From positions 1 through 64,000 of the IMG/VR virus record IMGVR_UViG_3300025679_000007: a DNA stretch of 64,000 bases; one strand, written 5' to 3'. Within the stretch, counting starts at the first letter, position 1, and each line of letters opens with the position of its first letter. The DNA is from a virus. The translations under genes and the position numbers were made by a program. The notes under the pieces were generated by a model. It did not search any database, was not told the DNA's origin, and worked only from the letters and a program-made list of their open reading frames with translations. Below are positions 1-64,000 of this stretch, in pieces.

Positions 1-11
1 GGACCGAGCCG

Positions 12-230
12 ATGGAACCCGCGTCCCGCACACAGCCCGCCCAACGCGTATCCCTTGAAAACACCGCCTTCCGAAACCGGCTCGAAAGCCGATCCGACGC
101 AGCGCGGGGTCTCTCCTGGCATCGTGGCCAGCCCGAGCACCCGAACCCGTTCCCCCGCCTCTGGATCGTCGAGGCCATTCTCTGGGTCGCGCTGTGCCTG
201 GCGATCGGCGCGATGGTGGTGGTGCTATGA
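12..230 (+). CDS. small single-pass membrane protein, start uncertain
   Basis: The product of 72 residues has a polar first half and a strongly hydrophobic C-terminus (about residues 50-72, LWIVEAILWVALCLAIGAMV) that reads as one membrane helix. Its stop overlaps the start of the next gene (ATGA at 227-230), the packing style of this whole operon. The frame is open to the left edge, so the true start may lie outside the window. No family is recognised; no function is assigned. Confidence 0.45.
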   Translation: MEPASRTQPAQRVSLENTAFRNRLESRSDAARGLSWHRGQPEHPNPFPRLWIVEAILWVALCLAIGAMVVVL

Positions 231-239
231 GCGCGGCGG
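218..239 (+). repeat. 22-bp direct repeat flanking the pentapeptide gene
   Basis: Positions 218-239 and 1114-1135 match at 21 of 22 bases, the only change being A/G at the start codon (ATG versus GTG). Each copy spans a stop-start junction: the end of one gene (VVL, stop) and the start of the next (M-S-A-A). The pentapeptide gene sits exactly between the copies. Confidence 0.85.
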
Positions 240-1126
240 CAATGTTCCAGATTAAATCCCGGATTACCTCCAAAGTTTTATTTGAGTGTGAGTTAGACGC
301 GGAAGTCGCTGTACAGAGTTACCGCTTTAGGCTGGGGTTTGCAGTAAGAAAAGCAGTCAGTACGGACGCCAATCTCACGGGCGCCAATCTCGCGGACGCC
401 AATCTCACGGGCGCCAATCTCACGGACGCCAATCTCACGGACGCCAATCTCGCGGGCGCCAATCTCACGGGCGCCAATCTCGCGCGCGCCAATCTCACGG
501 GCGCCAATCTCGCGGACGCCAATCTCACGGGCGCCAATCTCGCGGGCGCCAATCTCGCGGGCGCCAATCTCACGCGCGCCAATCTCGCGCGCGCCAATCT
601 CGCGGACGCCAATCTCACGGGCGCCAATCTCGCGCGCGCCAATCTCACGGGCGCCAATCTCACGGACGCCAATCTCACGGACGCCAATCTCGCGGGCGCC
701 AATCTCACGGGCGCCAATCTCGCGGACGCCAATCTCACGGGCGCCAATCTCGCGGACGCCAATCTCGCTCATTTCCGCTCGGACATGATAGCGGAAATAC
801 TTAAATTGCCAGATGAACTTGAGGCCCTGCGCACGGCGATCATCGGCGGCCTAATTGACGGATCAAGTTATTCCGGCGATTGCGCCTGCCTCGCCGGCAC
901 TTTGGCAAAAGCCCGTGGCCTACCTGCGGGATATTCCGGAGAAAGCATCGTCTTTAATGGTATGCAATTCATCGCGGATTCGTCGTCGCCACGCGAACGC
1001 TGGTTTATGATGATAAAACCCGGCGATACGCCTGACACCAATCAGGCGTCTCGTTTGGCTCTGGAATGGGTCAATGAAGCTATCGCGATCCGGGACATAA
1101 TCCGTAAGTCAGCGGTGGTGCTGTGA
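227..1126 (+). CDS. pentapeptide-repeat protein
   Basis: The start is the ATG that overlaps the previous stop (ATGA). A short N-terminal region (about residues 1-45) leads into 27 consecutive pentapeptides of form A-N-L-[T/A]-[G/D/R], residues about 46-180, which should fold as a right-handed quadrilateral beta-helix. A C-terminal domain of about 118 residues without repeats follows. Known pentapeptide proteins include DNA mimics such as Qnr and MfpA, but the family is broad and no target can be inferred here. The gene lies between near-identical 22-bp sequences, suggesting it was added as a cassette. It ends in a GTGA overlap with the next gene. Confidence 0.85.
   Translation: MSAAAMFQIKSRITSKVLFECELDAEVAVQSYRFRLGFAVRKAVSTDANLTGANLADANLTGANLTDANLTDANLAGANLTGANLARANLTGANLADANLTGANLAGANLAGANLTRANLARANLADANLTGANLARANLTGANLTDANLTDANLAGANLTGANLADANLTGANLADANLAHFRSDMIAEILKLPDELEALRTAIIGGLIDGSSYSGDCACLAGTLAKARGLPAGYSGESIVFNGMQFIADSSSPRERWFMMIKPGDTPDTNQASRLALEWVNEAIAIRDIIRKSAVVL
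362..766 (+). repeat. 15-bp coding tandem repeat, 27 units
   Basis: Twenty-seven head-to-tail 15-bp units encode the pentapeptides. Every Ala, Asn and Leu codon is identical in all units (gcc, aat, ctc); only two codons vary (acg/gcg and ggc/gac/cgc). A five-unit block (TG-TD-TD-AG-TG by variable residues, units 4-8) recurs at units 20-24, 240 bp away. The lack of synonymous change indicates recent expansion by slippage or unequal recombination. Confidence 0.95.
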
Positions 1127-1989
1127 GCGCGGCGGTGGAAGCCCGCCTGGCCAACATCGGCCCGCTGGCCAAAGGCGCGCACAAGTCAATCGCTGACGGC
1201 GCCTGTATCATGGAGGCCGTCGCGTTCATCGCTGGCGAGCCTTGGTCTGACTCCCCCGCGTGCGCGTCACCAGTGATTTCCGCGTTCTTGCGTTCGTGGA
1301 ACGACAGCCTGGATGACGATCGGCGCGACGTTTTGTTGCGGCCTTTGATCCCGAAACTGATCGGAACGAACGGCTCCGCCGCGTTGGAAAACCGTCGCGC
1401 GACCATGGCCGCCGATTGGCTGATCCGGGTCCACACGCCAGCATGGCTGCGGTTGGCCGGCCTCACCGTTCATGCTGACGCGCTCACGGCCCTGCCGGAA
1501 ATCACCGATTTCGCACAGTGTCCGTCACTAATGCCGGCGTTATCCGCGGCTCGATCGGATGCGAACGCCGCCAGGGCTGCCGCCAGGGCTGCCGCCAGGG
1601 CTGCCGCCAGGGATACCGCCTGGGATGCCGCCAGGGAGGCCGTTTCCGCCAGGGAGGCCGTTTCCGCCGAGGCTGCCGTGTCCGCCAGGGCTGCCGCCAG
1701 GGATACCGCCTGGGATGCCGCCTGGGAGGCCGTCTGGGATGCCGCCAGGGAGGCCGTTTCCGCCGAGGCTGCCGTGTCCGCCAGGGATACCGCCTGGGCT
1801 GCCGCCAGGGCTGCCGCCTGGGCTGCCGCCGGGGATGCCGCCTGGGATGCCGCCTGGGATGCCGCCTGGGAGGCCGTGTCCGCCGAGGCTGCCGTGTCCG
1901 CCGGGGATGCTATCAAAGGCACCGTTACTGAATTTCAACGATCGGCCATTGATCTTGTTGAAAGAATGATCGTTGCGGTGACGCCATGA
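1123..1989 (+). CDS. phage protein with Ala/Trp/Arg-rich 4-residue repeats
   Basis: The start is GTG, overlapping the previous stop (GTGA). The first ~140 residues form a conserved-looking phage domain ([46 protein letters not shown]). From about residue 146 to 265 it turns into short repeats of the types [16 protein letters not shown] and EAAVSA, likely a long helix. I recall the N-terminal domain as recurring in phage and actinobacterial genomes with similar repeat tails, but know no function. The next gene begins in its ATGA overlap. Confidence 0.75.
1560..1908 (+). repeat. imperfect coding tandem repeat (gccgccagg/gat type)
   Basis: About 350 bp made of near-identical 12- to 15-bp units. 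Larger blocks also recur: the stretch encoding [14 protein letters not shown] appears near 1635-1690 and again near 1745-1785, and a third [11 protein letters not shown] copy near 1868-1900. Together with the pentapeptide array this gives two VNTR-like genes side by side. Confidence 0.85.
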
Positions 1990-2087
1990 CCCGCCTGTTC
2001 ACCGGCGCGTTGCTGGTGCTCGCGCTGCTGGTGCTGGGCGCCGCGCTGACCACGTTGTTCGTGATGGGCGCGGGGGTGGGGCCATGA
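1986..2087 (+). CDS. 33-residue membrane peptide
   Basis: An ATG overlapping the previous stop opens a 33-codon frame, [20 protein letters not shown] and onward, ending in an ATGA overlap with the next gene. About 22 residues are hydrophobic, so one membrane helix is predicted. Support comes from the double overlap and composition only. Confidence 0.5.
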
Positions 2088-2335
2088 CGCTCCACGTCAC
2101 CTGCCACGACTGTGAGGACGGGTTCCGCTACATTCCTCGCCTCGGCGGCAACGACCCCGATGTGCGCCGTGTGCGTTGCGAATATTGCGACGGTGAGGGC
2201 GAAATCTCGCTTCAATGCGAGGCGTCAGGGTGTCCGCGTGATGCCACAGAACGGCTCGAAGGTGTCGCGTTTTGCGGTGCGTGCGCGGCGGTCGAGCGGG
2301 CCGATGCGTTTTGGGTGGTGGAGGACGTAGCGTGA
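2084..2335 (+). CDS. small zinc-ribbon protein
   Basis: An 83-residue product with cysteine pairs at CHDC (residues 7-10) and CEYC (about 32-35), a further CEASGC and a final CGAC, enough for one or two zinc ribbons; the CxxCxxG-like pattern also resembles a DnaJ-type zinc finger. It is coupled on both sides (ATGA upstream, GTGA downstream). Role unknown; small zinc proteins are common in early phage operons. Confidence 0.75.
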   Translation: MTLHVTCHDCEDGFRYIPRLGGNDPDVRRVRCEYCDGEGEISLQCEASGCPRDATERLEGVAFCGACAAVERADAFWVVEDVA

Positions 2336-2640
2336 GCGACGAACAATGCAAAGCTTTCATAGAAGCATCTGACAAAGAGACGCTCTGGTGGGCACTGTAC
2401 CGGATGCTTCAGGCCACGCATTCAGCGCGTGCCTGTGATCCCAATACCAATGGTCCAGACCGACGCGGAGGCCTCTTTAATATCGTTTACTTCGTATCCG
2501 ACCATTGGGGGCCGCTTGTTCCCGGCATGCCGTCGTTCGCTGATGTGGCCAAGGAAATCGTGGAAGACATTTCGTATCACGAGAGGACTTTCGCGGCGGA
2601 GCGACTGGGCCTCCGCGTAACTGGCGATGAGTTTATCTGA
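2332..2640 (+). CDS. hypothetical phage protein
   Basis: The GTG start overlaps the previous stop. The 102 residues include WWALYRML and NIVYFVSDHWGPLVPGMPSF; the product looks soluble and alpha-rich. No family is recognised. Position and coupling support it as a real gene. Confidence 0.65.
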   Translation: MSDEQCKAFIEASDKETLWWALYRMLQATHSARACDPNTNGPDRRGGLFNIVYFVSDHWGPLVPGMPSFADVAKEIVEDISYHERTFAAERLGLRVTGDEFI

Positions 2641-2653
2641 GGGTAATCAGATC

Positions 2654-3166
2654 ATGGAACAGAATAACGTGACAACCCGAGAATGGCGCGACGGCGATGT
2701 GTTCCACTGGCGTTACAGACACAATAACGCAGATTGGTCGAACGTGACCTACTGGGCGAAGTCCTGCATCGGGGTCGTAAGGGCGGGCTTTCTCCGCGAC
2801 ACTTATTGGGGAGTGAGTGGCGAGAATACCAAATGGCGAAGACCTGACGCTGAGAACGAGCTTATTCTCGACTTCATCGCGAACCTGAACGATCTTGAAA
2901 AAGTCGATGAGCATCGCCTGGTTTATTATGCGGACGAAGATGTGGTGAACCTTAATCACTCCAATTCATCGGAGGGGAACGCCTATATCCGCAAGGGCGC
3001 GAAGCGCTCGGCTGACAAGATGCTCGAAGGCGCACGCTACAACATTCAGAAGGCCCTTGCTCGTATCGATACTCTCAACAATGCAGTGACTCGGCTTCTT
3101 GAGTTTGAGGCCGCCGTCCTCGCTGGTGATCCGTTGGACGAATTGCATCTGATTGAGATCGCGTGA
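2654..3166 (+). CDS. hypothetical phage protein
   Basis: I chose the ATG at 2654, preceded by GAGGGTAA at 2639-2646; an in-frame ATG at 2627 overlapping the previous gene is an alternative. The 170 residues contain many Trp and Tyr in the first half (WRDGDVFHWRYRHNNADWSN) and a helical C-terminal half. Codon use is less GC-rich than in neighbouring genes. No function is assigned. Confidence 0.6.
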   Translation: MEQNNVTTREWRDGDVFHWRYRHNNADWSNVTYWAKSCIGVVRAGFLRDTYWGVSGENTKWRRPDAENELILDFIANLNDLEKVDEHRLVYYADEDVVNLNHSNSSEGNAYIRKGAKRSADKMLEGARYNIQKALARIDTLNNAVTRLLEFEAAVLAGDPLDELHLIEIA

Positions 3167-3684
3167 TGACCAACCCGTCCGATCTCGCCGAAGAACAACG
3201 TGAAGACCTGATCGACGCTGTTTACGAAACGCTATCCGACACGTGCGACATGGATGTTTCGTTCACGCAATACGCTCGCGCCGTGGTCGATATGTTGGAG
3301 CAGAGGGGGTTATTGCGCTCGCTCAACGCGAAACCCGCCGACATGGAAAAACTCGCCGCCTGGATGATGCTGAACGGCTTCGCGACCGGCCACGGCGACA
3401 CGATGGATGACCTGTTGGGGGAGTTGGGCGCGCAGATCAAGGAACTCAGGGTCAGCGCTCATCGCTTTGCTCAGATGGAAGCGTCCATGCGCTATTGGAT
3501 CAAACAACACGCGCGTCTGTCTGATGGTTTGATCGCTATCCATGAAGCGTCGCCAGATGTTCCGGCGGATGTGCTGCGCGGTATCGCCTATGACATCGTG
3601 TTGAACTGCATCGACCCAGAAACGGCGCGATTTCAGATAACACGGCGTGCGGGAATCGTATGCGGTGGGGGGGATGTGGCGTGA
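3166..3684 (+). CDS. hypothetical alpha-helical phage protein
   Basis: The start is coupled by TGATG to the previous stop. The 172 residues are largely helical and acidic at the N-terminus (LAEEQREDLIDAVYETLSD). No membrane segment or known motif is visible. The GTG of the next gene overlaps its stop. Confidence 0.65.
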   Translation: MTNPSDLAEEQREDLIDAVYETLSDTCDMDVSFTQYARAVVDMLEQRGLLRSLNAKPADMEKLAAWMMLNGFATGHGDTMDDLLGELGAQIKELRVSAHRFAQMEASMRYWIKQHARLSDGLIAIHEASPDVPADVLRGIAYDIVLNCIDPETARFQITRRAGIVCGGGDVA

Positions 3685-3869
3685 CTTTGCTCGAAGCCCA
3701 GGAACAAGTCTCCGATTACATGGATCAAATCGTGGCGTGCTTTAAGCCCGGCGTGAAAATTACGGTCATGGTCCGCACCCCGGACTTCCCAGGCCGGGAC
3801 TTCATGCTGACCGACGATGAGTTCCCGGAGATTAGCGCGATGCTGGCACGGAGGATGGCTGCGCCATGA
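3681..3869 (+). CDS. small hypothetical phage protein
   Basis: A 62-residue product starting at GTG in a GTGA overlap and ending in an ATGA overlap. Sequence VKITVMVRTPDFPGRDFMLT suggests a small beta-containing fold. Translational coupling on both sides is the main support. Confidence 0.6.
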   Translation: MTLLEAQEQVSDYMDQIVACFKPGVKITVMVRTPDFPGRDFMLTDDEFPEISAMLARRMAAP

Positions 3870-4255
3870 CAAAAGGCATGATCTATTACACGTTCGAATA
3901 CGAGCCGGCGGGTAAAGGCGCCCCTGGCTACGTCGAGCTGCAAATCCATTATTTTTTTAATCCGAGCACGCCGGAGACGGGCCGCTATGGCTCGCCAGAG
4001 AGTTACGATCCCGGCAGCGGCCACGAAGCCGATTACGACTATGCCGAACGCGAGATCGAGCGCGACGGAAAGAAGATCTTCGAGCGGCTGATGGCCGGCG
4101 AATGGCTAGACGGACAGTGCATCCGATACTTCGCCTCCCGCGAGGAATGCGACCTCATCGAGGGGCTGCCCAACGCCGTCGAGCGCGATCCGGATGATGA
4201 CAGGGACGAGCGGATCGAGCGGGACCGCATGGAGCGGGAGACGCCGGGTAATTGA
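3866..4255 (+). CDS. hypothetical acidic phage protein
   Basis: A 129-residue product coupled by ATGA. It starts with an aromatic segment (MIYYTFEYE), then becomes highly charged, ending in an Asp/Glu/Arg-rich tail (ERDPDDDRDERIERDRMERE). A run of seven T (tatttttttaat, about 3950) stands out against the GC-rich context. No family recognised. Confidence 0.65.
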   Translation: MTKGMIYYTFEYEPAGKGAPGYVELQIHYFFNPSTPETGRYGSPESYDPGSGHEADYDYAEREIERDGKKIFERLMAGEWLDGQCIRYFASREECDLIEGLPNAVERDPDDDRDERIERDRMERETPGN

Positions 4256-4262
4256 GGTGACC

Positions 4263-4472
4263 ATGACTGAAACATGGTGCGTTGAATACCGGCTTGCCTG
4301 GATCAAAGAGAGTGTCGAGATATTCGGCCAGATTAATCGCGAGAACATCGTACGGAAGTTTCGTGTCTCCGACCCACAGGCATCCGCCGATCTGGCCAAG
4401 GTGATTGAGCGATGGCCGGGACTCATGACTTACAACAGGTCGACCAAGAGGTATGAGCGCGATGGAGATTAA
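4263..4472 (+). CDS. stand-alone winged-helix protein, like the N-terminus of WYL regulators
   Basis: The start ATG follows GAGGTGACC. The 69 residues include a segment near RVSDPQASADLAKVIERWPG followed by LMTYNRSTKRY. This closely resembles the recognition-helix region of the winged-helix domain found in WYL-domain regulators (CapW/BrxR-type), where the pattern is F.I..PQAS.DL.... followed by ..Y.....Y. The WYL and effector-binding domains are absent. It is a candidate small DNA-binding regulator, the only obvious one in the window apart from the excisionase. Confidence 0.6.
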   Translation: MTETWCVEYRLAWIKESVEIFGQINRENIVRKFRVSDPQASADLAKVIERWPGLMTYNRSTKRYERDGD

Positions 4473-4635
4473 GCCATCTCTCCCCACCGTCACTCAATGG
4501 CGCCGCGATCCCGACGCCGCGACACCGCCGTGCCCGGATTGCGACAGGCCGCTCGAGATAAAACAGGCTGTGTCAGGTCCCGAAATCTGGAGTCGCGATA
4601 TCTGGTTTTGTAAAGCGTGCGACAAGGAGTTTTAG
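4453..4635 (+). CDS. small zinc-finger-like protein
   Basis: Sixty residues with CPDC (about 27-30) and CKAC (about 53-56), spaced as a single zinc ribbon. The start overlaps the end of the previous gene by 20 bases; the ATG at 4462 is an alternative. Role unknown. Confidence 0.6.
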   Translation: MSAMEIKPSLPTVTQWRRDPDAATPPCPDCDRPLEIKQAVSGPEIWSRDIWFCKACDKEF

Positions 4636-4637
4636 CC

Positions 4638-4898
4638 ATGCAAACATTATCCGCGCGCTACAACGACACGCCGACCGGACGCGCTCTCACTCGTCTGTCC
4701 CACGCGATTGACGCGTTGAATGTGGTGCAGCGACAGACAGCCGATCCATTTCCGAGGTTAGCCGAGGCGCAAACGGACGGCATCAACGATCATATCGCGG
4801 CCATCCGCGCGAAACTGACGTGCGCATTTCAGGTGCTGGAATATGCGGTTGAACCGGCGCCCGTTCGCACGCCAGCGAAACAGACGGAGGCGGCGTGA
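4638..4898 (+). CDS. hypothetical phage protein
   Basis: A good ribosome binding site (AAGGAG, 4624-4629) precedes the ATG at 4638, two bases after the previous stop. The 86 residues look helical (LTRLSHAIDALNVV). The stop overlaps the next start (TGATG). No known domain. Confidence 0.6.
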   Translation: MQTLSARYNDTPTGRALTRLSHAIDALNVVQRQTADPFPRLAEAQTDGINDHIAAIRAKLTCAFQVLEYAVEPAPVRTPAKQTEAA

Positions 4899-5179
4899 TG
4901 GCGCATACACCGGGACCGTGGACCATCAATGACGCACACGAAGTCATCGCAACCAGCGAGCGGGTTCCGGTCGCCGATTGCGGGTTCGTAAATCGTTCCG
5001 ACGCCGACAATGACGCCAACGCACGTCTGATCGCCGCCGCGCCGAAGTTGCTTGCCGCGCTGCGGGCGCTGGTCGCGTTTGATAGCCGCGCTTATGTCAA
5101 ACAGAGCGATTTGGCGAAAGACCTATTGGCCGCCCGCAAAGCCGCGCTTTTGGCAATCGCAAGGGCCACCGCGCCATGA
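4898..5179 (+). CDS. HTPGPW-type conserved phage protein
   Basis: The product begins MAHTPGPWTI and later has DANARLIAAAPKLLAALRAL, the two hallmarks of a widespread small phage family of unknown function that usually lies in early operons. Length (93 residues) is normal for the family. Coupled upstream by TGATG and downstream by ATGA. Confidence 0.75.
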   Translation: MAHTPGPWTINDAHEVIATSERVPVADCGFVNRSDADNDANARLIAAAPKLLAALRALVAFDSRAYVKQSDLAKDLLAARKAALLAIARATAP

Positions 5180-5469
5180 GCAACCGGGATGAAACCACCG
5201 AATGCGAACATCACCTGTCCGCCGTGATGCGCGACGTGTTGCCTCAAACACGAGCCAATGTGTTCCGCGTCCAAACCGACTTCTGGGGCAGGATCGATCT
5301 GGCGAGTTGCGAACTGGACGAACTGCGCGATGCCTTCGAGGCGGTTGAGTTCGATGAAGTCGTGTTCGATCATGACGGTGAACTGGACGAGGCGCTGCTT
5401 TCATTGGCCGCGTTGTGTCTCGGATTGGCGGTGTTGCGCCGGGCGGCGCCGGGAGATGGGGTATCATGA
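5176..5469 (+). CDS. hypothetical acidic phage protein
   Basis: A 97-residue acidic product coupled by ATGA on both sides. It contains CELDELRDAFEAVEFDEVVF and a helical Leu-rich C-terminus. No family recognised. Confidence 0.6.
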   Translation: MSNRDETTECEHHLSAVMRDVLPQTRANVFRVQTDFWGRIDLASCELDELRDAFEAVEFDEVVFDHDGELDEALLSLAALCLGLAVLRRAAPGDGVS

Positions 5470-5816
5470 AAACTAAATACACGATTTTTAAGCCGGGTGA
5501 CGGCGCGGTCGAGCACGGCGAAATTGATTGGCCGAAAGACCCTGGATATGACAGGATCAAGGCGCTCGTGGAACCGCTGATCGGAGGCGAGCCGTTGGAG
5601 CATGTCGCGGTGCTGCACAACGGGAGGCGCGCCGACATGTTCGTCAGTGAACTCGGACACATGTGCCTGGCGACGCGCGGGCCTTTGCCGCTCAATGATC
5701 GCGCGACCGCTATCTACCGCAACAACTGGATGGCGCAGCATCCGTCCGATGCACCAGGGTCGTTGCCGGCGATAGCGGGTGTGGCGATCTTGTTTGATCG
5801 GATCGTGTGGCAATGA
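5466..5816 (+). CDS. hypothetical phage protein
   Basis: The ATG overlaps the previous stop (ATGA). The product of 116 residues has a beta-rich start (MKTKYTIFKPGDGAVEHGEI) and a central DMFVSELGHM segment. The pattern 'guided by pad: I/K..LV..L..G..LEHV.V...G...DMFV' recurs in phage proteins I have seen, but no role is known to me. Confidence 0.65.
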   Translation: MKTKYTIFKPGDGAVEHGEIDWPKDPGYDRIKALVEPLIGGEPLEHVAVLHNGRRADMFVSELGHMCLATRGPLPLNDRATAIYRNNWMAQHPSDAPGSLPAIAGVAILFDRIVWQ

Positions 5817-6043
5817 CCCCATCAACCGAACTCGAAACAATCGCCGCCCGGATCGCGCACGTCGCTCCCGAGCAATCGCACCGGCTGCGGTCCCTGGCGA
5901 TCGAGGTTCGCAAACTGGAACGGTTCGCGGATGAAATTGTCTCCGAGGCACACGAGGACGAACGCCTGTCGCGCGGACTGCGACCAGTGCGGGAGATCAT
6001 TGAGCCGATCGTGCGGGTGGTGAATCAGGGAGAAGAACCATGA
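5813..6043 (+). CDS. small helical phage protein
   Basis: A 76-residue product, coupled by ATGA on both sides, charged and helical throughout (LRSLAIEVRKLERFADEIVS). It immediately precedes the recombination cassette. No assigned function. Confidence 0.6.
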   Translation: MTPSTELETIAARIAHVAPEQSHRLRSLAIEVRKLERFADEIVSEAHEDERLSRGLRPVREIIEPIVRVVNQGEEP

Positions 6044-7248
6044 GCGAGACGATTGAGGTCAGGACAGCACTGACAGTTCTACCGACTGCCAGCCTGCCAA
6101 CGATCTTGGCGGCGGACGATAAGGATATTCTTGGCGGGTTGGCCAAGAATCTCGCCGGTTATGAGCCTGATGCTTCAACACCAGCGGGCCGAACCAAAAT
6201 AAATTCTGTTAAGAGATTGATCGGCGCAGCGAAGATGGACTTCTTTCGCTTGGCCGACACGCTCATGGAAGACGCCAAAAAGACGATCGATGGTGTTCGG
6301 TCCGAACGAAAAATCATCGAAGATCGTATGGACGCGATGCGCGACCAGATCGGACGGCCTTTGGTCGAGTATCAGGCGCGGGAGAATGCCAGGATCGAGG
6401 CGCATGAAGTCGCGCTGGCCGCGATCCCAGAATCCGAGGGCTACGGTCAAACAGAAACGGCGACGGAGTTGCGCGTCAGGCTCGATTACTTGGATCGATA
6501 TCCGCACCGTGACTGGGAAGAATTCAAATCACGCGCCCAAAAAGCGCTACAGGCCGAGATTGACCGCACGGCTCGCTTATTGGCGGCGGCTGAGAAACGA
6601 GAGGTCGAGACCGCCGAACTGGAACGGCTCCGGGCTGAGGAAGCCGAGCGCCAACGCCTGGAAGCGGTCGAGGCCCAGCGGGTCCGTGAAGAACGGATTG
6701 CCGCTGAAGCCGCTGAAGCCGCCAAGGCGACCGCTGAGGCCGAGGCGGAACGGCGGGAGCGAGAGGCCGAGGAGCGTGCCAGCGCGACGCTGCTTGCGGC
6801 GCGAGAGGCCGCTGAAGCGGAGCGGACGGCTGCCGCGGTTCGGGAGCGGGAAGTTGCCGAGGCGCTGGCGCGGGCCGAAACTGAACGGCTGGCATCCGAG
6901 GAGCGCGCGAGGCTCCTTGAGGAGCGTGAACGGCTCGTCGCCGAGGAAAACGAGAAGCGCCGTCTCGCCGCCGCTGAACTGGCTGAACAACAACGCATCG
7001 CCGCCATCGAAGCCGAACGACAGAGCGTTGCCCGAGAGGCTGCGAAACAAAGGGCCGAAGATGATCGGCGCGCGGCTAACAAGGCGCATCGAGCCTCGAT
7101 CAATCGGGAAGTGCTGGCTGATTTGGTTGAGGCGATAAACGACAACCAGGGCGGCGAACTGTCCGAGGAAAAGACGGTGGACGTTGCTAAGGCGGTGATC
7201 GTCGCGGTGGCATTGGGCAAGGTGCGGCATGTAAGGGTGGAGTATTGA
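6040..7248 (+). CDS. long coiled-coil protein of the phage recombination cassette
   Basis: A 402-residue product. The N-terminal part (about 1-150) resembles DUF1351-like phage proteins; residues about 170-350 are an unbroken Glu/Ala/Arg coiled coil. The C-terminus (NREVLADLVEAINDN; VAKAVIVAVALGKVRHVRVEY) matches the pattern of phage proteins encoded just upstream of lambda-type exonuclease genes. That neighbourhood is present here (YqaJ exonuclease and ExoX-like gene follow). It may be a structural or ssDNA-recombination accessory factor; this is inference from context. Confidence 0.75.
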   Translation: MSETIEVRTALTVLPTASLPTILAADDKDILGGLAKNLAGYEPDASTPAGRTKINSVKRLIGAAKMDFFRLADTLMEDAKKTIDGVRSERKIIEDRMDAMRDQIGRPLVEYQARENARIEAHEVALAAIPESEGYGQTETATELRVRLDYLDRYPHRDWEEFKSRAQKALQAEIDRTARLLAAAEKREVETAELERLRAEEAERQRLEAVEAQRVREERIAAEAAEAAKATAEAEAERREREAEERASATLLAAREAAEAERTAAAVREREVAEALARAETERLASEERARLLEERERLVAEENEKRRLAAAELAEQQRIAAIEAERQSVAREAAKQRAEDDRRAANKAHRASINREVLADLVEAINDNQGGELSEEKTVDVAKAVIVAVALGKVRHVRVEY

Positions 7249-7250
7249 GA

Positions 7251-7976
7251 GTGATCACAGAGACCGATACCAAACCATGGATCAAATATCATACCGAGGA
7301 AGATGGCTCGCCATTGATCCAGGGCAGCGATGCGTGGAAAGCCGCGCCCACATATAATCGGCTGACCTACATTCGAGAATTGGACGAACGGGGGATAGAA
7401 AATCGACGCCTATCGTTATGGCAATGCGAATGCGGCGAGACGACGAAGGCTCCGCGTGGCCGGGTAGTGAGCGGTGCCACAAAGTCATGTGGCTGCATGG
7501 CGCGAGAGAGCAAGCCGAGCTTGGCCCACGGCATGAAGTATACAAAGGAATACAACACATGGGCCGCCATCAAAGCCAGATGCCACAACCCAAAAAACAA
7601 AGACTTTCCGAAATACGGAGCGCGGGGAGTGGTGGTTTGTACTGAGTGGCGAAACAGCTTTGAGAGTTTCTGGAAATGCATGGGAAGTGCGCCAACCTCT
7701 AAGCATCAGATAGACCGGATCAATACCTTGGGGAATTATGAACCGGGGAATTGTCGCTGGGCCACGGCGCAGGAGCAATGTCGCAACACAGTATCAGCCT
7801 GTGATTGGTATATTAAGGGCATCCATTTCGAGACAGCGAAAGAGGCGGGTGTCTATTTCCGCGTAACTGAGCAGACCATCCACAGATGGGTCAAGGGCTA
7901 CTTTGACGCAAGGCGCGGCACCCAATCTCCCCCTAAAGCCAGTTGTATGGCCGTCTATAGATACCCGGAGCGCTGA
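7251..7976 (+). CDS. HNH endonuclease carrying a copy of the YqaJ exonuclease N-terminus
   Basis: I chose GTG 7251, with GGTGGAG about 7 bases upstream; TTG 7245, overlapping the previous stop, is an alternative. Residues 11-30 (IKYHTEEDGSPLIQGSDAWK) copy the start of the next gene at 18 of 20 positions. A Cys4 cluster follows (C59, C61, C80, C82), then an HNH region of the phage/AP2-associated type: LAHGMKYTKEYNTW (91-104), RCHNPKNKDF, a KYGARGVVVC segment, and HQIDRINTLGNYEPGNCRWA (152-171). A helix-turn-helix-like tail (AKEAGVYFRVTEQTIHRWVK) ends it. It is probably a homing-type nuclease inserted at the exonuclease gene. Confidence 0.85.
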   Translation: MITETDTKPWIKYHTEEDGSPLIQGSDAWKAAPTYNRLTYIRELDERGIENRRLSLWQCECGETTKAPRGRVVSGATKSCGCMARESKPSLAHGMKYTKEYNTWAAIKARCHNPKNKDFPKYGARGVVVCTEWRNSFESFWKCMGSAPTSKHQIDRINTLGNYEPGNCRWATAQEQCRNTVSACDWYIKGIHFETAKEAGVYFRVTEQTIHRWVKGYFDARRGTQSPPKASCMAVYRYPER

Positions 7977-7977
7977 T

Positions 7978-8682
7978 ATGATCGTATACCATACGGAAGA
8001 AGATGGCTCGCCTCTGATCCAGGGCTCTGACAATTGGAAACGATTCCGTTGCGGGCGCCTTTGTGCCAGTGAAATGAAACTCGTGATCACCCCAACACTA
8101 AAATGCGCCGTCAACGAAAAAGCGACCGGACATCTCTACAAGTTAATGGTTCAAAGGATCACTGGCCACGTCCCGGAACATTACGTGTCAGACGATATGT
8201 TGCGCGGCAAGAAAGATGAGATCGAGGCTCGCATTCTCTATGACAAGCATTGCGCCTCGGTGCAGGAGGTCGGTTTTGTTACGAACGACGAGTGGGGCTT
8301 TACACTCGGTTACTCCCCAGATAGCCTCATTGGAGATGACGGTCTGTTCGAGGTCAAGTCCAGGCGCGACGATCTTCAGGTCAAGGATATCGTCGAAAAC
8401 GTAATCTCACAGTCCGTGCCGGCCGACTTCATGATCCAATGTCAGACCGGCCTGTTGGTGAGCAAGCGGGAGTGGCTCGACCTCGCCATCATTTCTGGTG
8501 GGTTACCCATGCCGGTAATCCGCTGCACGCCAATTCCATCTGTGCAAGATGCCATCCTTGACGCGGCCTATGCGTTCGAGAAGCGGCTTGCTGAGAAGAT
8601 GGATGTGTATCGTGACGTAATGGCATCCGGGGCGCGGCTGATCCCGACTGAGCGGCGCGTCTACGAGGACATTCTGGTATGA
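7978..8682 (+). CDS. YqaJ/lambda-exonuclease family viral recombinase
   Basis: This 234-residue protein has the family's conserved elements: W20-x3-RCGRLCAS (20-31), P114-D115-S-L then D121-G-x-x-E125-V-K127, the catalytic D...ExK core of PD-(D/E)XK 5'-3' exonucleases, and downstream Q154-x-Q156 with a hydrophobic helix. Such enzymes resect dsDNA ends to give 3' overhangs for an annealing partner. Length is typical. It follows the HNH gene by one base and is coupled by ATGA to an ExoX-like exonuclease. No clear RecT/Beta gene is nearby; the 9371 gene may supply a partner function. Confidence 0.9.
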   Translation: MIVYHTEEDGSPLIQGSDNWKRFRCGRLCASEMKLVITPTLKCAVNEKATGHLYKLMVQRITGHVPEHYVSDDMLRGKKDEIEARILYDKHCASVQEVGFVTNDEWGFTLGYSPDSLIGDDGLFEVKSRRDDLQVKDIVENVISQSVPADFMIQCQTGLLVSKREWLDLAIISGGLPMPVIRCTPIPSVQDAILDAAYAFEKRLAEKMDVYRDVMASGARLIPTERRVYEDILV

Positions 8683-9374
8683 CCATTATTCGGATTATTG
8701 ATTTTGAAACGACCGGCACCGAACCTCCGGAAGCCGAGGTGTGCGAGGTTGGCGTTTGTGATCTTCATCTTGAAGATAGACGAATCGATCAGCCGCGAAC
8801 CTGGATGTGCGGCGTGAGATCGATGCCGCCCGAAGTTCGCGCGATTCACCACATCCCGTTGTCCGAATGCGAAGGACATCCTCCATTCGCGGCCGTCGAA
8901 CTGTTCGATGAACCGATCGACGCCATAGCGGCTCACTCCGCCGAATTTGAAACCAAGTTCTTCGCGTCTCCGGTGCCAGTGATATGCACCTACAAGGCCG
9001 CGCTCCGGGTGTGGCCCGATGCGCCGGGTCACAGTAACGGCACGCTCCGATACTGGTTGGAAGACGCGGGTAAGATCAAGCCAGAGCACGCCCTGACGCA
9101 ACCTGCCCATCGCGCCGCGCCTGACGCTTATGTGACCGCGCACATCCTGGCCGCACTGTTCGAGGCCGGCGTGACTGGCCGTGAAATGGTCGCGTGGACC
9201 AAAGAGCCGCGGCTCTTGCCAAGATGTCCAATCGGCAAGTTCAGGGGAATGCCGTGGTCCGAAGTCGAGGCCGGATTCCTTGGTTGGATGCTGCGGCAAC
9301 CGACCATGGAAGACGACCTGAAATGGAACGCACAGCGGGAAATCGACCGTAGATCAAGGGGAAACCAACCATGA
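8679..9374 (+). CDS. DnaQ/ExoX-like 3'-5' exonuclease
   Basis: A DEDDh-type exonuclease of 231 residues. Exo I is IIDFETTG (D8, E10). Exo II reads AHSAEFET (85-92), where the usual Asp is replaced by Glu (E89 or E91). Exo III has H144 and D149 (AHRAAPDAYVTAHIL). A C-terminal region (about 180-231) with LPRCPIGKFRGMPWSEVEAG resembles the tail of exodeoxyribonuclease X. It would degrade single strands or trim 3' ends during recombination. ATGA overlaps on both sides place it in the cassette. Confidence 0.85.
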   Translation: MTIIRIIDFETTGTEPPEAEVCEVGVCDLHLEDRRIDQPRTWMCGVRSMPPEVRAIHHIPLSECEGHPPFAAVELFDEPIDAIAAHSAEFETKFFASPVPVICTYKAALRVWPDAPGHSNGTLRYWLEDAGKIKPEHALTQPAHRAAPDAYVTAHILAALFEAGVTGREMVAWTKEPRLLPRCPIGKFRGMPWSEVEAGFLGWMLRQPTMEDDLKWNAQREIDRRSRGNQP

Positions 9375-10228
9375 CCGACCTTACCGATACGATTATTGCC
9401 AAGTCGGACCAGCTAAATGCAGACGATTTGATTGGTCGCACATTGACGATCAAAATTACCAAGGTTTCGGGTTGTCCTGAACCGCAGCAGCCGATCGCCA
9501 TCAATTTTGAAGGAGATAATGGGAAGCCCTTCAAACCCTGTAAATCCATGCGGCGTGTCCTGGTCTATATCTGGGACAGGGACGGCGCTCAATACGTCGG
9601 ACGCAAGATGACGCTTTATCGCGATCCCAAGGTGCGCTTCGGCGGCGTTGAAGTCGGCGGTATTCGCATCTCGCACATGTCGGACATCACGGAACCCGTC
9701 ACGATGGCACTTGCCGAGAGCAAAGCGAGCCGCAAGCCATTTACCGTGAAGCCGCTGATCGAGCCAAAGCCGGCCGCCACCCAGGCGAAGAAACCCAAAA
9801 CCTGGGGCGACTTCCTGGACGAGCTTGAACCTGAGTTGGCCGGCGCCGAAACCAAGGATGCGGTCGATGCCATCTTGGCCCGCGATCTTGTCCACAAAGC
9901 TCAGGACACACTCAAAAACGGATCGCTCGAACGACTGAATAAGATGATCACGAATGCGATCCGCCGCACATCCGAACCGGACGCCACCGAAGCCGAGGAA
10001 ATCCCCGCCGACGCACCAGCCCCAGAAGCCCTCACCGCCGCGACGCACGACATGGTTCGCCACATCGCCGGCCGTGACAAGGCGACGCTGCCCGCCCTGA
10101 CCGCCAGCGGCGCCTATCAGCGGCTCGTCACGGACCTGGAAAAATCCGGGAACTTCGACCTGATGAATCGGATCAGGGATGCCAATTCCGCCGCGATGCT
10201 GCGGACTGGTGAGATTGAGGAAGTGTGA
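9371..10228 (+). CDS. conserved phage protein of recombination cassette, function unknown
   Basis: A 285-residue protein whose first ~115 residues (DTIIAKSDQLNADDLIGRTL; INFEGDNGKPFKPCKSMRRV; KVRFGGVEVGGIRISHMSDI) match a sequence pattern I recognise as very common in tailed phages, next to recombination or replication genes. The C-terminal half is helical and more variable, with an acidic Pro-rich linker near 205-222. Nearby exonucleases suggest an ssDNA-binding or annealing partner, but no such fold can be seen directly. Confidence 0.8.
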   Translation: MTDLTDTIIAKSDQLNADDLIGRTLTIKITKVSGCPEPQQPIAINFEGDNGKPFKPCKSMRRVLVYIWDRDGAQYVGRKMTLYRDPKVRFGGVEVGGIRISHMSDITEPVTMALAESKASRKPFTVKPLIEPKPAATQAKKPKTWGDFLDELEPELAGAETKDAVDAILARDLVHKAQDTLKNGSLERLNKMITNAIRRTSEPDATEAEEIPADAPAPEALTAATHDMVRHIAGRDKATLPALTASGAYQRLVTDLEKSGNFDLMNRIRDANSAAMLRTGEIEEV

Positions 10229-10362
10229 TGGCGGACCACCTGGAACGACTCACCCGCGAACTGGCGGACAAGGGCAAGCCGATCGAGGCCGGCTGGACCG
10301 CGCGGAACATCGATCCTGAAACGATCGCCGCCCGGTTGTGGGCTGAAAGCGAGGGGCCATGA
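10228..10362 (+). CDS. 44-residue hypothetical protein
   Basis: TGATG overlap upstream and ATGA overlap downstream frame a 44-codon gene, starting MADHLERLTRELADKGKPIE. It looks helical at the start with a Trp-containing middle (AGWTARNI). Real by coupling; function unknown. Confidence 0.55.
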   Translation: MADHLERLTRELADKGKPIEAGWTARNIDPETIAARLWAESEGP

Positions 10363-10550
10363 CCTACCTCGATGGCCTACAAGCCGCCCAAACAGCATGC
10401 CACGTCGTAAGGGGGCGCCTTTTGAAGGATCGTCGCGAAGCCTTGGCCGAAGGAGACACCCAGGCACAGGTTCTTGCCACGTCCGGAGCGCTGGCTGTTT
10501 GGCTTTGCATCGAAGAAATCCACACGTTGATCGCGAAGACACCGCCATGA
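10359..10550 (+). CDS. small helical hypothetical protein
   Basis: Sixty-three residues between two ATGA overlaps, mostly helical (DGLQAAQTACHVVRGRLLKD) with a hydrophobic C-terminal helix (ALAVWLCIEEIHTLI). No family recognised. Confidence 0.55.
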   Translation: MTYLDGLQAAQTACHVVRGRLLKDRREALAEGDTQAQVLATSGALAVWLCIEEIHTLIAKTPP

Positions 10551-10642
10551 AGCTCCTGACCGTCCTCGCGTTGATCCTGCTCGCTTTGGCCGGCCGCGAC
10601 ATCGCAACGAACTATCCCCCCATGGATAAGGAAAATAAATGA
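10547..10642 (+). CDS. 31-residue membrane or exported peptide
   Basis: [20 protein letters not shown] begins this 31-residue frame, which is one hydrophobic helix plus a short polar tail. It overlaps both neighbours by ATGA. It could be a tiny membrane protein or a cleaved signal; evidence is composition and coupling. Confidence 0.45.
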
Positions 10643-11043
10643 GCGACTTCAAACCAATACTCTGTGTCGATTTCGACGGCGTGGTGCACTCGTACGAAAA
10701 AGGCTGGCAAGACGGTGTGATCTACGGAACCGTCACGCCCGGTTTTTTCGAATGGGCTGAGCAAGCCGCGAAGCAATTCAATCTCGTGATCTATTCCTCT
10801 CGGTCAAAGTCTGAAGAAGCCCGGGTGGACATGCTGGTGTGGCTGATCGACCAACGCCGCGAGTGGCGCAAGGCCGGCGGGATGCATGAGACAGACGCGG
10901 CGCTGGACTTTGAGTTCGCGGACCAAAAGCCGCCGGCGTGGCTTACGATCGACGATAGGGCGATCTGCTTCAAAGGCGACTGGTCCGCGCCGGAACTGAC
11001 GCCGGACGCCATGCGCGCGTTTAAGCCGTGGAACGTGAAATAA
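10639..11043 (+). CDS. HAD-like protein
   Basis: The 134-residue product starts with a HAD motif [14 protein letters not shown] (residues 7-19, catalytic D11 and D13). It continues with [20 protein letters not shown], where S/T of motif II is in the VIYSSR strand end, and [14 protein letters not shown] near 115-125, the acidic DD of motif IV. It has no cap domain. Phage homologues with this DFDGV start are common; some may act on nucleotides or polynucleotide ends, but the substrate is unknown. Confidence 0.75.
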
Positions 11044-11086
11044 TTCGCTCCAAGAAGAACCACCCGCCTTCTGAAAAGGACGATCC

Positions 11087-11224
11087 ATGACCTACACCGT
11101 CACGTTTACTTCACCGCTGACCGCCGATGACATGACCTTGGCCGCGCACCTGGCGGGAACACCGGCGAGCACGAGCACCAGCACTGGGAACAGCACGGGC
11201 ACAGCGCGGGATGCGCTGCCGTGA
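11087..11224 (+). CDS. 45-residue hypothetical protein
   Basis: The ATG is preceded by AAAAGGACGATCC, a fair ribosome binding site, after a 43-bp gap. The product MTYTVTFTSPLTADDMTLAA ends in a Ser/Thr-rich tail and in a GTGA overlap with the next gene. It is small and without recognisable domain. Confidence 0.45.
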   Translation: MTYTVTFTSPLTADDMTLAAHLAGTPASTSTSTGNSTGTARDALP

Positions 11225-11466
11225 ACAACCCGCGGTGCGCCGCGTGTATCTATCTCGGTCCAGAAGGGACGCACGATAGTTCGCCGGCAATCATTGGCCC
11301 GACATGTCGCCGCCATGCACCCATTGCAACGGGCGGAATGATGTCAGGCAGCCGCACCATGTGGCCGGTCGTGCAGCCTGACGATTGGTGCGGTGATTTT
11401 GAGCCGGTCGAACAGGATGGGCCGTTCGGGCCACACGCCAATCACTCTGTCGCTGCGGAGCACTGA
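11221..11466 (+). CDS. four-cysteine phage protein
   Basis: GTG start in a GTGA overlap; 81 residues with CAAC (6-9), CRRHAP (about 30-35) and WCGDFEPV (about 56-63). This Cys/His arrangement and the V.P.DWCGDFE ending form a pattern I have seen in small phage proteins, probably a zinc- or iron-binding fold. Function unknown. Confidence 0.65.
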   Translation: MNNPRCAACIYLGPEGTHDSSPAIIGPTCRRHAPIATGGMMSGSRTMWPVVQPDDWCGDFEPVEQDGPFGPHANHSVAAEH

Positions 11467-11468
11467 CG

Positions 11469-11813
11469 ATGAATTATGAAGAATACTGGCGGGAGTGCAT
11501 CGCCGACGCCGCAGAGGAATGCGGAGCAGTTCTGACCGGCGAACAGATCAACGCAATAGCTGGGTCTGTGCAAGTCGCGCATGAGAACTATGACATGGCG
11601 TTCTACGCTCCGCCGCCGTCCGATCGCATCAGCACTGTGAAGCGCGAAGGCGACGCCAAACTGGCCCGTCTTCAGGCTGAGTTTGATGCTTACCGAAACG
11701 ACGCCGAAATCGCCGTCAAGCGCGCGTTGCGCCAATGGCCTGACGCCAACGTGAGCATCCAGAAGAACGGAGAAGTTATCCGTTGGGGCGGTCGGATCGA
11801 GCGCATCCAATGA
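11469..11813 (+). CDS. hypothetical coiled-coil phage protein
   Basis: A 114-residue product starting MNYEEYWRECIADAAEECGA. Residues about 55-95 are a charged helix (REGDAKLARLQAEFDAYRND) likely forming a coiled coil. Coupled by ATGA to the next frame. No family recognised. Confidence 0.6.
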   Translation: MNYEEYWRECIADAAEECGAVLTGEQINAIAGSVQVAHENYDMAFYAPPPSDRISTVKREGDAKLARLQAEFDAYRNDAEIAVKRALRQWPDANVSIQKNGEVIRWGGRIERIQ

Positions 11814-11875
11814 CCGTGCCAAAAACACCGGAGGCCCTCGATGCGTTCGCGAAGGCGCCGGTGGCGGCGGCATGA
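11810..11875 (+). CDS. possible 21-residue peptide
   Basis: ATGA overlaps at both ends delimit a 21-codon frame (MTVPKTPEALDAFAKAPVAA and one more Ala). It may be a true micro-gene or a leader that keeps ribosomes coupled to the next gene. Evidence is only positional. Confidence 0.3.
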   Translation: MTVPKTPEALDAFAKAPVAAA

Positions 11876-12081
11876 CAAAGGAGCCGCCGGACATCACGGA
11901 ATCTGCCGTCTTTTACAGATGGTGGCAGTGCCGCGAGCCGCGGGAGCGCGATGCCGTTCTCATGCAACGGGCGCTCGATGCCGGACTGATCATGGAGAGC
12001 GGCGATATGCTTTTCCTGACCGCCAAAGGTCAGGAGTTGCGCGCGCTGTCGTTTCCAAAGAGGATCAAGGCCCGTGGGTGA
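11872..12081 (+). CDS. small hypothetical phage protein
   Basis: Sixty-nine residues coupled by ATGA. The helical sequence RDAVLMQRALDAGLIMESGD and LTAKGQELRAL suggests a winged-helix-like or tri-helical fold, but no family match is clear. The next gene starts eight bases before its stop. Confidence 0.6.
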   Translation: MTKEPPDITESAVFYRWWQCREPRERDAVLMQRALDAGLIMESGDMLFLTAKGQELRALSFPKRIKARG

Positions 12082-13024
12082 AAACAGCAAGATCGAATGG
12101 ACCACGCACACGCTTAATTTCTGGATTGGGTGCCAGGAGATCAGTCCGGCTTGCGACTTCTGCTACGCCAGGGAGCAAAACGCTTTCCGAGGCTGGGTCA
12201 AAGGCTGGGGATCGCATGGGGAGCGACGGCGCACCAAAACCTGGGGGGACGCGCTGCGCTGGAATCGAACGGCGCGCGAGACTGGCATCCGCGCGAAGGT
12301 ATTCAGCAACTCGCTGTCCGACTTCTTTGACAACGCCGTTGACGAGACCGGCATCCGCGATGAAGCCTGGCAGGTGATCGACGAGTGCCGCGATCTTGAC
12401 TGGCTCCTGCTCACGAAGCGACCTCAGCTTATCACAAACCGCTTGCCCGCCGACTGGATGACGCGCGGACCTGACGGGTGGCTGATACCATGGCCGCATG
12501 TGTGGCTTGGCTGCACAACGGAAAACCAGGAGGAAGCTGATCGGCGCATCCCGCATCTGCTGGCGGTGCCGGCGGCGATGCATTTCTTGTCGTGCGAACC
12601 GCTACTTGGGCCGGTTGATCTTACCCACATCCTGGCGCCCCGAGATACAACTGACGACCTGGGGTGGACGTTCAATGCCCTGGATACTGGCGACTATTAC
12701 CAGTTCCGAGACAACCTGAGCTATTGGCAGAGTGGGGACGGCCCACACCGTGACAATCGTATTAGTTGGGTAATTTCGGGCGGAGAATCCGGCCCGCATG
12801 CGCGTCCGTCCAATCCACAGTGGTTCCGCGATATAGGTCGGCAGTGCGCCGATGCTGGTGTTGCGTGGTTCCATAAACAGAACGGCGAGTACGCGTCTGT
12901 CAGTGAGGTCGCTGGCCCCGGTGTCCATTTTAGTTTTTCGGATGGCCGAACGGTGCGCCGCGTCGGCAAGAAGGCCGCAGGCGCGCGGCTCGATGGGCAC
13001 GAACACAAGGAAATGCCCCGATGA
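12074..13024 (+). CDS. phage Gp37/Gp68 family protein (DUF5131)
   Basis: A 316-residue protein starting at GTG. The N-terminus SKIEWTTHTLNFWIGCQEIS followed by PACDFCYA is diagnostic for DUF5131; cysteines C20, C27 and C30 resemble a radical-SAM-like CxxxxxxCxxC cluster site. Other family motifs are WLLLTKRPQ, VWLGCTTENQ, LSCEPLLGPVDL, WVISGGESGPHARP and WFKQNGE-like VAWFHKQNGEY. The family is common in phages and its reaction is unknown; a SAM-dependent modification is suspected from the fold. Coupled to the next gene by ATGA. Confidence 0.9.
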   Translation: MGENSKIEWTTHTLNFWIGCQEISPACDFCYAREQNAFRGWVKGWGSHGERRRTKTWGDALRWNRTARETGIRAKVFSNSLSDFFDNAVDETGIRDEAWQVIDECRDLDWLLLTKRPQLITNRLPADWMTRGPDGWLIPWPHVWLGCTTENQEEADRRIPHLLAVPAAMHFLSCEPLLGPVDLTHILAPRDTTDDLGWTFNALDTGDYYQFRDNLSYWQSGDGPHRDNRISWVISGGESGPHARPSNPQWFRDIGRQCADAGVAWFHKQNGEYASVSEVAGPGVHFSFSDGRTVRRVGKKAAGARLDGHEHKEMPR

Positions 13025-13350
13025 CCGACGAAGTACGCAACGACCTGATCGCGCGGCTTGAGGCGGTGACGAATGGAAGCGAAGAACTCGACCTTGAGAT
13101 TCTCCGAGTATTGGACATACGACTTGGTGTTGATGCGCCCTTCATTTCACATATGCCTCATATCCAACAGTTCACCCGCGGCATCGACGCCGCCCTGACG
13201 CTGCTTTCGCCGGGCGCGTTCTGGTCGCTTCTTACAGCGGACGCTGGCGGTTTCCAGGCGACGGTGGTGAACGACCATCTCGCGAAATATGTCCGCCATA
13301 ACTCCGCGGCGATGGCGTTGTGCATCGCCGCGTTGAAGGTGAGGCCATGA
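13021..13350 (+). CDS. conserved phage hypothetical protein
   Basis: The pattern LIARLEAVTNGSEELDLEIL ... FTRGIDAALTLL marks a family I recognise from many phage and alphaproteobacterial genomes, typically 100-130 residues. Here it is 109 residues, coupled by ATGA on both sides. No function is established to my knowledge. Confidence 0.7.
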   Translation: MTDEVRNDLIARLEAVTNGSEELDLEILRVLDIRLGVDAPFISHMPHIQQFTRGIDAALTLLSPGAFWSLLTADAGGFQATVVNDHLAKYVRHNSAAMALCIAALKVRP

Positions 13351-13682
13351 TGGCTGAAAACGAAGACCTCGGCATCCGTATCGGTCGCATGGCCAAGGCT
13401 CTGACCAAAGAGCAACTGGCCGAAATGCTGGCCATTCACGAACTTGACTTGTGGCGCCGGAAAACCCGTACGCCGACATTCGGTTTGTTTCCGGACGATC
13501 CGGTTTATGGACCCTTGATCGAAGGCACGATGATCGCGTGGCGCCAGACCCGAAAGCGGTGTGGCTTCGGCCATCTGACCGAGCTCGGAGAACGCGTGAT
13601 GCTGTGCCGGATTACATACGATCTGGAAGCGTCTGGCGCGTTGCCAGCTCCGCCCGATGGTGAAGGGGAGTTGGGGCAATGA
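13347..13682 (+). CDS. hypothetical phage protein
   Basis: A 111-residue soluble product starting MMAENEDLGIRIGRMAKALT, coupled by ATGA at both ends. It contains a helical central part and WRQTRKRCGFGHLTELGERV. No family recognised. Confidence 0.6.
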   Translation: MMAENEDLGIRIGRMAKALTKEQLAEMLAIHELDLWRRKTRTPTFGLFPDDPVYGPLIEGTMIAWRQTRKRCGFGHLTELGERVMLCRITYDLEASGALPAPPDGEGELGQ

Positions 13683-13855
13683 CCGATGAAATCCGACCGC
13701 CGCCCGCCATCGGCACCCTTCATCGGCGCGTCGTCGGCAAGCGGGACCGGCGCCGCCAAACACGCAACGCAGTGGTCGTCATAGAATGGAATGGCGTGTT
13801 TGGCGACTTTCAGTTGACGACCTGCCATGGAAATGACTGGGTGATCGATGGCTGA
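13679..13855 (+). CDS. 58-residue hypothetical protein
   Basis: The ATG overlaps the previous stop. The 58 codons encode a basic first half (HRRVVGKRDRRRQTRNAV) and a beta-like second half (VVIEWNGVFGDFQLTTCHGN), which may nevertheless form one small domain. Too short for standard gene calling but well coupled. Confidence 0.5.
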   Translation: MTDEIRPPPAIGTLHRRVVGKRDRRRQTRNAVVVIEWNGVFGDFQLTTCHGNDWVIDG

Positions 13856-13884
13856 CGCGCCCTCCGCTTATCCTCTGGCATCCG

Positions 13885-14319
13885 ATGGTTAGCGCCTGTG
13901 AAAAACGCGAAGCGGCGAAGACTGAATGCCGGGCGGCCCTTCGCGATGCGTGGCGCGCGAATGCCCTGTCATACTGGCCCGCTGCTCATACGCCGACCCA
14001 GCAGCGCACCGCGATGGTGATCGCGGCGTTTGCTTGTGATGTGAAGCAAGATCACCAACTCGCGGACTGGCTCTTATGTGCGCGACCAGAGCATGCCCGC
14101 GCCGTCGCAACCGGCGTCGCGGCTCACGCGCTGCGCGATGGAATCACCGCCGCGTGGGATGCCCTGATCGCCGTTGACGCGATGGATTGCGACCAGGCCG
14201 ATGAACTGTACCAGACCGATGGCGTGTTGAGATGGACGCCGCGCCCCGAATGGCTCACGCCCGTCCGGAGACCGGACCCGGAGGCGATTTGGCGCGCGCG
14301 GGAGGAATTGCGGGGATGA
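13885..14319 (+). CDS. hypothetical phage protein
   Basis: A 144-residue Ala- and Trp-rich helical product. A valid start is ATG 13885, reached after a short unassigned stretch; no strong ribosome binding site is visible. WRANALSYWPAAHTPTQQRT and GITAAWDALIAVDAMDCDQA are typical segments. A 16-codon frame (14316-14366) coupled by ATGA and TGATG lies between it and the next gene. Confidence 0.55.
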   Translation: MVSACEKREAAKTECRAALRDAWRANALSYWPAAHTPTQQRTAMVIAAFACDVKQDHQLADWLLCARPEHARAVATGVAAHALRDGITAAWDALIAVDAMDCDQADELYQTDGVLRWTPRPEWLTPVRRPDPEAIWRAREELRG

Positions 14320-14365
14320 CTGACCGCACCGCCGCCGCCTGGTCGTGCGACGAGGGGCGTTCTTG

Positions 14366-14746
14366 ATGGACGACACCTCAGAGCGCCTGCGCCTGCAATG
14401 GCTGTACGAGAGCATAGCCGATCCCGATTGCACGGGGTGGACGTGTCCGACATGCGACTATTCGAACTATCACACCTATGGCCTGAAGGAATGCGAGCGG
14501 TGCGCGTTCGAACTTGATCAGGATCGTGTCCGGGACGCGCTGGCCGAACGTGAAACAGACAAAGCGGCTAACAAAGTAAAATCCAGGAAATATGAGTGCT
14601 TCATTGAAGATCACGTCCCGTTGCCGTGGACGCCAGGACGCTGCGCCGGATACGCGGGCCACACGCTCCATTTGATGCGCTGCAAACGGAAAGACGGTTT
14701 TGGATTGGGTGGGTTGTTCTGTAAGCAACATGCGAAGAATTCGTGA
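14366..14746 (+). CDS. zinc-ribbon protein
   Basis: A 126-residue product with CPTCDYSNYHTYGLKECERC (residues about 26-45), a clear CxxC...CxxC zinc ribbon, then a Lys/Arg linker and a second Cys/His group (RCAGYAGHTLHLMRC ... FCKQH). The start is coupled by TGATG to a 16-codon frame. Role unknown. Confidence 0.65.
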   Translation: MDDTSERLRLQWLYESIADPDCTGWTCPTCDYSNYHTYGLKECERCAFELDQDRVRDALAERETDKAANKVKSRKYECFIEDHVPLPWTPGRCAGYAGHTLHLMRCKRKDGFGLGGLFCKQHAKNS

Positions 14747-14750
14747 CCCC

Positions 14751-14948
14751 ATGCACGCGCTGATCACCGACGCGTTCTTCGCGCTGGCATTCGCCGGCTG
14801 GGCGATCTGGTGCGGCGAGCGATCGAGCCGAATCGAGGGTGTTGGATATGGCCTCGCGGCTATCGCCCTCGCCGGTGCCGCGGCCACGTTCGCGTGCGTG
14901 GCCGCCAATGTGGCGATGCGCATGGATTTTCCGGGGGCGGGGCAGTGA
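14751..14948 (+). CDS. small two-helix membrane protein
   Basis: Sixty-five residues with two hydrophobic segments (ITDAFFALAFAGWAIWC and GLAAIALAGAAATFACVAAN) separated by a charged turn. Coupled by GTGA to the GIY-YIG gene. The topology could fit a holin-like or simply an accessory membrane peptide; no lysis genes are nearby. Confidence 0.55.
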   Translation: MHALITDAFFALAFAGWAIWCGERSSRIEGVGYGLAAIALAGAAATFACVAANVAMRMDFPGAGQ

Positions 14949-15514
14949 CTGAGACGCTGCATACGCTGGCCGACGTGGCGGAGGCGCATCATACGACGCC
15001 GCTGGTGTTGCTGCGTTTTTTTCGTAGGCGCGGAATCGAAGTACATAAAACCAACATACACGGCAGATGGGCGGTATCGCAGGAAGGCTTGACGGAACTC
15101 AGTCTTACAGTTCAGCGGTTGGCGAACGAACATGCCAGGATCGCGTTTCTACGAAGTGAGGGTGCTCGAATCAGGCGAGAGGCGCGCACAAAGCAGCGAG
15201 CCAAAGAAACCGCGCTGACCGAGGCTGCTGTTGTCGCGCGTGCCATCCGGTGGAAGCCGTATGGATCTGGCGTCTATTTCCTGATCAAATCAAAGAAAGT
15301 CATCTACGTTGGCCAGACCGTCAATGTGATCATCCGTGTTGGCACGCACGCCACCACAAAGAAGTTCGACACGTGGCATTGGATTCCATGCCCACGCGAC
15401 AAGCTTAACGCGCTTGAACGCATATATATTGATGCTTTTTTGCCTCCCTTAAATCGCGACCCCTTTACCCGCATGTTACGGTCATCTCGCGAGGTGGATG
15501 GGACCAATGCCTAA
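14945..15514 (+). CDS. GIY-YIG endonuclease with N-terminal DNA-binding region
   Basis: The start is GTG in a GTGA overlap. The first ~60 residues look like a MerR/excisionase-type helix-turn-helix (LADVAEAHHTTPLVLLRFFR). A basic helical linker follows. The C-terminal nuclease shows GVYFL (GIY), VIYVGQT (YIG), the catalytic Arg in VNVIIRVGTH and the metal-binding Glu in NALERIYIDAF. Asn and Pro after it (LPPLNRDP) fit the family end. It may be a homing nuclease; it lies beside the excisionase and integrase genes. Confidence 0.85.
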   Translation: MTETLHTLADVAEAHHTTPLVLLRFFRRRGIEVHKTNIHGRWAVSQEGLTELSLTVQRLANEHARIAFLRSEGARIRREARTKQRAKETALTEAAVVARAIRWKPYGSGVYFLIKSKKVIYVGQTVNVIIRVGTHATTKKFDTWHWIPCPRDKLNALERIYIDAFLPPLNRDPFTRMLRSSREVDGTNA

Positions 15515-15755
15515 CTTCGATTATCTCCCGCCCGGCATTGTCCCATTCGCGGTGTCTCGTGAGGCGGCGGCCGCGCTGATCGGGGTCTCCGCCGCGTTCT
15601 TCGACAGGCTGGTCAAAGACGGCCGGATGCCGCAACCTCGCGAGGTGGACGGCCGGGTGCTCTGGGACTCTGAGGAGGTGCGCGCCGCGTGGCGGGCCAT
15701 CCCCCGCCGAGGCGCCAAGGCCACGGTCAACGAATGGGATGGGGCGACGGCGTGA
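15507..15755 (+). CDS. AlpA-like excisionase / directionality factor
   Basis: An 82-residue winged-helix protein: VSREAAAALIGVSAAFFDRL then VKDGRMPQPREVDGRVLWDS, the pattern of AlpA/Xis-type small DNA binders (helix-turn-helix, basic wing). It overlaps the GIY-YIG gene by eight bases and the integrase by GTGA, so excisionase and integrase are expressed from one message. It likely bends attP/attL DNA to favour excision. Confidence 0.75.
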   Translation: MPNFDYLPPGIVPFAVSREAAAALIGVSAAFFDRLVKDGRMPQPREVDGRVLWDSEEVRAAWRAIPRRGAKATVNEWDGATA

Positions 15756-16789
15756 CCAACCTGAAACTGAAATACGTCCACCGGTTTCGCGACAGGCATG
15801 GTCATGTGCGGCACTACTTCCGGCGCCCTGGCCATAAAACCACGAAACTTCCTGGCCTTCCGGGATCAGCCGCTTTCATGGCCGCCTATCAAAACTGCCT
15901 GAACGAGCCATCTTCACCGATCGGCGCGACCGCGACGGCGGGCAGCTTCGCGGCGCTGGCCGCCTCCTGGTATCAGGATGGGGAGTTCAAGGCTTTGTCC
16001 CCGTCGTCCAAGATTACGTACCGCCGGATCATCGACGCGTTCCTTGAAAAGAACGGAGACAAAGGGGTGGCGACACTCGAAGCGCAGCACGTTCGGGACA
16101 TGCTGAAGGGAAAATCGGATACCCCAGCCGCGGCGAACCGACTTCGATCCATCCTCCGGCTCTTGCTGCGGCACGCGGTGGAACACGGCTGGCGGCGGGA
16201 CAATCCAATGCTGGATGTCCGGCGGGTCAAGCACAGAGTCAAAGGTTTCGCTGTGTGGACGAACGCCGATCTGACCGCGTACGAAAGTCGCTGGCCGATC
16301 GGTACCCGCGAGCGGTTGGCGTTTGAATTGTTGCTGATGACCGGGCAGCGCCGCGGCGATGTGATCCGCATGGGGCCGCGCGATATCCGCGATGGTGGGA
16401 TCGAGGTGCGGCAGGGTAAGACTGGCGCGGCTCTTTTGGTGCCGATCGGGGCGGAGCTGCAGGTGGCCATGGACGCCTGCGAACTGGTCGGCACCGGAAC
16501 ATTCCTGATCACGCGATACGGCAATCCGTTCGCTTCCGGGACAGCGTTCTACAATTGGTTCAAAGATAAGGCCCACGCTGCCGGGGTTAAGAAGCCGCTC
16601 CATGGGCTGCGGAAAGCGAACCAGCGGATCATCGCGGAACAAGGCGGCACCGCCAAGCAAGCCATGGCGGTGTCTGGCCACATGACACTATCGGAGGCTG
16701 AGCGGTATCAGCGCGACGCGGATCAGCCAACGTTGGCGCGGGCCGGTGTGGAGGCGCTGAGCCGGGGCAGGAAGCCAAAAAGTCTCTGA
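15752..16789 (+). CDS. int: tyrosine-type phage integrase
   Basis: A 345-residue recombinase starting at GTG in a GTGA overlap. Residues 1-160 hold the arm- and core-binding domains. The catalytic set is R200 (LLLMTGQRRGDV), K223 (VRQGKTGAAL), H284-x-x-R287 (PLHGLRKANQ), H310 (VSGHMT) and nucleophile Y319 (EAERYQ). Length is normal for temperate-phage integrases. It is the last gene of the early operon and is followed directly by a candidate attP, as usual for this family. Confidence 0.95.
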   Translation: MTNLKLKYVHRFRDRHGHVRHYFRRPGHKTTKLPGLPGSAAFMAAYQNCLNEPSSPIGATATAGSFAALAASWYQDGEFKALSPSSKITYRRIIDAFLEKNGDKGVATLEAQHVRDMLKGKSDTPAAANRLRSILRLLLRHAVEHGWRRDNPMLDVRRVKHRVKGFAVWTNADLTAYESRWPIGTRERLAFELLLMTGQRRGDVIRMGPRDIRDGGIEVRQGKTGAALLVPIGAELQVAMDACELVGTGTFLITRYGNPFASGTAFYNWFKDKAHAAGVKKPLHGLRKANQRIIAEQGGTAKQAMAVSGHMTLSEAERYQRDADQPTLARAGVEALSRGRKPKSL

Positions 16790-16806
16790 AGTTTATGGGG
16801 GTTGTA

Positions 16807-16940
16807 GGCAACCCGAAGCGCGAATTGGCAACCCTTCCCATAAAATCCGCGAGAAACCTTGGTTTTCAGAAACAGGATGGTGGAGCTGAGGGATGCGTCA
16901 CAATTGGTATAAATCAATGAGGTGGCGTGGCAACCCTTCC
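16807..16940. other. candidate attP: tRNA-3'-end core flanked by arm-type repeats
   Basis: Just after the integrase, positions 16878-16892 read on the minus strand as CCCTCAGCTCCACCA, which is the T-stem/acceptor/CCA end typical of a bacterial tRNA-Ala gene. The rest of a tRNA is absent, as expected for attP. Around it TGGCAACCCTTCC occurs twice (16826-16838 and 16928-16940), and the shorter GGCAACCC once more (16807-16814), which could be integrase arm sites. Identity of the tRNA target is inference. Confidence 0.6.
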
Positions 16941-17077
16941 AGTATCCAATCACACTTACACAATGAGTTTTCGATGATTGGCAAACATGAACGTGTCAGG
17001 AACATGGTCGAATTTGCCGCGATTGTTGACACGCCACAGACACGCGCGGTTCCCGGGATGTTCACGGAGGGCGAGAG

Positions 17078-17452
17078 ATGGCACATCTGACCTTGGATGA
17101 TATCCGGACGGCGGCGGCAGCCATAGCCAACGCGCGCGGTGGGCGGCGCGGTGTGCCGGCGGTTACGAACATCCTGGACCTGCTGCCCGATAAACTCAGC
17201 GAGGAAGTGCTCGACGATGCGATGGCAGTCGCGCGCGCGCTCGACGATTCAGACTGGCAGCCGATCGAGACGGCGCCGGGCGATGAGACGATCCTGATCT
17301 ACGTGCCGCCTTTCGCCCCCATGCAGGGGACCAGATCGGGGCGATTCGGAACCTGGATGATCGGCGCCCGGTCGATTTTTGGGCGTGACCTGGCGCCTGG
17401 GATGGAGCCGACGCACTGGATGCCGCTGCCCGAGCCGCCCCATGCCCCCTGA
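17078..17452 (+). CDS. DUF551-type phage protein
   Basis: A ribosome binding site (CGGAGGGCGAG) precedes the ATG. The 124-residue product ends with the DUF551 hallmarks DWQPIETAPGDETILIYVPP and THWMPLPEPP; the first ~60 residues are a separate helical domain. DUF551 proteins are common in phages and of unknown function. A second, shorter DUF551 protein lies at 24645-24842 on the other strand. Confidence 0.75.
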   Translation: MAHLTLDDIRTAAAAIANARGGRRGVPAVTNILDLLPDKLSEEVLDDAMAVARALDDSDWQPIETAPGDETILIYVPPFAPMQGTRSGRFGTWMIGARSIFGRDLAPGMEPTHWMPLPEPPHAP

Positions 17453-17543
17453 AATCACCCTCCGCCCCGGTTGGCTGGCGCGCGACATCGAACGCGCGCG
17501 GGCGCGGCTGGCGGAATGGGACGCGAGGTGGCGCCGAAACAAC
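17442..17543 (+). pseudogene. 5' part of a small phage gene, interrupted
   Basis: An ATG at 17442, overlapping the end of the DUF551 gene, opens MPPEITLRPGWLARDIERAR and continues to about residue 34. This resembles small phage proteins starting with LRPGWL.RDI..A, which are usually 35-60 residues. Here the frame runs straight into the tRNA-like fragment at 17544 and on into the next gene without a stop, so the original 3' end appears lost. Confidence 0.4.
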
Positions 17544-17603
17544 AGTCCCGTGGCGCGACAGGTAGCGCGCCGGAATTTGACTCCGGAGGTTGCGGGTTCG
17601 AGA
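17544..17603 (+). pseudogene. 5' part of a tRNA-like gene (Gln-type anticodon loop)
   Basis: The sequence folds as most of a tRNA: D-stem GCGC/GCGC (17553-17556, 17565-17568) around GACAGGTA, anticodon stem CCGGA/TCCGG (17570-17574, 17582-17586) with loop ATTTGAC, anticodon TTG, and GCGGGTTCGAGA as the start of a T-arm. From about 17604 the T-stem and acceptor 3' strands do not pair with their partners (AGTCCCG at 17544-17550 has no downstream complement), so it is probably inactive. Confidence 0.5.
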
Positions 17604-17621
17604 TCGCGAAGGAGAAAAACT

Positions 17622-18161
17622 GTGAACCTTAAAGCCGTTCAAGATCGTTTACCAGAATACTGGACCGATCAAAGCTATCCCGATAGTTTTAATCAGGAAC
17701 CATTACCACATCGGCATTTTAATCACGCACTAACCCATTGCATGAAGGCTCTTGGCGGTCTCGCGGCGCTCTCGGACGCTCTTGACCATGCGCGGATGAT
17801 GAACCGAGGCTATTCCGACCCGGAAGCTGAACGACTTCATGTCAATGCAGGGAAGTATCTCGCTGACCTTGTGATCTGCGCCCAATTATGCACTTTACAA
17901 AGCAGAGTAACTTCCTATAAATTCCTTGCCAAGCAGATTGTAAGGAGGCTGATCGTGAATAATTGCGTCAAGCAGGATGGTATATCCGCATGCATTTGCG
18001 ACGATCTGCCGGAAGATATGATCGACAGGGCGGCGTCGGCATTACAGGAACCATTGGAGGCACCCCGTTATTGGGCGCGTGGGTTGGCGCGAGTGGCCTT
18101 GTGCGCCGCGCTATCCCCTTGTTGGGATGCGTGTAAGGAATGCATCAAGGCGCATCCTTAA
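17622..18161 (+). CDS. MazG-like nucleotide pyrophosphohydrolase family protein (tentative)
   Basis: The GTG at 17622 has an excellent site GAAGGAG seven bases upstream. The 179-residue product contains FNHALTHCMKALGGLAALSD ... ALDHARMM ... LHVNAGKYLADLVICAQLCT, matching the helix pattern of phage MazG-like proteins (HAL.H..KALGKLA.L.E..DH ... K.LADLVICA). Acidic metal ligands are less clear than in true MazG. The C-terminal ~70 residues are unmatched, with several Cys. It would hydrolyse (d)NTPs or an alarmone if the assignment holds. Confidence 0.55.
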   Translation: MNLKAVQDRLPEYWTDQSYPDSFNQEPLPHRHFNHALTHCMKALGGLAALSDALDHARMMNRGYSDPEAERLHVNAGKYLADLVICAQLCTLQSRVTSYKFLAKQIVRRLIVNNCVKQDGISACICDDLPEDMIDRAASALQEPLEAPRYWARGLARVALCAALSPCWDACKECIKAHP

Positions 18162-18794
18162 CTCCAAAAACCTCTGCCAATAGACGCTTATCTCCGTGGA
18201 ATTGTATGCCGAAAACAACTTCGTATTGTCTTGTCCCACGCGTTTTTCAAGGGCGCCAAGTGGGACCAAAAGAAACCGACACGCCACAAGACCCGGGGTC
18301 GCAGCACTGATTGTATCTATTGATCCCTCTGTAACGGTGAATGTGATTTCCCGGACAGTCCCGTGCGCGATGTCGTTCCTCCTTAGAATGTAAAATCTAG
18401 CCTCTGTAATTATCCGTTCAAATGCTCCCTCGAGAGCTTGGTCACAGTATTGCATAAAATACTTTTCGGACGCCAAGTAAACTAGGTCAAATCGGCCCAA
18501 TGGCCCTACAGCTCTCTCGTATTCTTTTATTTTATCTTTGCCGGCCGGGTCGTATTCCATACTCAAAAACCTGAGGTACAATACCGCAAATCTGAGTTCC
18601 ATCTCTTCCCATAGTGAAAGGGCGCGGCCAACAGCCTGATAAATTCTGGTCCTTGTTGTGTCGCCCAGTTTCGGAAGCGGGGCGGGTGGGTCCCAGGGAT
18701 GGTGGCGACCAGGAGGCACTGTAGTCTTGTCGACGGGCAAGCGTAGCACCACGTCTGGCCATGGCCGTCTAATCCTGAAACTATCATCCCCCAT
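18111..18794 (-). CDS. HEPN-motif protein, possible RNase/defence or toxin
   Basis: A 227-residue product whose central helix reads YILRRNDIAHGTV (R139-N140...H144), fitting the Rx4H motif of HEPN ribonucleases and the RNxIAHG form seen in RiboL-PSP-HEPN-like proteins. Helical flanks (SLWEEMELRFAVLYLRF; LEGAFERIITEARF) agree with an all-alpha domain. Its C-terminal 17 codons overlap the end of the MazG-like gene on the other strand. Base composition is visibly richer in A/T than the early operon, suggesting acquisition. No partner antitoxin is adjacent on the same strand. Confidence 0.55.
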   Translation of the reverse strand: MGDDSFRIRRPWPDVVLRLPVDKTTVPPGRHHPWDPPAPLPKLGDTTRTRIYQAVGRALSLWEEMELRFAVLYLRFLSMEYDPAGKDKIKEYERAVGPLGRFDLVYLASEKYFMQYCDQALEGAFERIITEARFYILRRNDIAHGTVREITFTVTEGSIDTISAATPGLVACRFLLVPLGALEKRVGQDNTKLFSAYNSTEISVYWQRFLELRMRLDAFLTRIPTRG

Positions 18795-18816
18795 CGCACA
18801 GGAGATAGATCACATT

Positions 18817-18990
18817 ATGGCAGAAGAGCGAATCAAAGATGCCGATGGAGCCGACCCCGTGCAGGCGAAATTGATCCACAGGCTACTGAACACGCCGCCG
18901 AAGCCTCGGCCGCGCAAGGAAGACGCCAGAGAAGAGGGCAGCAACCCGAAGGATGCTGATCGATTCTCCGACGAAGCCTCTTCCCGCTAA
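18817..18990 (+). CDS. 57-residue hydrophilic protein
   Basis: GGAGA at 18801-18805 precedes the ATG. The product (MAEERIKDADGADPVQAKLI and onward) is highly charged with a Pro/Arg/Lys-rich middle. Its start lies 22 bases from the divergent start of the HEPN-motif gene, so the pair may share a control region. Function unknown. Confidence 0.5.
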   Translation: MAEERIKDADGADPVQAKLIHRLLNTPPKPRPRKEDAREEGSNPKDADRFSDEASSR

Positions 18991-18999
18991 GGGCGCCGG

Positions 19000-19308
19000 T
19001 CAGGAAGCGCACGCCTTCCCGTGGTCGGCATGGTTCCCAGCGGCCTTCGCCGCCGCCTCGGTCATGTACTGACCCTTTTTCGTATTTCCATAATATTGCG
19101 TGCCAGGGCAGTGATAGACGTGGCTCGCGGTGTTCACCCAAACCTGACCAGGGCCGCCGCCAGGGGTTGGGGGTGGCGCCGAACGCGTCGGAGGTTTGGC
19201 GGCTGTGGCTGCCGCCGAATTGGCCGCCGGAGTATTCGATTGTTGGGCGCTCGCGGAAGCGGACACGAACAAGCTGATCGCGGCCAGGGCTGATAAAAAC
19301 GGCTTCAT
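19000..19308 (-). CDS. exported small protein with sunset-like C-terminal domain
   Basis: A signal peptide ([21 protein letters not shown], cleavage before QQS) is followed by an Ala/Pro-rich linker and a domain [20 protein letters not shown] ... [20 protein letters not shown] with a final Cys. This resembles the short 'sunset' domain found on secreted bacterial proteins. The site AGGAGATTGCC precedes the start. It is 102 residues; role unknown, but the export signal and place in the accessory island fit a lysogeny-expressed envelope factor. Confidence 0.7.
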
Positions 19309-19504
19309 GGCAATCTCCTGCTGACTGTCCCGACACAGTGCAGTGGGGTCGCGCCTTCGTCAATTTAGCGGTCGGTCACATTCCTTGACCGCGCCGGGAT
19401 CGATTTACCGTCCGAATGACGCGACTTTCCCGCCAATTTACACCAACCCCACCATTACCACCTCGGCTCCGCGGTAACCTCGCGCCGGCGGGGCCAGGCG
19501 AGAG

Positions 19505-19533
19505 ACGGGCACGTCAGCGCGCGGCGTGCCCGT
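19505..19533. other. 9-bp perfect inverted repeat in a gene-free 243-bp stretch
   Basis: ACGGGCACG and CGTGCCCGT flank an 11-base loop, about 20 bases upstream of the GTG at 19552. No T-run follows, so a regulatory hairpin or binding site is likelier than a terminator. The rest of 19309-19551 holds no gene I can support. Confidence 0.4.
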
Positions 19534-19551
19534 TAGTTCGGAAGGGCGGCG

Positions 19552-19764
19552 GTGATAACATTCGTGGAGTTCCTGAAGCAATTCGGTAATGCCGCCATCC
19601 GGTCCGAAGGGTTTCTCGGGGATGCCCTGGACAACCCTAACTTCCCGGAAATTCGGACGCGGGCCGACCTGGATGCCTATTTCTTCCTGCGGTTAGCCAG
19701 CGCGAAAACGCGGGACGAGGCCCGGCGGTTCTGGGACGAGTATGAGGGGTTGAATGGGGGTTAG
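19552..19764 (+). CDS. small YozE-like phage protein (tentative)
   Basis: The GTG start has GGAAGGGCGGC upstream. Seventy residues: VEFLKQFGNAAIRSEGFLGD, ALDNPNFPEIRT, then a helical end (ARRFWDEYEGL). The order 'FL..Q ... GDAL.D..FP ... AR..W.EY' recalls YozE/SAM-like small proteins in phages, a helical fold of unknown role. Confidence 0.55.
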   Translation: MITFVEFLKQFGNAAIRSEGFLGDALDNPNFPEIRTRADLDAYFFLRLASAKTRDEARRFWDEYEGLNGG

Positions 19765-19820
19765 CGCTGTCCCCCCTGTCCCCGCCAGGGCGGCGCTGTA
19801 TAAAGAGCCAACCGGGGACG

Positions 19821-19928
19821 ATGAAGCGGACTAGGACGCGGATCGGGCAGTTGTTCGTGGCGTGGGGACCGGGGAAGGTTCGGAGGGTGGGGCGGAATAA
19901 GGGGACGCGGCGGGTGTTGGTTCGCTGA
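19821..19928 (+). CDS. possible 35-residue basic peptide
   Basis: An ATG after GGGGACG opens MKRTRTRIGQLFVAWGPGKV and continues with an Arg-rich end. About a third of residues are Arg or Lys. The 247-bp gap between 19764 and 20012 holds nothing else; the frame could be chance. Confidence 0.25.
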   Translation: MKRTRTRIGQLFVAWGPGKVRRVGRNKGTRRVLVR

Positions 19929-20011
19929 GACTCAATGGGCTCAACGGGTCCCTTAATCAAGTCCTGGTGTGCGGGCAGTATCAGTTGTGGGAGATCGCGC
20001 GATGATGACGA

Positions 20012-20368
20012 TTATCTGTTTCGCGACGCACTCCCGGCTCCGAAAATAAAGCCAACAACCGTGAGCATTATTTTGATAATGCCATCAGTCACATTGTCAA
20101 GCTTAACACCAGAATATTGCACCCATTCCGCTATGCACAGAAGTATGGCTAATATTAACAGCACGAGTGCGCCATTATTAAGAGATTCATTGGAAGATCC
20201 GGTGATTTTCCCAATGAGACCCTGCCGCATTCCAAGTAAGGCTAGCTCGTGCTCACGTCGCCGCCGATCATCATCGTTTTCAAAATCTCGGGATTCTTTA
20301 TCCGCTGTTGGGTTTGGGTCAACCGCCACCGTCGCCTGGGTTTGATCTTGCTTCGGTTGCCTCGCCAC
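20012..20368 (-). CDS. membrane protein partner of Panacea antitoxin, putative PanT toxin
   Basis: A 118-residue protein with a charged N-terminal half (SRDFENDDDRRRREHELALL) and two hydrophobic helices (NNGALVLLILAILLCIAEWV and KIMLTVVGFIFGAG) at the C-terminus. It starts inside the upstream Panacea gene (50-bp overlap, GTG), so the two are co-translated. Panacea antitoxins are known to neutralise many unrelated toxins, including small membrane-active proteins. That this is the toxin is inference from overlap and topology. A/T-rich relative to the phage. Confidence 0.55.
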   Translation of the reverse strand: MARQPKQDQTQATVAVDPNPTADKESRDFENDDDRRRREHELALLGMRQGLIGKITGSSNESLNNGALVLLILAILLCIAEWVQYSGVKLDNVTDGIIKIMLTVVGFIFGAGSASRNR

Positions 20369-20858
20369 TCTTGGAGTATTCCTCGTTATAGATTTTTGTG
20401 AACTCTTCTATTATGTAGTCATCTGGGATTTCGGTGTCGGCGGGCACTTGGAAATCGTACTCCAAAGCGACCCTGCTCCAGGCGCTTCCTTGCTGATGGG
20501 TCTTTGACGACAATGCAAAACTGGAATAGTGCCCATATCTTTCCCAAACAAAATCTATATACGTTGGAACAACGTTGTTTCCTCCGCCGACCATTTCAAG
20601 TTCAGACGCAGGGGATCGCAATTGAGGATGCAAAATTGGGTGATGGCCAAAATCTTTTAAAGTATGATAAAGAGTTTTAAAAACTGGCCCGTGTTTCCAG
20701 ACTTGCGGTCGCTCAATCAACAGGCTGGTTCTGTTGATCGCTAACCACCATCCGTGCGTAAAGTAAACCAGTTTTTGTAGCTTCATGTGCTCTATGCCGC
20801 TCTCCTGGGCGTAACGCTCCAGGAACTCGTTGGCTACGGCGAGAGGGGAGTAAGCCAA
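20319..20858 (-). CDS. Panacea (SocA-like, DUF4065) domain antitoxin
   Basis: The 179-residue product has the family pattern: SPLAVANEFLERYAQESG, HMKLQKLVYFTHGWWLAINR (25-44), a RPQVWKHGPVFKTLYHTLKD segment, and YIDFVWERYGHYSSFALS. The start is TTG with GGAG about nine bases upstream. A promoter-like sequence lies at 20906-20935. The acidic C-terminal tail overlaps the downstream membrane gene. Panacea proteins act as antitoxins, sometimes also as proteolytic adaptors (SocA). Located in the island beside attP. Confidence 0.8.
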   Translation of the reverse strand: MAYSPLAVANEFLERYAQESGIEHMKLQKLVYFTHGWWLAINRTSLLIERPQVWKHGPVFKTLYHTLKDFGHHPILHPQLRSPASELEMVGGGNNVVPTYIDFVWERYGHYSSFALSSKTHQQGSAWSRVALEYDFQVPADTEIPDDYIIEEFTKIYNEEYSKSGEATEARSNPGDGGG

Positions 20859-20905
20859 GGGAACGGCGCTCCAGATCCGGGTTTGGGCCGACAGTCGCCC
20901 GATGG

Positions 20906-20935
20906 ACCATATCTACCTGGATCGTGACCTGTCAA
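20906..20935 (-). promoter_or_regulatory. promoter-like sequence upstream of the Panacea gene
   Basis: On the minus strand TTGACA (20930-20935) is followed after 18 bases by TATGGT (20906-20911), about 48 bases before the TTG start. The -35 is perfect and the -10 matches at four of six positions. Confidence 0.5.
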
Positions 20936-21243
20936 TCTCATCTGTTGAATCCTGGAGTGACGTTATCGCTGCCTCGACGCCAGCGCACACCTATCTATGC
21001 CCAGCGCCATGGAAGTGACTTCCGCGTGCTGGCTCCCGTTCGCCACGCGCCAGTTATTCTCTTTTCAGGCCATCTCGCACACGTATGCGATAAGATACTT
21101 CCCGCTGATGTTTATGGTGCTGGCCGAGTTAGGCGCCGGGTGGCTAAGCCGCCCGCGCCCGCTGCTAATACCCGCACCAGTCCACCGAAGTAGGCGCCTT
21201 CATGGCCAACCCAGACACCGCCCGAGCCTGTGATACTCACGGA
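20936..21243. other. gene-free stretch
   Basis: Open frames exist on the plus strand here, but none has a convincing start site, codon pattern or recognisable product. I see no repeats or hairpin of note. Confidence 0.4.
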
Positions 21244-21471
21244 TCATCCCCCGGAACCCCGCAACCTCGCCACCAATTCCGCCACCAGCGCGTCCGACAC
21301 GCTGATATGAACCTCGGCCGCGCCGCGCCTTCCGACCACGACAACCCCACCCTCTTTCGGTCGCGCCACGTATTCAACCGTATCCAACGTCACGAACCTA
21401 CGGGCCGGCGGACGCGGAAACAGTTCACCCTGGACCGCCAGCGCCTTCCATACCTTCCCTCGGGCCAGCAA
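21244..21471 (-). CDS. small protein downstream of transposase
   Basis: A 75-residue frame (start TTG 21471) overlapping the transposase 3' end by 47 bases. It encodes WKALAVQGELFPRPPARRFV, then a beta-rich EYVARPKEGGVVVVGRRGAA and a helical end. It may be a passenger gene of the transposase unit or a separate accessory gene. No family recognised. Confidence 0.45.
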   Translation of the reverse strand: MLARGKVWKALAVQGELFPRPPARRFVTLDTVEYVARPKEGGVVVVGRRGAAEVHISVSDALVAELVARLRGSGG

Positions 21472-22411
21472 TCCGCCGATAGGTGAGGCGCTTGCCTTCC
21501 ATGCCCTTGGCGGCTTTCACGGCGCGCTCGGCATCTTCAACGCCAAGGCGCGAGCGGTTGTTGAACCGGAAGGTGAATTCGTCCAGGTAGCGTTGAAAAT
21601 GCTGTTCGCCGCAATGCTGGTAGACGCCAACCATGCCGCGCTTGAACACGCCGAAGTAGCCTTCCACCGTGTTGGTCGTCACATCGCCGCGCGCATATTC
21701 CTTGGCGGCGTGGTTCACCGTCTCGTGTGAGCCGAAATCCTTTCCGAGTGTTCCATAGAGTTTGGACTCATCGGTTTGCAGCCGGGATTTCATGTCCATG
21801 TTCTTGGCCATGAAGGCACCCAGGTTCTTCGCGGTGACATGTCCCATATGGGTCACACGGGCTTCGCCAGCACGTTCCACCAAAGCCACGATCGGACGCT
21901 TCTTCGCGCCGCCATTCTTGCCACTCTTGATATACGCGCGGCCCTGGCGATACGCGGGCATCTCGGAAGGCGCCTTCTTGCGTCCGTGGTAGGCTTCGTC
22001 AACTTCCACGATCTTACCCTCCCCGCCGATCGGCGCGGCTCCAGGATCAGACATGCCCTCGCGGATACGATGGAACATGAACCATGCGGTCTTATAAGTG
22101 ACATGGATCATGCGGTGTAGCTGGTGCGCGGACATGCCCTTCTTGCTGGCGGTGAGTAATTGCAGAGCCAGAGCCCACTTGTGCAGCTTGACGTGGCTGC
22201 TTTCCATCACCGAGCCGGTCTGAACCGTGAACTGGCCACGGCAATCCGGGCAGTGATACAGGCCGGGGCGGTGTGCCTTGCCGCCCATGACGGCTACCCG
22301 AAGTCCGCCGCAATGCGGGCAGTTCACCCCGTTTGGCCAGCGGGCCTGTTCCAGCCATTCGCGGGCCTTGGCTTCATCATGGAAGATGGGGTCTGTCAGG
22401 TCGATCGGCAT
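21425..22411 (-). CDS. IS1595-family (ISXO2-like) transposase
   Basis: A 328-residue transposase with an N-terminal zinc ribbon (C31-x2-C34, C54-x2-C57), a helix-turn-helix region (GMSAHQLHRMIHVTYKTAWF) and a DDE-type catalytic core: D138 (IVEVDEAYHG), D214 (LQTDESKLYG) and E250 (TNTVEGYFGVFKRG). Length is normal and the gene looks intact, with AAGGAG upstream of the ATG. I did not find convincing terminal inverted repeats near either end, so it may be a gene fixed in the phage rather than a complete insertion sequence. Confidence 0.9.
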   Translation of the reverse strand: MPIDLTDPIFHDEAKAREWLEQARWPNGVNCPHCGGLRVAVMGGKAHRPGLYHCPDCRGQFTVQTGSVMESSHVKLHKWALALQLLTASKKGMSAHQLHRMIHVTYKTAWFMFHRIREGMSDPGAAPIGGEGKIVEVDEAYHGRKKAPSEMPAYRQGRAYIKSGKNGGAKKRPIVALVERAGEARVTHMGHVTAKNLGAFMAKNMDMKSRLQTDESKLYGTLGKDFGSHETVNHAAKEYARGDVTTNTVEGYFGVFKRGMVGVYQHCGEQHFQRYLDEFTFRFNNRSRLGVEDAERAVKAAKGMEGKRLTYRRIAGPREGMEGAGGPG

Positions 22412-22800
22412 GGCGGCGTCTCCTTGCCGCCTTTTATGGCAGAGTCACCTTGCTTTGTAAAGTATATAATTGGCGATCTGCGCCGCTCGAATGGCCGAGC
22501 AAATTGGCGCTGATCTTGAAGTGAACACTGAATTGCGCATCAAGACACTGATTGAACGGTGGGGTGGAAAATGAACGCCCGACATGGCCGGAATGACCCC
22601 GAAGCGGCGGCGGTCGTGACGGAGCGTGGACGATTCGTTTTGGCGAGGGGGCGGTACGCCAGTTAAACACACCCGCCACGACGATATGAATCGGACTATC
22701 CGACTTTGGCGCGGGCCAGCCATGAAATGTACGTTGCGAAGTCGTTCTTTACTCACGCGCCTCGATGTCGAATGATCGGGACGCACAAGGAGACTTCCAC
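22412..22800 (+). other. intergenic stretch with two possible micro-genes
   Basis: Two ATGA-coupled frames of 27 codons (22491-22574, MAEQIGADLEVNTELRIKTL) and 31 codons (22571-22666, MNARHGRNDPEAAAVV) occur here on the plus strand. Coupling resembles the early operon, but neither has a good ribosome binding site. A TATAAT at 22465-22470 lacks a matching -35. Confidence 0.25.
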
Positions 22801-22983
22801 ATGAAACCCAACTGCATCATTTGTATGTTTGATGACGCTTACGAGATCGCCGGGCCGTTCGCCACGCTTGCTGAATTACAGACCTATGGCGAGCGGTGGC
22901 AACTGCGGAATGGGGATCGCCCCACATGGCAGTCCGTCTACCTCGCTGATCCGCACGCGGCACCGCGTATCGTAACCCCCTGA
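22801..22983 (+). CDS. 60-residue hypothetical protein
   Basis: AAGGAG (22787-22792) lies at good spacing before ATG 22801. The product MKPNCIICMFDDAYEIAGPF continues with a helical LAELQTYGERWQLRN. It is followed directly by the terminator array of the opposite-strand late operon. Confidence 0.6.
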   Translation: MKPNCIICMFDDAYEIAGPFATLAELQTYGERWQLRNGDRPTWQSVYLADPHAAPRIVTP

Positions 22984-22993
22984 CAAAAGAAAA

Positions 22994-23020
22994 GCCCGCC
23001 ACCCTTTCGGACAGCGGGGC
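22994..23020 (-). terminator. intrinsic terminator 1 (distal)
   Basis: On the minus strand a GC-rich hairpin, GCCCCGCTGTCC / GGGTGGCGGGC with a GAAA loop, is followed by TTTTCTTTTG. One bulge weakens the stem slightly. It is the last of three similar terminators after the late operon. Confidence 0.7.
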
Positions 23021-23335
23021 CAGTTTGGAGGCACTTCGCGGCCCGGTCTGGTTACCGGGATGGGACTTCAGCCGACAGAAGCAGTCCCACCGATACCCCA
23101 CCACTTTTGCCTTTGAGCGGCCGGCCTGATGGTCAGCCTGGATTGCTCCGGGGCTCGAACGGGACATCCACGCTCTGGGGGCAATTAACCAGCCGTCCGC
23201 GCAGTTCTGTTTGCCGTTTGGCCGTTCTGGCGACCGTCGGTCTCCGGCCCGCTCTCCCGCTCTGGCTCGTCTGTCATTCCGGACACGGTTTGCCGTGCCA
23301 CCGCCAACCCACAATAATGAGCACGGACGCCAAAC
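23021..23335 (-). other. gene-free structured stretch between terminators
   Basis: Read on the minus strand, TGGGACT...AGTCCCA (plus 23061-23089) and CCCGGT...ACCGGG (plus about 23042-23059) form two further perfect hairpins just before terminator 1. A 30-codon frame starting MTDEPERESGPETDGRQNGQ (23277 to 23185) is possible but weakly supported. The stretch could encode a structured small RNA. Confidence 0.35.
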
Positions 23336-23365
23336 GAAAAGCCCCGCCAGTTTCCTGACGGGGCT
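23336..23365 (-). terminator. intrinsic terminator 2
   Basis: On the minus strand AGCCCCGTCAG-GAAA-CTGGCGGGGCT has a single G-T pair in an 11-bp stem, then TTTTCGTTTGG. It shares its CTGGCGGG...TTTTCGTTT part with terminator 3. Confidence 0.85.
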
Positions 23366-23456
23366 CCATGAGACACAGAAACGGGGGCCTGAAGCTCCCG
23401 GCGATCGCGCAACACGATCTCCCTTCGTACGAGCGGACCCGCTTGAATTGCGGTTA

Positions 23457-23485
23457 TATATAGAAGTCGGTAGACAGATTCGCAA
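23457..23485 (-). promoter_or_regulatory. promoter-like sequence between terminators 3 and 2
   Basis: On the minus strand TTGCGA (23480-23485) is separated by exactly 17 bases from TATATA (23457-23462). Transcription from about 23450 would end at terminator 2 and give an RNA of roughly 110-120 nt with no good reading frame. Confidence 0.4.
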
Positions 23486-23505
23486 TCCGCTGGCCACGCT
23501 ACACA

Positions 23506-23544
23506 AACGAAAAACCCGCCAGTTGCCTGACGGGACCTTTTTTT
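23506..23544 (-). terminator. intrinsic terminator 3 (proximal), bidirectional
   Basis: On the minus strand CCCGTCAG-GCAA-CTGGCGGG is followed by TTTTTCGTTTG. On the plus strand the same hairpin is followed by ACC and seven T. It lies just downstream of the last late gene and would also stop plus-strand transcription from the island. Confidence 0.85.
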
Positions 23545-23560
23545 GCAACTCGAACGGAGT

Positions 23561-23917
23561 TTATGCCGCAACCGGCCCCGGCGGAGCGGCGGGCGCTGGC
23601 GTGTTCTGCGTCACCAACGCGCTGAGCGAAGCGGCGTTGCTCTGTATCTGCGTCACCAGCGCGTCGATCGCCGGGTTGTCTCCGGTCGGGCTCGCGGCTT
23701 GAATCTGCGCCGCCATGTTCGTGACCAGCGCGATGATACTTTGATCGACGGTGGTTTCATTGGCGACGGCGGCCTGGAGGCTGGCGAGTGAATTGGTGGT
23801 GGTGGCGGACATCGTGCGTATCTCCTGTTGCAGTTGGTTGAATCGATCGTCGAAGTACTCCCGCAGGCTGTCATGGTGACGGCCGAGCAGCGCGGCGAGG
23901 TCGGGAAAGTCGGTCAT
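23561..23917 (-). CDS. last gene of the late operon, coiled-coil protein
   Basis: A 118-residue product: SLREYFDDRFNQLQQEIRTM begins a helical, probably coiled-coil middle, then an Ala/Pro-rich tail (NTPAPAAPPGPVAA). Its start overlaps the upstream gene by four bases. It is immediately followed by terminator 3. No function known. Confidence 0.65.
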   Translation of the reverse strand: MTDFPDLAALLGRHHDSLREYFDDRFNQLQQEIRTMSATTTNSLASLQAAVANETTVDQSIIALVTNMAAQIQAASPTGDNPAIDALVTQIQSNAASLSALVTQNTPAPAAPPGPVAA

Positions 23918-24648
23918 GCTGCGGATGTGGGGTCGCCGGACCCGGGAACAACGCCAAACCGGCGCATGGTGCGGCTCGATGGTTTTTTGATTTGCCGTGG
24001 CACCCGGCCTTCATCCGCGAACACCTGGATCCAACCGCCCGGTGCCGGCGCCGTCTCGCGCCGTCCGGTGTAGCCATCCGGCGCCAGGGCGAACGGCGCC
24101 TGAATCGCGCCGGACGAGGGGAACGTGAACGGCCCCTTGCCGGCCGGATCGAACCACGACGGGCGCATGAAAGCGGACATCAGATGGCCGCGTCCGTCCG
24201 GCCCTTTGATCCAGTAGCCGAGCGAATCAGATTCGCAGGCGTCGCACGCTTCCTTCGGGTATTCCCAGGTCACGCCGTTGATCGTGACGGAAACGGTCTG
24301 GTTGATGGTCGGATCGAGCAGCATTTCCAGCGTTTCGTGAGACGCCGTGACCGTCCAGCTATTGCCGTCCGCGAGGTCGTCCAGCACGGAAACATAGGCG
24401 ATCGGGTTGCCCTGGTCGGTGTGGTAGCCGAGCGCTCCTGACATGGCGGAATGATCGTTGAAGATCAGTTGCCACGCACCGGGCGGGACGGTCTGGCCGG
24501 GCGGGACGAACACGCATTCGGCATCCAGATTCCATATCGCGGCGAAGTCCCGGCTGATTTGGACTTGTTGCGCCGCGACGTAGGACGCCACGAGCGCATC
24601 GGTCAGGGCGGCGGTCTCGCGGATGAAGGCGATGGTGGGGCGGGTCAC
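23914..24648 (-). CDS. zincin-like protein with SHExLEM motif
   Basis: A 244-residue product with TASHETLEMLLDP (101-113) followed by EYPKEACDACESDSLGYWIK (129-148). I recall a bacterial family with the same order, SHE.LE...DP and then E.CD..E, which suggests metal ligands H104, E105 or D112, and E133/E139, as in a metallopeptidase-like fold. No classic HExxH is present, so catalysis is unproven. N-terminal part has an IAFIRETAALTDALVASYVA helix. Coupled by ATGA to the DUF551 gene and to the last gene. Confidence 0.6.
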   Translation of the reverse strand: MTRPTIAFIRETAALTDALVASYVAAQQVQISRDFAAIWNLDAECVFVPPGQTVPPGAWQLIFNDHSAMSGALGYHTDQGNPIAYVSVLDDLADGNSWTVTASHETLEMLLDPTINQTVSVTINGVTWEYPKEACDACESDSLGYWIKGPDGRGHLMSAFMRPSWFDPAGKGPFTFPSSGAIQAPFALAPDGYTGRRETAPAPGGWIQVFADEGRVPRQIKKPSSRTMRRFGVVPGSGDPTSAA

Positions 24649-24842
24649 GTGACTGGCTCATACGAAATCGCGAAAACCGGCATCCAGTGCGTGGCCTGCC
24701 GTAGTTCGTCCACACACCACCCCGCGTCCGGATGATAGCTTGCCTGTCCGATCATCGGTTTCAGTCCTTCGCAAGAATTGGTGACGACCCAGACCACAGT
24801 ACCGTCCGTTGGAGCCGTCTCAATCGGTTGCCACTCGCTCAC
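24645..24842 (-). CDS. DUF551-type small phage protein
   Basis: Sixty-five residues, MSEWQPIETAPTDGTVVWVV ... ATHWMPVFAIS: the WQPIETAP start and THWMP end are the family hallmarks. Coupled by ATGA on both sides. A longer DUF551 protein lies at 17078-17452. Confidence 0.75.
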   Translation of the reverse strand: MSEWQPIETAPTDGTVVWVVTNSCEGLKPMIGQASYHPDAGWCVDELRQATHWMPVFAISYEPVT

Positions 24843-25345
24843 CGCCCCGCCGCTTCCAACACCAACCGCGCCTGATCCGCGCCCATCGCCGGATGCGCCA
24901 TCGCGGCCATCGGAGCCGTCGTGACACCCTGAAGCTGGTTCACTGTGACCTCGATCAGCGGCAACAGCACGTCCGCCGCGTCCACCCCCGCCAAGATCGC
25001 CGGAGGAACGCCAGGGATGCCCGGCAGCACGCCGGCCACAACGCCCACCACATCGTTGATCGCCGTCTCGACGCCTTGCAGACTGGTGGCCTTGCTCAGG
25101 TCCGACCCGGACGCCGAAAGCGTGGTGATCCCCTGTTGCGCGGCTGCGAGGTCAGCCGCGATTTTGGTCTGCTGCGCCGCTGGGACGGCGGTGGGGTAGA
25201 GGGTCAGCAGCGTGTGGTAATCGGCGGCGATGCCGGACACGACGATATTCGCGTCGGAGATCGCCTGGGTCGCGTTGACCGAGCTGGTGCTGGAGCACGC
25301 GGCGAGGGAAAGCGCGAGGACGGCGGCGGGGAAGTAACGTTTCAT
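24839..25345 (-). CDS. phage lipoprotein
   Basis: MKRYFPAAVLALSLAACSST has a charged start, hydrophobic core and lipobox (LAAC, cysteine 17), so the mature 150-residue protein should be lipid-anchored. The body is helical with hydrophobic, Gly/Pro-rich central part (VVAGVLPGIPGVPPAILAGV). AAGGAAC precedes the ATG. In the lysis-side part of the operon it could be an Rz1-like spanin component or an envelope factor, but it is longer and less Pro-rich than Rz1. Confidence 0.7.
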   Translation of the reverse strand: MKRYFPAAVLALSLAACSSTSSVNATQAISDANIVVSGIAADYHTLLTLYPTAVPAAQQTKIAADLAAAQQGITTLSASGSDLSKATSLQGVETAINDVVGVVAGVLPGIPGVPPAILAGVDAADVLLPLIEVTVNQLQGVTTAPMAAMAHPAMGADQARLVLEAAGR

Positions 25346-25364
25346 GGTTTAGTTCCTTTGTTGA

Positions 25365-25619
25365 TTACCCAAAATACGCGTCGTCGTGCGCCGGCAGTTC
25401 CCGCACCGCCGGCGCGGCGCCTCCGGTGGACGATCCCACCACCAGCGCCCATATGCGGTCTCGTTCAGTGCATATTTCGCTGAATTCGGCCGCGTTTAAC
25501 TCGCGGGTATGCGCCCAGCCTTCCTTGCCGATATGCTCTTGCGTCGCCCCGGAGATGTCCGCGAACCGCTTGCCGCACGAGCACTTGCCCTCGATCGTGA
25601 AAAGGTGGCCGGCGATCAC
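25365..25619 (-). CDS. hypothetical protein with Cys motif
   Basis: GTG start in a GTGA overlap with the upstream gene. The 84 residues begin MIAGHLFTIEGKCSCGKRFA with CSCG, perhaps a zinc knuckle, followed by helical ELNAAEFSEICTERDRIWAL. No family recognised. Confidence 0.6.
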   Translation of the reverse strand: MIAGHLFTIEGKCSCGKRFADISGATQEHIGKEGWAHTRELNAAEFSEICTERDRIWALVVGSSTGGAAPAVRELPAHDDAYFG

Positions 25620-26074
25620 GGCTTCACCAGCGCTGGAACGGGAGCGGCGGCCGCTGGCGGCGGTATCTTCGCCAGCCCCAGTTTCGCGTCGATCTTGTCC
25701 GCGATTTCCGCTGGCGACACGCCGAGCCGGATCGCCTCATCGCCCGCGTGGTCCATCGCGTATTGCACGCCAGCCGCCATCGGCGCGGAAATGCCGGGGA
25801 TCGTCGCTTGCAATGGGTGTGAGGTAATCCCCGTATCGATCGCGTTTTGCACGGCGCCCATCGCGTTGCTCACCGCGTTGCCCAGTGTGGTCGCGGCCTG
25901 CGCGTCTTTCATGTGCGAATTGATGAGGGCGGTGGCGACCGCGCCGATGATGGCGAACACGCCGCCGACCACGGCCACGGCGATCGCGGTGAAGTCGACC
26001 GGGGCCGGCACCGCGGTTTGCGCGACGGCGGCGGTGGGAGCGAGAAGCGCGAGGCTTATGGTGGCGAATTTCAT
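25616..26074 (-). CDS. membrane/exported protein, possible holin
   Basis: I chose the ATG at 26074, with AGGAACC upstream and an ATGA overlap with the lysozyme-like gene. The 152-residue product begins with a signal-like helix (MKFATISLALLAPTAAVAQT), followed by a second membrane helix (FTAIAVAVVGGVFAIIGAVA) and a helical soluble part. Two hydrophobic segments next to a muramidase-like gene suggest a holin or signal-arrest protein; this is inference from context. Confidence 0.6.
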   Translation of the reverse strand: MKFATISLALLAPTAAVAQTAVPAPVDFTAIAVAVVGGVFAIIGAVATALINSHMKDAQAATTLGNAVSNAMGAVQNAIDTGITSHPLQATIPGISAPMAAGVQYAMDHAGDEAIRLGVSPAEIADKIDAKLGLAKIPPPAAAAPVPALVKP

Positions 26075-26610
26075 GCGGTCGGTTCCTGTTGCTGCACGGC
26101 ATTGATCGGGGCGGGCGGCTTCAGCAGCACGGCATCTCGCGCGCCTTCCCAAATCGCTTCCCAACGATCCGGCCTGGGAGTGCCAGGACGCCAGATTCTG
26201 AGGTAGGACTCCCAGGCGTCGTATGACGAGAACAAGGGCGGCAGCGGCGCGGCGTCGCACCACAAGTCCAGCCTCGCGAACGCCACGGCGAGGTTTGGAT
26301 CAGCGATGATGTGCACGTGAAGCGAAGCGGCCACCGGGACGAGATACACGGCGCGGCACACAGCCAGCGCCATGTCGCGGCTCGCGGGGTTGTGCAGGAT
26401 TTCCGAGATTGTTTCCGGCTCGAATTGCCACGGCCCGGCGCCCGGACCGTCGCCGAACTGCTGAATATCGCGCCAGTCCGATTCCTGCCCGGCGATGGCG
26501 AGCAACAGCACGCGCGCGCGATCGCTGGCCGGGATGCGCCAGCCCGGCAGTGCCGCGCACCACGCGAGGCCGGGATCGAGGATGGTGGCGAGGAAGGCAG
26601 CGGGTGTCAC
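26071..26610 (-). CDS. lysozyme/transglycosylase-like protein, candidate endolysin
   Basis: The start is GTG at 26610, in a GTGA overlap. The 179 residues show LLLAIAGQESDWRDIQQFGD followed by GPGAGPWQFEPE, the arrangement of lysozyme-like muramidases (catalytic Glu in GQES, substrate strand GPWQFE), and the C-terminal AWESYLRIWRPGTPRPDRW typical of a phage family I recognise. It should cleave peptidoglycan. Neighbouring small membrane proteins suggest a lysis module. Confidence 0.7.
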   Translation of the reverse strand: MTPAAFLATILDPGLAWCAALPGWRIPASDRARVLLLAIAGQESDWRDIQQFGDGPGAGPWQFEPETISEILHNPASRDMALAVCRAVYLVPVAASLHVHIIADPNLAVAFARLDLWCDAAPLPPLFSSYDAWESYLRIWRPGTPRPDRWEAIWEGARDAVLLKPPAPINAVQQQEPTA

Positions 26611-26768
26611 CGAAACCCACCAACCAAAAATAGCACCAGCAAAACGACCAGGATCAACCCGATCGATCCGCCGCCGTAATAGGTGGGACTCCACCCAGCG
26701 CCGCGCCCATAGTAGCCCACGCCGCCGCATAGCAGCAGGACGACCAACACCACGAGTACAAGATTCAT
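26607..26768 (-). CDS. DUF3309-like small membrane protein
   Basis: A 53-residue gene overlapping the next start by GTGA. It has two hydrophobic helices, NLVLVVLVVLLLCGGVGYYG and SIGLILVVLLVLFLVGG, joined by a Gly/Tyr/Trp-rich loop (GRGAGWSPTYYGGG). This hydrophobic-GxGxxP-hydrophobic layout is that of DUF3309. Its place directly before the muramidase-like gene makes it a candidate holin-type protein. Confidence 0.7.
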   Translation of the reverse strand: MNLVLVVLVVLLLCGGVGYYGRGAGWSPTYYGGGSIGLILVVLLVLFLVGGFR

Positions 26769-27274
26769 TGAGATGCCTTCTCAGGGGTTACGGTGAATCG
26801 AATGGGCGGCGTGCGGAACGAGTAAATGCCACCCCAGAAACCACAATCCATCGTGGTCAGGCCAACGAATTCCCAATCGCCGTGCCCAACCGCTTTCGTG
26901 AGTTGCACATCCGTGATGTATCTCCCCATGCCGGCGCGGCTGATTGGCGGCCCGATCAGGTAGTCGCGGGAAATCTCCGGGACCACATCTCCGTCCGACA
27001 GTCGTGTGAATTTAGAGAACTCGCGTGATAGCGAACCGCCGCACGTCAACTGATTGCGGATTGTCGCCGTGATGAGAATCCGAAGAAAGCCGCCCGGATG
27101 GATTTCCTCACCATCCATAATCCGCGCCGCCAGGACTGTGACGGGAGGCCCGTAAAGGAGCGGCGCGAGATACCGCACTCCCACGAACATGCCGAACGGA
27201 ACCGTAACAACGACCATGAGCCACGCGATCCACCAATGAGTGGCTGCTTTGAGGCATCGCATCCATCTGGACAT
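26765..27274 (-). CDS. membrane-anchored hypothetical protein
   Basis: The ATG at 27274 overlaps the upstream stop (TAATG). The 169 residues have one N-terminal membrane helix (WWIAWLMVVVTVPFGMFVGV) after a short basic segment, then a soluble beta-rich domain ending RTPPIRFTVTPEKASQ. It belongs to the lysis-side module; function unknown. Confidence 0.6.
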   Translation of the reverse strand: MSRWMRCLKAATHWWIAWLMVVVTVPFGMFVGVRYLAPLLYGPPVTVLAARIMDGEEIHPGGFLRILITATIRNQLTCGGSLSREFSKFTRLSDGDVVPEISRDYLIGPPISRAGMGRYITDVQLTKAVGHGDWEFVGLTTMDCGFWGGIYSFRTPPIRFTVTPEKASQ

Positions 27275-27669
27275 TACAAGAGCGCCCTGAGCCATGTGGT
27301 CAGCGCCGGCCAAACACCACCGGCGGCCGCACCAAGAACCATCGTCGCCAGACCCAGCAGCAACGCGCCGATCCATTTATGCGTGCTGGCGGTGCGCGAC
27401 TTCCGCGTTGCCATCCGTTCCTCGACTTCCTCCAACGTTTCTCCCGGGCGGCGCTGTCCCAGGTCCGGCTTTTCACGATCGTAGCCGAGCACGCGCACCG
27501 AGAAATCGCTGATCTCACGATTGGCGATGAGCCTCATGCGATCGTCCCAATGTTCGTACATTGATCCTGGCGTCCGATACCCGGCGTTTGTGTCATTGCT
27601 GGAACGAACCGATAGCGGGCGCGGAGTATCGCCAGGGGAAGCGGGCTCGTTTGGGTCATCGATCGGCAT
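27274..27669 (-). CDS. C-terminally anchored membrane protein
   Basis: A 131-residue protein: acidic, Pro-rich N-terminal part, helical middle (RRPGETLEEVEERMATRKSR), then one C-terminal membrane helix (WIGALLLGLATMVLGAAAGG). Coupled to the next gene by TAATG. This layout occurs in some phage holin- or superinfection-type proteins, but no family is certain. Confidence 0.6.
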   Translation of the reverse strand: MPIDDPNEPASPGDTPRPLSVRSSNDTNAGYRTPGSMYEHWDDRMRLIANREISDFSVRVLGYDREKPDLGQRRPGETLEEVEERMATRKSRTASTHKWIGALLLGLATMVLGAAAGGVWPALTTWLRALL

Positions 27670-27678
27670 TCAGGTGTT

Positions 27679-30600
27679 TCATGCGCCGGTTCCCACGACC
27701 ACCGGGAAATACTCCGGCGCCGGAAGGGGCGCGGTGCCGGTGCCGGTCAACGTAATCAACGGAAAATACAGCCCGTCCGCCAAACTGGCGGTGTTGACCG
27801 CGAGTTGCGCGTTGTTGCCCGAAACGGAAATGGTCCAGCCCGACGAAACGCTGGCGGAGATCGCGGTCATTTGCGCCGTGGCACCATCGTAGCCGGCGAC
27901 AAGGCCGCCGGTGACGTTGGTGCCACTCGCGGACGCCGAAGGTAACGTCATGACCATGCTGTAGGTGCCCGGCGCTGAACTGATGGAATCATAACGAAAC
28001 GGCAGGTTCGTCGGCATACCGCCAGTCAATGGATTGACCAGGGCGATTCCGGCGAATGGAAAATTCGTGATGCTGACGTTTCCCGCGCCAAGCGGCGGTG
28101 CGGACGCGCCGTAAGTTCCCACACTCCACGATCCCGATGCCAGGTTGTAAATATCGTTATCCGTAATCGAATAGCCAAATGGAATGTTGCGGATCGGATC
28201 GGTATTGCCGGCGACCTGGTTGAAACCGATCGGCGGCTGACCGCTCTCGGCGAGGTTGATAATCGTATTGCTACCGCAAGTGAAAGAATTGATCGCCCAC
28301 GCGGGATGCGCGGGGTTGGCACCGGCACACTCATTATACATCTCGATAATGTTACCATTGTTCGCGTTGCCGCCGTTCGTGCCCTTCATAAAGACGTTGT
28401 TTGTGACAACCCATTCGCCACCCTCACAATTCTGGAGGGGTGTATCAAACCCTTCCCAGTTCATTCCTTCGAGGAAGAAGTTACTGTCGATGAACGCGTT
28501 CATCGCGCGCGCCTTAAATTCGTGGCCAACCGCGTCAACGCTGTAATTGCCGGTCACTTCGATATAGGCCACGCCATCGGCATATATATTGTGGCTTGAT
28601 CCATAGAAATTGCCGCAGGTTGCGAACAGATTGTCATGCAGAAAAATACGGTTTGAGAAATCCCCGTTCATATGGCCCATGTCGGAGTTATGCGGATAGC
28701 AATACTCCAATGTGCAGTTGCCGGATTGTTGATTCTCCCGGTAGAACGCGCCCGCGTTGGAGCCGTTCGTGACGCCATACGCTTCGATGCGGCGATAGAT
28801 CGTATCGTATCCTCCGGCGAACGCGAAGCCGCCCTTGCCTTGATTGCCGATCGGCGCCGAGCCAGCGAAGTTGAACGCGATCTGCTGATGCTGTGTCGTC
28901 ATGGTGACGGGGCCGATGCTCCGCGTCTGACTGAGCGGATAAGGTCCGATATGCAGGGTCCAGGTCGTGCCGGAACCCGATACGATGACCACCCCGGTCC
29001 CGGCCCCGGTCGCGATGAAGTCGTTGACGTTGATCGTGCCGGTGACGCCTGACACGGCGAGCGTCGTGCCGCTGATTGTGCCGGTGAAGGTGGCCTGCGT
29101 GCTGCTGTCACCCACGAATGCGACGGGACCGGGCCACCATCCGGCCCGCGTGTAGGATATCGCGTAGTAGCCGGTGGTCGATGGTGACGGACAGCCCTGA
29201 AGCACCGTGACGACCGCGCCGGCATAGGTGGACGGGGAGGCCCACCACGCCGCGCCGAACGTGTTGAAATCAGAGAACGTGCCGCCCGGCCCGATCGACA
29301 CGGGCGAGCCGGTGTAGGGATGCCACGAGGTCGTGACGGTAAACTGTTTGACGCAGTAGGTTCCGTTGCCATCGGTCAGGGTCAGATTGATGGTATCGAC
29401 CTGCGGTGTCGTTTCGTTGATGGCGCTCAGGTTCCAGGCCGTGACGGTCGCGGAACTTCCGCTGCCCGTGATTGCGTAACGCGGCGTATACATTGCCCCG
29501 CCCGCGTTGAGTCCAACCGTGACCTGGCAGTTGTCCTTCACCACATTGATCGTGGTCAGGGACCAGTTTGGCGTGAGACCAGAAGTCGATATCGTGGCGA
29601 CGGTCGTTGGCGAACCGGTGGGAGTTTGCGCCATGGCGGTCGGCAGGAAGTTGGTCAGGCCGCCGACGGTACTCACGCTCACGTTCGACGATGGCAGCGT
29701 GACGCCCGCCGAAACCGGCAGGTTGAAAACGATGGTATTGGTGACGCCGTTGCCGGAAGACACCTGACACGTGCCTGACAGCGCGCCCGCCGGAACGGAA
29801 CTCGCCAGATACGCGAAACCGGTGCGTCCGTGAAACGGGTCATAGGAATAGATCGACAGCGCACCACTCGGGCTTGACGTGGTGGCGAACGCGCCAAAGC
29901 CCGTATCGGCGCTCGCGGCCAGGGTGCCGATTTGATTGGAGCCGTAGCCGTTTGTTGGCGGCGTGGAGGAATAGACGCCGCCATTCGGCACCCAGGCCAA
30001 GGGCGGCGGCGACTCGTGGGCGATGTAGATCGGCACGACCACGGCGGAGCCGCCCGCCGGTGTGATGGTGACATTGTGCTGGCCGAAGTTCGCCGGGATC
30101 AGGCTGGCGAGCGGGATGGTAAGCAGGTCATCGCCGGGGCGCCAGGTGAACAGGCCAGAGGGATCGGAGATCGTCGCCGAGGCCGCGTTCCAAAGACTCA
30201 CGTGAATCGCGGCGCCGCCGTAGTAGCTGCTGTAATTCGGTGATGTGGTGCTGCTGCTGTCGGGAATGATATTGGCCGAGGCGACGATGGCCGGGGTTCC
30301 GGCGGTCAGGTTCGGCACGGTGACGGCCAACGTCTGTGTCGCGCCGATTTGATCGGTCGTGACAACGGTGATCGAGAATGAAGTCCCGGTGGTGATTTGC
30401 GTGTTTGCGTAAAGAACGCCCTGCTGAATGTTGAACAGCGCGGCGTTGCCGCTGCCCGGCACCGTGTCGATGAGCGACCACGTGACCGGCCCGGCGCCAC
30501 CTCGGCAGGCGTAACTGCCGATCGAGAACGATCCGCCGTAGGCGCTCTGGGACAGTGGGACGGTGGTCGGTCCAGTGATACCGGCGGCGAAATCGGCCGT

Positions 30601-30993
30601 GGCGGCCGACACGACGATTCCGGTGGCTGATGCTGATCCGGTATTCGGCCCCGTGCCGGTGACGGTCAGGTTGTAGGTTCCGGCACTGGCCGGGTTTGAA
30701 GCATAGAACGAAGCCCATGAGCCTGAGACCGCGAACCCACTGATCGTCGCCGCGCCCCCGCCGCCGCTCCACGTCGCCGTGACGCCGCTCGGCGCCGCGC
30801 CGGTCCAGCCGAGCACGATCTGCGAGGACCGCGCCACACCGTTGACGCCGGTCGTGAGCGCCTGCGCCGGGTTGGCCGCGACGGTCAGGCTGTTGGGGCC
30901 AGATGGACTCGCCGCGCCATGCGGCCACCACGCGAACGCATCGCGCGCGGTCAGCAGTGACGCGGCGGAGGCGAGAAGGGCGCGGCGGAACAT
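27679..30993 (-). CDS. exported modular beta-helix protein, fibre/depolymerase-like
   Basis: A 1104-residue protein. A signal-like start (MFRRALLASAASLLTARDAF) ends before WWPHG. Residues about 30-400 contain several Ig/cadherin-like beta modules (for example AGTYNLTVTGTGPNTGSA). Near 640-700 sits a GTISGTTLAVSGVTGTINVN module common in phage fibres. From about 710 to 950 the pattern of short Asn-rich turns (HNSDMGHMNGDFSNRIFLHD; EVTGNYSVDAVGHEF) indicates a right-handed parallel beta-helix as in pectate-lyase-like and tailspike depolymerases. A beta domain ends it. It likely binds or cuts a surface polysaccharide. The secretion signal is odd for a cytoplasmically assembled tail part. Confidence 0.75.
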   Translation of the reverse strand: MFRRALLASAASLLTARDAFAWWPHGAASPSGPNSLTVAANPAQALTTGVNGVARSSQIVLGWTGAAPSGVTATWSGGGGAATISGFAVSGSWASFYASNPASAGTYNLTVTGTGPNTGSASATGIVVSAATADFAAGITGPTTVPLSQSAYGGSFSIGSYACRGGAGPVTWSLIDTVPGSGNAALFNIQQGVLYANTQITTGTSFSITVVTTDQIGATQTLAVTVPNLTAGTPAIVASANIIPDSSSTTSPNYSSYYGGAAIHVSLWNAASATISDPSGLFTWRPGDDLLTIPLASLIPANFGQHNVTITPAGGSAVVVPIYIAHESPPPLAWVPNGGVYSSTPPTNGYGSNQIGTLAASADTGFGAFATTSSPSGALSIYSYDPFHGRTGFAYLASSVPAGALSGTCQVSSGNGVTNTIVFNLPVSAGVTLPSSNVSVSTVGGLTNFLPTAMAQTPTGSPTTVATISTSGLTPNWSLTTINVVKDNCQVTVGLNAGGAMYTPRYAITGSGSSATVTAWNLSAINETTPQVDTINLTLTDGNGTYCVKQFTVTTSWHPYTGSPVSIGPGGTFSDFNTFGAAWWASPSTYAGAVVTVLQGCPSPSTTGYYAISYTRAGWWPGPVAFVGDSSTQATFTGTISGTTLAVSGVTGTINVNDFIATGAGTGVVIVSGSGTTWTLHIGPYPLSQTRSIGPVTMTTQHQQIAFNFAGSAPIGNQGKGGFAFAGGYDTIYRRIEAYGVTNGSNAGAFYRENQQSGNCTLEYCYPHNSDMGHMNGDFSNRIFLHDNLFATCGNFYGSSHNIYADGVAYIEVTGNYSVDAVGHEFKARAMNAFIDSNFFLEGMNWEGFDTPLQNCEGGEWVVTNNVFMKGTNGGNANNGNIIEMYNECAGANPAHPAWAINSFTCGSNTIINLAESGQPPIGFNQVAGNTDPIRNIPFGYSITDNDIYNLASGSWSVGTYGASAPPLGAGNVSITNFPFAGIALVNPLTGGMPTNLPFRYDSISSAPGTYSMVMTLPSASASGTNVTGGLVAGYDGATAQMTAISASVSSGWTISVSGNNAQLAVNTASLADGLYFPLITLTGTGTAPLPAPEYFPVVVGTGA

Positions 30994-31049
30994 CAGGGTC
31001 CGGTCCGTTTATGCTGTCCGTCGCGGCACCGCCCTGATACGGTGGCGAG

Positions 31050-32051
31050 ATGCGTCCACGGAACAATTTCAACACCCTGCGGATCACGGCCGCGCTCGCG
31101 GTGATGGTGTCGCACTCTTTCTCCGTGTCCTACGGAAGAACCGCACACGAACCGCTCAGCCTCGTGAGTCAGGGACAAACGACGCTTGGCGGCCTCGCGG
31201 TCGCCGTGTTCTTCGTCATTAGCGGCTATCTCATTACCGAGAGTTTCGAGCGGTCGCGCGACGCGAAGGTCTTCATGGTCAACCGTGCGTTGCGGTTGCT
31301 GCCTGCCCTGGCCGTCGTTCTGGTGGCGCTGGCGTTCGTCGCCGGACCTGTCCTGACCGAGCGGTCGTTGGCGAATTATTTTACCGATCCCCAGGCATAC
31401 GGCTATGTGCCGGCGAATCTCTCGCTGCTGATGTTCGTGGACACGCTTCCCGGCGTCTTCACGCACAACCCCTTTCCCGAGGCGGTGGACGGCTCGCTGT
31501 GGACTTTGATGTTCGAGGTCCGGTGCTACCTCGCGGTTCTCTGCCTGGGTCTGTGCGGCGCGCTCAATCGGTACGTGTCGCTCGCTATTCTGCTCGGGTG
31601 CTGTGTCGGGTTGAAAATGTGGCTGGGCGGGACGCCGTTGGAACTGTACGCCTGTTTCGCCGCGGGCGCGGTGTGGCACCATTGGCGACCGCCGCTCCGA
31701 GGCTGGATCGCCGCCGCCTGCCTGGCACTGTGCGCATGGGCGTTCCTCTTTGGCGGCTTCCGGGTCGGGATGCCGACCGTCGGCACCTATGTGGTGATGT
31801 GGCTCGCGCTCGATCCGCGCGTCAGGATGCCGGACCTGGCACGGCATGGCGATCTGTCGTACGGAACCTACATCTGGGCGTTTTTCGTGCAGCAGTGTTG
31901 CGCGGCTTTGTTGGGCGGCGGCTGGGCCGTTAACCTGGTGGTATCCGTCCCGGTCGTGCTCGGGTTGGCTTACATGTCGTGGCACTTCATCGAAGCGCCG
32001 ACGCTTGCATTGAAGGCGCGATTTCGCACGGTCGCTGTCGCTCATTGTTGA
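31050..32051 (+). CDS. OafA/YrhL-type acyltransferase (surface glycan modification)
   Basis: A 333-residue multi-pass membrane enzyme of acyltransferase family 3: NTLRITAALAVMVSHSFSVS (catalytic-region His in SHSF), GGLAVAVFFVISGYLITESF, SLWTLMFEVRCYL, and a C-terminal WHFIEAP. About ten hydrophobic helices. GGTGGCGAG precedes the ATG. It is the only plus-strand gene within the late operon; it ends four bases before the convergent hydrolase-like gene. Such enzymes acetylate O-antigen or other surface glycans and in prophages cause serotype conversion and superinfection exclusion. Independent expression in a lysogen is likely. Confidence 0.9.
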   Translation: MRPRNNFNTLRITAALAVMVSHSFSVSYGRTAHEPLSLVSQGQTTLGGLAVAVFFVISGYLITESFERSRDAKVFMVNRALRLLPALAVVLVALAFVAGPVLTERSLANYFTDPQAYGYVPANLSLLMFVDTLPGVFTHNPFPEAVDGSLWTLMFEVRCYLAVLCLGLCGALNRYVSLAILLGCCVGLKMWLGGTPLELYACFAAGAVWHHWRPPLRGWIAAACLALCAWAFLFGGFRVGMPTVGTYVVMWLALDPRVRMPDLARHGDLSYGTYIWAFFVQQCCAALLGGGWAVNLVVSVPVVLGLAYMSWHFIEAPTLALKARFRTVAVAHC

Positions 32052-32055
32052 GTCG

Positions 32056-33807
32056 TCAATGAATGGCATAAATTCTGACCTGATAATGATCGCTGTTCGC
32101 GCCGAACGTGTCGGAGAATTGCGCCGATCCGTTCAGTGTGAATGTGGCGCCCAGGTTGTTGTGCGCGCTGTCGTATTGTGAATCGCTGTCATAAACGACG
32201 GTCGCCGTCTTGGCCGCCGCGCCAGCGACCGTGAACGTCATGGAAGCACCGGTCGTGCTCCGTCGATCCGACATCGCGAACAGATAGGTCGATCCTCCGT
32301 AGGAATGGGCGCGCGCGAGACCGGGAACCGACGCGTCGCTGGTTGCCATGGTCAGCACACCGTTCGTGCAACTCGCGGCGGTCGATCGATCGGTGTTTTG
32401 CATGGAACAGATACCGACCTGCGCCGCGTTAAGTTGGTGCGAATAGGTTCCGATGACGCCGTCGATGTAAGTCAGATTGGCGGCGACGGCGGTCGCGGCC
32501 GAGCCACCCGCCGGATCGCCAAGGCAGAACGTGTAAGAAACGGTATCATGGCAAAACCACTCGATGCCATAAGCGCCGGAGATAAGGGTCACCCACGCCT
32601 CGGCGTTAACTTCCACAGGGGTCGCCCGGTATCTGTTCCCCGCCGCGACGCAGAGATTGGCGCTCGCAACGCAATCGCTGGAGAAAACACCGCCTGTCAC
32701 CGTCACGGCCTCTAGTGAACCCGCGCACGTGGCATTGGCACTCATGGTCGCGTGTGTGCTGTCCACGATCCCGGTTATCGTCGTATTGGCCGGGATGCAC
32801 GTCCCGCTTAGCGTCAGCCCTTGCCACGTCGCGGTGAAAGTCGAAACCGGAGCCGTGGCGCTGATATTCTGCTGGTAGTACGCCGTCTGATTGACGATGA
32901 CGTTTGAACCGTTGGCGACATCGGCGTGGAAATTATTGCCACGAAAGGCGCCCCCCAAAATGTCTGATCCGGACTCGACATACACCCATGCTGGTTTGGT
33001 GGGGTTAAACGCGCGAAGCGCCTGCACGCCTACACCGTTGGTCCAGATGCAGTCGTTCGGAGTGCTTAACGAGTCGGATGTCTGAACGTAAGCGCTTCCG
33101 GCGCAGTATTGCCACTGAATGTCCGGATTGGTCACCGGGTACATATCAAAGCTGCCGAATCCCAGAGAACCGATCGCCGCGGTTGCTTGCGCGTGCGTGA
33201 CTCCGCTACAGCCGTACGGAACGACCGCATCCCAGACGGGCCAATCCACCTGATTGAACGCCGTAAGCCTTGTCGCGTCGTAAGCCTGAATATCGGAGAC
33301 TTCGTTTCCAATGTCGCCTGTCTGATAGGCACCCGTTCCGCACGCTGACTCGTCATTGATGTTATAGCCGATGAAGTTCGCCTGCGCGCCCGTCGCCGTT
33401 AAAAGGGCGAGGATGGATGGAACCGAGGTCGCCGTGGTGCCGCTCGCATAATCGATCGTCTTGCCGCCGATCAGGTACATCGTCGCCGCCTTGACCGCGG
33501 CCATCTCGCCGCCATCCACGCCAAATCCCGACGGCCAGTTCTCTATCCCCAGAAAGGTGTTGACGCCGATCGCCTGTGCCGCCGCCGCGATATTCGCTTT
33601 CCCCGCCGGGACGCCCGTGGTCTGGGCCGGGTCTTCGTCCCAGATCAGGACAGGGAAATACGCGCCGGTCGACGGCGGTCCGTTGGCGAAGGTCGCGTAG
33701 TACGACAATGGAAACGAGAGCACTCCATTGCCGCCGCCGCCATGCAGCCACGCGAACGCCGGCGTGGCGATGATGAGACAAAGGAGCGCCGCGACTGTTT
33801 TCAGCAC
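32056..33807 (-). CDS. exported TIM-barrel glycoside-hydrolase-like protein
   Basis: I chose GTG 33807, giving a signal peptide MLKTVAALLCLIIATPAFA, cleaved before WLHGGGG. The 583-residue product has a barrel-like domain: FPVLIWDEDPAQT (51-63), ANIAAAAQAIGVNTFLGIEN (71-90), FIGYNINDESACG (145-157) and KPAWVYVESG (271-280). E153 and E278, at ends of predicted strands, fit the acid/nucleophile pair of a retaining hydrolase. Near 320-370 a fibre-type module (LTLSGTCIPANTTITGIVDS) is inserted. A beta domain ends the protein. The start overlaps the end of the arabinofuranosidase-like gene. Confidence 0.7.
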   Translation of the reverse strand: MLKTVAALLCLIIATPAFAWLHGGGGNGVLSFPLSYYATFANGPPSTGAYFPVLIWDEDPAQTTGVPAGKANIAAAAQAIGVNTFLGIENWPSGFGVDGGEMAAVKAATMYLIGGKTIDYASGTTATSVPSILALLTATGAQANFIGYNINDESACGTGAYQTGDIGNEVSDIQAYDATRLTAFNQVDWPVWDAVVPYGCSGVTHAQATAAIGSLGFGSFDMYPVTNPDIQWQYCAGSAYVQTSDSLSTPNDCIWTNGVGVQALRAFNPTKPAWVYVESGSDILGGAFRGNNFHADVANGSNVIVNQTAYYQQNISATAPVSTFTATWQGLTLSGTCIPANTTITGIVDSTHATMSANATCAGSLEAVTVTGGVFSSDCVASANLCVAAGNRYRATPVEVNAEAWVTLISGAYGIEWFCHDTVSYTFCLGDPAGGSAATAVAANLTYIDGVIGTYSHQLNAAQVGICSMQNTDRSTAASCTNGVLTMATSDASVPGLARAHSYGGSTYLFAMSDRRSTTGASMTFTVAGAAAKTATVVYDSDSQYDSAHNNLGATFTLNGSAQFSDTFGANSDHYQVRIYAIH

Positions 33808-34904
33808 GAGGTTCCGGTTCCCCACGCCAGATGCGCGTTGTGGCAGACGCTCGTCTGAGCGGCATTCGACAAGGCGACAGGCTCGATCGCCCACTCGGTC
33901 ATCGTGCCCGCGAGATACTCGGCGCCGAGATTGTTGGCGCCGATTGTCACGGTGCCCGACATTCCGGTTGACCCAGCCGCCGCGCCGGCGATCGGATTGC
34001 CAACGTTATCGGTGTTGATAAGGCTGGATGCGCCATTTAAGACGCCCTGGAAGATATGCGTGGCGCCATCGGTTTGCGCGGCGGTCAAGACCGTTCCGCC
34101 GTATTCGATGATTCCGTTCGTGGAGGAGGCAAACGAAAGTTGGGTATTGTTGAGTGAAAAGATGATTTCCTGAGCCGTGGTAAAGAGGTCCAAACGCGCC
34201 GCGACAGCATAAAACGTCATGGGCTGAGTTTGCGTGATCGATGCGGTCTGAAGCGACGCGCCATCCGGAAATAAGACCGTCGGCAGTCCATTGGTGTCAG
34301 ATGGCAAGAGTTGCGGCTGTTGGGCGGTCGTTGCCTGCGTCCAATGGTTCCCGTGGCCTGTCTGGTCGTATACCTCGGCCACGTACATCGCGACCTGGGC
34401 CGTCACGGTTTCGCTGCTAAACGTCTGCGCCTTGTTGACGGTGCAAGTCCCCGGCGGCGTGGCGCATCCGCCGATCACGGTGATATAGGCGGGCTGGACT
34501 ATTCCCGCTCCCGTGATCGTATCTTGCACATGCGGCGTGCCCGAGGCGCACGTGGAAATCGTCAATGTGGTCGTGCCGGTCATGGAACCCGTGCATGTCG
34601 CGTCTGTGCCGGCGAACGTGTTGGCTGATGCGATGTCAAAGGCACACGCCGATGTCAGTCCTACATCCTGCGTCGCGTTGTCGCTGGCCCGGCGAACCTT
34701 GACCGCCTGTGTCGCGTTGGCCTGCGACGCGCTGAAACACCGAAGTCCGCCATAGCCCGTCGCGGCCTGATTGCCGGACGCCTCGTAGAGGCCCTGGTAG
34801 CCGGTCGGAGCCGCGCCCACCTTCGCGTTGACGATCGACTGAAGCATCTGCGCATGCGCCGATCCGGCGAAGCACAGCGACAGGATCAGGGCGAACAGGC
34901 GCAT
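33801..34904 (-). CDS. exported arabinofuranosidase-B-like/concanavalin-fold protein
   Basis: The ATG at 34904 gives a signal peptide MRLFALILSLCFAGSAHA, then Q. The 367-residue body resembles the AbfB catalytic fold: VKVRRASDNATQDVGL (about 68-83) and VYDQTGHGNHWTQATTAQQP (about 176-195; compare IYDQSGNGNHLTQA of AbfB). Between these two halves lies a module, TTLTISTCASGTPHVQDTIT ... GTCTVNKAQTFSSETVT, of the kind found in phage fibres. The C-terminal part is a LamG-like beta sandwich. It may bind or cleave arabinose-containing surface glycans; catalysis is unproven. Confidence 0.7.
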   Translation of the reverse strand: MRLFALILSLCFAGSAHAQMLQSIVNAKVGAAPTGYQGLYEASGNQAATGYGGLRCFSASQANATQAVKVRRASDNATQDVGLTSACAFDIASANTFAGTDATCTGSMTGTTTLTISTCASGTPHVQDTITGAGIVQPAYITVIGGCATPPGTCTVNKAQTFSSETVTAQVAMYVAEVYDQTGHGNHWTQATTAQQPQLLPSDTNGLPTVLFPDGASLQTASITQTQPMTFYAVAARLDLFTTAQEIIFSLNNTQLSFASSTNGIIEYGGTVLTAAQTDGATHIFQGVLNGASSLINTDNVGNPIAGAAAGSTGMSGTVTIGANNLGAEYLAGTMTEWAIEPVALSNAAQTSVCHNAHLAWGTGTSC

Positions 34905-34905
34905 C

Positions 34906-36858
34906 TTAGTTCGCCGTCCAGGTGCCACCGGAACTGGCGGTATTGTAGTGCGTCGCGTCCTTCCCGAGCAGGCAGATACTATCGCCCGCCGCGCCGCCGG
35001 AGACGAACGTGCCGGTCCCTGCCGTTCCATAAGCGGACTGATCGGTCTTGCCGTATCGCGCGGATGAACCGATCGCGGCCAAGGTAATGACCGTCGAAAC
35101 ACCCACGTCGTTCTTGACGCAAAATTCGTCGCCGGCCGCCGGGACCGGAAGCGTGATCGTGCAAGTCCCGGTGCAAAGATAATACGACCGTGGCGCCGCC
35201 AGGGTGGCGCTGGTTCCGGGCGCCTGGAGGGGCGATGCGGCAACGGAGGCGTTCGCGAGCGGCGTCGTCAGGGCGAGGGACGCGGCGCTGAGTGCTTCGG
35301 TGGTCGAGATTGTCGTCCCATTGTCCGTCAGACCAGATGCCGTCATGGCGCCGGAGCCATCAAGAAACTTCCCGATCGCGCCGCTTGTGATCGTGCCAAA
35401 GCCTGGGAACCCGAAGCCGCTCAGCACGCCCGATGACGACCATGCGTAGCCGTAAAAGCCATAGGGATGCAGCGTTGTGGCGAGCGGCAAACCGGCGATG
35501 GTCTGGCTGTTCGGCGCGATCGTGAGGGTGGCGCCGGCCTGCGCCGTCACCATTAGAGTTTGACCGCTCGCCAGGGTCGCCAGGGTCGCGGTCGCGGTGG
35601 TGCTCCAATCATCCTCGCCGCCAGGATTCGCCGTGGTCGCGGAATTGCCGTGGACAGTATCGACGGCGGTGAAATCGCAGACGCCGGAGGGACACGCCAT
35701 CGTCGTGCCTGGCTCTATGATGCCGAACTGGCCCGAAGCGGCCTTCTGCACGACCGGCGCCGCGTCGGAGCGCATCGCCGTGGACGCCGTGCCATTGACC
35801 GCCGTTGGCCCCGCCGTCGCGGTGGGATTGGCGAAGGTCGTTGAACCACCCACGGAACTGATGACGCCGGCGCTGATCGTGATGGTGGTACCGTCCGGCT
35901 TCACCGCACCCGCCGCGCCGGTTGTGGCCAGAGGGAGTAGCGAGGCCGTGACCAGGCCGCTGCTTGTCGTCTCGACGAGCGTGCTGTTGCCGGTCAGACC
36001 GTAGGGCACGCTGGTTGGGCTGCTGGTGCCGTTGCTCACAACGACCTGACCCGTAGTTGGCCACGTGACCGAGCCGCCCGATCCGTTCGCCGCCACCGTG
36101 ACGCGGCCCTTCGCGTCCACCGTGACGTTCGCGCTCGTGAACGATCCGACGTTGCTGTTGACCGCCGCCAGGACCGCCGCCTGTGAGCCGGATCCCGGTC
36201 CCGCCGTCACGTCGCCGGTCAGGGTGGTGATGCCGGAGCCGCCGCCGCTACACGCTCCCGTAGTCCATATCCCCCCGGCTCCAAGCGCGCACTGCCCGTC
36301 AACCTCGGCCAGTCCCGTCGCGGCGCCCGTGCCGTGCCCGATCAGCAGCCCGGTCAGTGTCGCCGCGCCCGTCCCGCCCTGCGCCACGGACAGCGGCGTG
36401 GTGAGGCCGGACAGGGAGGTGATGTCTGTATTTGACCCGGCAAGCGCTATCGTTCTCCCGTTGGAGGCCGGAAGGAACAACGTGACGCTTCCGAGTGCGC
36501 CAACGACTGGTTCCACCGTAAGCAGCCCACTCGTGGCGTTGCCCATGACGACGGAACCAAGTGTGCCGGACGCGCCAAGGGTCAGGACACCAAGGATGAC
36601 ATTCGCGTCCGCCGCTGGAGCGCACGCGCCGCTAACGCCATAAAGAACAATGTTGGTGGCCTGGCCACCGGCTGGCACGCAACCTATACCTCCGCCGCTG
36701 CTTATGGCCGCCGCGAGTGACTTGATTGTTCCGCCGATGTTTATTTGTATCTGGCTTGCCGGCACATTATGGTATGTATTGTTTGTTTTGACGACTGTTT
36801 CCTGGGCGTGCGCGACGCCAAATAAAAGGGACAGCGCCACCGCCAATCGAATCAGCAT
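34906..36858 (-). CDS. exported tail-fibre-like protein
   Basis: A 650-residue protein with signal peptide MLIRLAVALSLLFGVAHA, before QETVV. The body contains fibre-type repeats such as PLSVAQGGTGAATLTGLLIG, LTGDVTAGPGSGSQAAVLAA, VTVDAKGRVTVAANGSGGS and TITSGAIGKFLDGSGAMTAS, usual in trimeric phage fibres. The C-terminal ~110 residues (YYLCTGTCTITLPVPAAGDE; ITLAAIGSSARYGKTD) form a beta domain typical of fibre tips. It is a likely receptor-binding or fibre protein, except for the export signal. It precedes two exported glycan-active-like proteins in the operon. Confidence 0.75.
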   Translation of the reverse strand: MLIRLAVALSLLFGVAHAQETVVKTNNTYHNVPASQIQINIGGTIKSLAAAISSGGGIGCVPAGGQATNIVLYGVSGACAPAADANVILGVLTLGASGTLGSVVMGNATSGLLTVEPVVGALGSVTLFLPASNGRTIALAGSNTDITSLSGLTTPLSVAQGGTGAATLTGLLIGHGTGAATGLAEVDGQCALGAGGIWTTGACSGGGSGITTLTGDVTAGPGSGSQAAVLAAVNSNVGSFTSANVTVDAKGRVTVAANGSGGSVTWPTTGQVVVSNGTSSPTSVPYGLTGNSTLVETTSSGLVTASLLPLATTGAAGAVKPDGTTITISAGVISSVGGSTTFANPTATAGPTAVNGTASTAMRSDAAPVVQKAASGQFGIIEPGTTMACPSGVCDFTAVDTVHGNSATTANPGGEDDWSTTATATLATLASGQTLMVTAQAGATLTIAPNSQTIAGLPLATTLHPYGFYGYAWSSSGVLSGFGFPGFGTITSGAIGKFLDGSGAMTASGLTDNGTTISTTEALSAASLALTTPLANASVAASPLQAPGTSATLAAPRSYYLCTGTCTITLPVPAAGDEFCVKNDVGVSTVITLAAIGSSARYGKTDQSAYGTAGTGTFVSGGAAGDSICLLGKDATHYNTASSGGTWTAN

Positions 36859-36883
36859 TTTCTTGTTTCCTGTTCGATTGATT

Positions 36884-37240
36884 TCAATAAACTAACGGTT
36901 GCCCGTTGGCCTGCGGAAACTGGAATGTCAGCGCCCCACTGCCGTAGTTCGTGATGTTAACGCGAATTCCAGTGATGACGACGCCCAGCGCGGCCTGTGC
37001 CGAACCGGTCAATCCCGTCATGGTGGACATCGGAGCCCAGTTGCCTGTAGCCGAATTATAACCTGTCGCCATAACATCATCGCCGGTGATTTCCACGTTG
37101 AAGGTCATGGAAGCGCCAGATGAGAGGTTACAGATGATAGCCGGCGGTAATGATGCCGTGACGGACTGCGGCAGCACGACGACCGGAACCGAGGCGCCAG
37201 CGGCGGACAAGACTTGTGTACTTAGTGCAAAGCCTCGCAT
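36884..37240 (-). CDS. small beta-rich structural protein
   Basis: A 118-residue protein (MRGFALSTQVLSAAGASVPV; LPPAIICNLSSGASMTFNVE) ending in a beta-rich VITGIRVNITNYGSGALTFQ. The start is hydrophobic but lacks a clear signal peptide. This pattern recurs in phage structural regions as small decoration-like proteins. It lies between the giant internal protein and the fibre gene. Confidence 0.65.
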   Translation of the reverse strand: MRGFALSTQVLSAAGASVPVVVLPQSVTASLPPAIICNLSSGASMTFNVEITGDDVMATGYNSATGNWAPMSTMTGLTGSAQAALGVVITGIRVNITNYGSGALTFQFPQANGQPLVY

Positions 37241-37326
37241 GGGCCACTCCTGTAATGAAATTCAGTAAACTCTCTGCCAGCCAGGCACACGGCTTCTCAT
37301 GCGCTATCGCGCGGACCGGCATTCCG

Positions 37327-37347
37327 CTGTCGCCTGAAAGGCGATAG
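37327..37347 (-). other. hairpin upstream of the fibre cluster
   Basis: CTGTCGCCT and AGGCGATAG pair over nine positions (one G-T) around a three-base loop, between the giant gene and the fibre genes. There is no T-run, so it may be an mRNA processing or stability element rather than a terminator. Confidence 0.3.
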
Positions 37348-37363
37348 TCCCCAACCGGTGGCT

Positions 37364-40300
37364 TCAATGGACGGAAATTGTCTCGCCTGTTTTCCGCGCG
37401 CGCTGCATCGCCGCCGCGTCCCGCGGAATGCCGGGGTATTTCATCATGACCATCCCCTCGGCGGCGGTGCGGGCCTGGCGGATCGTTTCCTGAATGGCCT
37501 CATGGCGGGTCGTGTTTGGCCACGCCTGATAATTCGGTGAGCGCACGATTTTATCGAGTTGCATCTTGGCGGTGCGCCCCGCGATCCGCGCGTAATCGTC
37601 GTATTGTTCGTCGGTCAACGGCACATTGCGGATTCGGCGCTCGACCGGCGCGGGGCCAAGGCCGAGCGCCAGCAGCGCCTGATTGACCGGATCGGAACTG
37701 ACCTGACGTTCGTAAATCGCCGTCACGCCAGGCCCCAGCAGCGCCGCCCCGTTCGGCATCGGGTCGCCCCAGATGTCACGCCGCGGGAACAGGCTTTCGG
37801 ACATACCGGGAACCTTGGACCGGATCGCGTCCATGATGGTGCGGGCCTGCCGCGACCACGGATCGGTAGCGCGGGCCATTTGCGCCATACCGACGGAATA
37901 GGGCAGGAAAGACGAAAGGAAATTACGGACATAGCCGGCGCCATACCGCCCAGAGTCAGTGACCGCCTTGATCAGGTCAGATGGGCCGCGCATGAAACTT
38001 TCATCGAGGATGTTCTGCGAAAAAGCGTGCATCAGAGACTTTCCCACCACGTCGGCATCTTCGGTGCCGATCTGATGGACGACATCGTACATGTCGGCCG
38101 CGACGCTCATCAGCATTCCCATTGGGCCGAGCCGGTGCACATCGTACCAGAGGTCACCGATACGGACGCTATGCGCCTGATTTCCCGCCAATCGCCACAT
38201 CGCGGCCTTGTTTGGATCGGCTGGTCCTGATCCGCTGACAAGCCCTTGCGAGGCGAGGCCGCCGAACGTGACCGCGAGTGAAGTCCCGACCAACATTTTC
38301 GCCATGGCCGTGTCCTGCGCGATATTGCCGTTACGACCCGAGAGGTCAGCGCGGATTTCACGTCCAAAAAGCCCGATCGGCGTCCGCTGCCACAAGGACT
38401 GGTTCATGATGTTGCCGGCGATATGCACGAACGGATCAACGAATTTCAGGAGCGCCGTCTCGCCGAGCACGGGCAGGTTATAGGTCTTGTTGAAGAACGC
38501 ACTCAGGTTCTGGGTCAGCCGTCCGCCCTGGCCCATCAAGGTCAGGTCGGTTGCCTTACCCCTGGCCTGCTCCATCATTTCCTCGGACGGGTTCTGTCTC
38601 AGGTCGGCAATCCGCGCGGTGCGCGCCATCCCTGACAGGCCCTCCTCCATCGCCTGCCGGTAGGCGAGCGCGTTGACTTCCATCGAATAGTTCATGGCGC
38701 GGAACGTGCTGTGGATGGCGGCGACGGCTCGGCTCGGTAGCCGCGCCAGGGTGCCAAGCGGTACGACTTTGACCCCTTTATAAGCAAAATCAGGGATCTG
38801 CCCGAGTGGCGAATAGACCGGCCCTATCATCGGCGCCCTCGGCACGCCGCCGGCCTTGACGAGTTCGCCGGTCGCGACAAGGCCATCGCGCATTCCCTGG
38901 ACCAACCCGTAAGCATCCCCAGCCGCTTCGCGCCATGTGACCGGGGCGTTTGTCATTCCCCGCGCCATGGTCAGAGATGTGTCGCCCTGGAACGGCATCA
39001 GGGGCCGCGCCTCTTCCCCTGGTAGCATCGTCGTGGCGCCGGAGCGCAACGCCTCAACACCAGCCTGGACCGCCGCCGGCGCTTCCGTGGCCGCGGCCCG
39101 CAACTGCGCGCCAACCTCGCCGAACCGGACCCTGGAGCCTTGTCGTCCCATCCGGGCCCGCAGCGCACCGATCGCCGCCGCCGCCGCCGTTTCCGGGCCG
39201 GCTTTTTCGATTGCCAGAATGCCGTTGCCAATCACGTAAGTCGCGTGCGTCGACGGACCGGAAATCAGCCCATTGATCCAGTATTCGAGCACCATGCCAC
39301 CGTAGGACCGCCGTTGTGAGTCGCGCAGCAGCTTCGCCACCTTGCCCGGCGTATCCATTCGTGCGCCTAGCTTCGCCACCATCGCGAGTTGGTACAAGTC
39401 CTTCCCCGCGTTGTCCTTCATGAACTGGTTGAGGTCCTTGGCGTGCTGCCAGTCCTTCATGTTTCGGAACGACATACCGAGGTTGCGGCCCTGTTTCGCC
39501 GTCACGCCGGATAGCGTCGTCATCATCATGTCGAACCGCGCCATTTCCACGGTCGAGGCCGCGATATCGGTCGGCGCCTGGGTCTCGGCGGCCTTCGCCC
39601 ATAGTTCATGAACGAGCCTGCCTTGCTGTCCGATGATGTCGCGCAACGCCCAGATTTTGGGGCCAAGGTCTTCAACGCCGCCAAACAGGCGGCCGAGTTG
39701 GGCCTCGGTGATGGTCGCCGGGTCGAGGTCCATGGCCTGCGCCAGGTCGATCATCGCGCCCATCGTGGCCTTGCCGCGAACCGCTTCGTATTTGCCGTTC
39801 CGCTCCGCTGAGTCCATCGCCGCCTGAATGAAGCCGGCGCTATCGTCGATGTTCCTTACACGGACGTTTCCGGCGAGGTCGACGGCTTCGGTTGATCCGG
39901 TGTCGGCGAAGGATTCGGCTGGGGTTGGGGCGAACTGTTCAATCCCAGGATTTGCGCCAGTGCCTGGTCGTCGGTCTGCAACAGGGGGTTCGGCGGCCGC
40001 GCCGCCTCCCACGCCATGGCTTTCTGACTCAGCCTTACCGCCGCCTGGCTCGACCGCGCCGCGATCTGTGCTACCGCCGCCGCTTCGGGGGAGAGGTTCG
40101 GATTGGCCGCTACCCGAGTCCAGTGTTCGACCTGCCGTTGGTCCTCGGCCAGTTTCTGTTCCAGCGTCTGATATTGCTGTTCCGGGTTGGTCGGCGGGTT
40201 CGGCCTGGGGGGCGAGTCCATGTGTGACCTCTGGTGGCTGTCCGGCTACATAACGGTCCCGCTCGCTGACAACCCGGTTCCGAACCGCCTCCGCCTCGTG

Positions 40301-43300
40301 CGGCCGGGCTTCCGCCGCGTCCGCTTCGTGGATGTCGGCGATGCTGCCTTGTGGCTCCGGCACCTCTCCATGGGTGATCCGTCGCGGTTCGATCGCCAGC
40401 ATCCGGTTGAACACGCCCCGGATATCGTCATTGATCGGCGCTCCAAGTCCACGGAGCGTTCGGTATATCGTGGTCAGCCAACCCTTGAACTTCGCGAAAA
40501 CACTATCCAAAGCCCGGCTCGGGGCGTGGCCTTCCCGCAAATACTGCTCGAAGCCCCGCGCGAAACGTTCCTGGGGCAGTACATCCGGCTTACCATCGCG
40601 CTTAAATCCTGTCCAGTCTTCCGATCGTTGCAGCCAGCGCCGGACCGTCGTGGCATCCGCCCGGAGGTCCGGCGGTGCCAGTTCATGGCGGGAATCGCTC
40701 ATCAGTTGCTTCAGCCAGTCGTGGCTGGTCTCGTGCATGAACGTGCTGGCATCGGCCGTTCGGGACAGGGTGATGATGGAGCGGACGTCGCCAGGCGCCA
40801 TGCGAATGCGACCTTGAATCGCGGCGCGGGCGCGTTGGTAGAGAGTATCGGGCGTCGCGGGGTGGTTGGCGCCAATGGGTTCGGACTGTTTTGTTAGAAC
40901 CTCGCGGAACGCTTCATAAGCGTTCTTCGTCTCCCAATGCCCGGTGGGATCGCCTTCTTTGTTAAATATCGTCACGCGCCAACCGTCAGGCGGATAATTC
41001 AAATCGTGGCTGACCAGAAATTTTAAGCCGCCGCGCCCCTGAAATGCCGCCGGCTTGCCGGCGTCAGCGTAGCGTTGGGCCAGGGCACGAACCTGCCGTC
41101 CGCGTTGCAGTAATTCTTCCCATGTTGGAGTTACGTGTTGGAACAGTTCGCCACCCGGCTCATCTTTCGGTGCGAACAGCCCTGCATCCGCAGGTCGTTG
41201 CTCTCCTTCCCCGCGTAACGCCCCGCGGCCAGCCTGATCACGCGCCGCCTGTGCCTGAACGGCGGACGGTTCGGTTCCGGGAATTGTGATTTGGCGTTCG
41301 TCAGTCCGGATCGTCGGTTCGGCCGCGCGGGACGCCAGTGGTTCGGTGATCAGTTGGCCAAGAAGATCGCGTGCCTGAGTGTCGTGAGCGTCAGGCGGCG
41401 CTAGTTCAGGCTCTCTTGCTGCGCCAAGGACAGAGCCGCGATCGTTTGGCCTTTCACCCAGGCCTTCTGAAAGTCGCTTTCGGATAATCCCAAGGAATTC
41501 TCTGGCACCACCGGCGGCGCCGATTTCTCCGTCGCGAACACGTCTCGCGATGCCGGTGAGGGCATCGCTGACTGGTCCTTTGCGGGTCGCGAGTTGCGTG
41601 AGGAGTTGACGGGCTTGCTCATCGGTCGTCAGTCTATTCCGATTTGCTTCTGTATCAAGCACATTTTCTCCGTGCCCTTGGATGCGATCAGCTTCACTGA
41701 CCAAGGTGTGAAACGTCGTTCGATCGCGGCCCAGTTGACGCATCGCTTCACTGGCCACCTTGGCGCGTTCCAAAGTCGCGCTGGCGGCGTAATGTTCCTC
41801 TCCGAATAAAGTACCTTGAGTACTGGCCTCAGTCGCGGTCTCCATGACATCGCGGACAATGAATTCGGCCTCCTGTAGGCTACCTGGCTTCGCCTTGGCG
41901 AGCACTCGCATCGCTTCGACCTGCCGCGCCGGGTCAGTTACGATCCGGCCCACGATCGCGGCCTGCCCGGTGGGAACGACATCGTTGACGGCCATCCCGA
42001 AAGCGTCAGCCGAAAGTCGCGCCAGGGCGCGGCCATCACGCGCCAAAGTGGAACGAGGCGGCAGTGGCGGAACCTCAAGATCGGCGACTTCGGCCTCTTT
42101 CACAACCTTGGCGGCATCAATGGCCGTTCCGGTTCCTTCCGTGATGTTTTTCGCCGCCGCGATGACCCGCGCCTGCGCATCCGTCATGCCGTCACGCGCA
42201 TCCAAAACGAAAGCATTCAGGCGGATTCCGGACTGCCCGGCGGCGACAAGGCGCTTTGCCAACCCAAGCCGCTGGTGGCCGTCCGCGATCCAGTTCCGAC
42301 CTTCGGCATCCCGGAAAACCAACACAGTCCCGGCAAAGCGTGGATCCCATGTCTCAACGCCTTCCAGCCGGTCCGTGACACCTGCTTCATCACCACCCCC
42401 CTTGAACTGGAACCGGGCCGCGTCAACACCAATTTCGGCGGGGTCAAGCGATTCCAGGCCTCCGTTACCGCTGGCATGGGTCTGGATGTTCGGCTGCTCT
42501 GGCGTTGGTAGCAGTGGCGCTACACGATCAAATTCGGCACCGGCTGGAGGTCCTTGCTCGCCCCCTGCTGCTGGTTCGGCGGCGACTGCGGGGCGCTCTC
42601 CGGTTGGCTCGACGGCTGCGGCTGGGGCAACGACTGGCTCACCGGCAACTGCTGTGCCGCCTGTCCCTGCGCCTTCTGGTTCGCCGCGTCCTCCAGTCCC
42701 AACGACAGGTCCAGGTGGTTCGCCGCCTTCTGGTACTGGTCCCGCACCGGGCGCGGCAGGTTCTGGTTCCCTGCCGCCGCCAAGGCGTTGCTCCGTTGCA
42801 GCAATTTCGCTCGGCGGTCGATGCTCACGTTCCAGTTCCTCCAATGGCCGCGACTGATCGGAATCGTAGAAGCGATCCGGGTCTTCGGTGACTTCCGGCG
42901 CAGCCTCCGCCGCCGCGCGTTCCGCTTCCCGGTATTCGATCTGCCCGGCCTCGGCCTCGGCGTTGATCTCGTCGACCACCCGTTCCGATGGGAGGCGATC
43001 GACTACGGCGGCGATCACGGCGGCCGGTGGCGCTTCAGTCTTGGGGAGGCCGATCGTCGCGGCCAGCCGGTCCAATTCCGGGTTGCGCGCCGGCTCAACG
43101 GATGCCGCGCCTGCGCGTTGCCGCGTCTGCCAGTCCGACAGGGCGAGCAATTCCTGATTTTGTACCGCGATGATCGCCTTCGGATCGCGGATGCCGTCTT
43201 CGAGGGCGATGTCGGCGCCGGTGCGGATGCGCGGGCGCACCGATGGATCGATCGCCTCGGTCTGAGCGGGACGCTCCAACACCGCCGTTCCGCCGTCGGT

Positions 43301-45175
43301 CGGCGTGGCGCGCGCCAAAACCTCCTGGTCCTGTATCTGCTTCGCCTTGGTCGCGCTGACCTTCTCTTGCGCCTGAATGTCGGCAATGGCCCGGATCGGT
43401 TGGGGCGCCGCGCCCCGCGTGACGGGTGGGGTGGATTCTGGCGGAACCTGCCCGTCCGGCCCGATCACCCGCGCAGCTCTCGCTCGGTACAGATCTTCCG
43501 CCGAACCCAACGCGCCATTAAACCGCCGCGCCAAAGTCTCGTAATACGCGGCTTCGACGTGTGCGCTTTGCTCCGCCACATCGCGCGGCGACCCAGCCGC
43601 CATGAGTTGCGCGGTGCGATCCGCCGTGATGAAGGCGCGCTGCGCCTCAATAGATTTTTGCGGGGCGGCTTCCGGCCCTGGCTCGGGAGGCGGAACCTCG
43701 GCGGCAACGGTCGGCGACTCTTCCGCTGGTGTCTGTTCCGGTTCTTCGACGTGATCCGCCGCCCGGCGCCGTGCCGCCGAAATGTCCGGTCCCAGGTCCC
43801 AAAGCGCGTGCTCGGTGTCCATGAGATGCTGACGGGCCAGAAGAATGTCCGGCGTATCAACGTGCGTGCCGGATTCCCATGCCGAGCGACGGGCGCCAAG
43901 GTCTTGCTCCTGAGTCGCGATATCGGCTAGCTCGGCCCGAAACCCGCGCGCGGCCGGGCCACGCGGATTGGCGTTGCGTAGCGCTTCTTCCGCCGCGTAC
44001 CGCTTCGCCGCCAGGTCATCGAACGCTTCGTCCGGCGGGTTGCTTTGGGTGTCGATCCAGGACCGGAGCGCATCCCGTTGTGTCAGCAATTCGTCGTTGC
44101 GCTGGAACACTTCCGGGCTCAACCGCCGCGCGATCGCGTCGACATCCGGGGTGGACAGGGGACCGAGCGCCGTCTGTTCGTCCGCCGCGGCATTGTTCGC
44201 CGCGATTTTCGTCGTGAGGCTTTGCTCTTCATCCCCACGGAACGTGGACTCGGTAATGCCCGGCCCAAGCACGCCAAGATCGCCAGCCTGCGCCACCGTC
44301 GGTTCGGTTGGACTGAGCACGCCTTCCGGCGGGACGGCGGTCGGATGAAACGCTCCGGCGCCAAGATTGGTCAGGTATTCGCCAAACCGGGTCGGCTTGT
44401 TGAACACCATCCCAAACCCGGTCGAAATCCCGATCTTGGCCCAGTCCGGTGTCTGGCCGCTCCATTCCTCCTGGCCGAGTTCCATGCCGCCCATCGCCGC
44501 CCCACCGAACAGCCGCCCGGTGAGCGGGTTCGCCATGAGGCGCTGGAACGCCGTGGCATCGGCCGGTAGGTTCAGTGCCTTGGTGGCGAGCGAACCTGGC
44601 ATCATCGTGACGGCGTACGGAGCCATTCCCCCGATGAAGGATGACAGAGGATGCTGGCTCTCTTGCAGCCGCTGGATGCGATCGGACTGGCCAAGCGCGT
44701 CCTGCCAGTTGTCCGGCATTTGGTGCAACACGAAATCCTGCGCGCCTTCGACGGCGGATGAGCCGGCAAAGAAGCCGCCTAGACCACCGACAAGTCCGCC
44801 AACCGCCGCGCCAACCGGCGCGACTACAGGGGCCGCCGGGCCGGCAAGAGCGCCAAGCCCCGCGCCGAACAACGCACCGGCCTCCGCACCCGCGCCGGCC
44901 GCCGCAAGCCCTCCGGCGGCGGGCAACGCACCGTGAATCGCGTGCGAAATAAAGGCGCCAATGCCGGAGGTCTGGACCGGCGCCACGGGCTGTAAATTCA
45001 GGTCGGCGAATGGGTCCGGTCCGACAGGCTGATCCGGACTCGCTGATGGATCAATATCAGCGAAAGGGTCCGGACCAACTGGTTGAGTCAGGTGGCCCGG
45101 CGCCTCAATGGGAACCATTTTCCCGGCACCGGCGTCAAACCGAAATCCAGGATGGGTATCGGTGGTATCTCCCAT
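37364..45175 (-). CDS. giant polyvalent internal virion protein
   Basis: A 2603-residue protein coupled by TGATG to the transglycosylase gene. N-terminus: repeated VGPDPFAD segments (about 32-58), then a Gly/Ala-rich hydrophobic stretch (75-165) that could insert in membranes. Near 900-1010 a ParB-like domain reads TVLVFRDAEGRNWIADGHQR. Around residue 1480 FMHETSHDWLKQL is an HExxH zincin motif. The last ~300 residues (AAMWRLAGNQAHSVRIGDLW; PSDLIKAVTDSGRYG; LTDEQYDDYARIAG) fit the large-polyvalent-protein C-terminal type LPD38. Long Pro/Glu/Ala-rich linkers separate domains. Such proteins are packaged and injected with DNA to protect it or act on the host. Confidence 0.85.
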   Translation of the reverse strand: MGDTTDTHPGFRFDAGAGKMVPIEAPGHLTQPVGPDPFADIDPSASPDQPVGPDPFADLNLQPVAPVQTSGIGAFISHAIHGALPAAGGLAAAGAGAEAGALFGAGLGALAGPAAPVVAPVGAAVGGLVGGLGGFFAGSSAVEGAQDFVLHQMPDNWQDALGQSDRIQRLQESQHPLSSFIGGMAPYAVTMMPGSLATKALNLPADATAFQRLMANPLTGRLFGGAAMGGMELGQEEWSGQTPDWAKIGISTGFGMVFNKPTRFGEYLTNLGAGAFHPTAVPPEGVLSPTEPTVAQAGDLGVLGPGITESTFRGDEEQSLTTKIAANNAAADEQTALGPLSTPDVDAIARRLSPEVFQRNDELLTQRDALRSWIDTQSNPPDEAFDDLAAKRYAAEEALRNANPRGPAARGFRAELADIATQEQDLGARRSAWESGTHVDTPDILLARQHLMDTEHALWDLGPDISAARRRAADHVEEPEQTPAEESPTVAAEVPPPEPGPEAAPQKSIEAQRAFITADRTAQLMAAGSPRDVAEQSAHVEAAYYETLARRFNGALGSAEDLYRARAARVIGPDGQVPPESTPPVTRGAAPQPIRAIADIQAQEKVSATKAKQIQDQEVLARATPTDGGTAVLERPAQTEAIDPSVRPRIRTGADIALEDGIRDPKAIIAVQNQELLALSDWQTRQRAGAASVEPARNPELDRLAATIGLPKTEAPPAAVIAAVVDRLPSERVVDEINAEAEAGQIEYREAERAAAEAAPEVTEDPDRFYDSDQSRPLEELEREHRPPSEIAATEQRLGGGREPEPAAPGAGPVPEGGEPPGPVVGTGGRGEPEGAGTGGTAVAGEPVVAPAAAVEPTGERPAVAAEPAAGGEQGPPAGAEFDRVAPLLPTPEQPNIQTHASGNGGLESLDPAEIGVDAARFQFKGGGDEAGVTDRLEGVETWDPRFAGTVLVFRDAEGRNWIADGHQRLGLAKRLVAAGQSGIRLNAFVLDARDGMTDAQARVIAAAKNITEGTGTAIDAAKVVKEAEVADLEVPPLPPRSTLARDGRALARLSADAFGMAVNDVVPTGQAAIVGRIVTDPARQVEAMRVLAKAKPGSLQEAEFIVRDVMETATEASTQGTLFGEEHYAASATLERAKVASEAMRQLGRDRTTFHTLVSEADRIQGHGENVLDTEANRNRLTTDEQARQLLTQLATRKGPVSDALTGIARRVRDGEIGAAGGAREFLGIIRKRLSEGLGERPNDRGSVLGAAREPELAPPDAHDTQARDLLGQLITEPLASRAAEPTIRTDERQITIPGTEPSAVQAQAARDQAGRGALRGEGEQRPADAGLFAPKDEPGGELFQHVTPTWEELLQRGRQVRALAQRYADAGKPAAFQGRGGLKFLVSHDLNYPPDGWRVTIFNKEGDPTGHWETKNAYEAFREVLTKQSEPIGANHPATPDTLYQRARAAIQGRIRMAPGDVRSIITLSRTADASTFMHETSHDWLKQLMSDSRHELAPPDLRADATTVRRWLQRSEDWTGFKRDGKPDVLPQERFARGFEQYLREGHAPSRALDSVFAKFKGWLTTIYRTLRGLGAPINDDIRGVFNRMLAIEPRRITHGEVPEPQGSIADIHEADAAEARPHEAEAVRNRVVSERDRYVAGQPPEVTHGLAPQAEPADQPGTAISDAGTETGRGPTAGRTLDSGSGQSEPLPRSGGGSTDRGAVEPGGGKAESESHGVGGGAAAEPPVADRRPGTGANPGIEQFAPTPAESFADTGSTEAVDLAGNVRVRNIDDSAGFIQAAMDSAERNGKYEAVRGKATMGAMIDLAQAMDLDPATITEAQLGRLFGGVEDLGPKIWALRDIIGQQGRLVHELWAKAAETQAPTDIAASTVEMARFDMMMTTLSGVTAKQGRNLGMSFRNMKDWQHAKDLNQFMKDNAGKDLYQLAMVAKLGARMDTPGKVAKLLRDSQRRSYGGMVLEYWINGLISGPSTHATYVIGNGILAIEKAGPETAAAAAIGALRARMGRQGSRVRFGEVGAQLRAAATEAPAAVQAGVEALRSGATTMLPGEEARPLMPFQGDTSLTMARGMTNAPVTWREAAGDAYGLVQGMRDGLVATGELVKAGGVPRAPMIGPVYSPLGQIPDFAYKGVKVVPLGTLARLPSRAVAAIHSTFRAMNYSMEVNALAYRQAMEEGLSGMARTARIADLRQNPSEEMMEQARGKATDLTLMGQGGRLTQNLSAFFNKTYNLPVLGETALLKFVDPFVHIAGNIMNQSLWQRTPIGLFGREIRADLSGRNGNIAQDTAMAKMLVGTSLAVTFGGLASQGLVSGSGPADPNKAAMWRLAGNQAHSVRIGDLWYDVHRLGPMGMLMSVAADMYDVVHQIGTEDADVVGKSLMHAFSQNILDESFMRGPSDLIKAVTDSGRYGAGYVRNFLSSFLPYSVGMAQMARATDPWSRQARTIMDAIRSKVPGMSESLFPRRDIWGDPMPNGAALLGPGVTAIYERQVSSDPVNQALLALGLGPAPVERRIRNVPLTDEQYDDYARIAGRTAKMQLDKIVRSPNYQAWPNTTRHEAIQETIRQARTAAEGMVMMKYPGIPRDAAAMQRARKTGETISVH

Positions 45176-47721
45176 CAGGGCGGCGCCGCGAAAGAGGGGC
45201 TCGTTAGTTCCGCCGGCGAAGGGGCGCCATGCCGCGTTAACCGCTCCACGAGTTCCGCGCCATCGTACCCGGCCGCGCCGAAGTAATGATTAAACCACGG
45301 GATCGCTCCCTGGGGATCGGCGGCCAGTTTCTGCAATACCTGTCCCCATGCGGCGTGCGTGTACGGCTTGCCGGTCTGTGGCGCGATCGGCGGTGCCGTC
45401 ATGATGCTGGACCACTCGCCCGCGTTCAGTCCTTTCGGCGCGGGCGGGATTGGCGCGTTGGGCGGGTCGATCTCTCCGGGAGCCGATTGCCCGGTCGCCA
45501 AAAGCCGGTCGCGCGCCATGTCGGTCGGACTGCGCATGCCACCCATCATTTTGTCGATGCTGTCCTGGCTCAGGAATTTGTCGATGTCGGCCGGATTGCC
45601 GCTGGCCTTCGCGGCGGTCAGGCGACGCTCGAACTCGGGAACGAACTGCGCATTGTAGATGTCTTCCCCTTTGGGGTCGCGAACCTTGAAAAATCCATCG
45701 TCCTGCTCAAAGGAAAGGTGCCGCTTCGCGTAGGTCAGCATGGACAGCGCCGTCGTGTTGACCGCCGCGGCGTCAGGGTCCTTGCGTGAGGACAGGAAAA
45801 TGTTGCGGAGCACATCGACACCACGAAGGGTCAGGTCGCCGCCGGGGCCGCCACGCTTCAGGATATCGTTGAGGTCAGTGATCCGGGTTGGATCGGCCGG
45901 GGGGGCGAAAATAGCAGAATAAGCCTTGGTGTAGCCGGGCCCGTAACCGGAGAGGTCCTCGCGGCCGACCTTGGTGAATTGCTCCTGGGCGAACTTGGTC
46001 AGGTTTTCTTTCTGGTCGGCGGTCAAAGATGGATTTTTCGTGATGGTGGTCGGATCAAACTTCGTCGGATCGTTCAACAACGTGGTGACCAGATTATTCG
46101 CCGCGCCTTCCTGCGCATCCTTCAGCGCCTTGGCCTGCTCGGCCTCTTGTTTCGCCTGGAGCATGTTGGTCTGCTGGATATGCTGCCAGACTCCTTCCTC
46201 GACCTGCCGCGCATGAACCGGATCGGTCGGGAACAAGCGCTGCCCCTCGGCGCGGGCCTGATCCATCATTTGCTGTTCATAGCCGAACGCGGCGGGATTA
46301 TGCCCTGGCGCCACGGGAGCGCCTGGTGTCACGCCGATGGCGGCGGCGTTCTGGGCGTATTTGGCTTGCCACACCCCAAGGAACTGACCGACCGTCATGT
46401 CCCCTGACCCACCGTTCCGGGTCACCGCCGCGACCGGGTTGGTCGATCCGGCCTCCGCCAGCACATTCACCGCCAGTTCGTTCGGATCGGCCTTCAGCAG
46501 CGCCGGACCGCCGCCAACGCCCTGCTGATGGACCATGTAGGTTTGCCACCCATCAGCGGGATGCCCAACAGCGCCTGACGCGACCCCGTAGGCATTGGCC
46601 AGGAACTGCACACCCTTGGCGGCCTGCTCGACGGGCGGTGCGCCAGCGGCGAGATTGACGGACGCCTTCTCAGCGGTTCCGAGTTGAAACACCCCGCCAT
46701 ATTGGCTTCCAGAGCGATCGGGAACGGTGCCGATCCCGCTTTCGATATGAGCGATGGTCAACGCCTGATCCGCCGGAACGCCCTCTGCCGCGGCGGATTT
46801 CTGAATTTGCCCGACCACGGCCGGATCCGGAGCCGGTGGGGGCGCCCCTGGGTTTCGTGTGACGTTGTTGATCCCGGCCGCCACCCCGGCTTCCGCCGCC
46901 GCGCCCTTGGTGATCCGCGTCAATTCTTCCCGCACCCCCGGATCGATCAGGCCGCCGAACTTCCCCAGGATTTGCGCGGCACGCGCACCGCCGCCGGACG
47001 GGTCAGTCGCCATGGCGCCCTCGACAGCGGATCGGATGACTTTGGTGCGCGCCGCGATCTGCCCTTGATCGATGAGGGTTTGATCGGGTGTCGCGCCATA
47101 CTTCAGACCGGTCAGTTGATCGCCTCGACTCTGCGCGTCGGCGAGCGAGTGCATGATGGTATCATCGGAAGTGTAACTGTGAGCTGCCTGCGTCGCGGCG
47201 GCCTGAATCCCCGCCTCCGCCACGCCTCCGGCATACACATCACTCTGTTGGTCCAAGTGGCGGCTGATTTCCGAGGATTTATACTGGAAATACCGCCGCG
47301 ACTGTTCATCGAATTGCAGTTTTTGCACGTCATTCTGCAAGCCGCCCTTGATCTGGTCGCGCAGTTGCGTGAGTTGACTGACGACCTCCGGGCCGGCTGA
47401 CAGTGCATCCGATCCCTTGAGCGAATACAGTCCTTTTGGCGCGGTCGGGTCGTTCGGGTTGCCGTAGGTCAACGCCTCGCCACGGTCCATGAACTGATTC
47501 ATGGCGTCGTCACCGGCGACCTGGTTGAACCGCTGCTGCCTGACCTCGGCGATCTGAGCGAGGTTGTTTCCGGCCTGCTGACCCTCGGCGCCGACGCGTT
47601 CTTCGGCCTGACCGATCAGGCCACCGAAGTCGGCCGGACTGCTCTGGATGCTCTCGTAGTCCGATGGCGGCGTCGCCGGGATCGGAACATCGGAGACAAT
47701 GGAAAGGGGAACGCGGGCCAC
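45175..47721 (-). CDS. internal virion protein with lytic transglycosylase domain
   Basis: An 848-residue protein (GTG start). Residues about 40-280 are helical; about 300-400 form an SLT-type lysozyme fold: EGVPADQALTIAHIESGIGT (catalytic E327), YGGVFQLGT, AVGHPADGWQTYMVHQQGVG. The rest is helical with Pro-rich linkers. It corresponds to T7 gp16-type internal proteins, which locally open peptidoglycan during DNA ejection. It lies between the gp14-like gene and the giant protein, the usual order of internal core genes. Confidence 0.85.
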   Translation of the reverse strand: MARVPLSIVSDVPIPATPPSDYESIQSSPADFGGLIGQAEERVGAEGQQAGNNLAQIAEVRQQRFNQVAGDDAMNQFMDRGEALTYGNPNDPTAPKGLYSLKGSDALSAGPEVVSQLTQLRDQIKGGLQNDVQKLQFDEQSRRYFQYKSSEISRHLDQQSDVYAGGVAEAGIQAAATQAAHSYTSDDTIMHSLADAQSRGDQLTGLKYGATPDQTLIDQGQIAARTKVIRSAVEGAMATDPSGGGARAAQILGKFGGLIDPGVREELTRITKGAAAEAGVAAGINNVTRNPGAPPPAPDPAVVGQIQKSAAAEGVPADQALTIAHIESGIGTVPDRSGSQYGGVFQLGTAEKASVNLAAGAPPVEQAAKGVQFLANAYGVASGAVGHPADGWQTYMVHQQGVGGGPALLKADPNELAVNVLAEAGSTNPVAAVTRNGGSGDMTVGQFLGVWQAKYAQNAAAIGVTPGAPVAPGHNPAAFGYEQQMMDQARAEGQRLFPTDPVHARQVEEGVWQHIQQTNMLQAKQEAEQAKALKDAQEGAANNLVTTLLNDPTKFDPTTITKNPSLTADQKENLTKFAQEQFTKVGREDLSGYGPGYTKAYSAIFAPPADPTRITDLNDILKRGGPGGDLTLRGVDVLRNIFLSSRKDPDAAAVNTTALSMLTYAKRHLSFEQDDGFFKVRDPKGEDIYNAQFVPEFERRLTAAKASGNPADIDKFLSQDSIDKMMGGMRSPTDMARDRLLATGQSAPGEIDPPNAPIPPAPKGLNAGEWSSIMTAPPIAPQTGKPYTHAAWGQVLQKLAADPQGAIPWFNHYFGAAGYDGAELVERLTRHGAPSPAELTSPSFAAPP

Positions 47722-47724
47722 GGC

Positions 47725-48342
47725 TCAGCCGTACGTCGCTGCGTTTGACGCGTCGCTGGATATATTGCCAAACGATGATCCAGAGCCCGAGCCGCCGTTG
47801 AACGCGCCCGCGTTGACCAGCTTCGCGTAATTCAGCCCGACTCCCGACGCGCCCGACAACAGGCCGCCGCCCGCCATGAGATCGCCGGCGGTCGTCGCCT
47901 GGCCTGCCTGGCCCGTCAAAAGGCCACTCTCCGCGCCGAAGTTGGCCTGCTGCGTCCGGTAGCCGTATGCCTGAAGGGCGGCGTTATCGACGGTCTGCTG
48001 TGTCGCCAGAGACCCGGTTTCCTTCTGGGTTTTTTCCACATCGGCGGCGGACCCTGAATTGACATCCACCCCACCGGCGGCGAGCGCGGTGGTGACCTGG
48101 CCTTGCTGCTCCCGCTCCTGTATTCCGACCTCTTGCGCCTTTTCCTGGCCGGCCTGCGTCGCGTATTCCGCGTTTTGCGCCGCGATCGTTTCGTTGTTCC
48201 GCGCGACCTGCGCCTGATAATTGGCATTCGACTTTTGCGCCGCCGCGCTGGAAAGCGACCCCGCGACGGCAACACCCGTGGAAGCGACGCCCGCGATCAG
48301 GGAGGCTGTCGCGGCGGCGGCCGGGAGGGATGCGGATGGCAT
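47725..48342 (-). CDS. gp14-like internal virion protein
   Basis: A 205-residue Ala/Gln/Gly-rich protein: hydrophobic N-terminal helix (ATASLIAGVASTGVAVAGSL), then long helix rich in Gln and Glu (ARNNETIAAQNAEYATQAGQ; GIQEREQQGQVTTALAAGGV; DVNSGSAADV). This composition and the motif G.D..SGSA resemble T7 gp14-type internal proteins that form the ejection channel. Its position before the transglycosylase fits. Confidence 0.75.
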   Translation of the reverse strand: MPSASLPAAAATASLIAGVASTGVAVAGSLSSAAAQKSNANYQAQVARNNETIAAQNAEYATQAGQEKAQEVGIQEREQQGQVTTALAAGGVDVNSGSAADVEKTQKETGSLATQQTVDNAALQAYGYRTQQANFGAESGLLTGQAGQATTAGDLMAGGGLLSGASGVGLNYAKLVNAGAFNGGSGSGSSFGNISSDASNAATYG

Positions 48343-48343
48343 G

Positions 48344-49429
48344 TCAGGCCGCCATTTCTCTGTTAATCGCCCCGGAGCGGACCAGACGACTTAATTCTGT
48401 CCGGCAGGCTTTTTTGAATCTCTCCACTTTATCCTGATTTTCGAAATAATACCGAAGAACCGCGATGGCGTCAGTCTGAAGGTTTTGTCCACGCAGGCGT
48501 AGCCACCAATCCCGAGGCAAATCAATCGAGAGACAGTGGGTGAAGATCTCGGCGCAGACATCTTCACGGTCAAGATCGTCGTGATCGACAACCAACGCAC
48601 CCGGAAGGCGTGCGATCTGATCCAGCGCGCGACTGATCCGCTCCATGTTTTTGCGCAATTTCGTCAGGTCATAAACAAAAGCGCCATTTAGATCGAGCCG
48701 CGCCAGCGAGGCCATGACTTGTTCCACCGGACGACGCACCACGACGGCGCGCAAATCGGGGACGTGATGATGAAGAACGCGCCAGCCTGGCGCCGCGGCG
48801 GTTTCCGCCGTTCCCGTTCCCGGTTGGCTGAATAGCGCCGCTATATCCTCGATTCCGCGCATCCTGATCGCGGTCTCGTGGTGACACTCCCAGTCGCCGT
48901 ACGAGAGGAACCGAGACAACCAGAACGTCCGCGATCGGGGCAACCCATACACGATAAAGGGACGCTTAGGCGGAGGATGGCGCCAGATCGTCATCAACCG
49001 ATATGCCACACCGTCAACGCCCACCGGCTCCGGCGGACCGAATGTAAATCCCAACGCGGCAAAAAAACGGATCGAGCGCGTGTAAGAGGCCAGGACGTAG
49101 CACCGCAACCGGCCATGGATCACCAGCATCTCGTTTATCTCGCGCCGCGTTTCCCGTAGAAACGCGATCTTCGCCCGCTCGATGGAAGGTGCCGTAAAGA
49201 GCCACGGTGCGCCATCGCTACCAAGGACAGGCGTTTGCACACCCCAGACCGCCGCGACCTCGCCACCGACCAGCGCGACTCGCCTGACAGGTGAATCGCG
49301 ATAAAGATCATGCAGCAGATGTCTGGCTTTCAGGCCCCAACCCTCGATTTCTGCACGGTCCATCGGCCGTATAGCACGCGCCATGACACGGATATCGGCG
49401 AGCGTGGCCGGGCGGATTTCGTAGTTCAC
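48344..49429 (-). CDS. GNAT (gp13-like) - sulfotransferase fusion protein
   Basis: GTG 49429 overlaps the upstream stop (GTGA); TTG 49444 is an alternative. Residues 1-150 resemble the phage GNAT/gp13-type protein (YEIRPATLADIRVMARAIRP; FLRETRREINEML; SIRFFAALGFTFGPPEPVGV). Residues about 155-361 form a sulfotransferase-like domain: FIVYGLPRSRTFWLSRFL (158-175), the 5'-phosphosulfate loop of PAPS enzymes, and VVVRRPVEQVMASLARL (229-245), the 3'-phosphate site with R232 and S241. The gene lies between the nozzle and gp14-like genes, the gp13 position. Substrate unknown. Confidence 0.8.
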   Translation of the reverse strand: MNYEIRPATLADIRVMARAIRPMDRAEIEGWGLKARHLLHDLYRDSPVRRVALVGGEVAAVWGVQTPVLGSDGAPWLFTAPSIERAKIAFLRETRREINEMLVIHGRLRCYVLASYTRSIRFFAALGFTFGPPEPVGVDGVAYRLMTIWRHPPPKRPFIVYGLPRSRTFWLSRFLSYGDWECHHETAIRMRGIEDIAALFSQPGTGTAETAAAPGWRVLHHHVPDLRAVVVRRPVEQVMASLARLDLNGAFVYDLTKLRKNMERISRALDQIARLPGALVVDHDDLDREDVCAEIFTHCLSIDLPRDWWLRLRGQNLQTDAIAVLRYYFENQDKVERFKKACRTELSRLVRSGAINREMAA

Positions 49430-52400
49430 CCGGAAATCATCCAATTACCGGGTCCCCGTGGAACCTGCTGCCGTTGTTGCCTCTGAGAAAACGTCAACTC
49501 GGGAAGGTCTCCCTCCAAGTACTCTGGCACCACATCAACGATATTGAGAGGAAGGGGGGCTGTCTGTTGAAAGGCGACCTGCCCTGGCTTCGCCCACGTC
49601 GACATGATGGTGGTGCGAATATCTCCCGTGAAAAGTTCCTGCACGGTGACGCCGCCCGGGGATACATAAGTACTACCCTGGTTTGGGGTCGTTACCATGC
49701 CGCTCCAGGCTGGCGCCAGGGATGGCGGCGACAGCGCCGCGCCGTCGGGCTGATTTGATCCCACCGCGACACTGATACTGGCGTCGACCCGCGCCGTGAG
49801 CGCTGTTACGGTTTTCCTGCGGCCCTGAAGCGTCATTTGTCCGGCTGGATCAAGTCTCGGCAACTGAAGCTGCGGTGTGAACGGCAATCCGACCTTGACG
49901 TTCGAGGCAAAATACGGAAGCGGAATCGTCCCCGTGCCACTGACGACCGTTGGGGGAATCGGCACGCCGTCCGCGATACCCGTGACCGTCAGTCCGGCGA
50001 GGTGAGTCAAACCGCCAACCGCGTCGATTGGGGCTGTCATGGTCCAACTGCCCGGAGGTTGCTGAATGACCCTTGGGGTCACGTCAGGAAACAACGCGAC
50101 CGGAGGCAGGTTCCAGGTTCCATTCACGGAACTCGTGCTGATGTAGCCGCTGATGGTGGCTATCCCACCGCCCATCCGAATGACGCTCCCGATATTCCCG
50201 GAGGAAAACACCGGGCTCGACGCATTAAAGATCACCACGCCACTGGCTGAATTGGCGTACAGGATGGCATTCGGGGCTGGCATCGGATTGGACAGGCCGC
50301 AATCGACACACCAAGGATCTTCCGTCGCCGCCCAGATGCGGTTATCCATCCTCTCGATGTAATAAGCGGTTCCACCAGCGGCCGCCACGCACGGTCGCGC
50401 GACCGCCACGTAAAGGGCGTCGACAGGCGGTTCCGTTACCGATGCGATAGACAGAAATTGTCCGAACGTGTCATGTCGCGCCCAGCCATAAACCTCTTGT
50501 TCCTTGAGGTAAGTTAATGACAACAAAACGCCGTCGTTCCGAATGAACCACGCAATCTTGTATGGCTCTTCGCACCACGCCGACTGCAAAATCTGAAATC
50601 CGGCGAACAACTGGCCGGAAAGTTGCGTCAGATCGGACCCGGTATAGATGTTGATCCAGAAATTCCAGGCCAGATCACGAACGATTGAACCTTTAGCCTG
50701 CACGTAGATGATATCGAAGTTCACCGTGAGCGGCGGTACGATATCGGAACACCCATTGAACGCCTGCTGAGTGGCCTGGATGCTGGTCGGCGTGATGGGT
50801 TGAGGATTGGTCGCGGAACTGCCGGAGCCACCAATCTGCCATGCCCCAAGACCGGTCAGGACCACAAGCCCTCCCGGCATCGGAATCATGAACTGGATAC
50901 CATTGACCTGTTGCGACCATGGCGTCGCGGTGATCGCGTCGTTTGCCGTGATCGGAATTGAAGTGTCGAAATTCAGAAAGTTGCCGGCCTGCGACATCCA
51001 TAACGTATCGGGATCGTTGAGGCTCCCCGCGTAAACCCGGCGTTGTTGCGTGTAAGCCGGCACGCTTGGCCACGTTCCCGTTGGCGGTCCCAGGGTCAAG
51101 GTTCCGGTCGCGCCAGTGCCGCCGCCGCTGTCCGTGAAAACCAGCGTATCGGTCCCACTGAAGTTCTGCCCGGCGCTCATGATTAAAACCGCCTGAATCA
51201 CCCCGGAGATAATGACCGGACCAGCGATAAAGCCGCTCCCCGTGCCGGACGTGATCGTGACCGTCGTGGCGCTCGTGTAACCGGCGCCTCCGGATGTTAT
51301 CGAACAGTACAGCACCGCGCCGCGAGCAAATGGGTCAGTATGCTGTGGCGGGACCGTCGTCACATCCGGGATGGTGTTGCTGTCGACGAACTGGGTTCCG
51401 TAGGACGTTCCGCAGTAGCCGAAAACCGCCCCGGCCGGCACGGGGAGGGCGTCAGTCGGATTCCCCGGATCGGTGTTATAGGAGGTCGGCGCCTTGTAGA
51501 TATTGTAGGTCGCGGCGTTCGCCACGGCGCTCCAGCTAACGATGTTGGACCCCGCCGTTGCCGCGATATCAACGCCATTTGTTAAATTGGCGATCGGCGA
51601 CGCCACGCTTTCTTCACCGGTCACCACTTCGACGGCGGTGACACAGTACGCATAGGCGGCGGGCAGCGTCGGTGGCGATGTCGCCGTGCTGGGCTGAACC
51701 GTCGCCGAAGCACCGGCGTTCGCCGGCGCCACGATGTTGGCCGCGAATGTGCTTTGCGTGAGCACCCAGTCCGATGCCGTGACCCTGGCGAGGTCGTAAG
51801 GGGGGTATTCGGCGCCATTTACCGTGTTGACGCAGCATAGCGTCATGACATCCGCCGATTGCGTGGTCTTCAAATAGGGCAGGTCACCCGCCGCCCATGG
51901 TGTCGCCAGAGTGTATATCCGGGCGACCGTTCCGCCGGAGGTATAAACCCCGTAGCTTGTCGCGTTGACCGAGTTGCCATTGAGGTCTTCCAGCGTGAAG
52001 TATCCGCTCGAAGCACTGGCCACGATGTAGGTTCCGCCATTAAGTTGCGTCGTTCCGCCGACCCCTTCGATAACGACCCAATCTCCATTGGCGAAGTTGT
52101 TCACCGCCGCGATTCCGCATGGATTGGTGTTCGAGGTGCCGGTGATCGTTTTCGCCGCTTCAACGACGGGCGCCCCATGGGCGTAAACCCGCATGTAGTT
52201 GTCGCCCAATTCCAACGCGTAACCCTGATTGATGTTGAACTGAAACTTAATGAGGCGTGGCGGAGCCTGGGCGTAGGTCTGTCTGCTGCGGTTGCAAAGC
52301 GCGGTCCCGGCCCGGCTGCAATACCCACCTCGGTATGAAACAAACCCGTTCCGCATTGTCGTGGCGGCCACGTGGATCTTCGCCAGGTCGACGTGACCGT

Positions 52401-52458
52401 ACAGCGCGGGCGCGATTTCACCGGCCGCGAAGGCGGTCTGTATGGAGAACTGCGGCAT
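49426..52458 (-). CDS. tail nozzle / tubular-B-like protein
   Basis: A 1010-residue protein. It begins FSIQTAFAAGEIAPALYGHV and then MRNGFVSYRGGYCSRAGTAL, the start pattern of podovirus tail proteins that form the lower tail tube or nozzle (F..GE..P.L.GR.D, N....GG...R.GT). Residues about 100-180 hold an FCCH-like beta insertion (NFANGDWVVIEGVGGTTQLN). Near 390-460 there is a GGAGYTSATTVTITSGTGSG module. The gene follows the five adaptor paralogues, as T7 gene 12 follows gene 11. Confidence 0.8.
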   Translation of the reverse strand: MPQFSIQTAFAAGEIAPALYGHVDLAKIHVAATTMRNGFVSYRGGYCSRAGTALCNRSRQTYAQAPPRLIKFQFNINQGYALELGDNYMRVYAHGAPVVEAAKTITGTSNTNPCGIAAVNNFANGDWVVIEGVGGTTQLNGGTYIVASASSGYFTLEDLNGNSVNATSYGVYTSGGTVARIYTLATPWAAGDLPYLKTTQSADVMTLCCVNTVNGAEYPPYDLARVTASDWVLTQSTFAANIVAPANAGASATVQPSTATSPPTLPAAYAYCVTAVEVVTGEESVASPIANLTNGVDIAATAGSNIVSWSAVANAATYNIYKAPTSYNTDPGNPTDALPVPAGAVFGYCGTSYGTQFVDSNTIPDVTTVPPQHTDPFARGAVLYCSITSGGAGYTSATTVTITSGTGSGFIAGPVIISGVIQAVLIMSAGQNFSGTDTLVFTDSGGGTGATGTLTLGPPTGTWPSVPAYTQQRRVYAGSLNDPDTLWMSQAGNFLNFDTSIPITANDAITATPWSQQVNGIQFMIPMPGGLVVLTGLGAWQIGGSGSSATNPQPITPTSIQATQQAFNGCSDIVPPLTVNFDIIYVQAKGSIVRDLAWNFWINIYTGSDLTQLSGQLFAGFQILQSAWCEEPYKIAWFIRNDGVLLSLTYLKEQEVYGWARHDTFGQFLSIASVTEPPVDALYVAVARPCVAAAGGTAYYIERMDNRIWAATEDPWCVDCGLSNPMPAPNAILYANSASGVVIFNASSPVFSSGNIGSVIRMGGGIATISGYISTSSVNGTWNLPPVALFPDVTPRVIQQPPGSWTMTAPIDAVGGLTHLAGLTVTGIADGVPIPPTVVSGTGTIPLPYFASNVKVGLPFTPQLQLPRLDPAGQMTLQGRRKTVTALTARVDASISVAVGSNQPDGAALSPPSLAPAWSGMVTTPNQGSTYVSPGGVTVQELFTGDIRTTIMSTWAKPGQVAFQQTAPLPLNIVDVVPEYLEGDLPELTFSQRQQRQQVPRGPGNWMISG

Positions 52459-52498
52459 GACTGTGTGGAGTGGCCTTTATCGTCGAGTTTTACTTGAC

Positions 52499-53416
52499 CT
52501 AATAGGCGATCCCGTCTCCGAACATACATGCGTCGTGCCCGTAACCGAGCACGCCGGCCCCGTTCCAATCCAGGCCGCCGGCGCGGCTACGGACCCGCAG
52601 CCAATCCGGCACATGGTCTACCGATGTCCATCCCTCGTTTCCGTCACTGACCCGCGCCTGATCCAGCGCGGCCTTGCAGATCGCGATCTGTTCATTCCGG
52701 ATCGAGGTCGCCGCCTTCCGGTCTGTCACGAGCGGCATCGCGAAGCACGACGCGAGAAGCGAGACAAACGCCTGACCAAACAGCGGGTCCCATTGATCCA
52801 CGTAGGTTATCAGCGACGTGTAAACGAGGTCGGCGCGGGATTGGTTCGTCAGGATAACAGTCTGACTGGCGAGCCCCTGTCCCATCGTGGTCGCTGTATC
52901 GGGGATTTGATCCCATGTGGTCGGTGCGCCGATCAGGGCCGGGATCGTGTCCGTGCCAACCAGAAAGCGGGCCGGAACCTGCCGCCCGAACGGCTGTTGG
53001 TTAAGGCCGCTCATCAACGGGTTAGACGGCAATGAGATGTTCCCGGTCGGCACATTGGAACCGGCATTGTTAAACGAGGTCGGCACGAACCGCGCCTTCA
53101 CGCAGTCGATCGGCCACGCGTATTCGTACGTCCACGGGATCATGCCCGGCGTGCCGCTACCGACGAACGGTGGATTGATCCCCTCGGCGATCTGCTGTTG
53201 CGAGGTTTGCCCCGTGGCGTCCTGAAGCAGAACCATCGAGACGCGACGCCGCGCGAAATTCCAATGCGCCGACCGGAACAGTTGGCGCAGCGCCGGGCCA
53301 TAATGACGCCGCGCGACCATCGCCTCCTTGGCACCATCGTTAAGATCGACGATCGAATTCGGATTGCCGATCAGGTCAAGCGCCCTGTTGCAGATATCCT
53401 CTGGGCGCGTTGGCAT
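52499..53416 (-). CDS. tail adaptor (gp11/tubular-A-like) paralogue 5
   Basis: A 305-residue member of the adaptor family: EDICNRALDLIGNPNSIVDL, ALRQLFRSAHWNFARRRVSM, PWTYEYAWPIDCVKARFV and YTSLITYVDQWDPLFGQAFV are the conserved blocks (helical start, aromatic RSAHWNFA, YEYAWP.DC, WDPLF). It has a ~60-residue insertion (SNVPTGNISLPSNPLMSGLN) and a long C-terminal extension. T7 gp11 forms the dodecamer between portal and nozzle. Confidence 0.8.
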   Translation of the reverse strand: MPTRPEDICNRALDLIGNPNSIVDLNDGAKEAMVARRHYGPALRQLFRSAHWNFARRRVSMVLLQDATGQTSQQQIAEGINPPFVGSGTPGMIPWTYEYAWPIDCVKARFVPTSFNNAGSNVPTGNISLPSNPLMSGLNQQPFGRQVPARFLVGTDTIPALIGAPTTWDQIPDTATTMGQGLASQTVILTNQSRADLVYTSLITYVDQWDPLFGQAFVSLLASCFAMPLVTDRKAATSIRNEQIAICKAALDQARVSDGNEGWTSVDHVPDWLRVRSRAGGLDWNGAGVLGYGHDACMFGDGIAY

Positions 53417-53420
53417 GGCG

Positions 53421-54026
53421 TTACCCTCTGTTGTCGGCGACGCTCACGACGCTGCCGGCCGCTTCGGCCATGCGCGCCTTGACCGCCTCCGGGTCGGATC
53501 GCAGCGCCTCCTGGAACCGCAACGCGAGGCGTTCGATCAAGGCTTCGATGAACCGTGGCTCCGGCGACCATTGAGCGGGATCGTCGATCAGAGCAGTAAA
53601 CGATGCGACGGCCCCGGCCAAATTACTCAGGACGACTTTCTGTCCCAGGGCTGAATCGTTGGCGATGGTGAAGATGTTCGGCACCGGGTCCCACTCCGGA
53701 AGCGCCACCGGCGTCGGCCGGACCGATCGAATTCTCAGGCATCCAGAAGGGTAGGCATACTCGTAAATCCACGGCAGCAAGGGGTAGATCGAGGTCCACG
53801 GCGTCAACCCGTATCCCCCTACCGGCGCCGTCTTCAATAGCTTGAGGCCGATCTCCTGTCTGGCGAACTGCCAGTCCTCCGACTCCATGAGTTCGTCGCG
53901 GGCCTGAACATAAATTTCAATCGCGGCCCGCGACGCGACGGACCCTTCGTAAATGGAACCGATCGGGGTTGGATAACCAATCCGGCGGAGCGCCTTGTTG
54001 CAAATGTCCTCAACCGCGATCGCCAT
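53421..54026 (-). CDS. tail adaptor paralogue 4
   Basis: A 201-residue adaptor: VEDICNKALRRIGYPTPIGS, ESEDWQFARQEIGLKLL, PWIYEYAYPSGCLRIRSVRP, PEPRFIEALIERLALRFQ. Most similar to paralogue 2 (54598-55206), with which it shares GSIYEGS, LKTAPxGGYG and RSVRPTPVALPE. The DNA is identical over 53941-53975 and 53694-53731, so the copies arose recently or exchange sequence. Coupled to the upstream gene by TGATG. Confidence 0.8.
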   Translation of the reverse strand: MAIAVEDICNKALRRIGYPTPIGSIYEGSVASRAAIEIYVQARDELMESEDWQFARQEIGLKLLKTAPVGGYGLTPWTSIYPLLPWIYEYAYPSGCLRIRSVRPTPVALPEWDPVPNIFTIANDSALGQKVVLSNLAGAVASFTALIDDPAQWSPEPRFIEALIERLALRFQEALRSDPEAVKARMAEAAGSVVSVADNRG

Positions 54027-54598
54027 CAGGAATCCTTGCCCACATCGATGCCGGCGATTTTAAGAGCCGTGGCGTATCCGTCAGGGCCGCCCTTGCTCTG
54101 GCCGTGCTCGTCCTTGGAGGACAACAGCGGCGCCAAGGACGCACTGAGGTATTGCACGACCGTTTCAGTGAATAATGGGTTCCAGAAATCCTCGGTTACG
54201 CCGCTTGTCGTGTAGACCAGGCTGGCGGAAGCGGTATTCGTCCAGATCACTGTCGCCATGACGCCACCGATGACATTCGCGCCAACGTCCCATCGTGTCG
54301 GAATTGGGCTGTTCAGCGCGCCGTTGTTCGGGACCACCATGCGCACCTTCAGGCAATCGGCGGGATAGACGTACTCAAAATCCCATCCAAACTGGGCGCC
54401 GTTGCCGGACAACGCGAGAGTCGCCGCCTTGCGTGAGAATTCGTGGTCCGAAGCCCGAAGCAGCGCCCAAACCGTTTGCGTGTATTGCCGCAACGCGATC
54501 TGGGATTCCCGGCTGCCGTCTTGTGGGTCGCCGATCGTGATTTCACAGCCGGCCAGGTTAAGCGCCCGATTGATGATGTCAGCGGGATAAACGGTCAT
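54026..54598 (-). CDS. tail adaptor paralogue 3
   Basis: A 190-residue adaptor: ADIINRALNLAGCEITIGDP, LLRASDHEFSRKAATLA, WDFEYVYPADCLKVRMVVPN and YTTSGVTEDFWNPLFTETVV. More divergent than paralogues 2 and 4 but with all family blocks. Coupled by TGATG on both sides. Confidence 0.8.
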   Translation of the reverse strand: MTVYPADIINRALNLAGCEITIGDPQDGSRESQIALRQYTQTVWALLRASDHEFSRKAATLALSGNGAQFGWDFEYVYPADCLKVRMVVPNNGALNSPIPTRWDVGANVIGGVMATVIWTNTASASLVYTTSGVTEDFWNPLFTETVVQYLSASLAPLLSSKDEHGQSKGGPDGYATALKIAGIDVGKDS

Positions 54599-55206
54599 CA
54601 GCCGCGCCTCATGTCGGCGATCATCGTGGCGCCTTCAGCATCCCGATCAGCGGTCTGAACCGGATTCTGCTCCTGGGCGAATTGCCGCTCAAATTCCACG
54701 GCCAACGCCTCTATCAAGGCATCGAGAAAGCCAGCGTCATTCCATGCCGCGGGGTTCGTGACGCGGCCGGTAATGGTGGCCTGGGCGTTCAGCAGGTTGG
54801 TCAACACCACCAAAGACCCTGACGCCGTATCGCTCCCGACCACGAAGATGTTCGGAAACACGTTGCGCTCCGGAAGCGCCACCGGCGTCGGCCGGACCGA
54901 TCGAACCATGATGCAGGACATTGGATAGGCATACTCATACCCCCAGGGGAGCGGTGGATTGTTCACGGCGCTCCATGGCGTCGAGCCATACCCTCCGGCC
55001 GGCGCCGTCTTCAGCGCAGCGCCCAGGCTTACCGTCTGCCTGGCGAAACCCCAGTCCCGCTCGCGCAACACCGCGTCTCTGATCTGGCCGTAATAGTCGA
55101 GCGCGATCCGGGAGGCCCGCGACCCTTCGTAAATGGAACCGATCGGGGTTGGATACTTCACGCGGCGAAGCGCGGCGTTCAGAATGTCTTCGACCGCCAG
55201 CACCAT
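54598..55206 (-). CDS. tail adaptor paralogue 2
   Basis: A 202-residue adaptor starting at ATG 55206 with AAGGGG upstream: VEDILNAALRRVKYPTPIGS, RERDWGFARQTVSLG, PWGYEYAYPMSCIMVRSVRP, FLDALIEALAVEFERQF. It is the closest relative of paralogue 4. Its stop overlaps the next start (TGATG). Confidence 0.8.
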   Translation of the reverse strand: MVLAVEDILNAALRRVKYPTPIGSIYEGSRASRIALDYYGQIRDAVLRERDWGFARQTVSLGAALKTAPAGGYGSTPWSAVNNPPLPWGYEYAYPMSCIMVRSVRPTPVALPERNVFPNIFVVGSDTASGSLVVLTNLLNAQATITGRVTNPAAWNDAGFLDALIEALAVEFERQFAQEQNPVQTADRDAEGATMIADMRRG

Positions 55207-55220
55207 GACGACGCGACCCC

Positions 55221-55838
55221 TTAGTTGTGCAGTGTGTCGCTGGTGATCACGAGGGTGCCGCCGATGGCGTTCACGGTGCCGGCGTTCCACTCGACCGAAA
55301 GCTCACCGCTTCCCGGCGCGACCGTCACCCCAGAGGAAAATGTCGCGACCGGACCACCCTGCCAGTCGGCCATGAGCGTGCCGCTGTTGACCTGAATGCC
55401 AGCACCGTGCGCGATGACGGCGCCCGCGTTCCACTGCGCCTGCAACGTGTCACTGTTGATCGCCAGGCCGGTGTTCACCGCCACCACAAGGCCACCCTGC
55501 CAGTATGCCTCCAGCGTGCCGCCGGCCAGAAGCGTCAGGCCGGCCCCGATGCTGGAAATGATCGCGCCGGATGCCTGAAGCGATCCGCCCGCATTGAACG
55601 AAAGACCACCCGCCAAGGGAATGGTCGTGGCGACAGCGGCGACGGTTCCTGGATTGCCAAGCAATGTCGCCGCGAGTTGTGACTTCGCGGTAAGCGTGCC
55701 GCCAAGCTTAACGGGACCCTCGACAAAAAACGGGTTCGGACCAACAACGATCAAAGCGCCGAGTTGTGGCGCCCCGCGCGGGATGCGGAGCGCTTCATTT
55801 CCCGGTTGTGGATAGACCGGTAATTTGCCGGTCGGCAT
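55221..55838 (-). CDS. beta-repeat structural protein within the adaptor cluster
   Basis: A 205-residue protein built from repeats of about 15-25 residues (LAGGTLEAYWQGGLVVAVNT; INSDTLQAQWNAGAVIAHG; VNSGTLMADWQGGPVATFSS; GELSVEWNAGTVNAIGGT). The recurring [L/M].A.W..G.V and G..L....TL pattern predicts stacked beta strands. It lies between adaptor paralogues 1 and 2, so it may decorate the neck or tail. No family recognised. Confidence 0.65.
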   Translation of the reverse strand: MPTGKLPVYPQPGNEALRIPRGAPQLGALIVVGPNPFFVEGPVKLGGTLTAKSQLAATLLGNPGTVAAVATTIPLAGGLSFNAGGSLQASGAIISSIGAGLTLLAGGTLEAYWQGGLVVAVNTGLAINSDTLQAQWNAGAVIAHGAGIQVNSGTLMADWQGGPVATFSSGVTVAPGSGELSVEWNAGTVNAIGGTLVITSDTLHN

Positions 55839-56668
55839 CAGCTATCGCGATCCGGAGCATCCGCGCTGATTTTCCCGGACGTATCCAGCATTTCCCTTCC
55901 GAGATCGGGCCGCCCCGCAACGGGAATGGTTACCATCGAACCAATGAACCGAACCGCCATCTCCGTGAAAATGCTGTCCCAGTCATACTCCGTGATGAGG
56001 GATGTGGAATAGATCAGCGAAGCGCCCACCACATCCGCCCAGATCACTTGCTGGGTGGTGAACACGACTTCGGTTATGTCGATAAAAAATCCGGTGCCGA
56101 TCCCTGGTTGCGTCCCACCCGTCGCCGTGGCGGTGATCGCCGGCCCATATCCAGACCCATTCGATGTCAGCGTGTAGGTGCCCACCGCCCCGGCACTCAA
56201 CACGGTGTCGATGACGTAAGTCGCGACCGCGCCAGTGCCACCAAGAATCGTGCCGGTGTCGCCCACCCCGTAGCCGGTGCCGTTGTAGCCGACAAATGAA
56301 CCCGCTATGATCCCGGTCACGGTTACGTCACCGACATCCCACCGCACCGGCTGCGGATCGTTCTGATCCCACGTCGCCGGGGCGATCTGGCGAACCCGTA
56401 TGCAGTCGTCCGGGTAAGCGTATTCGTAGGCCCATTGGAGCGGCGGTGTGTTCCCGGTCTGGATCATGGGAATGCTTCTGCGGCAAAACTCGAAATCCTG
56501 ATTGCGCAAAAGCATCTGGACCGCGCCAACATACAAAGTGGCGCAGTAGATTCCTGCGGCGGACCCATCGAAGTTGGTTGCCACGGTTCCGCTGGCGAGG
56601 GGTGGCCCCTGCGCGATTTGCGTGAGCGCCCGATTAACAACTTCGAGAGCGGTCAGGCCGAATGGCAT
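55838..56668 (-). CDS. tail adaptor paralogue 1, with inserted beta module
   Basis: A 276-residue adaptor: ALEVVNRALTQIAQGPPLAS, LLRNQDFEFCRRSIPMI, QWAYEYAYPDDCIRVRQIAP and YSTSLITEYDWDSIFTEMAV. Between the two halves, about residues 120-200, lies a Gly-rich module (YNGTGYGVGDTGTILGGTGA ... TLTSNGSGYGPAITATATGG) of the GxGY type seen in fibres and in the nozzle protein. It is the first of the five paralogues to be transcribed. Confidence 0.8.
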   Translation of the reverse strand: MPFGLTALEVVNRALTQIAQGPPLASGTVATNFDGSAAGIYCATLYVGAVQMLLRNQDFEFCRRSIPMIQTGNTPPLQWAYEYAYPDDCIRVRQIAPATWDQNDPQPVRWDVGDVTVTGIIAGSFVGYNGTGYGVGDTGTILGGTGAVATYVIDTVLSAGAVGTYTLTSNGSGYGPAITATATGGTQPGIGTGFFIDITEVVFTTQQVIWADVVGASLIYSTSLITEYDWDSIFTEMAVRFIGSMVTIPVAGRPDLGREMLDTSGKISADAPDRDS

Positions 56669-56674
56669 TTGAGG

Positions 56675-57088
56675 TTACTGGACCTTGCCGGACTTCGCGT
56701 TTGGATCGATGTCATCGATGACTTCCATGAGAAGCCAACCGCTAAACCCGGCCTTCCCCATCAGCCGCTCGATGACGCCCAGTTCAGTGCCATCGACCAC
56801 CGCCGCCGGATCGTCGCGGAGTTTCTTCGCGAGCACGGCGCGGTCATATCTCTGCTGCCATCCAAGCGATTTTTCATCCTCATAGGTCCCGTTCAACGCG
56901 ATGGCCACGGCACCACCCACCGTGAGGGGCGGGCATTTCGAGCAATCCTTGCTATCCGCCGCCATGGCGGTCGGGTCTGGCACCACCGCGCCCTGTGGAT
57001 TGGTGATGATTTTCGTCATGTCGGCCGGATGACTTTGTGCCAAGGCGATGCTCGGAAGAAGCAATAAGGCAAGCAGCACGCGTTTCAT
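56675..57088 (-). CDS. exported small protein
   Basis: ATG 57088 overlaps the upstream stop. A clear signal peptide (MKRVLLALLLLPSIALA, before QSHPADM) precedes a 120-residue soluble domain with DSKDCSKCPPLTVGGAVAIA and helical QQRYDRAVLAKKLRDDPAAV, then FSGWLLMEVIDDIDP. A single Cys pair (CSKC) could form a disulphide or bind metal. Its pattern recalls small phage proteins near adaptor genes, but the export signal is unexpected there. Confidence 0.65.
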   Translation of the reverse strand: MKRVLLALLLLPSIALAQSHPADMTKIITNPQGAVVPDPTAMAADSKDCSKCPPLTVGGAVAIALNGTYEDEKSLGWQQRYDRAVLAKKLRDDPAAVVDGTELGVIERLMGKAGFSGWLLMEVIDDIDPNAKSGKVQ

Positions 57089-58410
57089 GGGCAAACCTTT
57101 ACCGTTTCTGAGTCGTCCCACAGCGTTCCGGTCGGTTGACTGGAACAAGAGGTCACGAGCGCGGCCGCCTGGACCGAGCCGGACAACCGAATGACGCCGG
57201 TGCCTTTGGGTAGGAGTGTCATGCCGATATTCGGATCGGATGGGCCGCCGGTTTCCAGTGTCGGGTCGGTTCCCGAGGGCTGCGCTTGCATGATGAAGGT
57301 GTTCTGCGTCCCGCTCGTCAGCCCCTGCACCCGAAAGGTTGGATTTCCGCCGGCATCAAGAAACTGAACGTCGCCGCCCGGTCCGGTGGATGCCCGGATG
57401 GAGTCTGTGTGCACCGTATTGTTGCCATCGACCCGAAATCCGCTCGGTCCCTTCAGGAAGGCGTCCGAGAAGGTGGCCGCCGAGAAGTCGATGCCATCGG
57501 CGGCGGTGCCTGAATTCGAGAGGATCAAAGTGCCGCCGACGGAAACAGGCAGACCAGTGTTCGGGGGAAGCGCGCCAAAGAAGATGCCGGCGTTGTTCCA
57601 GGTCCAGCCGGCGGGGCGGATGTTCAACGCGGTCTCGAACACCGAGGCATGAGAGGCGCTGAGATCGACGATCGACATACCCTCGCCCCACTTGAAGTTG
57701 GCGCCGGGGGATGTCTCCACATCCATCTCGAACCCGTCGATTTCGTTCCAGTAGATCGGCTGGCCGTGATTGTCGTTGGCGGACAGGCGCATGAATCCAG
57801 CGTAGGCGAACGCGTCGCCCTGCGCCGCGCTGGGCGTGCCACCGGCATTCGCCGCGATGGTCAAACCGACCGAGAGGGCCCCCTCAAACAGATTGGTGGT
57901 TCCCCCGATGGCATCGGTCATGATGGTATCGATGAACATGCCATTGTGTGATCCGGTGGCCGACCCGCCGCCGTAATGATCGATCAAAGTCAACCCGTTC
58001 ACGCCCCCAACGCTCGTGCCGGTCATGCTCTCATTGACCTGGATCAGGTTCAGCGGAATTTCACACCCTGCGCTGTCGTTATAGCAGCCGGTGGAAAGGC
58101 CGGAGTATTGCTGGGTCAGGTAAATCCCGACGTTGTTCGTTCCAGGGTAACCGCCGGCCCATGCGACATTGGTTGATTGAACCAAGGTCGCCGTCATGTT
58201 GAGGTTTGTCACGGTCTGACCTGGGCTGAACGGCAACAGCGTTTTGATGAAGGCCAGGGAAATCCCGGAATCGCCCACATAGCCGTTGCGCAACCATTGC
58301 GGCACATTGCCAGGCGCGACCGGCCCGACCTGAAGCACGCTTTGAGCGAACGCCACCGGCGTTAAAAAAGAAAAAGCCGCCCCGAAGGCGGCTCCTAAGA
58401 AAAAACGCAC
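57085..58410 (-). CDS. exported tailspike-like beta protein with terminator in its signal-peptide codons
   Basis: GTG start preceded by AAAAAGGATCAGCACC. Signal peptide MRFFLGAAFGAAFSFLTPVA, cut before QSVLQ. The 441-residue protein is Gly/Asn-rich and beta-rich (YYGGGSATGS-like stretches, DHYGGGSATGSHNGMFIDTI; FEGALSVGLTIAANAGGTPS; GPGGDVQFLDAGGNPTFRVQ), like phage proteins with beta-helix bodies and a C-terminal beta domain (GSVQAAALVTSCSS...). Codons 6-18 overlap a canonical intrinsic terminator (58363-58393). It is coupled by ATGA to the next exported gene. Confidence 0.75.
   Translation of the reverse strand: MRFFLGAAFGAAFSFLTPVAFAQSVLQVGPVAPGNVPQWLRNGYVGDSGISLAFIKTLLPFSPGQTVTNLNMTATLVQSTNVAWAGGYPGTNNVGIYLTQQYSGLSTGCYNDSAGCEIPLNLIQVNESMTGTSVGGVNGLTLIDHYGGGSATGSHNGMFIDTIMTDAIGGTTNLFEGALSVGLTIAANAGGTPSAAQGDAFAYAGFMRLSANDNHGQPIYWNEIDGFEMDVETSPGANFKWGEGMSIVDLSASHASVFETALNIRPAGWTWNNAGIFFGALPPNTGLPVSVGGTLILSNSGTAADGIDFSAATFSDAFLKGPSGFRVDGNNTVHTDSIRASTGPGGDVQFLDAGGNPTFRVQGLTSGTQNTFIMQAQPSGTDPTLETGGPSDPNIGMTLLPKGTGVIRLSGSVQAAALVTSCSSQPTGTLWDDSETVKVCP
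58363..58393 (-). terminator. intrinsic terminator/attenuator inside coding sequence
   Basis: On the minus strand AGCCGCC-TTCGG-GGCGGCT (perfect 7-bp stem, 58375-58393) is followed by TTTTTCTTTTTTAAC. This is a textbook Rho-independent terminator, placed 17-48 bases after the GTG start of the 441-residue exported protein, and between the capsid-proximal genes and the neck/tail genes. Confidence 0.8.
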
Positions 58411-58424
58411 GGTGCTGATCCTTT

Positions 58425-58826
58425 TTATTCGTTCGTATGGTTATCCCGGTCAAGAGCAACCCGGCGCTCGTTCTGATCTCCATTCAGCCGATCGGCCTCG
58501 GCGGTGGCGTCCGCTCGGGTCCCGATAAAGCCGGTGCCGACATTGCCAGCGCCCCGGACCTCCCAACCACGCGCGTCAAGCGGGTCATTGCCGCTGAACG
58601 GCACTGGAAAGACGCCGTAGGGTCCAGGATTGCCCGGCCCCGGCGGGGTGGGTTCGCGCTTACTCGCTTCGACGCGCGCCGCCTGTTCGGCCATGATGGA
58701 GCGTGTCGTTGGCGGTTCCGGCACGGGCTGGCCGGCCTGCCGCAACTGGTAGAGCGCCGCGTCGCGAACCGGGGATAGCATTTCGGTCAACAGCGTGCGT
58801 AGTTCGGTGAATTGTTCCGGCGTCAT
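58425..58826 (-). CDS. hypothetical late protein
   Basis: A 133-residue product: helical start (MTPEQFTELRTLLTEMLSPV), Pro-rich middle (PTPPGPGNPGPYGVFPVPFS) and a charged end (RADATAEADRLNGDQNERRV). It is the last gene before the embedded terminator. No function known. Confidence 0.6.
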   Translation of the reverse strand: MTPEQFTELRTLLTEMLSPVRDAALYQLRQAGQPVPEPPTTRSIMAEQAARVEASKREPTPPGPGNPGPYGVFPVPFSGNDPLDARGWEVRGAGNVGTGFIGTRADATAEADRLNGDQNERRVALDRDNHTNE

Positions 58827-58852
58827 GGCTGCTTCCTTTATGGGAGAGAAAT

Positions 58853-59332
58853 TCAGGCGGCCGGGATCAACGGCTCATGGCCTGGGGGGCCTTCTGGACC
58901 CACCGGACCAGCCGGGCCAACCTCTCCGGCGGGACCAACTGGGCCTGCCGGACCTTGCGGGCCTGGATCACCCTGGGGTCCAGTCTCGCCGGGAGGGCCG
59001 GGAGGGCCAACGACGGTGACGGGCGGCTTGTCGTTCTCGCCGCGGAGAAACGTCAGAATGTCCTGAGCATTTCCGATGATGTTGTCGCCACCCGCCTGAA
59101 CGGCGAACTCGACCGCCTGGGCCCGCAACTGATCGATATCGGTCAATACAGCCTCCTGTGTCTGGGTGGGGTAAACGCGCGCGGCGTTTTGATCGGCCAC
59201 ATCATGGCTGACCGCTTCGTGCATGCCAGGAACAACCTGATTGGGGTGGAGATACAGGATCGTGCCGGCGATGTGGAACACAGTATCGCGCAACAGTCGG
59301 AAGGGGCGCGGGGTGGAGCGAAAATCTGGCAT
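58853..59332 (-). CDS. late protein with collagen-like repeat
   Basis: A 159-residue protein with TAGGAG upstream. Residues about 10-36 ([20 protein letters not shown]) resemble the start of the adjacent 70-residue protein. The C-terminal ~45 residues are 14 Gly-X-Y triplets ([18 protein letters not shown] and onward), so it should trimerise as a collagen-like stalk. Such repeats occur in phage fibres and decoration proteins. Confidence 0.75.
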
Positions 59333-59341
59333 TGTGAACTC

Positions 59342-59554
59342 CTACCGATTTTCCAGGCGCGTGACGCGCGCGGCAAGATCGGCGATCAGACCCGCGTCAT
59401 CCGACGGCACCGATATCGGCTCGTGATGGTATTCAAGAACCTGCTCAGGCATAAGGCAAAGCACGGTGCCGGCCGGGAAATACAGCGTGTCTCGAAGGAG
59501 GCGGTACAGCTTGGGTCGCGATCCTTCGGCCGGAACCGGGAACGGGCTGGTCAT
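59342..59554 (-). CDS. small late protein, paralogue of the collagen-like protein's N-terminus
   Basis: Seventy residues: PKLYRLLRDTLYFPAGTVLC LMPEQVLEYHHE aligns with the first 40 residues of the collagen-like protein (RLLRDT.....AGT.L.L.P.QV....HE). A short coiled coil (LIADLAARVTRLENR) ends it. The pair is an adjacent duplication in which one copy gained a collagen tail. It overlaps the upstream gene by four bases. Confidence 0.65.
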   Translation of the reverse strand: MTSPFPVPAEGSRPKLYRLLRDTLYFPAGTVLCLMPEQVLEYHHEPISVPSDDAGLIADLAARVTRLENR

Positions 59555-59874
59555 GCGTCGTCATCCGAATCGGTGGATTCGGCCATTTCAGATTCGACGG
59601 CGATCTTCTCGATGGTCAGTTCCACCCGACATTGATCGCCGCTATCAGTCTGAGTTTTTCTGACCGATGTCACCGAAGCGAAGCAGCGCATATCGAGGTA
59701 GTCGCCCACCTCGCAGTTCTGGCTAAGCCCAAGCTTTTTGAGCAACACGGCATCCATGGTGATGTGCATTCCGTACGGAAAGTCGTGCACATTCCCAAGT
59801 CCCGAGCACGGTATCCCCATGTCGATCTTTTCGTCATCCGTCAGCTCGGTGCTGATCAGCTTGCTCCATGCCAT
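59551..59874 (-). CDS. capsid staple-like protein
   Basis: A 107-residue protein with AAGGAG upstream. LTDDEKIDMGIP, FPYGMHITMDAVLLKKLGLS, CEVGDYLDMRCFASVTSVRK and CRVELTIEKIAV follow the order of small head proteins I know as capsid staple proteins ('YPYGL.I.L....L.KLG ... VG ... V.SV ... L.I..M'). The acidic tail ends ESTDSDDDA. It would clamp capsomers; assignment is by pattern. Confidence 0.65.
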   Translation of the reverse strand: MAWSKLISTELTDDEKIDMGIPCSGLGNVHDFPYGMHITMDAVLLKKLGLSQNCEVGDYLDMRCFASVTSVRKTQTDSGDQCRVELTIEKIAVESEMAESTDSDDDA

Positions 59875-59889
59875 GCGGCGCGCTCCTTA

Positions 59890-60153
59890 TCAGGCGGCCA
59901 TGCCCTGGACCGGAGGCGGCGCAGCCGCCTGAGAGGTCGCCGGGTCCTGGCCTGGAGCACCTGGAGCGCCACCCGCCTGACCGGCGGCCATTTCCGCTGC
60001 CATCTCGGCCTCATGCTTCTCGTGCAACTCGGCCTCTTCCTTGTTGTGCCGATGTCCCATGTCGCGGTGCGCCGTGTGATGACGCTCCCGGAGATCGCGC
60101 TTTTCGCGCTCATGGCGCCGATGGGCGGCCGTGATATCGTGAAGTTCAGCCAT
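59890..60153 (-). CDS. His-rich charged helical late protein
   Basis: An 87-residue protein with HRRHEREKRDLRERHHTAHR and DMGHRHNKEEAELHEKHEAE, about 14 His in the first 50 residues, then an Ala/Gly/Pro/Gln tail. It resembles the C-terminal half of the next upstream gene's product (HEKERMDMHGEHRKDHRDMH). The regular His/Glu spacing would suit metal binding or a pH-sensitive coiled coil. Role unknown. Confidence 0.65.
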   Translation of the reverse strand: MAELHDITAAHRRHEREKRDLRERHHTAHRDMGHRHNKEEAELHEKHEAEMAAEMAAGQAGGAPGAPGQDPATSQAAAPPPVQGMAA

Positions 60154-60175
60154 GGAATGATTCTCCGGTGTAACG

Positions 60176-60523
60176 TCAGGCGTGCAGCGCCTTCATCTCT
60201 TCTTCATGCTTGAGGTGCATGTCGCGGTGATCCTTGCGGTGCTCGCCGTGCATATCCATCCGCTCTTTCTCGTGACGGACGTGCATCGCCTCCCGCTCGG
60301 CCCGACGCCCGCCTTCTTCGGCGCGGCTCTCCCGGCGTCTGGGTTCGTCCCGGCGCGTCTCTCGACGCTCTTCCCTGGGTTCTTCACGCCGCTCTTCGCG
60401 CTTTTCTTCGTGGCGCTCTTCCCGCCTGGGCTCTTCGCCGCGATGCCGGGCAGAACTGTCGCTGTCGTACATCGCGCGAGCGCGCTCCTTGCGCTCGTCT
60501 TTTCGTTCCGGTTCACGCGCCAT
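60176..60523 (-). CDS. Arg/Glu-rich late protein with His/Met-rich tail
   Basis: A 115-residue protein. The first ~75 residues are almost wholly Arg, Glu and Lys (EEKREERREEPREERRETRR); the last ~35 carry the His/Met/Asp pattern MHVRHEKERMDMHGEHRKDH shared with the next gene. It overlaps the DUF6582-like gene by 11 bases. A low-complexity charged protein near the capsid genes may assist scaffolding or nucleic-acid condensation; this is speculation. Confidence 0.65.
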   Translation of the reverse strand: MAREPERKDERKERARAMYDSDSSARHRGEEPRREERHEEKREERREEPREERRETRRDEPRRRESRAEEGGRRAEREAMHVRHEKERMDMHGEHRKDHRDMHLKHEEEMKALHA

Positions 60524-60848
60524 GGGTTGTGTCTCTCATCCGTTTCGAGCGGGGGTGATCGTACATCGCCGAGGCGCGCGACTTCTTCTTGTCCTCTTTG
60601 ATGTCCGGAAACTTCTCGTGGACCTTCTCGCGCACTTCCGCTTTTTCGGTGGACGTGCCGTTCGCCGAGACACGAGACAGGGCTGATCTGGCATGGCTGG
60701 CATCGGGAATCGGATACGATCCCGAGCCGGCCCCTTTCGGACCCTCACCCTTCCCAGGCAGCGCGAAGTCGCTCTTTGGCATATCTTCACGTTCACGGGC
60801 GGTAAGATGGTTTTTCTTCTTCCAGCCTCGCTTGTTTTCTTCAGCCAT
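60513..60848 (-). CDS. DUF6582-like protein
   Basis: ATG 60848 has CAGGAG upstream. The 111 residues include PKSDFALPGKGEGPKGAGSG then YPIPDASHARSALSRVSANG and a helical EKAEVREKVHEKFP. The order 'FALP ... YPI.D..HAR.AL.R....G....K..V...V...FP' is the DUF6582 pattern, common in phages and bacteria, of unknown function. It ends with a basic tail. Confidence 0.75.
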   Translation of the reverse strand: MAEENKRGWKKKNHLTAREREDMPKSDFALPGKGEGPKGAGSGSYPIPDASHARSALSRVSANGTSTEKAEVREKVHEKFPDIKEDKKKSRASAMYDHPRSKRMRDTTHGA

Positions 60849-60897
60849 CGGCGGACTCCTGCTGGCGAGGTCTTGCGCGGTCAGTCTGGACACCCGA

Positions 60898-61374
60898 TCA
60901 GATCAGGTCCCACGTCCCGGTCGGCTGATTGAAAATGTAGCAATAGGTCGTGTTCGCGGTCATGGCGGTGGCGACGTTGGTGATGGTCTGGCCACTCCCG
61001 GCCGCCACCTGGATCGTCACGGCGGTCTGGGTCTGCGTCGAACGCATGCAGTTCCGTTGGCCATTGCCTGGATTGGGCGCGAGCGTGAACGTTCCCGTGG
61101 CGAGCGTGCCGACCGGCGCGATCAAATACCAACTCTGCCCATTGGCAAACGCCAGCGAAAACGCCGTGAGCGGCACGGCCTTCACATAACCCTGCGGCCC
61201 GCTGATCTGGGCGGCGGTGGCGAACGTGCTGGCGGCGGAAGGCGCCCCGCCAACAAAATCCTGGAACAGATCGGTCGCACCAACCGATGTGACCTGCGGC
61301 AACGTGGGTGCCTGCGCCCATGCGCCACCGATACCGGCGAGCGCCAGGACGGCGCCCAACAATAGTTTTTTCAT
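60898..61374 (-). CDS. exported small beta protein
   Basis: A 158-residue protein with GGAG upstream and signal peptide MKKLLLGAVLALAGIGGAWA, before QAPTL. The mature part is beta-rich (LIAPVGTLATGTFTLAPNPG; TAVTIQVAAGSGQTITNVAT) and may resemble fibre-tip domains. Its place close to the capsid genes is unusual for an exported protein. Confidence 0.7.
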   Translation of the reverse strand: MKKLLLGAVLALAGIGGAWAQAPTLPQVTSVGATDLFQDFVGGAPSAASTFATAAQISGPQGYVKAVPLTAFSLAFANGQSWYLIAPVGTLATGTFTLAPNPGNGQRNCMRSTQTQTAVTIQVAAGSGQTITNVATAMTANTTYCYIFNQPTGTWDLI

Positions 61375-61390
61375 CGTTTTTCTCCGGTGA

Positions 61391-61909
61391 TCAGTAAAGC
61401 GGCAAGCAGTAAACGCGCACGTTCGCGGTCGCGGCGGCGCCCTGCGGCGTTGTGAGCGACAGATACAAGGTCGTTACCTTGCTGGTCTGGGTCGGCCCCT
61501 GAAAGCGCGTAGTCGTTCCCGCCGCCGCGAGCGTGGCCAACATGGCGCCTCCGGTCGTGTTGACCGCGCCGGTGGTCAGGGGCGAGTACGCCTGGGTATT
61601 CGCCACGATGGCGATCCCACCCTTCGAGGCGGCGCTGTAGAAGCCGCCCGCCGCCGTGGTCAGAGACACACTCGGATCGCTGACCACGATGGAGTCGACC
61701 ATGTATGTCGCGGTCGGGACCGCGATGGCTATGGCCTGGTCAGAAGTGGAATTGAAATTGGCACCCTTCAGCCAGCCGCACTCGATCCGGCCCGGCGCAT
61801 AGGCCTGCCAGGGCGTGTTGGGGAACTGGAACTGGGTGGATTGGGCGTGCAGCGGCGACGCGGCGATAAGAGCCAGTGCGGCGGAGGCGGTCGCGAGAAG
61901 GATTTTCAT
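61391..61909 (-). CDS. exported small protein
   Basis: A 172-residue protein with signal peptide MKILLATASAALALIAASPL ending HA, before QSTQF. The mature domain is beta-rich with few Cys (IECGWLKG; VYCLPLY). It is followed 16 bases later by a second exported protein with the same A-x-A/Q cleavage style. No family recognised. Confidence 0.7.
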   Translation of the reverse strand: MKILLATASAALALIAASPLHAQSTQFQFPNTPWQAYAPGRIECGWLKGANFNSTSDQAIAIAVPTATYMVDSIVVSDPSVSLTTAAGGFYSAASKGGIAIVANTQAYSPLTTGAVNTTGGAMLATLAAAGTTTRFQGPTQTSKVTTLYLSLTTPQGAAATANVRVYCLPLY

Positions 61910-61931
61910 GGATGTCTCCGCGAGAAGCTGG

Positions 61932-62342
61932 TTACGCCGGAATTCCGTTCGATGTGGCCAGGCCGCCCGTGGCCGACATCCTGTAATTGATCGCGCCGGT
62001 GACCGCGGTACAGTCCAGTCGATACGCGACCCCCTTCTCAGGCTCGCTCGGGGTCAGGGACACATCCGTCCCGGTGGCGTAAACGGCCAGTTGTCCGGTC
62101 CCGCCCGTGTTGCACACGATCCAGGTGGCGCCGCCGTCGAACGACCGCTCAAGCTGAACTGACCCGGTCCACGACCCGTTGGGACCGCCATTGCCATAGA
62201 TGACGACGTTGAACGACCCATAGAAGCAGAACGCCGCCGACACACCCGTTCCGGTGAACGCCCCCGCGATGACGGCATTGGCCTGATCGTGAACGGCCGG
62301 GGAGCCCTGAGCGGCGGAGATACCGGAGAGCGGGATACCCAC
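61932..62342 (-). CDS. beta-rich structural protein
   Basis: GTG start. The 136 residues contain FCFYGSFNVVIYGNGGPNGS, WTGSVQLERSFDGGATWIVC and YRLDCTAVTGAINYRMSATG. The 'SVQLERSFDGG..W' and 'YRL.C.A...G.I.YR.S' pattern is one I recognise from phage structural operons in Proteobacteria, probably an Ig-like or decoration domain. It has no signal peptide. Confidence 0.7.
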   Translation of the reverse strand: MGIPLSGISAAQGSPAVHDQANAVIAGAFTGTGVSAAFCFYGSFNVVIYGNGGPNGSWTGSVQLERSFDGGATWIVCNTGGTGQLAVYATGTDVSLTPSEPEKGVAYRLDCTAVTGAINYRMSATGGLATSNGIPA

Positions 62343-62347
62343 TCAGA

Positions 62348-63073
62348 TCAGACCATTTGCTTCGCGGGCGGCATCAGCGTGCCGAGGATGCGCTGTTCAA
62401 CCGTTTTCGTTTCCGCGCCACGGCCTTTGATCGTCGGCGCGTCGCGGCCAACCTGCGGTGCCTGGTCGCGGCCACCCTCGGGGTTCATCCCGCCGCTGCG
62501 CACCACGAGGCCGCCGGCGGTGACGCGTAGATTGGCGGTCTTCCGGGTGTCGCCAATCGATTCGAGGTATAGTTCCATGATGGCGCGCGCCGGGGCGTTC
62601 ACCGGTTCCATGTACTGGTTCGGCTCGCCCCACCAGCCGATTTCGGTCGGATGCGCGACGCGGTTGCGGTCCACCCAAAAAGGCTGAATTTTGCGGTCGC
62701 CGAGGTAGACCATCTGACGCAGCGTATAATCAGGCTGAACCCCCGCCGCGATGGTCGCTTCAAGCAGGTCGACGAGCCGCGCCTTGGCCTTGTTCCGCTT
62801 CGCGATTTCCTCCGGGGCCACCACGGCGCGACCAGCGTTTTGATCGCCGACCTTGGATATCTCCATCGCCAGCGCCGCCATCCAGGACGTATCCCCGGAG
62901 GCGTTGGGCGCGGCGGATGCGACGCCAGCCAGCGACTCCCGGAACTCGGCGAGCTGCCGCGCGACCTCCCCGGCGACGGTATCTCGTGTCGCGGCGGCGA
63001 CACGCTCCGCGATGATGCGCTCCACCTCATCGGCGGGGATCATGTCGCGCGTTTTTTCAGTGGTGGGCGGCAT
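62348..63073 (-). CDS. hypothetical phage structural-region protein
   Basis: A 241-residue protein: helical N-terminal half (AAATRDTVAGEVARQLAEFR), then KARLVDLLEATIAAGVQPDY, a central RQMVYLGDRKIQPFWVDRNR and a polar C-terminus. The Leu-rich middle and WWGEPNQYMEPVN segments suggest a structural or morphogenesis role. It lies directly after the cement gene. Not recognised. Confidence 0.6.
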   Translation of the reverse strand: MPPTTEKTRDMIPADEVERIIAERVAAATRDTVAGEVARQLAEFRESLAGVASAAPNASGDTSWMAALAMEISKVGDQNAGRAVVAPEEIAKRNKAKARLVDLLEATIAAGVQPDYTLRQMVYLGDRKIQPFWVDRNRVAHPTEIGWWGEPNQYMEPVNAPARAIMELYLESIGDTRKTANLRVTAGGLVVRSGGMNPEGGRDQAPQVGRDAPTIKGRGAETKTVEQRILGTLMPPAKQMV

Positions 63074-63086
63074 TCAGGTGTCTCCG

Positions 63087-63641
63087 TTACAGGACCGCGT
63101 AGTTACGAGCCGCGTAGCGAATGGTGTAATCGTCACGGCCCGATGTCGCCAAGGCGAACGCGATCGTGCCGGCGGTGAAGTTCAGGCCGCTCGGCACCTG
63201 CGCCAACAGGCGGACGTAACGCGGCGGCGGCATGGTCTCAGGGAACGACGGCGGCCAGTCGAATCGCGCGATCCGGGTTTGCGCCACGCATTGCGCGGCC
63301 GTGAGGGGGCCGGTTTCCACCAGGGTTTGCCACGTTCCAGGGGCATAGGAACCCGTGGCGCCGGTATCCGCCGCCGCCTGGACCGCCAGATTGAGCGTGC
63401 AGGAGTCGCCTGTCACGAGACCCGTGCCGATCACGATGTCCAGCATGACCCGGTCGCCGCCAATGCCGAAATCGGTGCCGAACTGGTTATTGTAAACGTT
63501 GCCGATGATGTTTCCGGGCGCCATGCCGACCCCCTGCCCCAGCAGGTCGAGCACGGCCGATGGAATGTTGATACCGGCGCCGGCCACGAGGGAAAGCGGA
63601 GCGAATGGCAAAACGAAAGAAACAAGTGCATCCGTGCGCAT
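63087..63641 (-). CDS. Bbp16-like capsid cement protein
   Basis: A 184-residue protein: SAVLDLLGQGVGMAPGNIIG, FGIGGDRVMLDIVIGTGLVT, GDSCTLNLAVQAAADTG, RFDWPPSFPETMPPPRYVRL and FTAGTIAFALATSGRDDYTI. These blocks follow the order of the Bbp16 family, the cement protein of Bordetella phage BPP-1, which trimerises on the capsid surface. Its place next to the capsid gene supports it. Confidence 0.75.
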   Translation of the reverse strand: MRTDALVSFVLPFAPLSLVAGAGINIPSAVLDLLGQGVGMAPGNIIGNVYNNQFGTDFGIGGDRVMLDIVIGTGLVTGDSCTLNLAVQAAADTGATGSYAPGTWQTLVETGPLTAAQCVAQTRIARFDWPPSFPETMPPPRYVRLLAQVPSGLNFTAGTIAFALATSGRDDYTIRYAARNYAVL

Positions 63642-63678
63642 TTTATTCTCCTGTCAGAGTATTGCGTTGTTCAAATAC

Positions 63679-64000
63679 TCAGACGACGCGAGCTTCTGTA
63701 TTGAGCAGCTGGTCGGATACTCTCACGGGAAAACCGCGCCAGTTATCGGTAACAATTCCCGCATAATCAGCCAACTGTAGAAGTACGTTCCTCCCTCGCA
63801 TGGCCTGCACGTCCATGAAATGGCGAACGGTCCGGTTCGTGATCCACACCGGCCGAATGCTCGGCGTCGCGTCGGTTGGCGCGTCCGTCTTGGTGATACC
63901 GGATGCTTTCTTGCCAAGGGCGGGCGGAAAGTACGCGATCTCGGCCATGCCGCCGAACAGATCGTAGGCGTTCGGACCGGCGAGGCCGGCATTGGTCACG
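63679..64000 (-). CDS. C-terminal part of major capsid protein (cut by window edge)
   Basis: The last ~107 residues of a longer protein are present: GLAGPNAYDLFGGMAEIAYF, TVRHFMDVQAMRGRNVLLQL and WRGFPVRVSDQLLNTEARVV. The ending 'GFPVR..D.LLNTEARVV' and the place beside the cement gene fit a podovirus major capsid protein of the BPP-1 type. The frame runs past the window end, so N-terminus and family cannot be checked. Confidence 0.6.
   Translation of the reverse strand, partial: VTNAGLAGPNAYDLFGGMAEIAYFPPALGKKASGITKTDAPTDATPSIRPVWITNRTVRHFMDVQAMRGRNVLLQLADYAGIVTDNWRGFPVRVSDQLLNTEARVV

Follow-up and report, generated by a model that had tools for sequence, protein, structure and literature searches.

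Five adaptor paralogues beside a nozzle gene suggest a multi-ring neck in an uncultured podovirus

The window, meaning here the whole 64,000-nucleotide stretch of DNA that was analyzed (positions 1-64000 of a virus record 71,284 bases long), carries five paralogous genes of one phage tail adaptor family upstream of a gene for a tubular B or nozzle protein. T7 has one gp11 gene, giving one dodecamer. The reading that we favor for the cassette, with a probability of roughly 0.7, is that it encodes a multi-ring neck or barrel, with one homododecameric ring for each adaptor type, type C at the portal and types A and B below it. Such an architecture is of a known kind; the family and the number of genes are new.

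All five adaptor genes are minus-strand open reading frames that begin with ATG and are free of internal stops, and their products independently match PHROG 394, ‘tail protein’, at E-values from about 8.9e-20 to 6e-30. The window order is A’-X-B’-A-B-C, followed by the nozzle gene. The first gene, A’ (55838..56668; 276 aa; E 8.9e-20), is separated by gene X (55221..55838, minus strand; 205 aa) from B’ (54598..55206; 202 aa; E 1.1e-19), which is of the B type and 53% identical to the window’s own B. A divergent paralogue of 190 aa, probably A-type, occupies 54026..54598 (E 4.1e-22), and is followed by B (53421..54026; 201 aa; E 3.1e-22; 250 bits against the B-type profile) and C (52499..53416; 305 aa; E 6e-30 over profile positions 6-189 of 190; 389 bits against the C-type profile). 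An earlier note on this DNA had described these five genes as tandem paralogues of a gp11-like tail adaptor, and both their positions and their common pattern were borne out, as were the motifs that it named: an aromatic block (FEFCR, WGFAR, HEFSR, WQFAR, and WNFAR), a second motif (YEYAYPDDC, YEYAYPMSC, FEYVYPADC, YEYAYPSGC, and YEYAWPIDC), and a late W…F block (WDSIF, WNDAGF, WNPLF, WSPEPRF, and WDPLF) occur across the five proteins. The run is tandem with one interruption, the unrelated gene X between its first and second members. Membership of the five genes in a single adaptor family, PHROG 394, with the Carin1 connector, BPP-1 Bbp14, and epsilon15 gp11 as relatives, is thus confirmed at the level of sequence.

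The paralogues differ in their insertions, as the earlier note had also proposed. A’ contains a Gly-rich insert of ~90 residues (about residues 113-205) within the beta, or fiber-dock, region, which is absent from the other 30 A-type sequences aligned; because this insert splits the A’ match, the five genes of the window give six PHROG 394 matches. An apparent homology of the insert to a segment of the nozzle protein (E 7e-8 in a tiny database, without composition correction) was rejected as low-complexity similarity. C has extra loops in the dock region and a C-terminal extension of ~60 residues. Gene X is Gly/Ala-rich and built of ~23-residue repeats (repeat offset 22-23). PHROG and Pfam searches gave no match for gene X, the absence of a PHROG match ruling it out as a sixth adaptor, and single-protein scans of viral contigs with gene X and with 54026 gave no relatives of either; it is possibly a fiber or decoration protein.

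Profile and fold comparisons place the adaptor types beside structurally solved connectors. The Carin1 connector (8ck1_E) is matched by the profiles of types A (E 8.5e-19), B (6e-21), C (7.1e-21), and M (1.7e-25), the last being a further type found in relatives. AlphaFold2 models were made of A’ (mean pLDDT 78, with 47-65 in the Gly-rich insert) and C (mean pLDDT 76), B and B’ being represented by the type profiles and 54026 by the profile of its relatives. Both models have the adaptor fold, with 8ck1_E as the best Foldseek match (A’, E 2.3e-9, TMt 0.74; C, E 3.3e-12, TMt 0.76) and LME-1 (9efk) as the next (TMt 0.68 each). Carin1 gp37 (8ck1), LME-1 orf17 (9efk), BPP-1 Bbp14, and epsilon15 gp11 share the sequence family and predicted fold of the window proteins. 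Weaker fold matches of the two models include the adaptors KP32 TtpA, P-SCSP1u, and T7 gp11, the T7 gp11/KP32 TtpA chains 7box and 5mu4 scoring Foldseek probabilities of 0.97-1.00 at E about 0.004-0.06; the profile search of the PDB gave no match to T7 gp11 or KP32 TtpA. The proposed gp11/tubular A identity therefore stands, through the profile matches to 8ck1_E and the adaptor fold that T7 gp11 and KP32 tubular protein A have in common with the A’ and C models, albeit at weaker scores. The outcome that the earlier note had named as fatal to its reading, lack of the adaptor fold in at least three of the five proteins, did not arise, two of the five having been modeled. Barrel chains of crAss001 appear among the fold matches of A’ only at E 0.17 and above (7qoj_E, E 0.17).

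The nozzle protein (49426..52458, minus strand; 1010 aa) matches PHROG 376 at E 5.7e-146 and, by tblastn, the ‘tail nozzle’ of Carin1 at E 2e-67. C is the gene directly upstream of it, the position of the adaptor in Carin1, BPP-1, and epsilon15, the genes of types A and B being found farther upstream. Beyond the nozzle gene, on the same strand, follow genes for an internal virion protein, a gp14-like protein, a large protein with endolysin matches, and a 2603-aa protein with internal-virion-protein matches; the C-terminus of the first of these is weakly sulfotransferase-like. On the other side, in and beyond the end of the window, open reading frames look like terminase, portal, and capsid genes in the expected order, names given from sequence, length, and position rather than from a family search. 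Gene order around the cassette agrees with that of BPP-1, epsilon15, and Carin1, which have the same context of portal, capsid, adaptor, nozzle, and ejection proteins but a single adaptor gene per genome.

A survey of copy number in relatives, which the earlier note had suggested, gave one PHROG 394 match per whole record in nine of nine isolates and 3-4 in relatives of 60-70 kb, although in one of the latter (G005) an insert splits the match so that one gene is counted twice. Searches of 50,697 phage records by tblastn matched C in 46 records and B in 53, at one place in each, the best match of C being BPP-1 at 28% identity; a cultured phage with a multi-gene cassette was not found in this collection. 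Among viral contigs, complete cassettes were arranged as A-B-C in 54 cases, A-M-B-C in six, A-B-B-C in two, and A-M-M-B-C in two, with A-B-A-B-C in the window. These loci were chosen by similarity to the window proteins and include some near-identical contigs, so that they show the range of arrangements rather than natural frequencies. A second scan of viral contigs, sharing many contigs with the first, returned the same arrangements, together with one locus (L140) with three genes of the M type, of which the first is truncated at the end of the contig. Most of the relatives found thus have three genes, in the constant order A-B-C ahead of the nozzle gene. A scan of genome contigs with the C alignment located A-B-C in Rhizobium sp. 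BK313, within a 2.56-Mb contig (a prophage), in two metagenome bins of Hyphomicrobiales/Rhizobiales, and on a 3.7-kb contig binned as Patescibacteria.

Phylogenetic trees of 243 and 92 rows resolved the cassette genes by position. One clade (C; support 100/100) unites the last genes of the cassettes, a second (A; 99/95 when 54026 is left out) the first genes, and a third (B together with M; 99/96) the middle genes, while the single-copy adaptors are a separate group outside all three (98/96); the deepest branching order among the clades is weak (74/62). The divergent 54026 scores highest against the A profile (161 bits, with M at 141, C at 119, and B at 106) and forms a long branch placed with A at support 76/88. 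It belongs probably to the A type on these sequence grounds, a firm assignment being precluded by the placements with B or C, which are not rejected (p-AU 0.28-0.29). The five proteins are not of five different kinds, and a reading as five unrelated kinds is rejected: the window has two A/B-type pairs and one C, with the A call for 54026 being weak.

Within these clades the window’s genes have mixed affinities. A’ and B’ cluster with the A and B genes, respectively, of loci L006 and L007 (support 100/99 and 100/98), while C clusters with the C genes of L008, L010, L012, L075, and L092 (96/90), and B falls, with weak support, beside L008, L010, and L075 (best relatives L075, L008, L010, and L012). 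Best-match mapping agrees in that A’, B’, and 60898 resemble L006, and the head-side genes 62348, 61932, and 61391, the nozzle, and the ejection proteins resemble L012, L075, and L127. Since A’ and B’ point to the L006 lineage but B, C, the nozzle, and the ejection proteins to another, the cassette looks as if an A’-X-B’ block of other ancestry had been added to a core of three genes. A simple recent tandem duplication of A-B is not supported, A’ and B’ being nearer to L006/L007 than to the window’s own copies; an old A-B duplication with later losses elsewhere is possible. The same mosaic would be expected if two related phages with three genes each had been joined during assembly, and the exact B’/A junction is absent from all other contigs scanned, the five-gene locus is known from one contig, and L086, identical in protein sequence, starts inside B. 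Such an artifact is nevertheless highly improbable: stop and start codons overlap as TGATG at the B’/A boundary, where GC is smooth, four and five copies are present on independent contigs, and phiGT1 provides a precedent for extra tubeA genes arising through lineage recombination.

The adaptor types appear to be retained by selection. For relatives compared pairwise at dS below 0.7, apart from a nearly identical pair whose changes are too few to use, dN/dS was about 0.01-0.13 for A, B, C, and M, a measure that covers the types as they occur in relatives, the window’s extra copies A’ and B’ lacking close relatives. Each of the four types is under purifying selection in relatives, and the low ratios imply that every type is maintained. 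This bears on the suggestion that the paralogues are alternative or redundant adaptors, one or two of the five being used per virion and the others serving as spares or as dock variants for different fibers. The Gly-rich insert unique to A’, the adjoining gene X, and the fiber-like open reading frames between A and B in other phages (735 aa in L010, 501 aa in L016) would suit that suggestion, but redundancy predicts neither the low dN/dS of all types in relatives nor a fixed gene order; with signs of a switching mechanism sought in gene layout, we consider it quite unlikely.

A division of labor between the types is suggested by their C-termini. Counted from the conserved F that ends the late W-x-x-x-F motif, the remaining stretch is 60-88 residues long in single-copy adaptors and 77-109 in C, compared with medians of 42, 41, and 42 in A, B, and M; exceptions are a few B- and M-type proteins with 55-64 residues, which overlap the shortest single-copy adaptors. 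The adaptors of Carin1, BPP-1, and epsilon15 likewise have longer tails than the A and B types. In the window, the long tail of C, a feature common to single-copy adaptors, begins at about residue 256 and is mostly modeled at very low confidence (pLDDT 34-41, about residues 261-290), and the sequence ARxxDGNEGxxxxDxxPDWMRxR is common to C and some single-copy adaptors. In the SU10 and P-SCSP1u adaptors, an embracing element touches the portal clip, a helix bundle touches the nozzle, and a beta dock holds fibers (PMC9509320, PMC10575957). From these contacts and the long tail of C we infer that C would be the portal ring and A and B spacer rings. The portal grip ascribed to the tail is carried over from T7-type adaptors, which the sequence profiles did not find.

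Taken together, these features would fit a neck in which each adaptor type builds its own homododecameric ring between portal and nozzle. C would correspond to the usual lone adaptor, its C-terminal tail gripping the portal; types A and B, which lack the tail, would form further rings stacked below it, their outward beta regions able to hold fibers or decorations; and the nozzle hexamer would dock onto the last ring. With core rings A, B, and C and an extra A’-B’ pair, the window phage could have a longer neck, of as many as five rings. What is known here of this virus’s neck comes from genes and predicted folds; we infer one ring per gene, the ring order, twelve-fold symmetry, incorporation of all five proteins into the virion, and the lengthening of the neck. 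Comparison of evolutionary-distance matrices of the adaptors with that of the nozzle gave no answer on ring order, gene adjacency being a confounding factor.

The earlier note had offered a hetero-oligomeric neck or alternative adaptors. A stack of separate rings accounts better for the one clade per position, the purifying selection acting on each type, and the restriction of the tail to C. A single hetero-oligomeric ring, in which paralogues alternate within one dodecamer of lowered symmetry, is unlikely. The paralogues are co-inherited, 12 is divisible by two, three, or four kinds, and a single heterodimer ring was raised by Hardies et al. for dual-tubeA phages such as phiGT1, two rings versus one mixed ring being left undecided (PMC10386132). 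However, twelve subunits cannot be shared equally among five kinds, which argues against one mixed ring, as do the range of gene number from three to five, the single-copy-type tail on C alone, and the stack found in the solved multi-paralogue case, crAss001 (PMC10172136). Some of the paralogues may still build a mixed ring among themselves. We know of no other solved case of multi-paralogue rings than crAss001.

Preference for the stacked-ring neck draws on that precedent. In crAss001, four paralogous ring proteins, R1-R4 (gp43, gp40, gp35, and gp34), form five stacked dodecameric rings, and the gene of the portal-end ring, gp43, adjoins the muzzle gene, gp44 (PMC10172136), as C adjoins the nozzle gene in the window. 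Both systems place several paralogous ring proteins, in the window predicted ones, between the portal and a T7-like nozzle, and many crassviruses have three ring genes (PMC10172136). In contrast, the ring genes of crAss001 number four rather than five and are spread over several places, whereas those of the window are nearly contiguous. The crAss001 record (NC_049977) contains no PHROG 394 match, and the two sets of rings are probably of independent origin. Adjacent tubeA paralogues are also found in phiGT1 and Bcep22, where the extra copy was attributed to recombination between podovirus lineages (PMC10386132); these phages differ from the window in having two copies, derived from very divergent tubeA lineages, and the phiGT1 record likewise contains no PHROG 394 match.

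On a broader scale, the evidence inclines us, if only somewhat, to the view that an extensible neck has evolved beyond the crassviruses, in an uncultured podovirus clade with some members in genomes of Hyphomicrobiales, its conserved three-ring core of one portal-gripping ring and tail-less spacers being lengthened when ring genes are added or swapped. If so, the five distinct ring proteins of the window phage would exceed the four ring paralogues of crAss001, stacking of adaptor rings would have arisen more than once rather than being a crassvirus peculiarity, and the neck length of short-tailed phages would be evolvable by the addition of ring genes. Ring-gene numbers of one, three, four, and five make the clade a natural series, in which Rhizobium sp. 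BK313 carries the three-gene form, and this series and a named genome make the question of one ring or two in dual-tubeA phages testable. The purpose of a longer neck, be it reach through the capsule, cargo storage, or fiber number, would become testable as well.

Gene X, a Gly/Ala-rich protein of 205 aa (55221-55838, minus strand), lies between the extra A-type and B-type adaptor genes of the window and contains repeats of about 23 residues; no relatives of it were found in the families or viral contigs searched. A short protein (58853-59332, minus strand) with a collagen-like GPxGPx tail resembles tail fibre proteins. In other contigs with related adaptor loci, long low-complexity ORFs of fibre- or spike-like character are inserted between A and B (L010, 2207; L016, 7620; L043, 8561), and the one in L016 carries collagen-like repeats. 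The gap between B and C is occupied in five contigs by related ORFs of 175–245 aa (L038, ~1891; L040, ~9260; L079, ~9258; L121, ~8258; L144, ~7419), which, judged by eye from their sequences, look like candidate mobile endonucleases of the endonuclease VII or HNH type.

The ORF at 48344-49444 (minus strand) has an internal-virion-protein/acetyltransferase-like domain (PHROG 308, residues 8–154). Behind it, still in this ORF, comes a region with hits to PHROG 10855, a family of phage hydrolases (E 2.7e-6), and to Sulfotransfer_3, the latter below the cut-off. A separate IMG/VR contig, L086 (1-7184), matches the window identically in protein sequence over a span that starts inside B and reaches into the large protein resembling an endolysin (45175-47721).

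In L115 (MW202473, ctype202; 1701-3971), an ORF of ~757 residues ends in a single-copy adaptor domain, preceded by an N-terminal extension of ~520 residues. Contig L140 (1-3029) begins inside an M-type gene and continues M-M-B-C; if an A gene lies ahead of the first M, this phage would have six adaptors.
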